64,000 nucleotides of DNA, from contig OW388298.1 of NCBI GenBank assembly GCA_936450465.1, positions 8,602,035-8,666,034 on the forward strand, given 5' to 3'. The notes under the pieces were generated by a model. The model had not been told where the DNA came from and searched no databases. It saw only the letters and a list, made by a program, of their open reading frames with translations. How positions within the stretch are numbered: the stretch's first letter is position 1; each line of letters begins with the position of its first letter. Positions 1 through 64,000 of the stretch are shown one piece after another. The stretch is from Gibbula magus. Its lineage: Eukaryota; Mollusca; Gastropoda; Trochida; Trochidae. The position numbers and the translations under genes are program-made.

Positions 1-15
1 AAACAATATAAACCC

Positions 16-50
16 TGATGAGCTACATAACCCATGGCTCTATTTTTAAC
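16..50 (+). repeat. Dispersed 'GATGAGCTACAGAGCCCATGGCTC' family, copy 1
   Basis: A short block around GATGAGCTAC plus the near-palindrome GAGCCCATGGCTC. Related copies sit at 1041-1068 and 11384-11415 on the + strand and, reversed, near 26680-26706, with a weaker one near 10842-10865. Recurrence of the same core at unrelated places marks it as a dispersed repeat. Full ends are not defined. Confidence 0.6.
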
Positions 51-134
51 TTCTGGCTTAGGTTCATGGTATGGGCCTGTGTATGTCTATTTGTGGCAGA
101 TGGGCGCCAAATGTGGCAGTAGTGATTGTGAGAT

Positions 135-209
135 CACCTCCATTGGGAATCGAACCCGGGACCTCTAGGTGACAGTCCTGCGCTCTACCAGTTGAGCTAA
201 AGGGATATC
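135..209 (-). repeat. tRNA-derived SINE head or pseudo-tRNA
   Basis: On the minus strand there is an A box (TAGCTCAACTGGTAGAGC, complement of 182-199) and a B box (GGTTCGATTCC, complement of 146-156) at normal tRNA spacing. The loop between them reads CTGTCAC, which would give anticodon GTC. The anticodon stem does not pair and the T stem pairs at only three of five positions, so a working tRNA is unlikely. Internal Pol III boxes with decayed stems are typical of a SINE 5' head. Confidence 0.65.
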
Positions 210-1040
210 CCACTAGCCGAAGCCAGTAGGAACACTTTCATCTCACCCTGCCACATATTGTCTGTACACTTTACACATTTCCAATTTCTCTTTCCCCTCA
301 AATATGGGCGTGGTAGGCATTATTTGTGAAATCTTTAAACGACTTCTTCTCTGAAACTAGTTGACAGGAAGCTGAATTTTCAGAATACCAGTTTTGTTAC
401 ATGCAGGTTTGTTCATTGATCTTTATGCCACCTTGAATATAAGCGTAACAGCTGTTCAGCTTAAAATGTTTTAAACAACTTCTCCAGAATAACCAGTAAT
501 GGTAGAAAGCTATAATTTTAGAATTATCATCTCAGATGGATGGGTGAATGGAGACTATGATTGAAAATATTATGTTCCTACAAATAAGGCAAGTTGTTAA
601 CCATTTTAGCTGCTATGATAAAATGTTGATGATAATCAAGCGCACCCAGGTTTATGTCTGGAACACAAAATTAAACAAATATGGTTTTTCCTTCCTCTTC
701 AGTTACTTTATCCTGGGTCTATTGGAGGTTGATATCCTGGTAACAGCTGATAATTGCCCACTGGGTCAAGGAGGTGTGTTAGGGCGGGGCGGGCATGAGT
801 CCTAAAAGGTTTCTGGTTATTGGAATATCATACTCCATTGGTCCCTTGAGAGTTACAAGTCTCTGATTGACAAAACAATAGAGGTAACACCTTTTTAAGA
901 TATTCTTGTTATTTGATCCTTAGAATCCAATGCTTAGAATGTCATGACTAATGTGTAATATGAAATGCAATTTGTTAACGGGACAATGACTTATTATTTC
1001 ATCTTTAGACTATGTCTTAAAGATAATGAATAATGTTATA
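210..1040. other. Intergenic, no feature seen
   Basis: AT-rich sequence with no splice-flanked open frame, tandem repeat or RNA gene that I can support. The 85-codon open frame at 548-805 has no coding character and is not called. Confidence 0.5.
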
Positions 1041-1086
1041 CCTGATGAGCTACAGAGCCAATGCCTGTTTTCTGTTTGATTTGCAG

Positions 1087-1182
1087 AAGTCCGAGGAATC
1101 CATGAGAGAATCGACAGTTACTGGAATATGTTTTATTAGACAGCACCTGATCATGATTTTAAAACATATCGGTGCAGTTTAA
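1087..1182 (+). CDS. Candidate terminal exon, unknown product
   Basis: A strong acceptor (TTTGATTTGCAG ending at 1086, with a pyrimidine-rich run before it) opens 31 codons in phase 0, beginning KSEESMRESTVTG and ending at a TAA at 1180-1182. No upstream donor could be matched, because the window starts too close. The exon directly follows a copy of the dispersed GATGAGCTAC repeat (1041-1068), so it could be a repeat-born cryptic exon. No domain recognised. Confidence 0.2.
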   Translation, partial: KSEESMRESTVTGICFIRQHLIMILKHIGAV

Positions 1183-1293
1183 TGAGCGTTTTCTATGTTT
1201 CAATTCATCAACAGGCCTGCCAAAAAATTTGTTTTATTGCAACGGAAAGAATCGAAATGCACACATAAAGACACGAATCTGCATCGTAAATAA

Positions 1294-1726
1294 GCGATAC
1301 AGAAGTGTAAAGATACGAATCTGCACACAAAAGAGACAATCAGTGATTATAAATACACGAGGTCGCGAAATGAAAGACGCGAAGCGCAACACTTTGACTG
1401 TGCATGCGCTGTCTGATTCCGGAATGGCGGATGAAAGTTTGACCCCTTCGACTGGGAAGTTAAAATGCCTTTTCTGCTTCTTACATCTCATTTCATGGTG
1501 TTTTATGAATTAAAGAAGGGTGGAAATGGTTAACTAAAATGTTCCTGCAATAAATAACCAACCTTCATAACATTGGAGAAATGTCATGTTTTGCTTCGCT
1601 TTGGTTACTGAGCATGCGTAGTCACAGTGTTGTGCTTCGCGTCTTTCACTTCGCGACCTCGTGTATTTATAATCGCTGATCGTCTCATTTTTGTGCAGAT
1701 TCACTTCTTTTCATTCTGTATCGCTT
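1294..1726. repeat. Imperfect inverted repeat, about 117-bp arms
   Basis: The left arm (1294-1410) and right arm (1611-1726) are reverse complements at most positions. Both contain ATAAATACACGAGGTCGCGAA and GACGCGAAGC in opposite orientation. The spacer is about 200 bp and AT-rich. The left arm also has a small internal duplication of ACGAATCTGCA. This fits a foldback element or MITE. No target-site duplication was established. Confidence 0.75.
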
Positions 1727-1929
1727 CCGTATCAAAATTCCTGGATCCTCAACTGAGTGAGAGTCAACATATTTGCATCCATGCACAATGATTCATTCCA
1801 AAGGAGTGCAGTATTTTAGGAATAATCCCATTAATCTAAATATATATTACCTGAAAAAAAATATCCGTGCAGTTGTCTGCTACAATCAACGGGATCTGGT
1901 CAAATGGGCGGAAGGATGAAAAGGCTGAT

Positions 1930-2012
1930 TAAAAAAGTCAAAAGGGCCGAGTGAAAAAGTCAAAAGGGCCGAAGTAAATAGTCATAAGGGCCGAGGAAAA
2001 AGGGCCGAAAAT
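1930..2012 (+). repeat. Short tandem repeat AAAGTCAAAAGGGCCGA
   Basis: Four decaying copies of an 18-26 bp unit share AAGGGCCGA. The unit shrinks towards the 3' end, where only AAAAGGGCCGAAAA is left. Confidence 0.7.
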
Positions 2013-3090
2013 AAAAAAATATATATTCATTGTATTCAACCTACATTTGATAGTTGTAATGTTTTTACTTTAATATATGCATGTGCCAAAACCTGCTTTA
2101 GCCTTTTAACGAAAAGATATGACTTCTTATATTCTTAATTCCTGTTTACACTTTTTCGTTTTATATTTTCTGTACTCTTGTGAGATTTTCATTTGGCTGT
2201 ATTGTTGTTCAACTTTGGTTTTGGTACAGCTTGGATCATCTCACAAGATGTTGGTTACAAAGAGATGTTTCTATGTATATTTACTGAGAGAATAAGTGAT
2301 TGTTCAAGACAAGTGTGACAAGCGACTGTCACCTCACATAGAATAGAACAGAGTACAAAACAATCGTCTGCTTGCTACCGCAAGCCCGTGACGAAGAAAT
2401 GATGATGTAACTTTTATAAATCCATACATGAATAATCCTTTGCAATTGTTAACTCAAGTTTATATGTTGATGTAACTTTTTAGGAGTTTTTATCATGGAA
2501 ACACACTCACTATTTTGAACATGTGACATCACACTAACCCCGCTATAACAATTTCAGAAAATAACAAAATATATTCATTTAGTTTTAAATTTTGACTACT
2601 GCGGATACAAAAGTTTCGGGATATCCAAGACGTGTGTGTAATTGTCTTTCAGATAAACAAAGAAATTAACACGATCAGGCCTGCACGTGTGGCTATAACG
2701 AGTTAGTGGCGATAACTGATACGCGGTGATAACTACGCGGCCGCCAGTACGTATTTTGTTAATATTTAAAATCCATATTGATCTCAGCCTTATAATAGAA
2801 ATTCCCTTTTTAGCTCAAAATTACATTTTATTTCAAAACCAAATTAATCAAGTTATTATTGGCAAGTGTGTCTATTTGGCTGTTCACACCATTATTCACA
2901 AATCAAATAAATGTATGTAGAAAATGTTACTGGAATTGTTACAATTTTATTTCCCTTTAAAAAAATAATGCCAACAAATTCCCACCTCTCTAATTTATAG
3001 AAGCTGTTGTAAATGTACACAGAAGTGCAGTGTAGATAATTTATTCAAAACAAACAATTACATTTACATACAAAAAGGACCACATTTTTA
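2013..3090. other. Intergenic, no feature seen
   Basis: AT-rich. Short open frames such as 2726-2920 lack splice context and coding bias. Nothing else could be supported. Confidence 0.5.
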
Positions 3091-3200
3091 GCTCACCAGG
3101 CCTGAAAGGCCAGATGGGCTTATGGCATGGGCCGGCGTCCGGCATCTGTCGTCCGTCATCCTTCGTCCGTCGTCCGTAAACTTTTCACTTCTCCTCCAGA
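3091..3200 (+). repeat. Dispersed 'AGCTCACC..GGCC..CGTCCGTC' repeat edge
   Basis: The sequence starts AGCTCACCAGGCCTGAAAGG, which includes a small palindrome (AGGCCTGAAAGGCC). It continues through GGCGTCC and CGTCCGTC runs into a line about fluorescence-like low-complexity TCTCCTCCAGAACCG. I recognise this type of sequence as very abundant in bivalve and gastropod genomes, usually as the edge of a mobile element. The extent downstream, perhaps to about 3480, is not resolved. Confidence 0.6.
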
Positions 3201-3809
3201 ACCGTTACACTATATATACTATATATACGATATCATCTGTTTTTAGTGAATATCAAGAGATGCAAATTTCAAGTTTTTATGATGAAAAGTAAGAAAGTTA
3301 TAAGTCAAAACATTTTACTGGTGTACTATTTTTCCAACATTAAATCTACCATAAAATATTAGCAATTTTTGTATTTGGATTAAAGGTCTTTTCGAGAAAT
3401 TTCTAATGCAACTTTGATTATATTTGTATCATAGAAATTAAACAGGATAGAACTTATTTTATTTTTTTGCTATTTAACTCAATGTTCTGTATATCCTTCA
3501 TACTAGTTATACTAGGAGCTTGGGGTAATATGAGCCTATCTGTTATAACGGTCAGTGGAGGCAAGAGCTCTGTTATGTAATTGTCAGCACAGTCCACCAG
3601 CCTGAGCGTTGTCCAGTGGTGGGGGGAGGTGGGGAGGGGGGTTCCATCGCGTTATCTCCCCCACCCTTCCGCCTGTCTCTCTCTCCTCTAATAATCTTGT
3701 TACCATTGGTGGGGGGAGAGGCTCAGTGTGTAAAGAAAGGGCTATGGTTCATTTGGTTTTGGTCAAGCCTTTTAAAGTTTTTGTATAAACAAGAAACAAA
3801 AACGTAAAA

Positions 3810-4110
3810 AATGCTGTCCCAACCTGCCCCACCCTGGGGAACATTGGGACATGAGCCGGGGCACATTGGGACAATACCCATAGCTAAGAGAGAAGCATTA
3901 TGATTTCAATACTTATCACAATTATTTTAAATATTTTATATAACAAAAACAAACAGTCTGTACTTAAGAGCATAGTAATCAAGATGGGGCACATTGGGAA
4001 GTTTTCAAAATATACCGGGGCACATTGGGACACTGTCCCAACCCCGATATCCCAACCTACCCCGCTGGCATTGTCTCAACCAGTGTCCCAACATGCCCCA
4101 TTGACCCCCA
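3810..4110. repeat. Inverted cluster of GGGGCACATTGGGACA and its complement
   Basis: Four forward copies of GGGGCACATTGGGACA-like sequence (about 3831, 3858, 3983, 4014) are mixed with three reverse copies of TGTCCCAAC..TGCCCC (about 3812, 4032, 4083). The copy at 4014 abuts its complement at 4032, which would form a hairpin. The spacing is irregular, so this is a cluster of inverted and direct copies, not a simple tandem array. Confidence 0.7.
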
Positions 4111-4529
4111 ATGTGATAACATGCCTCCATATTGATAACTTGAAACATACAACTTTACATAATGATGGAACTTTCCAGAACAATAGGTATCAACCAGGAT
4201 TGCTTACTCATTTTTATATCAGATCATAATTACTGAGATGCTCAAAATTGAGCCAAACCATTGAAATTGAAATTATTGCTTGCCAATGTTTGAACCACAT
4301 CATATTTTCAGTCACAACTTTCATTATATTTGTATCATAGATATTAAAACCATAATGTCCCCGTTAACATTGGGCCTATGGGGGGAAAAAATAATTATGT
4401 AAAAAATGTAAGAAGGTACTCCGTAGGGTAGATGACCTAATTTTACTAACAGTCGCGCTGAAATAAAGCGATTACAACAGATTTTAAATCCCGCTGGTGA
4501 CCAGCGGAAATTCCCTCTGGCCATAATCT

Positions 4530-4650
4530 AGGTCACCTGGTACTGCGCATGTCCAAACTCAAGGGAATCCCCGAGGTATCCCCGCTGTACTGGTTAGCGC
4601 GTTTGGTTGCGCACAATGACAGCGTAAACAATATTGAGTCTCTTGGTCAC
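4530..4650. promoter_or_regulatory. CpG-rich promoter-like patch
   Basis: In an AT-rich region this stretch is rich in CpG. It carries a TGCGCATG element (about 4543-4550, resembling an NRF-1 half site) and TTAGCGCG and TTGCGCAC. It lies 450-570 bp upstream of the candidate first coding exon at 5103, so it could be the promoter of that transcript. There is no TATA box. This is inference from composition and motifs only. Confidence 0.3.
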
Positions 4651-5102
4651 AGATGGATTCACTGAAGTAGACCGATCCGATGAGCTATAAAAGTGTGCAA
4701 AGCAACTAGTAGATGCATGGTAATACTACACGCAATTATTCTTGATATGGAGTGAAAGATTGTTACGGCGTACAAACACGGTGTGGCAGTTTGACCTGCA
4801 GTTGTTTACAGTTTAATGTCGCCTATTTTACGAAAGCCTGTGGGATTTTAAAATTCCGTTCAATAAGATTGCATGTACATTAATCAAGGGGGTGCAGATG
4901 TGGGGTACCACGGTAAAATTCTGTCAACAATAATTTACAAGCTTGCAAATTATTTTACTTACTGTAGCATAATAAAATTCTGGCAAGTATCAACATTGGC
5001 CGTTATTATTATATGTGTATTGAGAGCATGATTTGATTGCATTCATAATATTCTATATCAATTTATTGTAACTGTTTTCCTTCAAGATACGAATCGTGTC
5101 AC

Positions 5103-5144
5103 ATGGAGGAAAGTACTTACTTCAGTCATGACAACATGGACACT
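5103..5144 (+). CDS. Candidate first coding exon (MEESTYFSHDNMDT)
   Basis: A good acceptor (TGTTTTCCTTCAAG, exon from about 5087) precedes an ATG at 5103. Fourteen codons follow, and then a perfect donor GTAAGT at 5145, giving phase 0. The reading MEESTYFSHDNMDT is unbroken and the exon is bounded by consensus splice sites on both sides, which is rare by chance. No phase-0 partner exon was found with confidence downstream. The exons at 8586 and 10337 both need phase 1, so at least one small exon would be missing. The product is not recognised. Confidence 0.35.
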
Positions 5145-5533
5145 GTAAGTATTTAATTTGTAACTTGTATACTGTAGGCCCAGTCCTACCACAGACAAAT
5201 TTCCTATTGTTAAAAGTGTACCGAAATGTCATACAACTCATTCTGTCACTTTTTTTTTGCATATATAAAAAAATTGGATGTTATTAATTACATTGTATCC
5301 TTCTTCATAAATTTAGAAATGTATATGTATCAATCATGGAATTTAGTGGGAACTGTTATTTTGGCTTGCTGGTTTATTCATAATCACTCTATCAGGGATT
5401 GGGAAAGGCAGGGGCCATGCATGGACCATTTTGCACATTGAATGAAACAATGGCCCATTCAAATTTCAAATTTTACTATTGCTAGAAGGGGGTGGCCCAT
5501 TTAAAATTCCGCAGATTACTAACAGCCCCAAAA

Positions 5534-5692
5534 ATGGCCGAACGTGTCAGCTTGAGGCTTCGGATGATAAAAAAAAGTAACGAATCTACGTTAGACTCAC
5601 AAAAAGTTAAAAACACAGTAGGTTTATCTCCATTCTACCATGACGAGTTATCAGCTTATTTTAAACGCGTTTCTTTGACACTGCGGAAGTGA
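5534..5692 (+). CDS. Candidate short basic protein or first exon, 52 aa
   Basis: An ATG in good context (CCCAAAAATGGCC) opens 52 codons, starting MAERVSLRLRMIKKSNES and ending in a basic tail with TGA at 5690-5692. It is Lys/Arg-rich with no signal peptide or membrane segment. An internal GTAGGT after codon 28 could act as a phase-0 donor, so this may be a first exon and not a complete gene. The surrounding sequence (5500-6000) is richer in CpG than its flanks and holds a CRE palindrome at 5932, which fits a promoter region. No family recognised. Confidence 0.3.
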   Translation: MAERVSLRLRMIKKSNESTLDSQKVKNTVGLSPFYHDELSAYFKRVSLTLRK

Positions 5693-5699
5693 ACTGAGT

Positions 5700-6978
5700 G
5701 ATGCGGTAATCGGTTGAACCCATTTTTCTTCAGGTATGACGCATCACATTTCCGTTGTTTTCGATGAGGTAGAAATTGAATAAACAGTGAAATTAAATAT
5801 TCAAATATGATGATTAAGTGACAACATAGATTTTAATCAAATAGAACATACAGGTTTGTAAATCTTAAGGTTTCTCCGCCTTGAAGGCTTTCCTCGTCCA
5901 CCACTTGTCAAATTGACGCGACCATTTCCTGTGACGTCATAACTGATTGAGCTTATGACATCATTGTATCCGAACCGAAACTGGTTCGTTCACGGCTTAT
6001 CGCGGTCTTGATCGACTACTGTAGTTTCACTGTTTAAAACATCGGTCCAAATTAGAATTATTTTCCAAAACAGATACACAGATAAAATTGCGTAAAAGAA
6101 AAATATGGAAACCGTAAAGTGAAGATAACTGATTTACCCATGTTATTTCAATGACATACCGTATTTCTTTCCGGGTGTCTATTATTTTCAAACAGTCTAC
6201 ACCATAGGAGTCTATTTGCGGCAGACTTCTATTCAAGGCAGGCGTCTATTTCGTAATAATGCTTGTATTGACAGGCGACTCCGATAGGAAGCAGCGGTTA
6301 TAAAATTTTAATTCAGTTTAACCGGCGTTTAGTCAAGGCAGGCGTTTATTGTTTTCAGAAAGCCCTGTGCCCTTTCAAACATGCCTATCACAGGTATCAT
6401 GATGCTGAATCAACTCTCAGGTTAGATTGAAACTGACATGTAGGCCTACATATGAGGGCTTTACAGACTTGTAACTTTTAATTTAAGTATCATTATTCAG
6501 TAATAAAAAAAAACTACACCATAAATCCTTGAATAATCGCCTGCTTTGAACAATTGCCTCCCTTGAATAATCACCGGGTTTAACTCTAAGCCCTCTTTGA
6601 AATTAAAAATCGCCGGGTTAAATTTAGCAAATGTAAAATAAACAACTATCTCTTTTTAAAAAATAAAAAAAATTGTGGGGAAGTTTTGATTTGATGAACT
6701 TGTTACCCCTGATAAGGGCCATCTTCTAAAGAACCCCTGACTATAGAAAGCTCAAATGTTGTGTATAGACTCATTGGTCATTGGGGATTATTAATTGTAG
6801 AATTGTCAACCTTCTGACAACTAAAACCTGCTGACCAACAGAACCACTAGCTCTGGGCATTTTTTTTATTTAGCCTTATAGGCTATGATGAATTTACAGT
6901 GATTTGTTTTAGGGGAGAAACTGTGAGTTTACCTTAAGAGATATTTATTTTTATAATATTATAATAAATTTCAAATAA
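5700..6978. other. Intergenic, no clear gene
   Basis: Contains the CRE noted separately. Several stretches resemble diverged dispersed repeat sequence, for example alternating 'GGCAGGCGTCTATT' near 6239-6352. No supported coding exon. Confidence 0.45.
5932..5939. promoter_or_regulatory. CRE palindrome TGACGTCA
   Basis: A perfect 8-bp cAMP-response element, followed about 20 bp later by ATGACATCA, a second related half site. CREB/ATF factors bind this sequence in animals. It lies in the CpG-richer patch 3' of the 52-codon frame. A single 8-mer can occur by chance. Confidence 0.3.
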
Positions 6979-8481
6979 TTAGGTCTTCAAGACGAAAGTC
7001 AGAAGACCTATTGTTATTATCCTAGAAAGTCAGAAGACCTATTGTTATTATCCTGATTTTTATTCTTTCCTATTATTATTATTTGTACTTTTTTTGTCCA
7101 GAAGATTCTGAAGTAACGAATGGACCGATTCGCATGTAATTTTCAGGGATGATAGCATGTGACCAGCTCTGGAAATAGACGAGACAGATTTTGGATTTTC
7201 GACTTCTTTCTTGAGTTATCTCCCCTTGAAGTCAAAACTTTAAACCTTCATATCTCGAATACTAATCAATATATTTTCTCAAAACTTTCACCAAAATGTG
7301 CGCAACAACATTCCCCACACAAAAAGTTAATGTCATTTTTTCGGCCGTATATATAGATTTCTTGCTATTTCGAAAAAAATGAATTTTTTGTAAACTTTCG
7401 CGGTTTTTAGGGTATGCGTCTAAGAAAACCTTCTCGTCCTTCAATTTTATGAGTACAGATACGTATGATAGCTTATTTTGAAGATACATAAATTCTTAAG
7501 AGGGTTGTTGTTGTCGATTTTTTAATTTCATCCTAGAATTTTAATAATCCGTCATTGAACATGGTCATTTTTAAAAAGACCGAATTTCGACCTCATATTT
7601 AAAGGGGCATTACTCTGTTAGAAATGGAGATATGTCAAATATATTTATTGCTATCTGATTACCATACGTTACTAAACATTTCTATAACAGATTTATATCA
7701 TGTAAAAGTCGATAGTTAGACCACAATCATCGCATTTGTCAAAATGTATGAAATTTCGTGATTTTGAGGTCTTTTGAGGGGCATAATTTTCAAAGAATTT
7801 TCGATCTTAAACCACTAAAGATACCAACAGGTTTAATAGCTCATTTAGAAGGAGAGATATCATATTATTAAGGAAACAATTTTTTTCAAGCATTTATTTG
7901 TCATACTTTACATGTGACATGTCATAGAATATTGTAATTTTTCGAAAAATCGCCATTTTCAGCAAAGTTCAAAGGATCATAACTGCTTAACCAATTAAGA
8001 TAATTTCATTATATTTACATCTCCGAATGCACAAATTCCAGAACAACAACTTTTCTGTTGGACCCTTTAAACAAAAAGTTGATAGTTAAGCTCCGAACAT
8101 CGCAAACGTTGTCTAGGGGTCAAAATTTAAGCATTTTTGAGTATTTTCTTGAATATTCAGAAAAACATAACGCATTACTTATGTACGCAATCTTAAATAT
8201 GATACCATCTCCTGAAGTGGACATTAAAGCACAATATTTTCTATGTAACACCTTAGTATGAACATATTAACCATTTTGTGTTAATCGTGAGAAAGATCAT
8301 GTAGGGGTCCATTAATATGTGATTTTCCATTTTCAGAGGGGTACCTTCTTTGGAGAATTTTTTAAAAATAACTATTTAAGATAGAGACCTGTTTGATAGC
8401 TCATCTTAAAGCACAGAAATTTGTGCATAACCGAGGGTCAAACATGGAGTTGAAGGTCAAGCAGAAGTCTTGAAGACCTAA
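6979..8481. mobile_element. Non-autonomous DNA transposon, 1503 bp, 15-bp perfect TIRs
   Basis: The left end TTAGGTCTTCAAGAC (6979-6993) is the exact reverse complement of the right end GTCTTGAAGACCTAA (8467-8481). Just inside the left end is a 34-bp tandem duplication containing GTCAGAAGACCT, which echoes the TIR. The interior has no long open frame and no transposase motif, so this is a passive (MITE-like or deleted) element. A clear target-site duplication was not found. The superfamily cannot be named from the ends alone. The element sits immediately 5' of a duplicated splice acceptor. Confidence 0.8.
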
Positions 8482-8505
8482 GTATTGACGCGTCAATCCT
8501 AGTTT

Positions 8506-8602
8506 ATGTTGTCTTTGTACCAGATATGCAACTGAATTTTCTATATAATAACTTTCAATTAATTTTTGTTGTCTTTGTACCACAGATGCAACTGAATTTT
8601 CC
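8506..8602 (+). repeat. 60-bp duplication of a splice acceptor and exon start
   Basis: GTTGTCTTTGTACCA..GATATGCAACTGAATTTTC and GTTGTCTTTGTACCACAGATGCAACTGAATTTTC lie exactly 60 bp apart. Each includes a polypyrimidine run, an AG and the first 15-17 bases of the exon called at 8586. The first copy runs into TATATAA soon after its AG. The second continues into the open exon. Confidence 0.75.
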
Positions 8603-8707
8603 AAAAGAAGACAGAACTTGAAGGAAATGACAACACTGAAAGCAGCTTCTGTAATACCTACAGCAGATCCTAAGATTGTCATGTTCCATAATGGCTATTG
8701 CCTGTAA
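8586..8707 (+). CDS. Candidate terminal exon with poly(A) signal, unknown product
   Basis: The acceptor TTGTTGTCTTTGTACCACAG ends at 8585. In phase 1 (two bases, then codons) 39 codons follow, beginning ATEFSKRRQNLKEMTTLKAA and ending FHNGYCL before TAA at 8705-8707. AATAAA is at 8816-8821, a normal distance for a 3' UTR. The composition (Lys, Ala, Thr, mixed hydrophobics) looks coding. The 5' partner is unknown. The only donor-bearing exon found upstream (5103-5144) is phase 0 and does not join directly. The intron before it carries the transposon at 6979-8481. No domain recognised. Confidence 0.4.
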
Positions 8708-9059
8708 AAGACCCCCTTTAACTGAGTTTTTGGTTTTCCTGTGCAATGTATGTATTGCATGATATATAATTTCTAAGTATATGTTGTATATTTTGCATTG
8801 GGATATATTGTTTGAAATAAAGCAAATTATATCTAAAGAACTCTTCTGCTTCTGTTTGTTATCATTAAAGAAATGAGGCTTTTACAGGCCACCCTAACGC
8901 ATGGAATTAAAAATGTGTAAATGGAAAGAAACTCTTCTTGGTTGGTACAAATTTCTTCCAAAACTGAATTAAATCTCTCTATTTTGGTAACTCACTCTTG
9001 CAGTAGCGAATATAATCCTTCTTTCTTTCATGCACGAATATTAATTTTTGCAGAAAGAG

Positions 9060-9245
9060 ACTCGGGTGCAGTTGCCAAACTTGAAATTTCGGATGCAAAA
9101 GCGGCGTTTTCAAAATATATTGTGGCGCGGTATGGTTCCCACTCCGGTTATTTCCGTGACAAATCGACATAGCGCGAGCCAAAAGCGTCATTTCCGGTTC
9201 AAGAACTTCTAGAAAATGGTGCCCGGAAACGATTTTGAAACTCTT
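9060..9245 (+). CDS. Candidate promoter plus first coding exon (MVPGNDFETL)
   Basis: The stretch 9060-9215 is CpG-rich with ETS-type sites (ACTCCGGTTATTTCCG, CATTTCCGGTTC), typical of TATA-less housekeeping promoters. An ATG at 9216 in good context (GAAAATGG) opens ten codons, MVPGNDFETL, ending at a donor GTGAGT at 9246 in phase 0. A repeat element (9256-10018) is inserted directly after the donor. The exon at 10337 requires phase 1, so the join is not direct unless the weaker donor at 9250 (GTATTT) is used, which would give phase 1. The short length limits certainty. Confidence 0.35.
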
Positions 9246-9255
9246 GTGAGTATTT

Positions 9256-10018
9256 TTATGCCACCGAATCGGAGATTCCGGGGTATATTGTTTTTCACCT
9301 GTACGTCTGCCCGCCGTCTTAAGCCGTCTGTCCGTCTGTCCGTCAGTCTGTGTGTTTGTCCACAAAAACTTTAACCTTGGCCATAACTTTGGATTGCTCA
9401 GATCTACAGCTTTCATACTTGGCATGTGCATACCTTGTGATGAGACCTTTCACATGAGGTCATCATATTTGACCTTGTGACCTTGACCTTGCCGCAATGA
9501 ACATTTTCAGAAAACTTTAACCTTGGCCATAACTATTGATTGTTAAGAGTTACGGCTTTCATCCTTGGCATGTGCATACCTTGTGATGAGACCTTCAGAT
9601 GAGGTCATCCTATTTGACCTTGTGACTTGACCTTGACCTTGCCGCAGTGGACATCTTAAGTAAACTCTAACCTTGGCCATAATTTTAGATTGCTCAGAGC
9701 TACGGCTTAAACTTAACATGTGCATACCTTGTGATGAGACCTATCAGATGAGGTCATCATATTTGACCTTGTGACGTTGACCTTGGCGCAGTGGACATCT
9801 TCAGAAAACTTTAACCTTGGCCATAACTTTGGATTGCTCAGAGCTACGGCTTTCATACTTGGCATGTGCATACCTTGTGATGAGACCTTTCAGATGAGGT
9901 CATCATATTTGACCTTGTGACCTTGACCTTGGGGCAGTGGACAGTATTCAGAAAACTTAAACCTAGGCCATAAGTTTGGTATATCCGGGGGCATCCGTGT
10001 TTAACAAACACATCTTGT
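9256..10018 (+). mobile_element. Repeat element with about 4.5 internal 147-bp units
   Basis: It begins ATGCCACCGAATCGG and ends GGTATATCCGGGGGCAT..ACAAACACATCTTGTTTT, with short inverted similarity between the ends (ATGCC.CCG.AT / ATATCCGGGGGCAT). Inside, AAACTTTAACCTTGGCCATAA recurs at about 9365, 9511, 9660, 9805 and 9952, a period of 145-149 bp. Each unit carries GACCTTGTGACCTTGACCTT. A CCGTCTGTCCGTCTGTCCG run lies near the start. I recognise this as an abundant molluscan repeat class. No protein is encoded. Confidence 0.75.
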
Positions 10019-10336
10019 TTTCTTCTTTACTTGTTGTAAATCACATACAGTCAAATCCATTGCAATGGCATTTACTTTTAATCTATATTGTGTCACCGTA
10101 TCATTAACTATTTCGTCGATTGGTTGCCAAGTAAATAAGTTATTACTGGCAGAAATCTTCGCACACGGGGAACTTATCACTTATGATCTGTCAGTGACAG
10201 TGGAACATGCATTTATGGATTTTTTTACATTACTGTTGTCTTATCACTTTGTCACATATTTTTCACATTTATAATATTTTAGTGGTTTGAGACTTATCAT
10301 TTTACATGCCTATTTTTGATAAAAATAATTAAGTAG

Positions 10337-12066
10337 GATGTTTTATGTTTTTTGAAAACTGGGCAAATGTCCTAAAAAAAACATGCAATGAAACTCTGAT
10401 TGATGAACTTGAACACCAAACTCAAAGCATTCTTTCAACACCAGAAGACGAAAACCTAGAGGTTGAAATGGATCGCTCAGATTCTATTCATGAAAGTGAT
10501 CATGATGGAGACATGTTGTCAAAACTTGCCAGAGGTGACAAAATTACCATCCTTATGAAGGAATTATCCAAAGATCATTCAAGCTGGAGAACTAAGAGCT
10601 TAGAAGGCTAATAATCTAAAAATAGCGCGGGGAAGCCTTTTCCGTTAAAAGATGAAATCAATAATAATTTATTAAATTCATTGAATAGGAGACAAGTATT
10701 TCCTGGTTTCGTTTAGGATTTAGGTTTACTTTGAATTGACATCGAGTCAAGATTGGAACATTATGATTTTAAGCAAGATAGATCATAGTTTATATTTTTG
10801 CAATTTTTCGTCTACAACACAAATCACTATCAAGCAGGATAGCTAGAGAGCCCATGGTTCTATTATTACTACTTTGAGTGAAAAAAAACAAACTAGAATA
10901 CTGAAATCTTGTGTAGATATATCTTTTGAAGCAGTTATAAATACATAATATAAATCTCTTATTCTAATTTAAACAGTTGTTTAAGGCTCTGTAGCACGTT
11001 TTGTTCTTCAAATTTTATTTTTTCTAATTTCCCATTTATAATGATAGTTGATGTGATTTATATTTACTTTAGAGGTTGAAACATCTTATTACATAAACCA
11101 ATTATCCGTAGTGCAGTGGTAATAACAGTGTTGCGTATAAAGCAAAAATTTCAATGTGAACACATTTTATTCCGAAACATGTTCACTAATTTTTTAACTT
11201 GATTTTCCGAAGGGCATGTTGTTTGATACTTGAAAGATAAATTAATCTTTTGGCTAGAAGTATAATATGATTTAGTATTTGATTGTGTGAGCACAATCTA
11301 AACATTATTATGAGTCGTGTAAGGGTAATACTACCTTGGAGATGAGTATTTAGGAAATATTCTACATTATGCCATAGCAATTTCTGATGAGCTACAGAGC
11401 CCATGGCTCTATTTGTTTTATTTTTCATTGATCATAATTTATAAACCATAGCAATGAATATTTTTACAGCATTGGAATATTTTCTTGAATTTCCTTAAAA
11501 TGTTTAATTAAGATTTATTGACAATATTCTGTGAAAGTTTTCTCTGCAAACTTTTATCAAATAAAATATCAAACCCATTTTTATTTGTGTATCTGCTGCA
11601 TTGTAATTATATATGAATGCAGGGGCGATAAACCACTTCAAAACCACTTTTCTTGTTTAATTGGTTAATTATCCATCCTTATTGTCATTAATTGTTCAAG
11701 GAGGAATATGTTTTCTGAATTTTGGCATGTTTGATACTATATATAGTAGGCCTTTTGTAGGAGATTATTATGTTTTCACATGTAGGTTATATTTAAGAGT
11801 GGCCCACTGGCGTTTTATATGAACTAAAAATAGTAAATTAGAATATTGAAATGAATGCAATTATTTTGGGGGAACTTAAATGAAAACAGCAATTATCTGA
11901 GTGTTATTTGAATAACAAATAAGTTTTTAATTCTATTGTATAGATGTGACATGTACTATTCTTCCCCTAAAAAAACAACAGGTAATAAAAATAATTGTAT
12001 TCTGTTTCAGATCCAATTTCAATCTACAGACAGCTTCATGTAGCAGCAGAATATGGAGAGAAATAA
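10337..12066 (+). CDS. Candidate two-exon 3' end of a small acidic protein
   Basis: Exon 1 (10337-10534) follows AG at 10335-10336. Its first in-frame ATG is at 10345. It reads FFENWANVLKKTCNETLIDE and then an Asp/Glu-rich stretch (SDSIHESDHDGD). A donor GTGACA at 10535 leaves phase 1. Exon 2 (12011-12066) follows a strong acceptor (GTATTCTGTTTCAG) and needs phase 1. It reads (D)PISIYRQLHVAAEYGEK, and its TAA overlaps an AATAAA at 12062-12067. Without splicing, exon 1 stays open to a TAA at 10609-10611, giving an 88-aa protein ending WRTKSLEG. The matching phases favour splicing but do not prove it. No named domain is seen, and the mixed acidic/amphipathic composition suggests a soluble protein. 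Confidence 0.4.
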
Positions 12067-12069
12067 AAT

Positions 12070-13985
12070 CAAATAACAAGATGTCTTTGTGCACTGTATA
12101 TAATCCCCCTTTGTATTGAACAAAAAGATACCAAGATGGCTGATAAAAATTGGAAATTCTTTTCTCTTAATCAACTGTAACATTTATTGCACAGTAAAGT
12201 TAACAATTAACAATAAGTGTTGACGTGGTGTCATTCACTATTTTTTCCAATTAAAGAATATTTATATTATCACTAACATACTATAGTATTGTTTTTTGCA
12301 CTCCAATTTGCTTACCCTTTTGGCTTGGTGTCCCTTAAAATTGGAATTGACCAAAATGAACCCTAGGCTGAGCATCCAGGAACAACACTGCCAATGTGAT
12401 CATAAAAAGCATACATTCAAACTTGTTATTATCTTTTTGCACTAAATAGTGTGCCTCATATGAATTGATTTTCAATTAATCAATTTGAATTAAATACTTT
12501 GCCACATTGTAGTCAAATACTTTAGAATAACTAGTCAAATGATCTGCCTAATGTTATTTTGCAACTATCACTTATATGAAAATTTTCACTATTGATGAAA
12601 AAATAATATTGTGCACACCTCTTCCTTACTTTGACTAATGTTTAAAATTATTCACATGTGTTGGTGGCTTACATCACCAGTTCTAATCATGGTCAAGAAA
12701 ATAGTTCACTGTCTTGTGTTATGCATGTTTAACAAGACTCTAATAAACATTCAGATATGCTCAAACTCACAAAGTCTCTACAATTAAGATTTACTATTTT
12801 GTGTGGGCCATAAGATAACTATAAAATACAAAGCTGAAGAAATTCTAGAATTTTTAAAATATCAAATTTATGGCCAACACTTTAATTTAATTTAAATTAA
12901 TTTTATCACAAAATTTCCAGTTCTCAAGGTAGGATTGGGATTTGCAGGGACTAATTTATATCTCACAATATGATAACTCATGATTTGTATTATTATGCAT
13001 AATTTAATAAGTATGCATGTATTGTTACAATATTCACAGTGGCTCCATATTTTTGGAAACACCAGCATTAGGGTTTGATCAATTATTTTCAATCTTTCAA
13101 CATAAAAAATTGATGGCACGCATACCGTGGCTGTCTTGTATTAATTGTTATTATAATTGTTTGCGGTATTAGCTTTAAAAACCACATTATCTGATGGAGG
13201 AAAAAATCAATGAATTATTTATTTGCTAGTTTGGATTTTTTTTTAAATATGTATATTGCATATATATTGCATTTACTTGAAATGTTTCATTTATAGGAAT
13301 ATTAAAATATTTAATGAAGGTAATTGAATAAGCAGTACAAATTAATCTGTAAAAAACATAAGTTCATATGGTGTATAGTACATTAATAATACTAATTCAA
13401 TATTTTATTATTATAATGGGTCTACATTTAAACAATCGACATATTTGTAGAAAATAGTATTTTAAATATCATAATTTAATTATATAGAAATTACGATCAA
13501 GATTAAGTTTCAAGTAAAAGGACAGCAGAAATTAAAATTTAGTAAACACAAGGATGACTACATTGATCAATATAAATTATTAGTAAACATCATGTATATA
13601 CTTTTCCAAAGTCTGCTTAAATTTCATAAACATAAAGTGGCAATTCTAATATTCCAAAATCATAAATTAAAAATAGTTAAATTATAAACATTTCACCGCA
13701 TCGAAGATGACTGAGGGTCAATACAAACGTGAATAAGGAATTAACTTCCGGGTTCGGAACATTCGTGCCCGTGATTTAAAATAATTAATGACAAACGTAT
13801 TCATTGTAAAGATACTTTTTTCCCATGGATAACAATTTTTAAATTATCTTTCTGAGCCGATACAACTGGAATTTTCAGCTAAAATTATTTCATTGACAAA
13901 GTATTTGGCTGCATCACGCAACACGTCGATGTCAATCAAGGCTTTTGATAAAGAGCAACACACACCCATTACTGGTCATTAGGGC
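12070..13985. other. AT-rich intergenic, no gene seen
   Basis: Very AT-rich with no supported exon. A small CpG-richer spot near 13695-13770 contains ACTTCCGGG (ETS-like) next to a nine-codon frame from ATGACTGAGG. It has no splice donor, so it is not called. Confidence 0.5.
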
Positions 13986-13990
13986 CTTCT

Positions 13991-14092
13991 AACTCATAAT
14001 CACCTTCCAAACGCAAGGCATAACTCTTGCCAGTCTGCATGACTGGCTCATGACAAGAGTTATGTCTTGCATTGGGAAGTTGACTCATAATA
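13991..14092. repeat. Foldback with 43-47 bp arms
   Basis: The left arm includes GCAAGGCATAACTCTTGCCAG and the right arm is its imperfect complement, GACAAGAGTTATGTCTTGC. The similarity continues outward to AACTCATAAT / TGACTCATAAT. The spacer is about 10 bp, so the locus would form a long hairpin. A single arm recurs at about 39096-39135 (GGCAAGAGTTATGCCTTGC), showing the family is dispersed. Confidence 0.7.
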
Positions 14093-15850
14093 TGCTCCAT
14101 TCAGAGTCGTCAAAAAGTATTCGGACGGTGACGCCATTTCCATCACTTACATGTTAATTTAGTCTTGGATAAATAATTTTCATAGATAGGATATTTGTCC
14201 GATCCTATTCACATTTACCATGTTTGTGAGGAATCATCTTGGCTACAACCTCATAATTTATGTTTAATATTCCGTTTCATATATAGGAAATGACAGTAAT
14301 TTCATCAACATATATACATAGTTGTGAAAACATTTAACATGGCGATCTATGGGGCCCGTTTTAATTTAATGTACACACGTAGGTAAATCTGATGACATTT
14401 GTTAAATTGTCGTCAGAAAATTTAATCCAAATTATGTACTTCAAGCTGAGATGTTTTCCAATCAAGCTGGAAAATTTGACATTGATCCGACCAGAATTTA
14501 TTTCATGAAAATTATTTATCCAAGACTAAATGAACATGCAAGTCTATGGAAATAACGAATACATTTTGCATCACTCTGTAGTTTGAAATATAATTTGTAA
14601 ATATTTTTCTCTTTTTCTAATGAAAAGTAGTTTCATAATTTCAAAATCCTTATTCTTAATTGCAAGGACCCCTAAAAGTGTTTGAGATGTCTGAATAATA
14701 TTTAATCAATTTGTTCAACCCATTTCTTTAATTCCATTGTATGATCACTGTGACATCTACAGTATTAAGGCGAGTTTTGAACTTCACCGGCCGACTCTGC
14801 ACGTGTGTTTATCTTCAACTGCACGTGCAATCCGTGCTCCATGCAGATTTTCGTCTGGTTAAAAATAGGCACGTCTCACCGAGCTGGACTAAAGTGTGTG
14901 CATTAGAATTTTGCTGTAGCAACGAAATGAATCTTGAAGAATATAAACATTGTCTAAGAATATTGAACACTTGAAATATTTTTAAAGAAGTATAGACAGT
15001 AGATTGTTGGTAACGTCTCCTACACATGTGACAATCGTGACCTTTAAGACTATTAATGATATTTCATTGTGGTTAAAATGTTAAAAAAAATCAAATACCT
15101 CAAACCAAACAGTAGTCACCAATGTTTGTATGGATGGAAGGGATTATATATAGTCTAAACATTGCGTCTTGCTCCATAACCGGGTTGATATCTCTCCTTT
15201 ATCACACTAACAGATTGCATAGTTATTAAGTTGAAAATAACCGAGTTATGTGCACATTTCACACATAGCGACACTGTAGAATTGGGACGTTTATGCGAAT
15301 CAAATGGAACAAAATGGTAAATAAACAAGTTATTACACTCGAACGTGCCCCCTCTGTTTATATATCTCGCTTTAGCTCGGGAATTACCAAATTTCACACT
15401 CGTTTCGTAAAAGACACGTGACACACTTTCTCAGGTTATAATCTCTTTTAACTCCTGGACCTCAGTTTATGAATCAAAGACTATACCGCTTCTTTCGGTC
15501 CACCTAACACCTTATGTTATTTGTGTACATAGGCTATATGTGTGTACAATGTATCTGTACAAGAATATGAATCATCAACATTTCCTCTTCCCCTTTTCAT
15601 GTCAGTTGTAGTCGTTTGAAGTGTTAATAACATTATTGTGTAGTTAAGATTGATTTCATTTTTTGTTTAAAAAAATCATAATTACTACTCAAAATTTGTA
15701 AAGTTTACATTTTCGGTATCAACAGATATTGTACAGGGAAGACTCAAGTTGGTGTCTTGAAAAACAAGGTTGTTTGTTTGTGAGTTTTGCCAAGGAACAT
15801 TTCATTATCAGAGAGGCCCAATCAAAAGATCCAGAACACCCAAGACGAAT
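14093..15850. other. Intergenic with a diverged copy of the CACGTGCAAATCGTGC repeat
   Basis: 14785-14875 holds GCACGTGCAATCCGTGCTCC followed by TTTTCGTCTGG, a diverged fourth copy of the core seen at 18197, 20293 and 21266. No supported gene otherwise. The open frames at 14741, 15155 (minus) and 15729 have no convincing coding context. Confidence 0.45.
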
Positions 15851-15853
15851 TTC

Positions 15854-15955
15854 ATTGGTCGAACAGATCAGATGCGCAGACGGTCCAGTTGTCATGTGGG
15901 TGGAGTCACAGATATGGGTATAAAAAACATAGCAACCCTATTTGTCGCCATTCTG
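15854..15955 (+). promoter_or_regulatory. Core promoter of the SET-domain gene
   Basis: A TATA box (TATAAAAAA, 15919-15927) lies 31 bp before a pyrimidine-rich initiator (GCCATTCT, A at about 15950). An inverted CCAAT box (ATTGG, 15854-15858) lies 61 bp upstream of the TATA box. The 5' UTR would be about 57 nt and unspliced, with the start codon at 16007. A TATA box with a CCAAT box and a short leader resembles replication-dependent histone gene promoters. That matches the histone-type 3' end at 16951. Function is inferred. Confidence 0.6.
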
Positions 15956-16006
15956 ATCTGACTATTTGCGATCATCACGACTTACAACGTCTGAACGTCC
16001 AACACC

Positions 16007-16882
16007 ATGCCTCCTAGTCGGTTCCAGCGCCGTGGTCTAGCAGTGGACTCTTGTCTATCCCGGAAGGACTGCCCCTATCTGACGACCTTCGCTGATCTCT
16101 TCGCTCCGAGCCCTGATGGCCAGGTCATCTCCACCAGGGACCTCCACACGGAGTATCGTTTCCATGTAGCAGCGAAGACGACAGATCAACGGCTGATCGA
16201 GGTCGCTGACAACTTCCGGAGGTTCTCCATCCAGTTTGCCGTGGTTGCTGTGCGTAAGAACTTTGTCAAGTTTCGGGATGGGGTTAAGGGCTATCAGATA
16301 GTTAGGATAGGTCGTAGCAATCGCAGGGAGGTTGGGGGTGTTAGGGACGGGGAAGGGGACGGTTTGGCTCGTCCTCTGGGGTATTCGCTAAGGAACTATG
16401 CTACTCGTACTTCTGTTTTGGAACGGGAAAGGAGGGAGGATCCAAATTCTAGCCCAATCGTAGCGCCTGTCAGTACCGAAATTGGGAAGGGTGTATTTGC
16501 AACACATGACTATCCTGCTGGGGCGGAAGTCTGTGAGTATCTTGGCCAGATAATTAGTGCAGAGGAGGCAGACATTCGGCAGGAGGGGTACGACAGGCTA
16601 GGCTTATCGTATAGGTGCATTGAGTTTGAGGGGGCCCGTGGTTCATCACGTTTAGATGGCCAGTGTAATCATGAGGGGGATCGAATTGATCCTGATACAA
16701 ATTTGGGGGCTACGATGAATCACTCCCATCGAAATCCTAATTGTAAGATGGTAAAGAAATTTCGGGATGGGAGGCAGAGATTTTTTATGTACACGATCAC
16801 TGGGGTGAGCTCGGGTGGAGAGTTCCTTTGGGACTACAACGACGACAGAGCGGATGCCCCCCTCTTCATGAAGAACTCTTGA
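16007..16882 (+). CDS. Intronless SET-domain lysine methyltransferase, KMT5A/SETD8-like
   Basis: A 291-aa protein with a C-terminal SET domain (about residues 150-285). The motifs in order are GKGVFA (160-165, SAM-binding N-flank), EYLG (177-180), NLGATMNHS with NHS at 238-240 (SAM-binding pseudoknot), NPNC (243-246), and EFLWDYND with the catalytic-type Tyr at 277. There are no pre-SET or post-SET cysteine clusters, and the chain ends soon after DY, as in the H4K20 monomethylase family KMT5A. That is family resemblance by eye, so the substrate is not known. The N-terminal 140 residues have no recognised domain, are basic and contain a Gly/Arg/Asp linker (about 102-125). The start is the first ATG after the TATA-driven leader. 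The gene has no intron, codon use is less AT-rich than the surroundings, and a histone stem-loop follows 69 nt after the stop. It looks functional. Confidence 0.9.
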   Translation: MPPSRFQRRGLAVDSCLSRKDCPYLTTFADLFAPSPDGQVISTRDLHTEYRFHVAAKTTDQRLIEVADNFRRFSIQFAVVAVRKNFVKFRDGVKGYQIVRIGRSNRREVGGVRDGEGDGLARPLGYSLRNYATRTSVLERERREDPNSSPIVAPVSTEIGKGVFATHDYPAGAEVCEYLGQIISAEEADIRQEGYDRLGLSYRCIEFEGARGSSRLDGQCNHEGDRIDPDTNLGATMNHSHRNPNCKMVKKFRDGRQRFFMYTITGVSSGGEFLWDYNDDRADAPLFMKNS

Positions 16883-16950
16883 GGGGGAGACCAAGAGACA
16901 GGCCCGAAGCTGCTAGACACCAACACGGCACCAGCTGAACCGACAACAAC

Positions 16951-16986
16951 GGCCCTTTTCAGGGCCAACAACTCGCCAGAAAGAAA
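16951..16986 (+). terminator. Histone-type 3' stem-loop plus purine-rich downstream element
   Basis: GGCCCTTTTCAGGGCC (16951-16966) forms a perfect 6-bp stem with a UUUC loop. It matches the metazoan replication-dependent histone mRNA consensus GGYYCTTHTHARRRCC, with A/C-rich flanks (CAACAAC before, AACAAC after). Eleven to twelve bases later is CAGAAAGAAAA (16977-16987), in the place and style of the histone downstream element that pairs with U7 snRNA. The spacing agrees with known histone genes. SLBP would bind the loop and cleavage would fall at about 16970, yielding a non-polyadenylated mRNA. The nearest AATAAA is some 320 bp further on. Confidence 0.8.
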
Positions 16987-17245
16987 ACTTTTAACAATGC
17001 AAAAATAATTAACCAATCCAAACGAAATCTTTCACAATGCAAAAAGAATCCGTAAATACAAGTGAAAACTTTTACAATGCAAAAACAATTGGCCAATACC
17101 AGTGAAAACTTTTACAATGCAAAAACAATTTGCCAATAGCAAAGAAAACTTTCACAAAGCAAAAACAATCGACCAATACCAGTGAAAACTTTTACAATGC
17201 AAACAACATTGGTCAATAGCAAATAAATATTTCACAATGCCAAAA
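16981..17245 (+). repeat. 40-bp tandem repeat, about 6.5 copies, with CCAAT boxes
   Basis: The unit is GAAAACTTTTACAATGCAAA then AACAATTGGCCAATACCAGT. Copies start at about 16982, 17023, 17063, 17103, 17143 and 17183, and the last is partial. Several units contain CCAAT. The array begins exactly in the histone-type downstream element, so the purine-rich GAAAGAAAAC of that element is itself the first edge of the repeat. Confidence 0.8.
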
Positions 17246-17249
17246 GTTA

Positions 17250-18650
17250 CAACACTGTGAAATAACTCAGAATTAAAACAATGCTAAAATAAAGTTTGAT
17301 CAATGCATAAAAACCCCACAAAACTAAGGGGGTTTAAACTTTTGAAAAGTGTTATTAAAAACGAAAGAAAAATAAACTAACTCAAAGAACATAAAATTCA
17401 ATCGTAACCGAGTCGACAATTTCATTACAAAGTTCCTCAAATTGATTGAAATAGTTTTTGGTCAGGACACGTAACTCAGCTGGTAATAGATGTGTGTAAA
17501 TTTGTAAACAACTGATAATTAATTCTGAATCATCCTGTAATACTAATCCCTTTTCAAATTAAAAGTTCAGCATCCACAGCAAAAGGCTTCAATTAATTGT
17601 TTCTGTTTGAAGAATCAATTAAAATCCACAGAAAATATCTTCCAGTAATCGCAAATCCACATTCATATAGTACGGAAGTTCAAATACAATTCAAGATATT
17701 TAGTGTGAATAAATTCTGTTAATGATAAACTTCATGTTTGATATTTTGATTAATGTCTATTACTTTTTAAAATCTCCTTTCTAGGTAAATATCTTAGTAC
17801 AAATTAGAACCAAGCACAGCGAAAATGATAGCAATTCATAGATAATTATGTTTCCCCTATCAAAATCGGTTGAGTCAAGCAAACATTCGCCACGCGATGG
17901 ACAGACATATAGACTCACAGACGCGCGGACGAAAAGACAATATCGCATATCATTTGTAATTTTTGAAGAGCTAACCACATGAACTTGTTATACAAGTCAA
18001 TCTCATATATTTATTTAGCCACCAAGTTCGTTAAATGTTTAATCATCTTTATTTAGATTAATTTCTGATAGTAGATAACTTTATTTTCAAAGCCAAGTTG
18101 TAATATTTTCCTTTTCGTTTTATCTTGGCTGGATGAGATCCTTAGAGGACAAAAGTTTCGTCTACCTCGAACCAGACATTGAGGAAGCTTGAAACGTGAT
18201 GCACGTGCAGATCGTGCGTTCCCTCTCTAACAACACTCCTGACCCAGATATCTCGTTTGACGGTTAAGTTGAAACATAAAAGACAATTGCGAAAAGAATA
18301 AACTTTGAATTTTAAAATCTAATCTCAAAGTCTAATGTGAGACAATTTTAATTGTTTTTGTGGTACATGGAACCATTGAAAAACATTGTCAATATGACTT
18401 TTATTTCAATAACAGTCGATTTATAATATCCAATTACTATTTTCAAGAAATCAAATTTCAGGAAAAGTGTTAAAAAGTCACAATGTCAGAGCAAGTCGAA
18501 GGAAAGGAGCTTGGTGTTAATTAGGTGTGGAGAGTTTAGAATTATATTTTAATTTATCATTTAATTAATTAAGTTTTTAAATAAGGACTGTAGTTGGGGA
18601 TGGGGGTAGTTCACATTTTGAAACGTGGGAGAGGGGGATCAAATGTTGAA
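17250..18650. other. AT-rich intergenic with an old copy of a local duplication
   Basis: 17860-18260 is a diverged copy of the unit found at 20040-20390 and 21100-21330. It has ATGGACAGACATATAGACTC and later GATGCACGTGCAGATCGTGC (about 18197). No supported gene. Confidence 0.5.
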
Positions 18651-18659
18651 GGGGGCGGG

Positions 18660-19340
18660 GGACACATGTTCGAGTTCACATGCATAATTTTTCCCGCCAC
18701 AACAAAGTTCTGTCTGTCTGTCCGTCCGTCTGAGTTTCGTTTCCTGACCAGAACACAAAAACTGTAAGGCCCAGCTCAATGAAACTTCGTATGTTGAACA
18801 GCCATCGTGTGTAAATCTGCCTTTTGGAGTTTTCCACTTCTTTGGAATGTTATTTTTAGACGTTTCCATGGAACACAAGTTTAAATGTTGTTTCCGAACC
18901 AGAACTAAAAAATGTAACTCAATGAAACTAGGTATGTGGAACAGTCATACTGTGTAGATGTGCCTTTTGGGGCGATCAACTACTTAGACATTTTATTTTT
19001 AAGTGTTCCCATGAAAATGAATTGTTTCCGAACCAGAATTAAAATATTGTAAAACCTAGCTCAGTTAATTACTGTGTGTGTGAAACAGTCATCACATGTA
19101 GATGTCTTTTCAAATGGAGTTGTCACATTTTTCGATTTTCTTTTTTTAGCCATTTCCATGGATAATCATCTTTATCTTGATTCTGGAACAAAACTCAAAA
19201 TGCTTTTTACAATTTCACTCCTAGAACAGATTTTGAAAACTGTTAGACAGAGATTAATACATATTGGGAAGTACCTAAGAATTTATTACTTGGCGGGGGC
19301 TATTGTTGACTATGCTTGTTTATTTTTCAAAAGTGTTGGG
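18660..19340 (+). repeat. Repeat element with degenerate 133-153 bp internal units
   Basis: It starts with a CTGTCTGTCTGTCCGTCCGTC run, followed by repeated blocks beginning GTTTCC(T/G)(G/A)ACCAGAA at about 18739, 18892 and 19025. Each block goes through CAATGAAAC..GTATGT.GAACAGTCAT and ends TTTCCATGGA. It is organised like the 147-bp element at 9256-10018 but differs in sequence. No coding function. Confidence 0.65.
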
Positions 19341-19369
19341 AGAGGCTAAATACCCCTCTAGATCCGACA

Positions 19370-21530
19370 CTGCTGTCGATTCTATAGGGGTCCACTATTA
19401 TGTATATGTGTTATTAAGGTCTAAGCATACTATAAAATCTAGATAGATGGCTAGAAACACTTTTTGTGGCACGTGTAGACATGCATAGAGACACTGGTGT
19501 CGCGGGCTTTCTCTTTACCATAATACTAGCAGCCATGAATTAAGTGAAATACTCTTGAAAGCGACTTTAAACCAAATCTTTTGTGAAAAATATACACGGA
19601 AAGCAGAATTTAGAGAAACATTTACTTTTATAGACATTAAACCTCACTCAAATGTATGAGCTGGTCACTGAAAATAAGCATCAGTCGGACATAAATATAA
19701 CAAGGTCTTAAACTGAGTATGCTGTGCATTATGTGACATCTGATATAAACTAATCTAAACTGACAAACACCAGCTTAATGATGGGATATCACAAACACAA
19801 AATATAAACTAATTAATTATTGCAGTGATTGTACACAATATGAAATTCAAGCTTAATAAGATTCATATTTTTGTTATTGTTTTAATTTTTTATTATTTCT
19901 ATTAAATATTCTCTCAATTAAGTTCGTAGTGCGATATACTATGCTATATTTTATAGATATATTCTCAATTCTACACAGCAATTTAGAAATAATGCTTATA
20001 CTCCACAATTTACAAGGAATTTCAATATAAGAACATTATCCGATTCAAATACCCAAGCTATGGACAGACATGTGCACAGACAGACGAACAAACACATTTC
20101 TGAAATATCTCCACATATCTTTGAAATTATTGTGTTGAAGATGAATAGCTTAGTTTTTATGTAATGACATGGTAATTTATTTCTCTTTTTTTCCAACTGC
20201 TTTCTAAGGTATCAAACTAATATGAAAGTTTTCTTCAAAACTGTCTCCTCTCGCTAAACCTGACATTGATGGTTTTGGAAATAGACATGCATGATGCACG
20301 TGCAAATCGCGCCCGACTCGTCTGTAAAAGGAAACTTTGAACACTGGCCGTCTTGTGGAGAGCATGATATTGTCAAAATAGAAACAGGACTCCATCTGAG
20401 AAAATGATTTTCACCAAAGTCTGACATAAGTTAAAAAGATATGCTCCTAAATTATGTATGGAGGTTTTGTAATCCTTCAATGTGCCTCAAGAAGGTCTAT
20501 TATATTGTTAAAGTATAGGGAGCTGTAGGCTACTATAAAGTTGTTGTTACCAAAATAATAAGTTTCATGTGTGGGGAGGGGCTGTCGATTCCATAAAGGT
20601 CCACTGTTAACTTACCTGTTATCTTAGTCTCAGCATAATATAAAACCTGGATAATAAAGCTAGAAAAACTTTTCTGTGGTATTTATAGACCCATCTTAAA
20701 GTTAGTTAAAGTTAAAGTTAGGGTGAGTTGATAGCGTTTACACCTCCATACCTCATGTTTGAAAAAGTAATCTTATTATTCGACTGATTTTGTGTTGACG
20801 TCGTTTAAAATTTTTGATTTTGATTATTTATTATTAATATTATATCAATGCACAGATTCAATGTGAACAGAATGCCACCCATGTTTCAATAATTCCAGCC
20901 GATGATATAGAAAGATAAAAAAAAACTTTGAGAAAATTTTTATTCTTTTAAAAACCTCGCTGAAATGTATGTATGTTTAAACCAAACAAACTGTAGGACG
21001 AAAAGATAAACACTTTCTCCTGAGATTAACTTTATTTATACTTAAGACTCTTTTTTTAATTATTTTTAATTATCCACCATAAATTACCTTTGAAATTAGT
21101 GTGTTGAATACATAATGGATAAAGATGAATAGAAGGTAATGACAAGGGAAAACAGTATTTCAAAATCTGTTTTCAACTTTATTATTTTCAAACTAACATG
21201 AACGTTCTCTTCAAAATTGTCTCCTCTCGCTTAACCTGACATTGATGGGTTTGGAAATAGACATGCGACATTTGCACATGCAAATCGTGCTCTTCTCGTC
21301 TGTTTACCTAACTAAGACAGAAGACGTCTTGTAGAGTGCGGCATGATTTATCACATGATGTTATTAAAATAGAGACAGGGCTAGATCTGAGAAAATTATT
21401 TTTACAAAAGTCTTACATAAGTTAATATATATATATAAAGTATGTACGGAGGTTGTGTTACCATATAATATTAACTTTGCCTCAAGAAGTAGAACCAATA
21501 TAACGCACGCACATTAAAGGCGCTGTAGCA
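19370..21530. repeat. Two diverged tandem copies of a 1.0-1.2 kb segment
   Basis: Copy A (19370-20570) and copy B (20580-21530) share GCTGTCGATTC.ATA..GGTCCACT, then CTCAAATGTATG / CTGAAATGTATG, then TCTCCTCTCGCT.AACCTGAC with GACATTGATGG. Each also carries a core CAC(G/A)TGCAAATCG(T/C)GC (20293 and 21266). Copy B contains a perfect ATGCAAAT octamer. A third, older copy is at 17860-18260. No coding frame is shared between them, so these look like duplicated non-coding DNA or an old element. Confidence 0.6.
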
Positions 21531-21725
21531 CGTTTTTCTTACTGAACACTCAAAGTTTTAAATATGATACCATGATAGAATAGTCAACCACCTTACTGCG
21601 TAATCTCTCAGGATCAGATGTGTAAATTTTAACCCCCTAGATGCCAGGTACTGATTTGGCATGATGTCAGTTAGATAGATATATGTTATAAGAGATGAAC
21701 ATTATTTCTGTCATGTCAAGCTGAC

Positions 21726-24700
21726 CAGTGTTTTAACATGTCTTCAATTCCTTAGAATATCACACCCTCAGAGTCAGGCACCAACCACCAGCACTGACCA
21801 CTAAATATCACAACAACTTATCAACTAACGTTCTACTAAGCAGTGTTGTAACACGTCTTGCCTTCCTTAGAATATCACACCCTCAGAGTCAGGCACCAAC
21901 CACCAGCACTGACCACTAATTATCACAACAACTTATCAACTAACGTTCAATTAAGCAGTGTTTTATCACGTCTTGCCTTCCTTAGAATATCACACCCTCA
22001 GAGTCAGGCACCAACCACCAGCACTGACCACTAAATATCACAACAACTTATCAACTAATGTTCTGTTGACCAGTGTTATAACACGTCTTCCATTCCTAAG
22101 AATAGCACATCCTCAGAGTCAGGCACCAACCACCAGCACTGACCACTAAATATCACAACAACTTATCAACCAACGTTCTGCTGACCAGTGTTATAACACG
22201 TCTTCCATTCCTTAGAATAACACACCCTCAGAGTCAGGCACCAACCACTAGCACTGACCACTAACTATCACAACAACTTATCAACCAACGTTCTGCTGAC
22301 CAGTGTTATAACACGTCTTCCATTCCTTAGAATAGCACACCCTCAGAGTCAGGCACCAACCACCAACACTGACCACTAGCTATCACAACAAATTATCAAC
22401 CAACGTTCTGCTGACCAGTGTTTTAACACGTCTTCCATTCCTTAGAATAGCACACCCCGAGAGTCAGGCACCAACCAACAGCACTGATCACTAAATATCA
22501 CAACAACTTATCAACTAACGTTCTGCTGACCAGTGTTATAACACGTCTTCCATTCCTTAGAATAGCACACCCTCAGAGTCAGGCACCAACCACCAGCACT
22601 GTCCACTAAATATCATAACAACTTATCAACTAACGTTCTGCTGACAAGTGTTATAACACGTCTTCCATTCCTTAGAATAGCACACCCTCAGAATCAGGCT
22701 CCAACCACCAGCATTGACAACTAAATATCACAATAACTTATCAACCAACGTTCTGCTGACCAGTGTTATAACACGTCTTCCATTCCTTAGAATAGCACAC
22801 CCCGAGAGTCAGGCACCAACCAACAGCACTGACCACTAAATATCACAACAACTTATCAACTAACGTTCTGCTGACCAGTGTTATAACACGTCTTCCATTC
22901 CTTAGAATAGCACACCCCGAGAGTCAGGCACCAACCACCAGCACTGTCCACTAAATATCACAACAACTTATCAACTAACGTTCTGCTGACCAGTGTTATA
23001 ACACGTCTTCCGTTCCTTAGAATAGCACACCCCGAGAGTCAGGCACCAACCACCAGCACTGTCCACTAAATATCACAACAACTTATCAACTAACGTTCTG
23101 CTGACCAGTGTTATAACACGTCTTCCATTCCTTAGAATAGCACACCCCGAGAGTCAGGCACCAACCACCAGCACTGTCCACTAAATATCACAACAACTTA
23201 TCAACTAACGTTCTGCTGACCAGTGTTATAACACGTCTTCCGTTCCTTAGAATAGCACACCCCGAGAGTCAGGCACCAACCACCAGCACTGTCCACTAAA
23301 TATCACAACAACTTATCAACTAACGTTCTGCTGACCAGTGTTATAACACGTCTTCCATTCCTTAGAATAGCACACCCCGAGAGTCAGGCACCAACCAACA
23401 GCACTGACCACTTAATATCACAACAACTTATCAACTAACGTTCTGCTGACCAGTGTTATAACACGTCTTCCATTCCTTAGAATAACACACCCTCAGAGTC
23501 AGGCACCAACCACTAGCACTGACCACTAACTATCACAACAACTTATCAACCAACGTTCTGCTGACCAGTGTTATAACACGTCTTCCATTCCTTAGAATAG
23601 CACACCCTCAGAGTCAGGCACCAACCACCAACACTGACCACTAGCTATCACAACAAATTATCAACCAACGTTCTGCTGACCAGTGTTTTAACACGTCTTC
23701 CATTCCTTAGAATAGCACACCCCGAGAGTCAGGCACCAACCAACAGCACTGATCACTAAATATCACAACAACTTATCAACTAACGTTCTGCTGACCAGTG
23801 TTATAACACGTCTTCCATTCCTTAGAATAGCACACCCTCAGAGTCAGGCACCAACCACCAGCACTGTCCACTAAATATCATAACAACTTATCAACTAACG
23901 TTCTGCTGACAAGTGTTATAACACGTCTTCCATTCCTTAGAATAGCACACCCTCAGAATCAGGCTCCAACCACCAGCATTGACAACTAAATATCACAATA
24001 ACTTATCAACCAACGTTCTGCTGACCAGTGTTATAACACGTCTTCCATTCCTTAGAATAGCACACCCCGAGAGTCAGGCACCAACCAACAGCACTGACCA
24101 CTAAATATCACAACAACTTATCAACTAACGTTCTGCTGACCAGTGTTATAACACGTCTTCCATTCCTTAGAATAGCACACCCCGAGAGTCAGGCACCAAC
24201 CACCAGCACTGTCCACTAAATATCACAACAACTTATCAACTAACGTTCTGCTGACCAGTGTTATAACACGTCTTCCGTTCCTTAGAATAGCACACCCCGA
24301 GAGTCAGGCACCAACCACCAGCACTGTCCACTAAATATCACAACAACTTATCAACTAACGTTCTGCTGACCAGTGTTATAACACGTCTTCCATTCCTTAG
24401 AATAGCACACCCCGAGAGTCAGGCACCAACCACCAGCACTGTCCACGAAATATCACAACAACTTATCAACTAACGTTCTGCTGACCAGTGTTAAAACACG
24501 TCTTCCATTCCTTAGAATAGTTCACCCCGAGAGTCAGATACCAACCACCAGCACTGACCACTAAATATCACAACAACTTATCAACTAACGTTCAACTGAC
24601 CTGTGTTATAACACGTCTTCCATTCCTTAGAATAGCATACCCCGAGAGTCAGGCACCAACAACCAGCACTGACCACTAAATATCACAACAACTTATCAAC

Positions 24701-26420
24701 TAACGTTCTGCTGACCATTGTTATAACACGTCTTCCATTCCTTAGAATAGCACGACCCGAGAGTCAGGCACCAACCACCAGCACTAACCACTAAATATCA
24801 CAACAACTTACCAACCAATGTTCTGCTGACCAGTGTTATAACACGTCTTCCATTCCTTAGAATAACACACCCTCAGAGTCAGGCACCAACCACCAGCACT
24901 GACCACTAAATATCATAACAACTTATCAACTAACGTTCTGCTGACCAGTGTTATAACATGTATTACATTCCTTAGAATAGCTCACCCTCAGAGTCAGGCA
25001 CCAACCACTAGCACTGACCACTAACTATCACAACAACTTATCAACTAACGTTCTGCTGACCAGTGTTATAACACGTCTTCCGTTCCTTAGAATAGCACAC
25101 ACTCAGAGTCAGGCACCAACCACCAACACTGTCCACTAAATATCACAAAAGTTATCAACCAACGTTCTGCTGACCAGTGTTATAACACGTCTTCCATTCC
25201 TTAGAATAGCACACCCTCAGAGTCAGGCACCAACCACCAGCACTGTCCACTAAATATCACAACAACTTATCAACCAACGTTCTGCTGACCAGTGTTATAA
25301 CACGTCTTCCATTCCTTAGAATAGCACACCCCGAGAGTCAGGCACCAACCACCAGCACTGACCACTAAATATCACAACAACTTACCAACCAATGTTCTGC
25401 TGACCAGTGTTATAACACGTCTTCCATTCCTTAGAACAGCACACCCTCAGAGTCAGGCACCAACCACTAGCACTGACCACTAAATATCACAACAACTTAT
25501 CAACCAACGTTCTGCTGACCAGTGTTTTAACACGTCTTCCATTCCTTAGAATAACACACCCTCAGAGTCAGGCACCAACCACTAGCACTGACCACTAACT
25601 ATCACAACAACTTATCAACCAACGTTCTGCTGACCAGTGTTATAACACGTCTTCCATTCCTTAGAATAACCTACCCTCAGAGTCAGGCACCAACCACAAG
25701 CACTGACCACTAGCTATCACAACAACTTATCAACCAACGTTCTGCTGACCAGTGTTTTAACACGTCTTCCATTCCCTAGAATAGCACACCCTCAGAGTCA
25801 GGCACCAACCACCAGCACTGACCACTAAATATCACAACAACTTATCAACTAATGTTCTGCTGACCAGTGTTATAACACGTCTTCCATTCCTTAAAATTGC
25901 ACATCCTCAGAGTCAGGCACCAACCACCAGCACTGACCACTAAATATCACAACAACTTATCAACTAACGTTCTGCTGTTCTGTGTTATAACATATCGTAA
26001 CTTCCTTAGACTAGAACACCCTCACAGTCAGGCACCAGCAAGCAGCACTTTACACTGAATATAACAACCACTTATCAACTAACGTTCTTTTGTTCTGTGT
26101 TATAATATATCTTACCTTCCTTGGAGTAGACTACCCTCAGAGTCAGGCACCAACCACCAGCACTGAGCACTGAGTATCACAACAACTTATCAACTAACGT
26201 TCTGCTGGTCTGTGTTATAACATATCGTAACTTCCTTAGAGTAGAACACCCTCAGAGTTAGGTACCAACAATCAACTTTGGGCACTGAATATAACAACAA
26301 CTTATCAACTCACGTTGACCAGTGTTATAACATATCTTTCCTTCCTAAGAGGAGAACACCCTCAGAGTCAGACACCAACCACCAGAACTGAGCACCATAT
26401 GTCCCAACAACTTATCAACT
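21726..26420. repeat. 115-bp satellite array, about 41 monomers, with 11-mer higher-order repeat
   Basis: The monomer starts CAGTGTTATAACACGTCTTC, passes through CCTTAGAATAGCACACC and GAGTCAGGCACCAACCACCA and ends CAACTTATCAACTAACGTTC. The period is exactly 115 bp (for example 22071, 22186). Variant markers such as ACTAGCACTG..CTAACTATC and CAACAAATTATC recur exactly 1265 bp apart (11 x 115; 22201 and 23466, 22391 and 23656), so a block of about 1.1 kb was duplicated. Monomers at the right edge (25975-26420) are more diverged (GTAACTTCCTTAGA). There is no long open frame. Confidence 0.95.
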
Positions 26421-26994
26421 CAGTCATTGAGATCTGGTTCTTAAGGTAAACGGTCATTTATTACCGGGATGTCATAATTTTGAAAATGGCCCTCCCCTTT
26501 TTAGTGTATTTGTTTATGTCCCTCCCATCACTTATTGAAAACAATTCTTTGACACTTTAAAGTAAGGTTCACTCGAGAGAAAAACGGTTATAGAAAGGTT
26601 AAAACAAATTCATCTAATATAGAAGTTATGAGTTTGACATAATGTGTAACGTCTTTGGTTAAAAGTATCTGTAAAACAACAGTCATTGGCTCTGTAGCTG
26701 ATCAGGTACACAGTATTACAGGTATTAGATAATTCAACATATCTCTCTTAGGTAAATATTATGAACATGTTAGATGATAAGGCATTACCCACGTAAATCC
26801 ACGTACGTCCAAACCAAATTTGAATTATCATGGACTTTTACTTTCTAAAGAATCAGTAACACCATTTTCCTGATGAAGAGGAAAGGAACCCTAAATTTAG
26901 ATTCATAATTATTTGAATTACACATATAATTTAAAGGTGCGACCTCTATTGTTTTGTCTCTTAGGAGTACACTAGTACCACAGTAATCTCTTAG

Positions 26995-28176
26995 ACCCCC
27001 CCCCCCCCCCCCATCCCTCCCTGACCCAGTGTTAGCCCCTACTATCCAGTCATCCTGGTATGACCCTTCTGACCCTCCCCCCCCCCATCCCTCCCTGACC
27101 CAGTGTTAGTCCCTACTATCAAGTCATCCTGGTATGACCCTTCTGACCCCCCCCCCCCCCCATCCCTCCCTGACCCATTGTTAGCCCCTACTATCCAGTC
27201 ATCCTGGTATGACCCTTCTGACCCTCCCCCCCCCCCCCATCCCTCCCTGACCCAGTGTTAGTCCCTACTATCCAGTCATCCTGGTATGACCCTTCTGACC
27301 CTAACTCCCCCCCCTCCCCCCCCCCCCCCCCCCCCCCCCTACCTCCCTGACCCAGTGTTAGTCCCTACTATCCAGTCATCCTGGTATGACCCTTCTGACC
27401 CTCCCTCCCCCCCGATCCCCCCCCCCCCCCCATCCCTCCCTTACCCAGTGTTAGTCCCTACTATCAAGTCATCCTGGTATGACCCTTCTGACCCCCCCCC
27501 CCCCCCCCCCCCATCCCTCCCTGAGCCAGTGTTAGTCCCTACTATCCAGTCATCCTGGTATGACCCTTCTGACCCTCCCCCCCCCCCCCCCCCATCCCTC
27601 CCTTACCCAGTGTTAGTCCCTACTATCCAGTCATCCTGGTATGACCCTTCTGACCCTCCCTCCCCCCCGATCCCCCCCCCCATACCTCCCTGACCCAGTG
27701 TTAGTCCCTACTATCCAGTCATCCTGGTATGACCCTTCTGACCCTCCCTCCCCCCCCCCCCCCCAATCCCTCCCTGACCCAGTGTTAGTCCCTACTATCC
27801 AGTCATCCTGGTATGACCCTTCTAACCCTCCCTCCCCCCCGATCCCCCCCCCATACCTCCCTGACCCAGTGTTAGTCCCTACTATCCAGTCATCCTGGTA
27901 TGACCCTTCTGACCCTCCCTCCCCCCCCCCCCCCCCCCCCAATCCCTCCCTGACCCAGTGTTAGTCCCTACTATCCAGTCATCCTGGTATGACCCTTCTG
28001 ACCCTCCCTCCCCCCCGATCCCCCCCCCCCCCCATACCTCCCTGACCCAGTGTTAGTCCCTACTATCCAGTCATCCTGGTATGACCCTTCTGACCCTCCC
28101 TCCCCCCCCCCCCATCCCTCCCTGACCCAGTGTTAGTCCCTACTATCCAGTCATCCTGGTATGACCCTTCTGACCC

Positions 28177-28207
<31 letters not shown>

Positions 28208-29548
28208 ATCCCTCCCTGACCCAGTGTTAGTCCCTACTATCCAGTCATCCTGGTATGACCCTTCTGACCCTCCCTCCCCCCCCCCCCCCCCAATCCCTCC
28301 CTGACCCAGTGTTAGTCCCTACTATCCAGTCATCCTGGTATGACCCTTCTGACCCTCCCTCCCCCCCCCCCCCCCCCAATCCCTCCCTGACCCAGTGTTA
28401 GCCCCTACTATCCAGTCATCCTGGTATGACCCTTCTGACCCTCCCCCCCCCATCCCTCCCTGACCCAGTGTTAGTCCCTACTATCAAGTCATCCTGGTAT
28501 GACCCTTCTGACCCCCCCCCCCCCCCATCCCTCCCTGACCCATTGTTAGCCCCTACTATCCAGTCATCCTGGAATGACCCTTCTGACCCTCCCCCCCCCC
28601 CCCCATCCCTCCCTGACCCAGTGTTAGTCCCTACTATCCAGTCATCCTGGTATGACCCTTCTGACCCTCCCTCCCCCCCCCTCCCCCCCCCATCCCTCCC
28701 TTACCCAGTGTTAGTCCCTACTATCCAGTCATCCTGGTATGACCCTTCTGACCCTCCCTCCCCCCCCTCCCCCCCCCCCCCCCCCCCCCATACCTCCCTG
28801 ACCCAGTGTTAGTCCCTACTATCCAGTCATCCTGGTATGACCCTTCTGACCCTCCCTCCCCCCCGATCCCCCCCCCCCCCCCCCATCCCTCCCTTACCCA
28901 GTGTTAGTCCCTACTATCAAGTCATCCTGGTATGACCCTTCTGACCCTCCCCCCCCCCCCCCCCCCATCCCTCACTGACCCAGTGTTAGTCCCTACTATC
29001 CAGTCATCCTGGTATGACCCTTCTGACCCTCCCCCCCCCCCCCCCCCCCCCCATCCCTCCCTTACCCAGTGTTAGTCCCTACTATCCAGTCATCCTGGTA
29101 TGACCCTTCTGACCCTCCCTCCCCCCCGATCCCCCCCCCCCCCCCCATCCCTCCCTTACCCAGTGTTAGTCCCTACTATCAAGTCATCCTGGTATGACCC
29201 TTCTGACCCTCCCCCCCCCCACCCCCCATCCCTCACTGACCCAGTGTTAGTCCCTACTATCAAGTCATCCTGGTATGACCCTTCTGACCCTCCCCCCCCC
29301 CCCCCCCCCCCCATCCCTCCCTGAGCCAGTGTTAGTCCCTACTATCCAGTCATCCTGGTATGACCCTTCTGACCCTCCCCCCCCCCCCATCCCTCCCTTA
29401 CCCAGTGTTAGTCCCTACTATCCAGTCATCCTGGTATGACCCTTCTGACCCTCCCTCCCCCCCCCGATCCCCCCCCCCCTATACCTCCCTGACCCAGTGT
29501 TAGTCCCTACTATCCAGTCATCCTGGTATGACCCTTCTGACCCTCCCT

Positions 29549-29579
<31 letters not shown>

Positions 29580-31323
29580 CCCTCCCTGACCCAGTGTTAG
29601 TCCCTACTATCCAGTCATCCTGGTATGACCCTTCTAACCCTCCCTCCCCCCCGACCCCCCCCCCCCATACCTCCCTGACCCAGTGTTAGTCCCTACTATC
29701 CAGTCATCCTGGTATGACCCTTCTGACCCTCCCTCCCCCCCCCCCCCCCCCAATCCCTCCCTGACCCAGTGTTAGTCCCTACTATCCAGTCATCCTGGTA
29801 TGACCCTTCTGACCCTCCCTCCCCCCCGATCCCCCCCCCCCCCCCCCCCCCCATACCTCCCTGACCCAGTGTTAGTCCCTACTATCCAGTCATCCTGGTA
29901 TGACCCTTCTGACCCTCCCTCCCCCCCCCCCCCCATCCCTCCCTGACCCAGTGTTAGTCCCTACTATCCAGTCATCCTGGTATGACCCTTCTGACCCTCC
30001 CCCCCCCCCCCCCATCCCTCCCTGACCCAGTGTTAGTCCCTACTATCCAGTCATCCTGGTATGACCCTTCTGACCCTCCCTCCCCCCCCCCCCCCCCCCC
30101 CCCAATCCCTCCCTGACCCAGTGTTAGTCCCTACTATCCAGTCATCCTGGTATGACCCTTCTGACCCTCCCTCCCCCCCCCCCCCCATCCCTCCCTGACC
30201 CAGTGTTAGTCCCTACTATCCAGTCATCCTGGTATGACCCTTCTGACCCTCCCTCCCCCCCCCCCCCCCAATCCCTCCCTGACCCAGTGTTAGTCCCTAC
30301 TATCCAGTCATCCTGGTATGACCCTTCTGACCCTCCCTCCCCCCCCCCCCCCCCCCCCCCCATCCCTCCCTGACCCAGTGTTAGTCCCTACTATCCAGTC
30401 ATCCTGGTATGACCCTTCTGACCCTCCCTCCCCCCCCCCCATCCCTCCCTGACCCAGTGTTAGTCCCTACTATCCAGTCATCCTGGTATGACCCTTCTGA
30501 CCCTCCCTCCCCCCCCCCCCCCCCCCATCCCTCCCTGACCCAGTGTTAGTCCCTACTATCCAGTCATCCTGGTATGACCCTTCTGACCCTCCCTCCCCCC
30601 CATCCCTCCCTGACCCAGTGTTAGTCCCTACTATCCAGTCATCCTGGTATGACCCTTCTGACCCCCCCCCCCCCCCCCCCCCCCCAATCCCTCCCTGACC
30701 CAGTGTTAGTCCCTACTATCCAGTCATCCTGGTATGACCCTTCTGACCCTCCCCCCCCCCCCCCCATCCCTCCCTGACCCAGTGTTAGTCCCTACTATCC
30801 AGTCATCCTGGTATGACCCTTCTGACCCTCCCCCCCCCCCCCCATCCCTCCCTGACCCAGTGTTAGTCCCTACTATCCAGTCATCCTGGTATGACCCTTC
30901 TGACCCTCCCTCCCCCCCCCCCCCCCCCCAATCCTTCCCTGACCCAGTGTTAGTCCCTACTATCCAGTCATCCTGGTATGACCCTTCTGACCCTCCCTCC
31001 CCCCCCCCCCCCCCCATCCCTCCCTGACCCAGTGTTAGTCCCTACTATCCAGTCATCCTGGTATGACCCTTCTGACCCTCCCCCCCCCCCCCCCCATCCC
31101 TCCCTGACCCAGTGTTAGTCCCTACTATCCAGTCATCCTGGTATGACCCTTCTGACCCTCCCCCCCCCCATCCCTCCCCCCCATCCCTCCCTTACCCAGT
31201 GTTAGTCCCTACTATCCAGTCATCCTGGTATGACCCTTCTGACCCTCCCTCCCCCCCCCCCCCCATCCCTCCCTGACCCAGTGTTAGTCCCTACTATCCA
31301 GTCATCCTGGTATGACCCTTCTG

Positions 31324-31354
<31 letters not shown>

Positions 31355-31494
31355 CCCTGACCCAGTGTTAGTCCCTACTATCCAGTCATCCTGGTATGAC
31401 CCTTCTGACCCTCCCTCCCCCCCCCCATCCCTCCCTGACCCAGTGTTAGTCCCTACTATCCAGTCATCCTGGTATGACCCTTCTGACCCTCCCT

Positions 31495-31526
<32 letters not shown>

Positions 31527-31997
31527 CCCTCCCTGACCCAGTGTTAGTGCCTACTATCCAGTCATCCTGGTATGACCCTTCTGACCCTCCCTCCCCCAAT
31601 CCCTCCCTGACCCAGTGTTAGTCCCTACTATCCAGTCATCCTGGTATGACCCTTCTGACCCTCCCCCCCCCCCCCCCCCATCCCTCCCTGACCCAGTGTT
31701 AGTCCCTACTATCCAGTCATCCTGGTATGACCCTTCTGACCCTCCCTCCCCCCCCCCCCCCCCCCCAATCCCTCCCTGACCCAGTGTTAGTCCCTACTAT
31801 CCAGTCATCCTGGTATGACCCTTCTGACCCTCCCTCCCCCCCCCCCCCCCCATCCCTCCCTGACCCAGTGTTAGTCCCTACTATCCAGTCATCCTGGTAT
31901 GACCCTTCTGACCCTCCCTCCCCCCCTCCCCCCCCATCCCTCCCTGACCCAGTGTTAGTCCCTACTATCCAGTCATCCTGGTATGACCCTTCTGACC

Positions 31998-32029
<32 letters not shown>

Positions 32030-32175
32030 CCCTGACCCAGTGTTAGTCCCTACTATCCAGTCATCCTGGTATGACCCTTCTGACCCTCCCTCCCCCCCCC
32101 CCCCCCCCCCCCCCCCAAATCCCTCCCTGACCCAGTGTTAGTCCCTACTATCCAGTCATCCTGGTATGACCCTTC
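26995..32175. repeat. Poly-C minisatellite, about 61 units
   Basis: A nearly constant core of about 66 bp (CATCCCTCCCTGACCCAGTG, TTAGTCCCTACTATCCAGTC, ATCCTGGTATGACCC, TTCTGACC) alternates with C runs of about 5 to more than 30. The mean unit is about 85 bp. The core is almost invariant while C-run length changes at nearly every unit. Open frames in both directions (Pro-rich on +, Gly-rich on -) arise because the core has no stops in some frames. They break whenever a C run shifts phase, so they are not genes. The opposite strand is strongly G-quadruplex-prone. Confidence 0.95.
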
Positions 32176-32439
32176 TTGAACTTGACTGACTGTTTTAACT
32201 TTATTAGCCTATATAGTGACTTTTACTATGCATCTATAATAAAATACCAAGCCTTGAATATAAACTACCTGTATGCCGTTCCCGGGAATATTATTTTGTT
32301 TATACTAGCAACATTTTTAAATATCAAGCAGTCTGTGATTTTGTATCAAATACTTTACAATAACTTTTCATACCGTCCTTCAAGTCTGGAACAAAGATAT
32401 TTGTATTAGGCCTACTGTTTTTTATGACCCTCCCCAAAC

Positions 32440-32660
32440 CTTTGTAATTTTTAATTACCCTCCCCTTGTGACTGTATATTTGTTCATGACCCTCCCCTTG
32501 TGACTGTATATTTGTTCATGACCCTCCCCTTATGACTGTATATTTGTTCATGACCCTCCCCTTATGACTGTATATTTGTTCATGACCCTCCCCTTGTGAC
32601 TGTATATTTGTTCATGAACCTCTCCTTGTGGCTGTATATTTGTTCATGACCGTCCCCTGA
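32440..32660 (+). repeat. 32-bp tandem repeat, about 6.5 copies
   Basis: The unit GACTGTATATTTGTTCATGA plus CCCTCCCCTTGT repeats at exactly 32 bp (for example 32464 and 32496), with minor changes in later copies (TTATGACTG, CGTCCCC). It lies just inside the right inverted end at 32675. Confidence 0.85.
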
Positions 32661-32749
32661 AAACACCCGGCCCTGTAATAAATGACCATTGAGATCTGGT
32701 CCTTTTACATAGCTCAGTTGAGGGCTTTTCAGCAATAATAGACAGATGT

Positions 32750-33452
32750 CCTGGCTTGATAAAGTAAGATTTGATTCCCTGCCCACACTGAAACATTACG
32801 AAAACTCCAAATGATGCAAAACACAGCTGCTAGGATTGTTGCTCGTGTCTCGAAAATGAGCCATAAACCCCAATTCTAAAGAGTCTTCATTGGCGCCCTG
32901 TAGAGGCCAGAATCAAGTATAAGATACTGTGCTTGACCTTCAGGTGCCGCGAGGGCACTGCCCCGCCATACCTCAGCAAACCCCTGCATGAACATCGGCC
33001 AACAAGGAATCTGCGCTCTGCATATCAGTGCCAGCTTACAGACTGAAGGGCTACGGACGATGCTCTGGAATAACCTTCCAATAGAGATGAGAGCAATGCA
33101 GTCATTTGAACATTTTAAATCAAAGCTAAAGACATACCTTTTTAGAATTTACTATGCTTGAAACTGTGAATGTCAACCACGGCCATGTTCAAGAGAGGTT
33201 TCAAACCTTTTAAACCTCTCTGGAATGCGATTGCTCAATGTAGCGCTATCTAGCAAGGCGAGCAAACTTGGAGGAATTTGCACCGTGTCGTTCAAAAGAG
33301 AATGAGCGCTACTTGAGCTAACAGTCCTACTCTTCTGTATATATCAGCATGACTTTCAAAAGACAGTGTATATTTGTACATACTTGTCTCACGCTTTGAG
33401 CATATGACTTTGGAATCTAGCACTATATAAACATGCATTATTATTATTATTG
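32750..33452 (+). pseudogene. 3' fragment of a non-LTR retrotransposon (LINE), degenerate
   Basis: Conceptual pieces in different frames match the C-terminal part of CR1/L2-type reverse transcriptase proteins. These are LQMMQNTAARIVARVSK (from about 32801), ILKSLHWRPVEARIKYKIL followed by CLTFR and APPYLS (about 32873-32975), and LWNNLPIEMRAMQSFEHFK followed by SKLKTYLF (about 33063-33150). Stops and frameshifts separate them. The 3' UTR ends in ACTATATAAACATGCATTATTATTATTATTG, a microsatellite tail typical of such LINEs. The catalytic core and endonuclease are missing, consistent with 5' truncation. The clade assignment is by eye. Confidence 0.8.
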
Positions 33453-33459
33453 CTAAAGA

Positions 33460-34090
33460 GACTTTGTTTTCAAAATCTGCCTGTGTTCCCCTGGCAGTAC
33501 AACCGAAGTGCCTAATGCCACACCTGCTATACATTGTGCTGAAACCTGACAGCATCTACTGGAGCTAGTTAACCAGTACATCACGTCATCTTTGGAATAT
33601 AAGTTTATGTAAAGTTTGTCAAATATAATTAATATATAGGTAGGTATATGTATGCATCTAACATCTCGATAAACAGTTGCATTTGTAAGCTTGCGTAAGC
33701 TCCCTTTTTGAGACACCATGTAAGTTACCATTACAAAATGTACAAACTATGATTCCCTGCTTGTTAGATACCACACAACACAATTTCAGCTTTCGTTACA
33801 AATGAGCCTGAAACCCTGAGTCAGTTAGAACAAGCAATTATGAGATATATGTCCAGGTTTTACAATAGGTGTGACGTCATAGTATCAAGCGCGGATATGT
33901 GCACTTGTGTCATATTCATTAACATGAACCACGGGTAAAAGATAAATGAACCATCTCGCGCAGTAGAAAAGTGGTTTAAACCTGTGGTTAACCTCGGCAT
34001 TCATTTGCATAGAGAAGACAGATATATTTATGGCTGGTCAACTTCTTTAACAATGGTTTAGGTATGGATCCTTATATTGTTATCATGCAT
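33460..34090. other. Intergenic, no feature seen
   Basis: AT-rich sequence with no supported exon, repeat or RNA gene. Confidence 0.5.
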
Positions 34091-34094
34091 ATCT

Positions 34095-34185
34095 TGAGAG
34101 AGGGGGGGGGGGGGGGAGTGAGAAGTGAGAGAGAGTGGAGGGGGAAGAGAGAGAGAGAGGAGGGGAGTGTGTGTGTGTGGGTGTG
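34095..34185 (+). repeat. Poly-G, GA and GT simple repeat
   Basis: A run of 15 G within AGAGAGGGGG.., then mixed (GA)n and a (GT)n stretch. The purine strand could form triplex (H-DNA) or quadruplex structures. It is followed at 34195-34250 by AACCGGGGACATCC and CTGGGGACCCGGTT, related to the GTCCCCGGTT motif cluster at 46843-47140. Confidence 0.8.
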
Positions 34186-34491
34186 TGAATCCCCTTAACC
34201 GGGGACATCCATATGGATACACACCCATATCAACTGGGGACCCGGTTAAGACGAATGCAAAAATCGGATTGTTATCGCCGAGAGAGGCTGATGCTTCACC
34301 TAATTTAAACCCACGTGTATTTCTGCCTTCGAGTCTGTTTTAAGTACATATGTTTATGAAATGGATGAACTAGTGTTAACAACATTTGTTCGATCATGTT
34401 TTGGACACATTCCCAGAGGTTTTCACTTGTTTAAAGGCACAATTACACGCTTTTCGCATTCAAATAAGCTATTTTAGGTCATACGAGGGCA

Positions 34492-34747
34492 TATAAACTC
34501 AATTTAGCTTCCTTTCGGTACAATGAAAAACTTATTATTCTTTACAACTGACCTGCAGTCAATAATTAAAAAGTTGACACGGCCGAAGTCATTCAGGGAT
34601 ATCAAAAAGACACTTTCGGTGGCACGTGGTCCTGTCCTGTCTGTGCATAACTCACTTGACCGCTATCATAGAAGTTCAGCAACAATGGGCGCGGCTCGCC
34701 GCATGGGTAGGTTACCCGCTACATTGCTGGATAAACTGAGAGTTTGA
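34492..34747 (+). CDS. Candidate small basic protein, 74 aa, behind a TATA box
   Basis: TATAAA (34492-34497) is 26 bp before an ATG at 34523. The frame then runs 74 codons to TGA at 34745-34747. The protein is basic (K/R in KKLTRPKSFRDIKK and GAARRMGRLPATLLDKLR) and has no clear signal peptide. An internal GTAGGT donor after RRMG would end an exon in phase 1. Such a short TATA-to-ATG distance leaves almost no leader, which argues against this ATG being the true start. A SINE-like repeat begins directly after the stop. No family recognised. Confidence 0.3.
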
Positions 34748-34749
34748 AG

Positions 34750-35025
34750 GGTCATTCCCTGCCCCACACTGAGACATGAGATGAGAGACTTGTGGTGTAA
34801 CCCTGGGTAAGTGACTTAGTTCGAAGTGTGCCTCTGTTCACCCAGCAGTAAAATGGGTACCTGGTATGATACGATGGTAGTCTGAATTTGAACCTTGAGT
34901 GCCTGACTCCCTGGGAGTGTTCTGTACTCGTGGACCAGGGGTAATATGTCGGTCGCGCCATGAGGTATTAGTACCTGTAGGTAGCGTTATAAATATCCAT
35001 ATTATTATTATTATTATTATTATCA
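34750..35025 (+). repeat. SINE or LINE 3' tail ending in (ATT)n
   Basis: The segment CCTGGGTAAGTGACTTAG, then CTCTGTTCACCCAGCAGTAA, AATGGGTACCTGGTATG and GAGTGCCTG..GGGAGTG is of the type I associate with conserved 3' regions of animal SINEs. It ends in GCGTTATAAATATCCATATT and an (ATT)7-8 microsatellite (about 34996-35023). It has the same tail architecture as the LINE at 32750-33452, which may have mobilised it. Confidence 0.55.
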
Positions 35026-35630
35026 CAAATAGTAAGAGTCGCTGATGTGCAAAATGGGAAATATAAAGTGTGGGAAGCGGCTGAACTAGGATTTCATTCA
35101 GCGATTGCATATGCTTTATTCTCTTAACTGACAACAAAGATTTGATAGTCTTCATTAAGCATTGTTAAGCATTGTTGTTACATTAACGATAGCGACTGCC
35201 GTTTTTGGTCTTCAGATTGTGTGTAAGATTTAAATATTGCTGATATTGTAGTTATTGCGGATTTAATGCAACGTTGCATTATAAATATATGCATTATCCA
35301 TGCATTATTTATATTTTAAAACAATTGGCGTGCTATAGTGCCTTTAATGACGAAAATCACTTAATTGATGTCCCACTTACATATGAATTCATCATCGAAA
35401 ATAAGTGCGTAATGGCAATGGCGTTTAAATACATGCCATAGATGAAACACAATGCAAGTGAGTTTCTAATTTATATCTATCAGATTTGTTACCGATGGCC
35501 AATCGGAAGAGACGCAAGCAGACACATGAGGGGGAAAAGTTTATCATTGCTTGATAAATAAATGAATTAACTAACGTTATAATATCTTTAGTTAATGTTA
35601 ATCTACATAAGTGTGGATCATATCTTACAG
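35026..35630. other. Intergenic or intron, no exon accepted
   Basis: A possible exon at 35484-35538 (after TTTATATCTATCAG) is open in two frames (RWPIGRDASRHMRGKSLSLL in one), but neither joins in phase to the next exon at 35631. It was left out of the gene model. Confidence 0.4.
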
Positions 35631-38600
35631 TCGTTGAAAAAGAGGGGAATAAAGTATATTAACACTCGGATAAAGAGCTCTCTTCAAGTAGACAGTCCCG
35701 TATGTCTTTTATTTTCCTTGTCAAGCCGTCTCATGCATGGTTTGAATTCGCTGCAGGTTATTTTTATATATCAGTTGTGATATACGTTATTGTTACATTA
35801 AAAGAACATCTTCGAAGTTATGGTTTTTAAATGTGGAATTAAATGATTGCATGTAGTGTACAGCAAACACTTCTAAATGAAATATTGCTACGATAACTCG
35901 CTTGCTCTCCAGCAGGTTTCTACATATTCCAGGACATTAAACAATTTCTACGCTGGATGACAAAACTTGAAGCACTACCACTTCTGAGAAAATTCCCACA
36001 ATTGTACTGACCTTTAAAAAGGTAGCCAGTTTATTAATGCAATCAATCAATTCAGTTATATTTGTCATTCATAATGGCATACTTCAAACCTTCATTCAGA
36101 CACGAGCATTATGTTTACAGTCTAATATCCAATATTGTGAGGAAGCTTGATTTTAGTAAAACAAATATGATACTGAAATATTTATAATCAAAATGTTGCT
36201 CCTTACCCTTCGGATATCTCTCACGTTTACAAACATGTAGTTATTGGTTTATTTTCCTTTTTATTTAATTTTATATGCTACTTTATGTTTCAGTGTAAAT
36301 CGTTTGCAGCCAGTGGTGAGATTCGGCAGAAGGCTAACGCCATATAAGCGAAAATGAACATCAAATCATCGCCAGTGATAGTGAGACTTTTTAGATATAT
36401 ATTAACTAACATCTTGTAAAAAAATTAAGACGAACACAGTTCTCGTCAGTGGCACAAATTGACTACGTAATGAGAATATATGGGATTGCCACTCAAATTT
36501 ATGAACATGATAAACATTTTAAAACAATAGGCGATACTAGTCAAATATTAACAGAGTATTCAAGGTTCCGGTTTCGTTAAGTGTAACGAGCACGTTGATT
36601 TCAAATTACTTGCATGTTAACTTCTGATTTCAGAGCAAAATACATGCTGACAGAAAAGAAGGTAATAATACATGCACTTTAATAATACATTTGTATTGTG
36701 ACAGATAGTGTGATTAAAAATATTAAACTGTTGATTTATAGAATGTCATTTTGTATGTTATTAAATTTCGTTGCTTTTCAGGCATCCGTGTGACTTTGCA
36801 TTTCCAGTCTCCTGGCACAGATCGGTAGTGAAATCAGAACCACATGCTTTTTAGGCCTCAAGTTACTGTTGCCTAAAGGCGTTATGTTAGCAACTTGGCA
36901 TTATGTCAGTTTCTACATCGATGGTATTTATTTGTGCCAAGTGTCGCCCTAGGTCTGTATTGGCTCAAAAATTACAATTTAATTGTATACAGGCACTCTT
37001 TTTAAATTTAATGACACAATTTGTATCCAATTCTGACTAGAGATACAGCTAGTATAATGATACACTCTAATTGATACGCAAGAAAATAGAATTCTCAAAC
37101 TTGTAGCTGTAACAATATGATTTTTAGACATCCAGTTCCTTTTTCTACTTGTTCTTTATGTAGGGTATATAATTGCCTTTTGACTAACTATAGCTTTCCC
37201 CCCCCAAAAGAATTGATATTTCTTTACATAAATCATCACAATACAATGGCAATACATATTTCACGGTAATTAAAGTCATCTGAAATATCTTTGTTAATTA
37301 AAGGCCCTAATCATGGCCCTAGTATGTACCTATTGTTCATAAAAAAAGGCATTATATGTTATCCTCTTTACAGATTCAAGGATACATACAGACTTATAAA
37401 GTATGAAAAACATAAACCAAGAAGATATTTTGAAAAGTCATTAATTGTGAAAGCAAATCTGTATAACCCTAGAAGCTGTTTTAAATAATTTAGACTGGTT
37501 TATTATATTTATCTTGTTCCGATATTTTCAAGGTAAGATACGAAAAACGCAATGTTTTTATCATTTGATACCATGCCAAGGAAACTTCCAGAAAAACAAC
37601 AGTTCAAGAACATTTGTCATGGTTATAGTGACGCTTGTATGCTGCCAGTTTAACATAAGCAAAACATACCTAAAAACACTAGTGACTTTCTTTCTTATGT
37701 TTTGGTCTAAATTTTACAAATATAACTTTAAATTTAGTATTTTATTTCAGAAATTGAGTGTTCATATTTAAGGAAATGACTAATACTATGGAAGCTTTAA
37801 ATGCATGATTACAATCATGAATTCTGAATCTAAGGCAGACTATTTTATGCGTTTCTAATCTCCTCAGTCTAAATGCAGGACAACGGACAGTCAAAAATTA
37901 AAATTAAAACATAATTAATCACTGCATCCACTTACGAACATATAACCATAGTCATATCTAAAGTTATGATGGTATCAAGTAATGGGAGCTTATTAGGCTG
38001 TGTATTAAAAACAAATTAATGTTTCTCGGGCATAGGTCACTTATACTTGTGCGCGTAGCCATTTTTTATTGTCATCTTGAAAAATGATTGTTTAATAGGT
38101 TGACCCAATTATACATAATTTCGAACAATTGCAGTCGTTCTGTAAGCATGATTATGCATGTGTTTTGTATGTCAACAGTACATTTTAGTCGTAACAACTC
38201 TTCTACCACCTTCATCCCTTAGAGTGAGGGAAAGCTGCCCGAGAAACATACTTTTTTATGCAGCCTAACACTTGTAATCTAAATTTTTGGATTTTTTCGC
38301 ATGTTCTGTTCATTGTTTTATTCAATTTCATGATGAATGATTGCTTATGACTCTCACATTTTGTAACATGAAATAGAATGTTACCAATCTAATTTAAATC
38401 GACCATACTAGAGCAATAAAATGTTGTCTACCGTCATACCAGGATACGGATTCTAACAAAACAATAGCAGACGTGTTGCTCTGAATCTAGGTCTTAAATA
38501 ACCACATATAATTTCGTGTTTTAGTTTAGCGCAGACATAACCTAGTCAACAACAATCACATTGTTTCAACAGCGGTTGTTTTATGGGGACTCGTCAAGTT

Positions 38601-41600
38601 GGAAACCCCATAACTTATTTATAGATGGACTGATTCTCAATTCTATGTGAGTAATTGTCACATATGTAACTAGAATTTATAAAGTACTGTTCTTTAATTA
38701 ATTGACATAAATTTAGAATTTTTGCAACGATGAAAAAGAAGAATTAAATCGATTCGAGTAAGGAAAAACTAGTTTCTAATCTATGTTGCGACACGCTAAT
38801 TTTGATGGAGACAGATAAAAAGCTGTTCATACTGAACCCTTTTGATGACGAGTTTTTTATGCAACATGGGAGACATCGAGACTTTGTCAAACCTACATTC
38901 AGGGCAACATGTCTGCTAATTCTTTTCGACTTGTTATCTCACTACGATGATAGATTTGTTTTAATGCTATGAATTGAGTTGATTTTAATCTGCAGTATTT
39001 CCCTCGCTATGCCAAGTTAGTGGGTCGCTGCACCTGAAATGCATAGTTGGTCCCAATTTCAGGAAATACTGCAAGGCTTAAATTAGCCAGTAATGGAGAC
39101 TGGCAAGAGTTATGCCTTGCATTTGAAAGTTGAGACTGTTCAGACCCAGCTATTAGTCAAAGCAGACGATTATTAAGGATTTACAGTACATCCAGTATCC
39201 AATCCCAATAAGACAATTTAAGCAACCCTGACAAATGGTTTAGCTAATGTGGTCATATCTGCACTATTTAATTTCATTATCAAGTTTTAAGAATAAAATG
39301 TATTTTGAAAAGAGATTTGAGAATACATGACAATTTTGACTTTTTCAGAAAAACTGAGAGGAAAACATTCCTTGCAAAGTTTTTGAAGGATGTTGACAGA
39401 GCATATGACATTGCCTACCCTATTGACGACATCCATCCACAGAATGATTCAGCAACCAACCTCTCTCAAGATGATTCAGCAACCAATCTCTCTCAAGATG
39501 ATTCAGCAACCAATCTCTCTCAAGATGATTCAGCAACCAATCTCTCTCAAGATGATTCAGCAACCAACCTCTCTCAAGATGATTCAGCAACCAATCTCTC
39601 TCAACATGATTCAGCAAACAATCTCTCTCAAGATGATTCAGCAGCCAACGTCTCTCAAGATGATTCAGCAACCAATCTCTCTCAAGATGATTCAGCAACC
39701 AACCTCTCTCAAGATGATTCAGCAACCAATCTCTCTCAAGATGATTCAGCAACCAATCTCTCTCAATATGATTCAGCAACCAACCTCACCCAAGATGATT
39801 AAGCAACCAACCTCACCCAAGATGATTAAGCAACCAATCTCTCTCAAGATGATTCAGCAACCAACCCTCTCTCAAGATGATTCAGCAACCAACCTCTCTC
39901 AAGATGATTCAGCAACCAATCTCTCTCAAGATGATTCAGCAACCAATCTCTCTCAATATGATTCAGCAACCAATCTCTCTCATGTTGATTCAGCAACCAA
40001 TCTCTCTCAAGATGAATTGGAGACCCTTCTCTGAGATGCACAGGAGGCTGTTCTCTCTCAAGATGCACAGGAGGCTGTTCTCTCTTAAGATGCACAGGAG
40101 GCTGTTCTCTTTCAAGATGCACAGGAGGATGTTCCCTCTAAAGATGCAAAGGAGGCTGTTCTCTGTCAAGATGCACAGGAGGATGTTCTCCCTCAAGATG
40201 CAAAGGAAGATGTTCCCTCTCAAGATGCACAGGAGGATATTCTCTCTCAAGATGCCCAGGTCACTGTTCACTCTCAAGATGCACAGGAGGATGTTCTCTC
40301 TCAAGATGCACAGGAGGATGTTCTTTCTCAAGATGCACAGGACACTGTTCTCTCTCAAGATGCAGAGGAGAATGTTCTCTCACAAGATGGAAAGGAGGAT
40401 GTTCTCTCTCAAGATGCAAAGGAGGATGTTCCCTCTCAAGATGCACAGGAGGCTGTTCTCTCTCAATATGCACAGGACACTGTTCTCTCTCAAGATGCAC
40501 AGGACACTGTTCTCTCTCAAGATGCACAGGAGGATGTTCTCTCTCAAGATGCAAAGGAGGATGTTCTCTCTCAAGATGCACAGGAGGATGTTCACTCTCA
40601 AGATGCACAGGAGGATGTTCTCTCTCAAGATGCACAGGAGGATGTTCTTTCTCAAGATGCACAGGACACTGTTCTCTCTCAAGATGCAAAGGAGGCTGTT
40701 CCCTCTCAAGATGCACAGGAGGTTGTTCCCTCTCAAGATGCAAAGGAGGATGTTCTCTCTCAAGATGCACAGGAGGATGTTCCCTCTCAAGATGCACAGG
40801 ACACTGTTCTCTCTTAAGATGCAAAGGAGGCTGTTTTCTCTCAAGATGCACAGGACACTGTTCTCTTTCAAGATGCACAAGACACTGTTCTCTCTCAAGA
40901 TGCACAGGAGGCTGTTCTCTCTCAAGATGCACAGGAGCCTGTTCTCTCTCAAGATGCACAGGACACTGTTCTCTTTCAAGATGCACAGGACACTGTTCTC
41001 TCTCAAGATGCACAGGAGGCTGTTCTCTCTCAAGGTGCACAGGAGGATGTTCTTTCTCAAGATGCACAGGAGGATGTTCTCTCACAAGATGCACAGGAGG
41101 CTGTTCTCTCTCAAGATGTACAGGAGGCTGTTCTCTCTCAAGATGAACAGGAGGATGTTCTCTCTCAAGATGCACAGGAGGATGTTCCCTCTCAAGATGC
41201 AAAGGAGGCTTTCTCTCTCAAGATGCTCAGGAGGATGTTCCCTCTCAAGATGCAAAGGAGGATGTTCTCTCTCAATATGAACAGGAGGATGTTCCCTCTC
41301 AAGATGCACAGGAGGATGTTCCCTCTCAAGATGCACAGGACACTGTTCTCTCTCATGATGCACAGGACACTGTTCTCTCTCAAGATGCACAGGAGGATGT
41401 TCTCTCTCAAGATGCAAAGGAGGATGTTCTCTCTCAAGATGCACAGGAGGATGTTCACTCTCAAGATGCACAGGAGGATGTTCTCTCTCAAGATGCACAG
41501 GAGGATGTTCTTTCTCAAGATGCAAAGGAGGATGTTCTCTCTCAAGATGCACAAGAGGATGTTCACTCTCAAGATGCACAGGACACTGTTCTCTCTTAAG

Positions 41601-44600
41601 ATGCAAAGGAGGCTGTTTTCTCTCAAGATGCACAGGACACTGTTCTCTTTCAAGATGCACAAGACACTGTTCTCTCTCAAGATGCACAGGAGGCTGTTCT
41701 CTCTCAAGATGCACAGGAGGATGTTCTCTCTAAAGATGCACAGGAGGATGTTCTTTCTCAAGATGCAAAGGAGGATGTTCTCTCTCAAGATGAACAGGAG
41801 GATGTTCCCTCTCAAGATGCACAGGACACTGTTCTCTCTTAAGATGCAAAGGAGGCTGTTTTCTCTCAAGATGCACAGGACACTGTTCTCTTTCAAGATG
41901 CACAAGACACTGTTCACTCTCAAGATGCACAGGAGGCTGTTCTCTCTCAAGATGCACAGGGCACTGTTCTCTCTCAAGATGCACAGGAGGATGTTCTCTC
42001 TCAAGATGCAAAGGAGGCTGTTCTCTCTCAAGATGCAAAGGAGGCTGTTCTCTCTCAAGATGCACATGACACTGTTCTCTTTCAAGATGCACAGGAGGCT
42101 GTTCTCTCTCAAGATGCACAGGAGGATGTTCTCTCACAAGATGCACTTGAGGATGTTCTCTTACAAGATGCACTTGAGGCTGTTCTCTCTCAAGATGCAC
42201 AGGAGGCTGTTCTCTCTCAAGATGCACAGGAGGATGTTCTCTCTCAAGATGCACAGGAGGATGTTCCCTCTCAAGATGCAAAGGAGGCTGTTCTCTCTCA
42301 ATATGAACAGGAGGATGTTCCCTCTCAAGATGCACAGGAGGCTGTTCTCTCACAAGATGCACAGGAGGCTGTTCTCTCTCAAGATGCACAGGAGGCTGTT
42401 CTCTCTCAAGATGCACAGGAGGCTGTTCTCTCTCAAGATGCACAGGATGATGTTCCCTCTCAAGATGCACAGGACACTGTTCTCTCTCAAGATGCACAGG
42501 AGGATGTTCTCTCTCAAGATGCAAAGGAGGCTGTTCTCTCTCAAGATGCACAGGACACTGTTCTCTTTCAAGATGCACAGGACACTGTTCTCTCTCAAGA
42601 TGCACAGGAGGCTGTTCTCTCTCAAGATGCACAGGAGGATGTTCTTTCTCAAGATGCACAGGAGGTTGTTCTCTCACAAGATGCACAGGGGGCTGTTCTC
42701 TCTCAAGATGCACAGGAGGCTGTTCTCTCTCAAGATGCACAGGACACTGTTCTCTTTCAAGATGCACAGGAGGATGTTCCCTCTCAAGATGCAAAGGAGG
42801 CTGTTCTCTCTCAAGATGCACAGGAGGATGTTCCCTCTCAAGATGCAAAGGAGGATGTTCTCTCTCAATATGAACAGGAGGATGTTCCCTCTCAAGATGC
42901 ACAGGACACTGTTCTCTCTCAAGATGCACATGAGGCTGTTCTCTCTCAAGATGCACAGGAGGATGTTCCCTGTCAAGATGCACAGGACACTTTTCTCTCT
43001 CAAGATGCACAGGAGGATGTTCTCTCTCAAGATGCAAAGGAGGCTGTTCTCTCTCAAGATGCACAGGACACTGTTCTCTCTCAAGATGCACAGGACACTG
43101 TTCTCTCTCAAGATGCAAAGGAGGCTGTTCTCTCACAAGATGCACAGGAGGCTGTTCTCTCTCAAGATGCACAGGAGGCTGTTCTCTCTCAAGATGCACA
43201 GGAGGCTGTTCTCTCTCAAGATGCACAGGATGATGTTCCCTCTCAAGATGCACAGGACACTGTTCTCTCTCAAGATGCACAGGAGGATGTTCTCTCTCAA
43301 GATGCAAAGGAGGCTGTTCTCTCTCAAGATGCACAGGACACTGTTCTCTTTCAAGATGCACAGGACACTGTTCTCTCTCAAGATGCACAGGAGGCTGTTC
43401 TCTCTCAAGATGCACAGGAGGATGTTCTTTCTCAAGATGCACAGGAGGTTGTTCTCTCACAAGATGCACAGGGGGCTGTTCTCTCTCAAGATGCACAGGA
43501 GGCTGTTCTCTCTCAAGATGCACAGGACACTGTTCTCTCTCAAGATGCACAGGAGGATGTTCCCTCTCAAGATGCAAAGGAGGCTGTTCTCTCTCAAGAT
43601 GCACAGGAGGATGTTCCCTCTCAAGATGCAAAGGAGGATGTTCTCTCTCAATATGAACAGGAGGATGTTCCCTCTCAAGATGCACAGGACTCTGTTCTCT
43701 CTCAAGATGCACATGAGGCTGTTCTCTCTCAAGATGCACAGGAGGATGTTCCCTGTAAAGATGCACAGGACACTTTTCTCTCTCAAGATGCACAGGAGGA
43801 TGTTCTCTCTCAAGATGCAAAGGAGGCTGTTCTCTCTCAAGATGCACAGGACACTGTTCTCTCTCAAGATGCACAGGACACTGATCTCTCTCAAGATGCA
43901 AAGGAGGCTGTTCTCTCTCAAGATGCACAGGAGGATGTTCTCTCTCAAGATGCAAAGGAGGATGTTCTCTCTCAAGATGCAAAGGAGGATGTTCTCTCAC
44001 AAGATGCACAGGAGGCTGTTCTCTCTCAAGATGCACAGGAGGCTGTTCTCTCTCAAGATGCACAGGAGGCTGTTCTCTCTCAAGATGCACAGGATGATGT
44101 TCCCTCTCAAGATGCACAGGACACTGTTCTCTCTCAAGATGCACAGGAGGATGTTCTCTCTCAAGATGCAAAGGAGGCTGTTCTCTCTCAAGATGCACAG
44201 GACACTGTTCTCTTTCAAGATGCACAGGACACTGTTCTCTCTCAAGATGCACAGGAGGCTGTTCTCTCTCAAGATGCACAGGAGGATGTTCTTTCTCAAG
44301 ATGCACAGGAGGTTGTTCTCTCACAAGATGCACAGGGGGCTGTTCTCTCTCAAGATGCACAGGAGGCTGTTCTCTCTCAAGATGCACAGGACACTGTTCT
44401 CTCTCAAGATGCACAGGAGGATGTTCCCTCTCAAGATGCAAAGGAGGCTGTTCTCTCTCAAGATGCACAGGAGGATGTTCCCTCTCAAGATGCAAAGGAG
44501 GATGTTCTCTCTCAATATGAACAGGAGGATGTTCCCTCTCAAGATGCACAGGACTCTGTTCTCTCTCAAGATGCACATGAGGCTGTTCTCTCTCAAGATG

Positions 44601-46176
44601 CACAGGAGGATGTTCCCTGTAAAGATGCACAGGACACTTTTCTCTCTCAAGATGCACAGGAGGATGTTCTCTCTCAAGATGCAAAGGAGGCTGTTCTCTC
44701 TCAAGATGCACAGGACACTGTTCTCTCTCAAGATGCACAGGACACTGATCTCTCTCAAGATGCAAAGGAGGCTGTTCTCTCTCAAGATGCACAGGAGGAT
44801 GTTCTCTCTCAAGATGCAAAGGAGGATGTTCTCTCTCAAGATGCAAAGGAGGATGTTCCCTCTCAAGATGCACAGGAGGATGTTCCCTCTCAAGATGCAC
44901 AGGACACTGTTCTCTCTCAAGATGCACAGGAGGATGTTCTCTCTCAAGATGCACAGGAGGATGTTCTTTCTCAAGATGCACAGGACACTGTTCTCTTTCA
45001 AGATGCAGAGGAGAATGTTCTCTCACAAGATGGAAAGGAGGATGTTCTCTCTCAAGATGCAAAGGAGGATGTTCTCTCTCAAGATGCACAGGACACTTTT
45101 CTCTTTCAAGATGCACAGGACACTGTTCTCTCTCAAGATGCACAGGAGGCTGTTCTCTCTCAAGATGCACAGGACACTGTTCTCTCTCAAGATGCACATG
45201 AGGATGTTCTTTCTCAAGATGCACAGGAGGTTGTTCTCTCACAAGATGCACAGGACACTGTTCTCTCTCAAGATGCACAGGAGGATGTTCTCTCTCGAGA
45301 TGCAAAGGAGGCTGTTCTCTCTCAAGATGCACAGGACACTGTTCTCTTTCAAGATGCACAGGACACTGTTCTCTCTCAAGATGCACAGGAGGCTGTTCTC
45401 TCTCAAGATGCACAGGACACTGTTCTCTCTCAAGATGCACAGGAGGATGTTCCCTCTCCAGATGCAAAGGAGGCTGTTCTCTCTCAAGATGCATAGGAGG
45501 ATGTTACCCTCAAGATGCAAAGGAGGCTGTTCTCTCTCAAGATGCACAGGAGGATGTTCCCTCTCAAGATGCAAAGGAGGATGTTCTCTCTCAAGATGCA
45601 CAGGAGGATGTTCCCTCTCAAGATGCACAGGACACTGTTCTCTCTCAAGATGCACATGAGGCTGTTCTCTCTCAAGATGCACAGGAGGATGTTCCCTCTC
45701 AAGATGCACAGGACACTTTTCTCTCTCAAGATGCACAGGAGGATGTTCTCTCTCAAGATGCAAAGGAGGCTGTTCTCTCTCAAGATGCACATGACACTGT
45801 TCTCTCTCAAGATGCACAGGACACTGTTCTCTCTCAAGATGCAAAGGAGGCTGTTCTCTCTCAAGATGCACAGGAGGATGTTCTCTCTCAAGATGCAAAG
45901 GAGGATGTTCTCTCTCAAGATGCAAAGGAGGATGTTCCCTCTCAAGATGCACAGGAGGATGTTCTCTCTCAAGATGCACAGGAGGATGTTCTCTCTCAAG
46001 ATGCACCGGCGACTGTTCCCTCTCAAGATGCACAGGACATTGTTCTCTCTCAAGATGCACAGGAGACCGTTCCCTCTCAAGATGAATTGGAAACCATTCC
46101 CTCTCAAGATGCACAGGAGACCGTTCCCTCTCAAGATGCATCGGCATCTACGCCATATTTTGCCAATGAGGACTAG
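35631..46176 (+). CDS. Split gene ending in a giant exon of about 248 nine-residue repeats
   Basis: Proposed exons are 35631-35687, 35933-36003, 36294-36315, 36634-36661, 36782-36824, 37374-37400 and 39349-46176. Each has AG/GT borders, all phases match (0-0, 0-2, 2-0, 0-1, 1-2, 2-2, 2) and there are no stops up to the array. The unique part (about 110 residues) is Lys/Arg/Leu-rich: INTRIKSSLQ, DIKQFLRWMTKLEALPLLRK, IRVTLHFQSPGTD, FKDTYRLIKKTERKTF, DVDRAYDIAYPID. Its DIK..L..L..LP..LRK..P..V spacing faintly recalls the TFIIS N-terminal/LEDGF IBD fold, unverified. Then follow about 21 DDSATNLSQ and 227 DAQEDVLSQ-type repeats, acidic and presumably disordered, a tail SASTPYFANED, TAG at 46174 and AATAAA at 46201. 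The first exon is not identified. Disruptions are stops at 39800, 39827, 40032, 40086, 40815, 41597, 41840 and 45494, and frameshifts near 39866, 41204 and 45505. Confidence 0.55.
37401..39348. other. Proposed last intron of the repeat gene, with a MITE
   Basis: A 1.9-kb AT-rich stretch bounded by GTATGA and TTTTGACTTTTTCAG. It holds the MITE at 37993-38268 and a half-copy of the foldback family at about 39096-39135. No other supported exon. Confidence 0.45.
37993..38268. mobile_element. MITE, 276 bp, imperfect terminal inverted repeats
   Basis: TTAGGCTGTGTATTAAAAAC plus ATGTTTCTCGGGCA at the left pairs with TGCCCGAGAAACATACTTTT plus TATGCAGCCTAA at the right. The arms are about 36-41 bp with a few mismatches, and the outer 8 bp are perfect. 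The interior has no coding frame. The flanks (TA / CA) do not show a clear target duplication. Confidence 0.7.
39447..46140 (+). repeat. 27-bp coding minisatellite, about 248 copies in two subfamilies
   Basis: Subfamily 1 (39447 to about 40010) is GATGATTCAGCAACCAATCT plus CTCTCAA. Subfamily 2 (about 40035 to 46080) is GATGCACAGGAGGATGTTCT plus CTCTCAA. Unit length is kept at 27 bp almost everywhere, as expected if a frame is preserved. GATGAATTGGA(G/A)ACC marks both borders of subfamily 2 (40012 and 46081). Nested duplications are visible: matching blocks start at about 42350, 43133 and 43997, separated by 783 bp (29 units) and 864 bp (32 units). Because the unit is 27 bp and stop-poor, several frames on both strands are open. 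Only the D..SQ frame joins unique sequence at both ends. Confidence 0.95.
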
Positions 46177-46200
46177 CCATAAGACATGTGCATCATTATC

Positions 46201-46206
46201 AATAAA
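46201..46206 (+). terminator. Poly(A) signal AATAAA
   Basis: A canonical signal 25 nt after the TAG at 46174-46176 that ends the D..SQ frame. Its position supports that frame as the transcribed and translated one. Confidence 0.6.
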
Positions 46207-46209
46207 AAC

Positions 46210-46840
46210 AACTATTAATTATTTGAAATTGTATTTTGTAATCATTATCTGTTTAATATCATTTTGAAGTAAAACTTAATGTTTTGGATCCTAGAGAGCT
46301 CCAACCTCTGTTAAGTATCAAAACACGTCAGACCTGTGGTGGTGTACAGAAAAAACTTGCCCACGTGTGTTTGATTTTAGTCATTCAAACTGCTAAGTCA
46401 ATTGCACGGAACGAATAATTAATAATTAATTTATCAATACAAAGAAACCTGCTTCAATCACCTGAAGCGAAGGTTGTTTTGATAATGGTTACATTCAAGA
46501 ACAAATATCCGTTTGAATACTCCAAGCACGGATTTTTTATATGAGATCAGAACATGAGTACTTGTTGGTCGAGAATTTGGCGACGTGAAATAAGTAAAAT
46601 GAGATTGAGCATCTTTTCATTATGACAATACAGATGAAACAGTAAGAATATGATTAAAATAAATCATGTATTGTATAGCTGGGTTAATATAGATAGGCAG
46701 CTGCTTGTACGTTTCACCAGGTGATACAACAGAAATCAGACACTTTTGGTCTGTTCTGTTCACTTTACGCTTATCAGGGTTTCACTGAAGCTGTATCAGC
46801 TCATCATAAACCGTAATATAAACTCGAAATACTCACAACA
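46210..46840. other. Intergenic, no feature seen
   Basis: AT-rich with no supported exon or repeat. Confidence 0.5.
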
Positions 46841-46842
46841 CC

Positions 46843-47145
46843 TACAATGTCCCCAGTTACATAGTATACATGTACGCGATGCCATGTCCCCGGTTGAATG
46901 GTGAAAAGTTAAAGACACATTGTCCCCGGTTACCGTCCATATTGTGCATGCACACGTTATTGTGTGTGTCCCCGGTTGTTATAGAATACAAATGGTTAGA
47001 AAGGAGCTATTGGTAATATGAGTTCCCTTAAGCCATCAGACCACCACGGTCGCTTCTTTTCGTGAGTCTGGCCTCACTAGCGTTAAAAATAAAGAAGTCC
47101 CCGGTTCCATGGTGTACAGTCAATGTCCCCGGTTCCTGCCTAAAA
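46843..47145. repeat. Cluster of six GTCCCCGGTT motifs
   Basis: TGTCCCC(G/A)GTT occurs at about 46848, 46884, 46919, 46967, 47097 and 47133, with irregular spacing of 35-130 bp and unrelated sequence between. Complementary copies (AACCGGGGAC) are at about 34198 and 34233. The motif is conserved while spacers are not, which is unusual for decayed tandem DNA. Confidence 0.6.
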
Positions 47146-47377
47146 CATGTATGTGTATGTATGTGAGAGTGTGTGAGCGAGAGAGAGTTTATTTCGGTGT
47201 CACACATCTGTAATATCAATTTCAACATTGGTTCAACACAATAACAATAACAATAACATATATACACACAGATGTCCGGTCATCAGAGCTATGAGACTCT
47301 TAAACATACATACATATGTACACTTATAAACAAGTATTATCACTCATTATATAATTTTGAAAAATAATATCAAACAT

Positions 47378-48078
47378 TCAAAATGGTTTGGTGGGTAAGA
47401 GGGAAATACACAATATCTTATCACAGTGATCTTGTCGCTTGAACTTTCGGAGAAACAGCAATTTAAATTCTTGATAATAATTTGTGAAGGAAGTGTTTAT
47501 CGACTCTGCTTCACTCCATATATTGAATTTCAGGTCAGAGTAACAATTGCAGTGAATAAGAAATTGTCGCTCATCTTTAATTGATTTAAAGTTGTCACAG
47601 TATTTACAAGTTCTGTTTTCCAGTATAGTTGGTGGCTTGGCGAACCTACCAGTCTCGATAGCTAAGGGGAGGCAACCACTCCGGAACTTTGCTAGAATGC
47701 TTCTTTCTTCTCTTTTCCACACGTATACGCTCTGTACATACTCTCTGTATCAGGATTACATTTAGAACATATGTATGTTCTCAGTTTATTTCAATTTAAG
47801 TTTCGCCTGTCATCCCACACTTTCTGTGATATGTTAAAATTTCCTTTAAAAACTGTATTTTCTTCTGTATAAATAATTTTTTCTCCGATCATCCATTGCA
47901 CATTGAATTTCTTAAGCGAATTAATTGTTCGATTAATCCATGACTTGTTGATTGAGCAGGACCAGGCAAACCCCTTGCGAACTGTGCGCTGTACAGACAT
48001 ATTTTTTACCTGAAAGAAAAATCTGTAGAGTTCAATATGCTGCATCACATAACAGGAGCCCCATCCCTTATACTCCAC
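47378..48078 (-). pseudogene. C-terminal fragment of a LINE reverse transcriptase protein
   Basis: Read on the minus strand, the 5' part gives YKGWGSCYVMQHIELYRFFF and continues to QKVWDDRRNLN. After a stop and a frameshift (KLRTY region, about 47760-47790) it resumes as YVWKREERSILAKFRSGCLP and LAIETGRF. Next comes a zinc-knuckle-like CKYC..(21)..HCNCY pattern and a stop. The 'AKFRSG.LPL.IETGR' block and the C..C..H..C finger are typical of the C-terminus of many invertebrate non-LTR retrotransposon ORFs. The catalytic domain is absent. A normal element would carry several kb more upstream, so this is a dead fragment. Confidence 0.75.
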
Positions 48079-48273
48079 TTCCGGTCTGGTTGCTTTTCTT
48101 TTGTTACAAGTGTAGGTGTATTAGCCGATACACCTTCACTTTTTCTGATATACCTATAATGTTTCTGATGTACCTACACTTTTCTAAGATACCTACACTT
48201 TTTAACAACTGAGAAACAATGTTGTCAATTTTCTAAATTTCCAAATTCTAAGTGATGATTATAAATGAACATA

Positions 48274-48346
48274 TAATGAACCTGGGATCGAACCCGTGTC
48301 CTGTTGCTTTCTGGCCGAACGACCTAACCATTACACCACGAAGCCA
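48274..48346 (-). repeat. tRNA-like SINE head
   Basis: On the minus strand there is an A box (TGGTGTAATGGTTAGGTC, complement of 48321-48338) and a B box (GGGTTCGATCC, complement of 48285-48295). The acceptor, anticodon and T stems pair poorly, so a functional tRNA is unlikely. A SINE head or pseudo-tRNA fits better. Confidence 0.55.
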
Positions 48347-48349
48347 GTT

Positions 48350-48780
48350 TAAACTCTGAACATTTGTTCATGACCAAATGAATAAGGTTCTTATAATGCG
48401 TGAAATAATATCACAAAATTATGTCTTTCTTTTTATATACGAATGTAATTTAAATTTGGTTGCAAAATGACAAACATACTGAAAGTTCTGTTTTCTCTAA
48501 ACTTTGGCCACGTTGACATTAGCCATTCGGTTTATAGCGTTAGCTGTACATTTTAGCAATATGCACGTGCATCTGCGTTGAAAATGCCGTCATTGGGCCA
48601 TAATAATTAGATTTCGAGCCCCAAACATGGGTAACCATACAACGCAGCTCGGGCTCCGTTGTCACAGATGAGGCCGTATTTGGGTTGTGCGTTTCATACA
48701 GAAGCTTGTTAACAGCTGTATTTGTTTAGAACTATTATGAAATAGTATCCGCTTACACACGACCGTAAGTGGGGTATAAG
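48350..48780. other. Intergenic, no feature seen
   Basis: AT-rich. ATATGCACGTGCATCTGCG near 48559 may be a remote relative of the CACGTGCAAATCGTGC core. Nothing else supported. Confidence 0.4.
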
Positions 48781-48783
48781 ACA

Positions 48784-48920
48784 GATATACCCATACTTTT
48801 CCTCGTGTACCAAATGATACCCTACAGTTTCCCCGTTGGAGCCTTGCTCGGCTCCGCCTCGTAAGGGCCCCATGGGAAAAAGTGTATGGTATAATTTGAT
48901 ACACTCGAAAAAGAATATCT
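48784..48920. repeat. Long imperfect hairpin, about 50-bp arms
   Basis: The left arm (48784-48835: ATACCCATACTTTTCCTCGT..AAATGATACCCTACAGTTTCCCC) is complementary to the right arm (48871-48920: GGGAAAAAGTGTATGGTATA..GATACACTCGAAAAAGAATAT). The loop is about 35 bp and GC-rich, containing GGAGCCTTGCTCGGCTCC, itself a small hairpin. It directly adjoins the first monomer of the 49-bp satellite. Foldback element or MITE. Confidence 0.65.
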
Positions 48921-50890
48921 CCTCTTATAACTATGGTGCTTCACATAACAGGAGGCCCATCCAATGTCTACTCTTATAGCTATGCTGCATCACATACCAT
49001 GAGGCCCATCCCATATCTCCTCTAATAGCTATGCTGCATCACATAACAGGAGGCCCATCCCATACCTCCTCTTATAGCTATGCTGCATAACATAACAGGA
49101 GGCCCATCCAATGTCTCCTCTTATAGCTATGCTGCATCACATAACATGAGGCCCATCCCATATCTCCTCTTATAGCTATGCTGCTTCACATAACATGAGG
49201 CCCATCCCATATCTACTCTTATAGCTATGCTGCATCATAAAACAGGAGGCCCATCCCATATCTCCTCTTATAGCTATGACGTTTCACATAACATGAGGCC
49301 CATCCCATATCTCCTCTTATAGCTATGCTGCTTCACATAACATGAGGCCCATCCCATGTCTCCTCTTATAGCTATGCTGCATCACATAACAGGAGGCCCA
49401 TCCCATATCTCCTCTTATAGCTATGCTGCTTCACATAACATGAGGCCCATCCCATATCTCCTCTTATAGCTATGCTGCATCATAAAACAGGAGGCCCATC
49501 ACATATCTCCTCTAATAGCTATGCTGCATAATATAGCATGAGGCCCATCCCATGTCTCCTCTTATAGCTATGCTGCATCACATAACAGGAGGCCCATCCC
49601 ATATCTCCTCTTATAGCTATGCTGCATCATAAAACAGGAGGCCCATCACATATCTCCTCTAATAGCTATGCTGCATAATATAACATGAGGCCCATCCCAT
49701 ATCTCCTCTTATAGCTATGCTGCATCATATAACAGGAGGCCCATCCCATACCTCCTCTTATAGCTATGATGTTTCACATAACATGAGGCCCATCCCATAT
49801 CTCCTCTTATAGCTATGCTGCTTCACATAACATGAGACCCATCCCACATCTCCTCTTATAGCTATGCTGCATCACATAACATGAGGCCAATCCCATATCT
49901 CCTCTTATAGCTATGCTGCTTCACATAACATGAGGCCCATCCCATATCTCCTCTTATAGCTATGCTGCATCATATAACAGGAGGCCCATCCCATACCTCC
50001 TCTTATAGCTATGATGTTTCACATAACATGAGGCCCATCCCATATCTCCTCTTATAGCTATGCTGCATCACATAACAGTAGGCGCATCCAATGTGTCCTC
50101 TTATAGCTATGCTGCATCACATAACATGAGGCCAATCCCATATCTGGTCTTATAGCTATGCTGCTTCACATTACAGTAGGCGCATCCAATGTCTCCTCTT
50201 ATAGCTATACTGCATCACATAACATGAGGCCCATCCCATATCTCCTCTAATAGCTATGCTGCATCATATAACTGGAGGCCCATCCCATATCTCCTCTAAT
50301 AGCTATGCTGCTTCACATAACAGGAGGCACATCCCATAGTTCCTCTTATAGCTATGCTGCATCACATAACAGGAGGCCCATCCCATATCTCCTCTAATAG
50401 CTATGCTGCATCAAATAACAGGAGGCCCATCCCATATCTCCTCTTATAGCTATGCTGCATCACATAACAGGAGGCCCATCCCATAGTTCCTCTTATAGCT
50501 ATGCTGCATCACATAACAGGAGGCCCATCCCATATCTCCTCTAATAGCTATGCTGCATCAAATAACAGGAGGCCCATCCCATATCTCCTCTTATAGCTAT
50601 GCTGCATCACATAACAGGAGGCCCATCCCATATCTCGTCTTATAGCTATACTGCATCACATAACAGGAGGCCCATCCCATATCTCCTCTAATAGCTATGC
50701 TGCTTCACATAACAGGAGGCCCATCCCATAGTTCCTCTTATAGCTATGCTGCATCACATAACAGGAGGCCCATCCCATATCTCCTCTAATAGCTATGCTG
50801 CATCATAAAACAGGAGGCCCATCCCATATCTCCTCTAATAGCTATGCTGCATCAAATAACAGGAGGCCCATCCCATATCTCCTCTTGTAG
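48921..50890. repeat. 49-bp satellite, about 40 monomers, LINE-derived
   Basis: The monomer is CTCCTCTTATAGCTATGCTG, CATCACATAACAGGAGGCCC, ATCCCATAT, period 49 bp (for example 49026 and 49075). Variation is mainly GCATC/GCTTC, CAGGAGG/CATGAGG and CTTAT/CTAAT. The 35-bp stretch TATGCTGCATCACATAACAGGAG..CCCATCCC.TA also occurs once at 48036-48070 inside the minus-strand LINE fragment, where it encodes GWGSCYVMQH. The satellite therefore appears to derive from LINE coding sequence. Confidence 0.9.
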
Positions 50891-50900
50891 CTATGCTATG

Positions 50901-50972
50901 TTAACCACTTTAGTCTTGGTTGTATTAATCACTTTAGTCTTGGTTGTATTAATCACTTTAATCTTGGTTGTC
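50901..50972 (+). repeat. 24-bp tandem repeat, three copies
   Basis: TTAATCACTTTAGTCTTGGT plus TGTA repeats at 50901, 50925 and 50949 with one or two changes. It lies exactly between the end of the 49-bp satellite and the start of the 189-bp satellite. Confidence 0.85.
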
Positions 50973-50974
50973 GT

Positions 50975-53900
50975 TGGACTATCGGCCTTTTTGGACATTT
51001 TCCTTACGGAGAAATCATATTTTACCTATAAATATTATATTTTCGTTTGTAGTAAATGAACCAAATAATACGTGAATACTTGTTCTATCTGAACATGTGA
51101 AAGTTGATTGCATACACACATCATGGTTCCATGGCTACATCGTTGTAAGCTGTCATTAGGAGTGCCACAATCGGCGTTTTTGGACAGGTTCCTTACTAAG
51201 CGATCATGTTTTCCCTTAAAATATTACATTTTCGTTTGTAGTAAATGAACCAAATAATACTTGGATATTTCTTCTATTTGAACAAATAAAAGTTGATTGA
51301 ATACACACATCCTAGTACCATGCCTTCATCGTTGTAAGCTGTCATTGGGCGTGCCACTTTCGGTCTTTTCGGATAGGTTTCTTACAAAGAAATCATGTTT
51401 TACCTATAAATATTATATTTTCGTTTGTCCTAAATGAAACAAATAATACTTAAATATTTTTTCTATTTAAACAAATAAAATTTGATTGAATACACACATC
51501 CCAGTATCATGCCTTCAACGTTGCAAGCTGTCATTGGGCGTGCCACTTTCGGACTTTTCGGATAGGTTCCTTACCAAGAAATCATGTTTTACCTATAAAT
51601 ATTATATTTTCGTTTGTAGTAAATGAACCAAATAATACTTGGATATTTCTTCTATTTGAACAAATAAAAGTTGATTGAATACACACATCCTAGTACCATG
51701 CCTTCACCGTTGTAAGCTGTCATTGGGCGTGCCACTTGCGGACTTTTCGGATGGGTTCCTTACAAAGAAATCATGTTTTACCAATAAATATTATATTTTC
51801 GTTTGTAGTAAATGAACCAAATAATACTTTGATAGTTCTTCTATTTGAACAAATAAAAGTTGATTGAATACACACATCCTAGTACCAGGCCTTCACCGTT
51901 TATAAGCTGTCATTTGGCGTGCCACCTCCGGTCTTTTCGGATAGGTTCCTTACCAAGAAATCATGTTTTACCTATAAATATTATATTTTCCTTTGTAGTA
52001 AATGAACCAAATAATACTTGGATATTTGATCTATTTGAACAATTAAAAGTTGATTGAATACACACATCCCAGTACCATGCCTTCACCGTTGCAAGCTGTC
52101 ATTGGGCGTGCCACTTTCGGTCTTTTCGGATAGGTTCCTTACAAAGAAATCATGTTTTACCTATAAATATTATATTTACGTTTGTAGTAAATGGACAAAA
52201 TAATACTTTGATAGTTCTTCTATTTGAACAAATAAAAGTTGATTGAATACACACATCCTAGTACCATGCCTTCACCGTTGCAAGCTGTCATTGGGCGTGC
52301 CACTTTCGGTCTTTTCGGATAGGTTCCTTACCAAGAAATCATGTTTTAACTATAAATATTATATTTTCGTTTGTCCTAAATGAAACAAATAATATTTAAA
52401 TATTTTTTCTATTTGAACAAATAAAATTTGATTGAATACACACATCCCAGTATCATGCCTTCAACGTTGCAAGCTGTCATTGGGCGTGCCACTTTCGGAC
52501 TTTTCGGATAGGTTCCTTACCAAGAAATCATGTTTTACCTATAAATATTATATTTTCGTTTGTAGTAAATGAACCAAATAATACTTGGATATTTCTTCTA
52601 TTTGAACAAATAAAAGTTGATTGAATACACACATCCTAGTACCATGCCTTCACCGTTGTAAGCTGTCATTGGGCGTGCCACTTGCGGACTTTTCGGATGG
52701 GTTCCTTACAAAGAAATCATGTTTTACCAATAAATATTATATTTTCGTTTGTAGTAAATGAACCAAATAATACTTTGATAGTTCTTCTATTTGAACAAAT
52801 AAAAGTTGATTGAATACACACATCCTAGTACCATGCCTTCACCGTTGTAAGCTGTCATTGGGCGTGCCACTTTCGGTCTTTTCGGATAGGTTCCTTACCA
52901 AGAAATCATGTTTTACCTATAAATATTATATTTTCGTTTGTACTAAATGAAACAAATAATACTTAAATATTTTTTCTATTTGAACAAATAAAATTTGATT
53001 GAATACACACATCCCAGTACCATGCCTTCACCGTTGCAAGCTGTCATTGGGCGTGCCACTTTCGGTCTTTTCGGATAGGTTTCTTACAAAGAAATCATGT
53101 TTTACCTATAAATATTATATTTTCGTTTGTAGTAAATGAACCAAATAATACTTGGATATTTGATCTATTTGAACAAATAAAAGTTGATTGAATACACACA
53201 TCCTAGTACCATGCCTTCACCGTTGTAAGCTGTCATTTGGCGTGCCACCTTCGGTCTTTTCGGATAGGTTCCTTACCAAGAAATCATGTTTTACCTATAA
53301 ATATTATATTTTCGTTTGTACTAAATGAAACAAATAATACTTAAATATTTTTTCTATTTGAACAAATAAAATTTGATTGAATACACACATCCCAGTACCA
53401 TGCCTTCACCGTTGCAAGCTGTCATTGGGCGTGCCACTTTCGGTCTTTTCGGATAGGTTTCTTACAAAGAAATCATGTTTTACCTATAAATATTATATTT
53501 TCGTTTGTAGTAAATGAACCAAATAATACTTGGATATTTGATCTATTTGAACAAATAAAAGTTGATTGAATACACACATCCTAGTACCATGCCTTCACCG
53601 TTGTAAGCTGTCATTGGGCGTGCCACTTTCGGTCTTTTCGGATAGGTTCCTTACAAAGAAATCATGTTTTACCTATAAATATTATATTTACGTTTGTAGT
53701 AAATGGACAAAATCATACTTTGATATTCTTTCTATTTAAACAAATAAAATTTGATTGAATACACACATCCAAGTACCATGCCTTCACTGTTGTAAGCTGT
53801 CATTGGGCGTGCCACTTGCGGACTTTTCGGATAGGTTCCTTACAAAGAAATCATGTTTTACCTATAAATATTATATTTTCGTTTGTAGTAAATGAACCAA

Positions 53901-56900
53901 ATAATACTTGGATATTTCTTCTATTTGAACAAATAAAAGTTGAATGAATACACTAATCCTTGTACCATGCCTTCACCGTTGTAAGCTGTCATTGGGCGTG
54001 CCACTGTCGGTCTTTTCGGATAGGTTCCTTACCAAGAAATCATGTTTTACCTATAAATATTATATTTTCGTTTGTAGTAAATGAACCAAATAATACTTGA
54101 ATATTTCTTCTATTTGAACAAATAAAAGTTGATTGAATACACACATCCTAGTACCATGCCTTCACCGTTGTAAGCTGTCATTGGGCGTGCCATTTTCGGT
54201 CTTTTCGGATGGGTTCCTCACAAAGAAATCATGTTTTACCTATAAATATTATATTTTCGTTTGTAGTAAATGAACCAAATAATACTTTGATAGTTCTTCT
54301 ATTTGAACAAATACAAGTTGACTGAATACACACATCCTAGTACCATGCCTTCACCGTTGTAAGCTGTCATTGGGCGTGCCACTTGCGGACTTTTCGGATG
54401 GGTTCCTTACAAAGAAATCATGTTTTACCAATAAATATTATATTTTCGTTTGTAGTAAATGAACCAAATAATACTTTGATAGTTCTTCTATTTGAACAAA
54501 TAAAAGTTGATTGAATACACACATCCTAGTACCATGCCTTCACCGTTGTAAGCTGTCATTTGGCGTGCCACCTCCGGTCTTTTCGGATAGGTTCCTTACC
54601 AAGAAATCATGTTTTACCTATAAATATTATATTTTCGTTTGTAGTAAATGAACCAAATAATACTTGGATATTTGATCTATTTGAACAATTAAAAGTTGAT
54701 TGAATACACACATCCCAGTACCATGCCTTCACCGTTGCAAGCTGTCATTGGGCGTGCCACTTTCGGTCTTTTCGGATAGGTTCCTTACAAAGAAATCATG
54801 TTTTACCTATAAATATTATATTTACGTTTGTAGTAAATGGACAAAATAATACTTTGATATTTCTTCTATTTGAACAAATAAAAGTTGAATGAATACACTA
54901 ATCCTTGTACCATGCCTTCACCGTTGCAAGCTGTCATTGGGCGTGCCACTTTCGGTCTTTTCGGATAGGTTCCTTACCAAGAAATCATGTTTTACCTATA
55001 AATATTATATTTTCGTTTGTAGTAAATGACCCAAATAATAATTGGATATTTGATCTATTTGAACAATTAAAAGTTGATTGAATACACACATCCCAGTACC
55101 ATGCCTTCACCGTTGCAAGCTGTCATTGGGCGTGCCACTTTCGGTCTTTTCGGATAGGTTCCTTACAAAGAAATCATGTTTTACCTATAAATATTATATT
55201 TACGTTTGTAGTAAATGGACAAAATAATACTTTGATATTTCTTCTATTTGAACAAATAAAAGTTGAATGAATACACGAATCCTTGTACCATGCCTTCACC
55301 GTTGTAAGCTGTCATTGGGCGTGCCACTTTCGGTCTTTTCGGATAGGTTCCTTACCAAGAAATCATGTTTTACCTATAAATATTATATTTTCGTTTGTAC
55401 TAAATGAAACAAATAATACTTAAATATTTTTTCTATTTGAACAAATAAAATTTGATTGAATACACACATCCCAGTACCATGCCTTCACCGTTGCAAGCTG
55501 TCATTGGGCGTGCCACTTTCGGTCTTTTCGGATAGGTTTCTTACAAAGAAATCATGTTTTACCTATAAATATTATATTTTCGTTTGTAGTAAATGAACCA
55601 AATAATACTTGGATATTTGATCTATTTGAACAAATAAAAGTTGATTGAATACACACATCCTAGTACCATGCCTTCACCTTTGTAAGCTGTCATTGGGCGT
55701 GCCACCTTCGGTCTTTTCGGATAGGTTCCTTACCAAGAAATCATGTTTTACCTATAAATATTATATTTTCGTTTGTACTAAATGAAACAAATAATACTTA
55801 AATATTTTTTCTATTTGAACAAATAAAATTTGATTGAATACACACATCCCAGTACCATGCCTTCACCGTTGCAAGCTGTCATTGGGCGTGCCACTTTCGG
55901 TCTTTTCGGATAGGTTCCTTACAAAGAAATCATGTTTTACCTATAAATATTATATTTTCGTTTGTAGTAAATGAACCAAATAATACTTGGATATTTGATC
56001 TATTTGAACAAATAAAAGTTGATTGAATACACACATCCTAGTACCATGCCTTCACCGTTGTAAGCTGTCATTGGGCGTGCCACTTTCGGTCTTTTCGGAT
56101 AGGTTCCTTACAAAGAAATCATGTTTTACCTATAAATATTATATTTACGTTTGTAGTAAATGGACAAAATCATACTTTGATATTCTTTCTATTTAAACAA
56201 ATAAAATTTGATTGAATACACACATCCAAGTACCATGCCTTCACTGTTGTAAGCTGTCATTGGGCGTGCCACTTGCGGACTTTTCGGATAGGTTCCTTAC
56301 AAAGAAATCATGTTTTACCTATAAATATTATATTTTCGTTTGTAGTAAATGAACCAAATAATACTTGGATATTTCTTCTATTTGAACAAATAAAAGTTGA
56401 ATGAATACACTAATCCTTGTACCATGCCTTCACCGTTGTAAGCTGTCATTGGGCGTGCCACTGTCGGTCTTTTCGGATAGGTTCCTTACCAAGAAATCAT
56501 GTTTTACCTATAAATATTATATTTTCGTTTGTAGTAAATGAACCAAATAATACTTGAATATTTCTTCTATTTGAACAAATAAAAGTTGATTGAATACACA
56601 CATCCTAGTACCATGCCTTCACCGTTGTAAGCTGTCATTGGGCGTGCCATTTTCGGTCTTTTCGGATGGGTTCCTCACAAAGAAATCATGTTTTACCTAT
56701 AAATATTATATTTTCGTTTGTAGTAAATGAACCAAATAATACTTTGATAGTTCTTCTATTTGAACAAATACAAGTTGACTGAATACACACATCCTAGTAC
56801 CATGCCTTCACCGTTGTAAGCTGTCATTGGGCGTGCCACTTGCGGACTTTTCGGATGGGTTCCTTACAAAGAAATCATGTTTTACCAATAAATATTATAT

Positions 56901-59900
56901 TTTCGTTTGTAGTAAATGAACCAAATAATACTTTGATAGTTCTTCTATTTGAACAAATAAAAGTTGATTGAATACACACATCCTAGTACCATGCCTTCAC
57001 CGTTGTAAGCTGTCATTTGGCGTGCCACCTCCGGTCTTTTCGGATAGGTTCCTTACCAAGAAATCATGTTTTACCTATAAATATTATATTTTCGTTTGTA
57101 GTAAATGAACCAAATAATACTTGGATATTTGATCTATTTGAACAATTAAAAGTTGATTGAATACACACATCCCAGTACCATGCCTTCACCGTTGCAAGCT
57201 GTCATTGGGCGTGCCACTTTCGGTCTTTTCGGATAGGTTCCTTACAAAGAAATCATGTTTTACCTATAAATATTATATTTACGTTTGTAGTAAATGGACA
57301 AAATAATACTTTGATATTTCTTCTATTTGAACAAATAAAAGTTGAATGAATACACTAATCCTTGTACCATGCCTTCACCGTTGCAAGCTGTCATTGGGCG
57401 TGCCACTTTCGGTCTTTTCGGATAGGTTCCTTACCAAGAAATCATGTTTTACCTATAAATATTATATTTTCGTTTGTAGTAAATGACCCAAATAATAATT
57501 GGATATTTGATCTATTTGAACAATTAAAAGTTGATTGAATACACACATCCCAGTACCATGCCTTCACCGTTGCAAGCTGTCATTGGGCGTGCCACTTTCG
57601 GTCTTTTCGGATAGGTTCCTTACAAAGAAATCATGTTTTACCTATAAATATTATATTTACGTTTGTAGTAAATGGACAAAATAATACTTTGATATTTCTT
57701 CTATTTGAACAAATAAAAGTTGAATGAATACACGAATCCTTGTACCATGCCTTCACCGTTGTAAGCTGTCATTGGGCGTGCCACTTTCGGTCTTTTCGGA
57801 TAGGTTCCTTACCAAGAAATCATGTTTTACCTATAAATATTATATTTTCGTTTGTACTAAATGAAACAAATAATACTTAAATATTTTTTCTATTTGAACA
57901 AATAAAATTTGATTGAATACACACATCCTAGTACCATGCCTTCACCGTTGTAAGCTGTCATTGGGCGTGCCACTTTCGGTCTTTTCGGATAGGTTTCTTA
58001 CAAAGAAATCATGTTTTACCTATAAATATTATATTTTCGTTTGTAGTAAATGAACCAAATAATACTTGGATATTTGATCTATTTGAACAAATAAAAGTTG
58101 ATTGAATACACACATCCTAGTACCATGCCTTCACCGTTGTAAGCTGTCATTGGGCGTGCCACCTTCGGTCTTTTCGGATAGGTTCCTTACCAAGAAATCA
58201 TGTTTTACCTATAAATATTATATTTTCGTTTGTACTAAATGAAACAAATAATACTTAAATATTTTTTCTATTTGAACAAATAAAATTTGATTGAATACAC
58301 ACATCCCAGTACCATGCCTTCACCGTTGCAAGCTGTCATTGGGCGTGCCACTTTCGGTCTTTTCGGATAGGTTTCTTACAAAGAAATCATGTTTTACCTA
58401 TAAATATTATATTTTCGTTTGTAGTAAATGAACCAAATAATACTTGGATATTTGATCTATTTGAACAAATAAAAGTTGATTGAATACACACATCCTAGTA
58501 CCATGCCTTCACCGTTGTAAGCTGTCATTGGGCGTGCCACCTTCGGTCTTTTCGGATAGGTTCCTTACCAAGAAATCATGTTTTACCTATAAATATTATA
58601 TTTTCGTTTGTACTAAATGAAACAAATAATACTTAAATATTTTTTCTATTTGAACAAATAAAATTTGATTGAATACACACATCCCAGTACCATGCCTTCA
58701 CCGTTGCAAGCTGTCATTGGGCGTGCCACTTTCGGTCTTTTCGGATAGGTTTCTTACAAAGAAATCATGTTTTACCTATAAATATTATATTTTCGTTTGT
58801 AGTAAATGAACCAAATAATACTTGGATATTTGATCTATTTGAACAAATAAAAGTTGATTGAATACACACATCCTAGTACCATGCCTTCACCGTTGTAAGC
58901 TGTCATTGGGCGTGCCACTTTCGGTCTTTTCGGATAGGTTCCTTACAAAGAAATCATGTTTTACCTACAAATATTATATTTACGTTTGTAGTAAATGGAC
59001 AAAATTATACTTTGATATTCTTTCTATTTAAACAAATAAAATTTGATTGAATACACACATCCAAGTACCATGCCTTCACTGTTGTAAGCTGTCATTGGGC
59101 GTGCCACTTGCGGACTTTTCGGATAGGTTCCTTACAAAGAAATCATGTTTTACCTATAAATATTATATTTTCGTTTGTAGTAAATGAACCAAATAATACT
59201 TGGATATTTCTTCTATTTGAACAAATAAAAGTTGAATGAATACACTAATCCTTGTACCATGCCTTCACCGTTGTAAGCTGTCATTGGGCGTGCCACTGTC
59301 GGTCTTTTCGGATAGGTTCCGTACCAAGAAATCATGTTTTACCTATAAATATTATATTTTCGTTTGTAGTAAATGAACAAATAATACTTGAATATTTCTT
59401 CTATTTGAACAAATAAAAGTTGATTGAATACACACATCCTAGTACCATGCCTTCACCGTTGTAAGCTGTCATTGGGCGTGCCATTTTCGGTCTTTTCGGA
59501 TGGGTTCCTCACAAAGAAATCATGTTTTACCTATAAATATTATATTTTCGTTTGTAGTAAATGAACCAAATAATACTTTGGTAGTTCTTCTATTTGAACA
59601 AATACAAGTTGACTCAATACACACATCCTAGCACCATGCCTTCACCGTTGTAAGCTGTCATTGGGCGTGCCACCTTCGGTCTTTTCGGATAGGTTCCTTA
59701 CCAAGAAATCATGTTTTACCTATAAATATTAATTTACGTTTGTAGTAAATGAACCAAATAATACTTGGATATTTCTTCTATTTGAACAAATAAAAGTTGA
59801 TTGAATACACACATCCCAGTACCATGCCTTCATCGTTGTAAGCTGTCATTGGTCTTGCCACTTTCGGTCTTTTCGGATAAGTTTCTTACAAAGAAATCAT

Positions 59901-62900
59901 GTTTTACCTATAAATAATATATTTTCGTTTGTAGTAAATGGACCAAATAATACTTTGATTTTCTTTCTATTTAAACAAATAAAATTTGATTGAATACACA
60001 CATCCTAGTACCATGCCTTCACCGTTGTAAGCTGTTATTTGGCGTGCCACTTTTGGTCTTTTCGGATAGGTTCCTTACAAAGAAATCATGTTTTACCTAT
60101 AAATATTATATTTTCGTTTGTAGTAAATGGACCAAATAATACTTTGATATTCTTTCTATTTAAACAAATAAAATTTGATTGAATACACACATCCAAGTAC
60201 CATGCCTTCACCGTTGTAAGCTGTCATTGGGCGTGCCACTTGCGGACTTTTCGGATAGGTTCCTTACAAAGAAATCATGTTTTACCTATAAATATTATAT
60301 TTTCGCTTGTAGTAAATGAACCAAATAATACTTGGATATTTCTTCTATTTGAACAAATAAAAGTTGAATGAATACACTAATCCTTGTACCATGCCTTCAC
60401 CGTTGTAAGCTGTCATTGGGCGTGCCACTGTCGGTCTTTTCGGATAGGTTCCTTACCAAGAAATCATGTTTTACCTATAAATATTATATTTTCGTTTGTA
60501 GTAAATGAACCAAATAATACTTGAATATTTCTTCTATTTGAACAAATAAAAGTTGATTGAATACACACATCCTAGTACCATGCCTTCACCGTTGTAAGCT
60601 GTCATTGGGCGTGCCATTTTCGGTCTTTTCGGATGGGTTCCTTACAAAGAAATCATGTTTTACCTATAAATATTATATTTTCGTTTGTAGTAAATGAACC
60701 AAATAATACTTTGATAGTTCTTCTATTTGAACAAATAAAAGTTGACTGAATACACACATCCTAGTACCATGCCTTCACCGTTGTAAGCTGTCATTGGGCG
60801 TGCCACCTTCGGTCTTTTCGGATAGGTTCCTTACCAAGAAATCATGTTTTACCTATAAATATTATATTTACGTTTGTAGTAAATGAACCAAATAATATTT
60901 GGATATTTCTTCTATTTGAACAAATAAAAGTTGATTGAATACACACATCCCAGTACCATGCCTTCATCGTTGTAAGCTGTCATTGGTCTTGCCACTTTCG
61001 GTCTTTTCGGATAAGTTTCTTACAAAGAAATCATGTTTTACCTATAAATAATATATTTTCGTTTGTAGTAAATGGACCAAATAATACTTTGATTTTCTTT
61101 CTATTTAAACAAATAAAATTTGATTGAATACACACATCCTAGTACCATGCCTTCACCGTTGTAAGCTGTTATTGGGCGTGCCACTTTTGGTCTTTTCGGA
61201 TAGGTTCCTTACAAAGAAATCATGTTTTACCTATAAATATTATATTTTCGTTTGTAGTAAATGGACCAAATAATACTTTGATATTCTTTCTATTTAAACA
61301 AATAAAATTTGATTGAATACACACATCCAAGTACCATGCCTTCACCGTTGTAAGCTGTCATTGGGCGTGCCACTTGCGGACTTTTCGGATAAGTTCCTTA
61401 CAAAGAAATCATGTTTTACCTATAAATATTATATTTTCGTTTGTAGTAAATGAACCAAATAATACTTGGATATTTCTTCTATTTGAACAAATAAAAGTTA
61501 AATGAATACACGAATCCTAGTACCATGCCTTCACCGTTGTAAGCTGTCATTTGGCGTTCCACTTTCGGTCTTTTCGGATAGGTTCCTTACCAAGAAATCA
61601 TGTTTTACCTATAAACATTATATTTTCGTTTATAGTAAATGAACCAAATAATACTTGGATATTTCTTCTATTTGAACAAATAAAAGTTGATTGAATACAC
61701 ACATCCTAGTACCATGCCTTCATCGTTGTAAACTGTCATTGGGCGTGCCAATTTCGGTCTTTTCGGATAGGTTTCTTACAAAGAAATCTTGTTTTACCTA
61801 TAAATATTATATTTTCGTTTGTACTGAATGAAACAAATAATACTTAAATATTTGTTCTATTTGAACAAATAAAATTTGATTGAATACACACATCCCAGTA
61901 CCATGCCTTCACCGTTGCAAGATGTCATTGGGCGTGCCACTTTCGGTCTTTTCGGATAGCTTCCTTAGAAAGAAATCATGTTTTACCTATAAATATTATA
62001 TTTTCGTTTGTAGTAAATGGACCAATTAATATTTTGCTATTCTTTCTATTTAAACAAATAAAATTTGATTGAATACACACATCCTAGTACCATGCCTTCA
62101 CCGTTTTAAGCTGTCATTGGGCGTGCCACTTTCGGTCTTTTCGGATAGGTTCCTTACAAAGAAATCATGTTTTACCTATCAATATTATATTTTCGTCTGT
62201 AGTAAATGAACCAAATAATACTTGGATATTTGATCTATTTGAACAAATAAAAGTTGATTGAATACACACATCGTAGTACCATGCCTTCACCGTTGTAAGC
62301 TGTCATTTGGCGTGCCACCTTCGGTCTTTTCGGATAGGTTCCTTACCAAGAAATCATGTTTTACCTATAAATATTATATTTTCGTTTGTACTAAATGAAA
62401 CAAATAATACTTAAATATTTTTTCTATTTGAACAAAACAAAATTGATTGAATACACACATCCCAGTACCATGCCTTCACCGTTGCAAGCTGTCATTGGGC
62501 GTGCCACTTTCGGTCTTTTCGGATAGGTTTCTTACAAAGAAATCATGTTTTACCTATAAATATTATATTTTCGTTTGTAGTAAATGAACCAAATAATACT
62601 TGGATATTTGATCTATTTGAACAAATAAAAGTTGATTGAATACACACATCCTAGTACCATGCCTTCACCGTTGTAAGCTGTCATTGGGCGTGCCACTTTC
62701 GGTCTTTTCGGATAGGTTCCTTACAAAGAAATCATGTTTTACCTATAAATATTATATTTACGTTTGTAGTAAATGGACAAAATTATACTTTGATATTCTT
62801 TCTATTTAAACAAATAAAATTTGATTGAATACACACATCCAAGTACCATGCCTTCACTGTTGTAAGCTGTCATTGGGCGTGCCACTTGCGGACTTTTCGG

Positions 62901-64000
62901 ATAGGTTCCTTACAAAGAAATCATGTTTTACCTATAAATATTATATTTTCGTTTGTAGTAAATGAACCAAATAATACTTGGATATTTCTTCTATTTGAAC
63001 AAATAAAAGTTGAATGAATACACTTATCCTTGTACCATGCCTTCACCGTTGTAAGCTGTCATTGGGCGTGCCACTGTCGGTCTTTTCGGATAGGTTCCTT
63101 ACCAAGAAATCATGTTTTACCTATAAATATTATATTTTCGTTTGTAGTAAATGAACCAAATAATACTTTGATAGTTCTTCTATTTGAACAAATACAAGTT
63201 AACTGAATACACACATCCTAGTACCATGCCTTCACCGTTGTAAGCTGTCATTGGGCGTGCCACCTTCGGTCTTTTCGGATAGGTTCCTTACCAAGAAATC
63301 ATGTTTTACCTATAAATATTATATTTACGTTTGTAGTAAATGAACCAAATAATACTTGGATATTTCTTCTATTTGAACAAATAAAAGTTGATTGAATACA
63401 CACATCCCAGTACCATGCCTTCATCGTTGTAAGCTGTCATTGGTCTTGCCACTTTCGGTCTTTTCGGATAAGTTTCTTACAAAGAAATCATGTTTTACCT
63501 ATAAATAATATATTTTCGTTTGTAGTAAATGGACCAAATAATACTTTGATTTTCTTTCTATTTAAACAAATAAAATTTGATTGAATACACACATCCTAGT
63601 ACCATGCCTTCACCGTTGTAAGCTGTTATTGGGCGTGCCACTTTTGGTCTTTTCGGATAGGTTCCTTACAAAGAAATCATGTTTTACCTATAAATATTAT
63701 ATTTTCGTTTGTAGTAAATGGACCAAATAATACTTTGATATTCTTTCTATTTAAACAAATAAAATTTGATTGAATACACACATCCAAGCACCATGCCTTC
63801 ACCGTTGTAAGCTGTCATTGGGCGTGCCACTTGCGGACTTTTCTGATAGGTTCCTTACAAAGAAATCATGTTTTACCTATAAATATTACATTTTCGCTTG
63901 TAGTAAATGAACCAAATAATACTTGGATATTTCTTCTATTTGAACAAATAAAAGTTGAATGAATACACTAATCCTTGTACCATGCCTTCACCGTTGTAAG
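50975..64000. repeat. 189-bp satellite array, about 69 monomers, with 13-mer higher-order repeat
   Basis: The monomer includes TTTCGGATAGGTTCCTTACC, AAGAAATCATGTTTTACCTA, TAAATATTATATTTTCGTTT and CATGCCTTCACCGTTGTAAG. The period is 189 bp (52144, 52333, 52522, 52711). Variant markers recur at 2457 bp (13 x 189): GGACAAAATCATAC at about 53705 and 56162, and GGTCTTGCC at 60985 and 63442. 53041-55490 and 55498-57947 are nearly identical. The first two monomers are the most diverged, as expected at an array edge. Each monomer carries a TATAAATA and an AACAAATAAAA stretch. The array runs off the window end, so its full length is unknown. Confidence 0.95.

Follow-up and report, generated by a model that had tools for sequence, protein, structure and literature searches.

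The messages of histone genes in animals normally carry an RNA hairpin that ties them to the time at which DNA is copied. In PMC9526256, messages ending in this stem-loop are described as different 'from all other cellular mRNAs', and a 2009 paper states that the stem-loop binding protein SLBP had never been implicated in direct regulation of non-histone genes (PMC2781718). Vertebrate H2AX, as presented in PMC9526256, gives both stem-loop and polyadenylated mRNAs from one gene. In open-licence PubMed Central, we found no non-histone gene with this 3' end, and such a report may still be in print.

We have analyzed a window of 64,000 nucleotides, that is, the whole stretch of DNA under study, from Gibbula magus. 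It lies at G000:C10:8602035-8666034 in an assembly of 1.47 Gb. The list of open reading frames and their translations gave an uninterrupted ORF of 291 amino acids at 16007-16882 on the forward strand, with the following features in and around it.

15854..15858 (+): ATTGG, an inverted CCAAT box; placement inconsistent across the six SET promoters compared
15872..15885 (+): promoter block ATGCGCAGACGGTC; slightly varied but retained in all six SET promoters compared
15919..15925 (+): TATAAAA box, 88 nt 5' of the ATG
16007..16882 (+): uninterrupted ORF for a winged-helix-like plus SET protein, 291 aa
16061..16321 (+): predicted winged-helix domain, residues 19-105
16484..16840 (+): SET domain PF00856, residues 160-278, E=1.4e-12
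16951..16966 (+): histone-type stem-loop GGCCCTTTTCAGGGCC, with arms GGCCCT and AGGGCC around the loop TTTC
16977..17000 (+): first block resembling a histone downstream element (HDE), CAGAAAGAAAACTTTTAACAATGC; its offset equals that of H1 genes
17022..17306 (+): seven additional HDE-like blocks, spaced at 40 nt for the most part; tandem repeat at 16983-17245
17222..17376 (+): three AATAAA signals of the polyadenylation type, at 17222, 17288 and 17371, which could give alternative 3' ends

A sequence-only reading of this DNA had proposed an intronless SET-domain gene with histone 3'-end signals, and we confirmed the stem-loop, an HDE at the right distance and the uninterrupted ORF. The lack of introns is supported by alignment, considering that the single ORF aligns with P0001 (residues 4-203; 48% over 69%), the one relative in the protein database, and end to end with its paralogues. 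P0003 gave one weak SET match, and an NCBIfam scan gave a sub-threshold match only. In the protein alignment, NHS..NPNC and WDY, which we take to be SET motifs, were spotted by eye. On the one hand, the protein resembles SETD2, NSD2, KMT5A and EZH2 in its SET core (profile E-values of 2.4e-8, 2.9e-8, 6.1e-8 and 2.3e-7, respectively). On the other hand, it allows no clear assignment to one of these enzymes and has a winged-helix-like domain in front. The proposed KMT5A-like identity found no specific support, since the four match about equally, SETD2 and NSD2 have the better profile E-values, and EZH2 was top-ranked in a single-sequence query. The nearest folds for the predicted N-terminal domain were the phage P4 origin-binding domain, RFX and ASFV PrimPol. 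When viral contigs were searched, no relative of the SET protein was found.

Upstream of the ORF, the claimed TATA box was found as TATAAAA at 15919, and TATA-like boxes are present in five of the six SET promoters compared, the exception being L025. The claimed CCAAT box is also present, as ATTGG at 15854 and as CCAAT at 15818, but its inconsistent placement among the six promoters makes it a weak part of the supposed signal set. GCGCAGA occurs at -111 to -134 in all six, and the conserved block ATGCGCAGACGGTC may be functional. By eye, SET and H1 promoters showed no common motif, and in this respect the SET genes differ from the host H1 genes.

Large tandem arrays fill much of the window (21720-26420, 26996-32176, 39444-46140 and 50978-64000). 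Their units include a 115-bp unit in 41 copies, C-rich units of 84-172 bp, 27-bp units in 21 and 226 copies that are open in several frames, and a 189-bp unit in 69 copies. The Rfam family RUF6-5, a Plasmodium RNA, matched 48795-48944 at 37.5 bits (E 8.9e-4), far under its cut-off of 70, and this is probably a chance match.

The stem-loop of the window gene has the histone-type form, with a 6-bp stem, a GG..CC base and a 4-nt pyrimidine-rich loop. The Histone3 model RF00032 scored it at 32.4 bits, formally under the gathering score of 34, and a gathering-mode Rfam scan gave no match at all. By this threshold, named in the sequence-only reading, the site falls short, but its E-value and its identity with host H1 ends outweigh the shortfall. 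A search of 171 nt gave an E-value of 5e-8, and one of the 64-kb window with 4227 families gave 1.9e-5; rescaled to a single family and 1.47 Gb, the value is about 1e-4. A genome-wide count gave 290 exact copies of the 16-mer (58 forward, 232 reverse), against none for the reversed control and 0.68 expected in uniform sequence. A chance origin of the hairpin is ruled out by the E-value together with the counts of 290 and 0. A joint covariance model of H1, SET and element ends scored the window site at 78.2 bits, inflated since the site is a member of the model, and the second-best place in the window at 19.7 bits. We consider that the stem-loop looks, and probably works, like a histone end, though it is not filed as a member of RF00032.

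The closest counterparts in this genome are the replication-dependent H1 genes, which share with the window gene the 16-nt stem-loop, letter for letter, the HDE sequence and spacing, and an uninterrupted ORF. In contrast, the window gene encodes a SET protein rather than a histone, and its stop codon lies 68 nt before the stem, where the eight H1-type genes that we measured have 28-47 nt. The HDE of the window gene is purine-rich, and CAGAAAGAAAA begins 10 nt past the stem; the block had been placed 11-12 nt past it, so that its presence stands and its distance is corrected. When SET, H1 and element ends were aligned together, they showed a common stem-loop and an HDE of about AAAGAAA(A/G)CTTT..ACAATGC. 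With a scoring matrix trained on seven H1 HDEs only, each of the 15 SET copies examined had a first HDE with a score of 17.8-21.1 at offset 13-15. For comparison, the scores were 19.5-23.4 at offset 14-16 in the 11 H1-type sites, among which are the training set and many near-identical members. The first SET HDE thus matches the H1 HDEs in both sequence and spacing.

In the genome search with RF00032, 75 of 247,406 loose candidates were scored, 74 of them above 34 bits. The matches inspected were tandem H1 genes on C1 and C16, an H1 gene on C16 (L005), two H1-like genes on C4 (L010), one of which has the loop TTTA and not TTTC, and the virus-like loci L006 and L009. The 75th, L011 (C15:51446000-51453000), is a weak Histone3 match of 29.9 bits and not a histone; an ORF near it has sequence in common with one L009 ORF that precedes a stem-loop there. 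The genome was also searched for the U7 snRNA, without a convincing candidate. RF00066 gave no match, and no control matched either. The pattern AAGYTTTCTT..TTTGTCTAG gave two matches against two for the reversed control, with no convincing 3' hairpin, and GCATTG..TTTGTCTAG gave 89 against 21, with no AAAG/TTTCTTT block seen by eye among the matches listed.

The window gene belongs to a family with 91 matches in the genome. Full-length copies without internal stops number 17, the window copy included, and the remaining matches are broken copies or fragments. Two of the full-length copies, at 89% identity, lie on C10 at 0.4-0.6 Mb from the window copy, seven at 67-69% lie on C10 at 69-71.5 Mb, and C14 holds three at 70-71% and four at 58-60%. 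The three C10 copies at 69-71.5 Mb that were compared have 8.2-9.3 kb in common at 96.6-98.2% identity, which indicates that they spread by segmental duplication. The dN/dS ratio was 0.15-0.37 in 13 of the 14 SET pairs computed, the 14th being saturated, and we therefore consider that the SET proteins are maintained by purifying selection. Also on C14, a tandem array of many short SET-gene fragments (about residues 131-243) lies at G000:C14:35318440-35334136, and a 460-aa ORF of a family without a name (L050:2399-3781, minus strand) lies 5' of, and divergent from, a SET copy.

Checking relatives for the stem-loop had also been suggested, and among the paralogues it is widely kept, being present in 13 of the 17 full-length uninterrupted copies and missing only in the four most divergent intact ones (L031-L034). 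The joint model was run on 26 of 30 SET loci, the four omitted overlapping with others, and found a stem-loop at 55.7 bits or more in 19. One locus, L045, has a degenerate remnant of 27.4 bits beside a decayed SET fragment, and six, L031-L034 among them, gave none at E up to 1. RF00032 matched 11 of 17 other SET loci (E up to 5) at 18.7-31.5 bits, none at the cut-off. Within L016-L030, six copies carry the perfect 16-mer (L016, L023, L024, L025, L028 and L029). L020 and L021 have a compensatory change at pair 2 from G-C to A-U, with a G-U intermediate in L022 and the broken copies L036 and L038. A U-G pair is found in L026, L030 and L035, a C-A mismatch in L017-L019, an A-C mismatch plus U-G in L027, and an A-G mismatch plus a G-U pair in the broken copy L037. 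The stem register holds as the named pairs in 94.9% of cells, compared with at most 60.3% for slid registers. Against shuffles, the covariation is weak: 17 in 500 reach the score, and 213 in 500 have one pair altered on both sides. From the window gene to the other two stem-loop clades, the dS is 0.75-0.87. L016 and L023, at a dS of 0.75, show 83.5% identity over the 79-nt stem-loop/HDE block; other parts of the short SET 3'UTR are partly conserved too.

Beyond the usual HDE, the SET genes carry extra HDE-like blocks, a new observation on these genes that has no counterpart at the 11 H1-type sites. Counted within 380 nt past the stem, they number seven in the window gene and L022, six in L020 and L021, four each in L017-L019 and L027, three in L024, L026 and L030, and two in L023, L025, L028 and L029. 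Accordingly, all 15 SET copies examined have between two and seven, compared with none at 14 other stem-loop sites (the 11 H1-type sites, two of L009 and one of L006).

The main competing account of this array is the functionless growth of a minisatellite from a unit that happened to contain an HDE, to which we give not quite an even chance. In the window gene, the blocks are indeed a 40-nt tandem repeat. Compared with 200 dinucleotide shuffles, the block counts of eight of the 15 copies were above all shuffles and those of three were reached by one to three, while the four copies with two extra blocks are indistinct from shuffles, 9-17 of 200 reaching their count. Tandem duplication is not represented in such shuffles, and for this reason we treat any function of the array as hypothetical. 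Against the minisatellite account stand the occurrence of extra blocks in every SET copy examined and at none of the other sites, and the divergence of the units outside the window gene, among which ACAATGC and the A-then-T part nevertheless often recur, partly by construction since the blocks were anchored on AATGC.

It is also possible, though rather doubtful, that the SET genes have dual 3' ends like vertebrate H2AX, with the stem-loop form of the mRNA produced in S phase and a polyadenylated form at other times, and would be only partly replication-coupled. As in H2AX (PMC9526256), the stem-loop of the window gene is followed by polyadenylation signals, namely the three AATAAA listed above, and AATAAA follows the stem at various offsets in L017-L023, L025, L028 and L029. 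However, AATAAA is frequent in AT-rich DNA anyway, and L024, L026, L027 and L030 have ATTAAA only within 500 nt past the stem; in this, and in the non-histone product, the family differs from H2AX. No AATAAA lies between stop and stem in any of the 15 SET copies examined.

The sequence-only reading had held this signal set to be almost exclusive to histone genes, a view that fails in this genome because virus-like repeats and a parvovirus-like region carry the same end. We sampled stem-loop contexts at 28 scattered places out of 100 among the matches listed, with 30 stem-loops (L051-L070 and L073-L080). One dispersed repeat family was matched by DNA in 24 of the 28 pieces, some over short stretches only (17 of L051-L070 and seven of L073-L080), and L078 is like this repeat by its stem-loop context. 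Two pieces, L058 and L059, are H1-like, and they alone matched, both to H1, when generic core histone sequences and the H1 of this genome were used as tblastn queries on all 28. L068 (C11:26054120-26054940) has a stem-loop plus HDE past a 116-residue open frame that is neither histone nor dispersed repeat. Between contigs, certain copies of the repeat are 99% identical. The related locus L009 (C14:16705000-16712000), with stem-loop and HDE, has an adenovirus-protease-like ORF (PF00770 at 20.5 bits, cut-off 21.3). L009, L073 and L074 each have two outward-facing stem-loop/HDE ends; a reading of such pairs, 1.1-1.2 kb apart, as core histone pairs was rejected. The second kind of element is a broken endogenous parvovirus-like region (L006/L014, G000:C12:18244000-18253000), in which L014 has two NS1 ORFs (PF01057, E=4.8e-24 and 4.5e-22). 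Its stem-loop scores 41.1 bits, over the Rfam cut-off, and stands with an HDE directly after broken ORFs that are capsid-like by eye only. Family searches with these capsid-like pieces gave no match, and viral contigs searched with two L006 pieces gave no relative.

Considering these elements, the SET family may itself be, or have been, a virus-like or mobile-element gene that inherited its histone end from them, rather than one in which the end evolved for co-regulation of a writer with histones. This is unlikely in our view; it would fit the multicopy nature of the family, the dispersed virus-like repeats that end in this stem-loop and HDE too, and a predicted N-terminal fold whose nearest matches are those of the phage P4 domain, RFX and ASFV PrimPol. 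A stem-loop and HDE acquired once and now decaying behind polyadenylated mRNAs would account for the stem mismatches in L017-L019, L027 and L037, the loss or absence in L031-L034 and the sub-threshold Rfam scores, but is very unlikely given retention of both signals over a dS of 0.75-0.87 with a compensatory pair, the perfect 16-mer in six copies and SET HDE scores near those of H1.

The reading that we prefer is that the window gene belongs to a multicopy intronless family encoding a winged-helix-like plus SET protein, whose pre-mRNA would most likely be cut a few nucleotides past the stem-loop by the host histone machinery, with SLBP on the hairpin end and the U7 snRNP on the HDE. The product would be a non-polyadenylated mRNA of roughly 1 kb, produced for the most part in S phase, and the extra HDE-like blocks would probably offer further chances for U7 docking and reduce read-through to the downstream AATAAA. 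We give this reading a probability of about 0.7; as judged from signals, spacing and conservation, the SET genes probably use histone-type 3' processing and are probably limited to S phase. During replication, the SET protein may then methylate a chromatin substrate in step with DNA copying.

As a long shot, the histone 3' end could have come to serve non-histone genes as a general mark for S phase. Virus-like elements would then time their messages to abundant replication proteins, the winged-helix-SET family with its array of U7 sites would time a chromatin factor to newly copied DNA or to those elements, and the array might titrate the U7 snRNP. If our preferred reading of histone-type processing is true, a conserved non-histone family and virus-like elements would show that sharing or capture of the S-phase mRNA pathway is possible.
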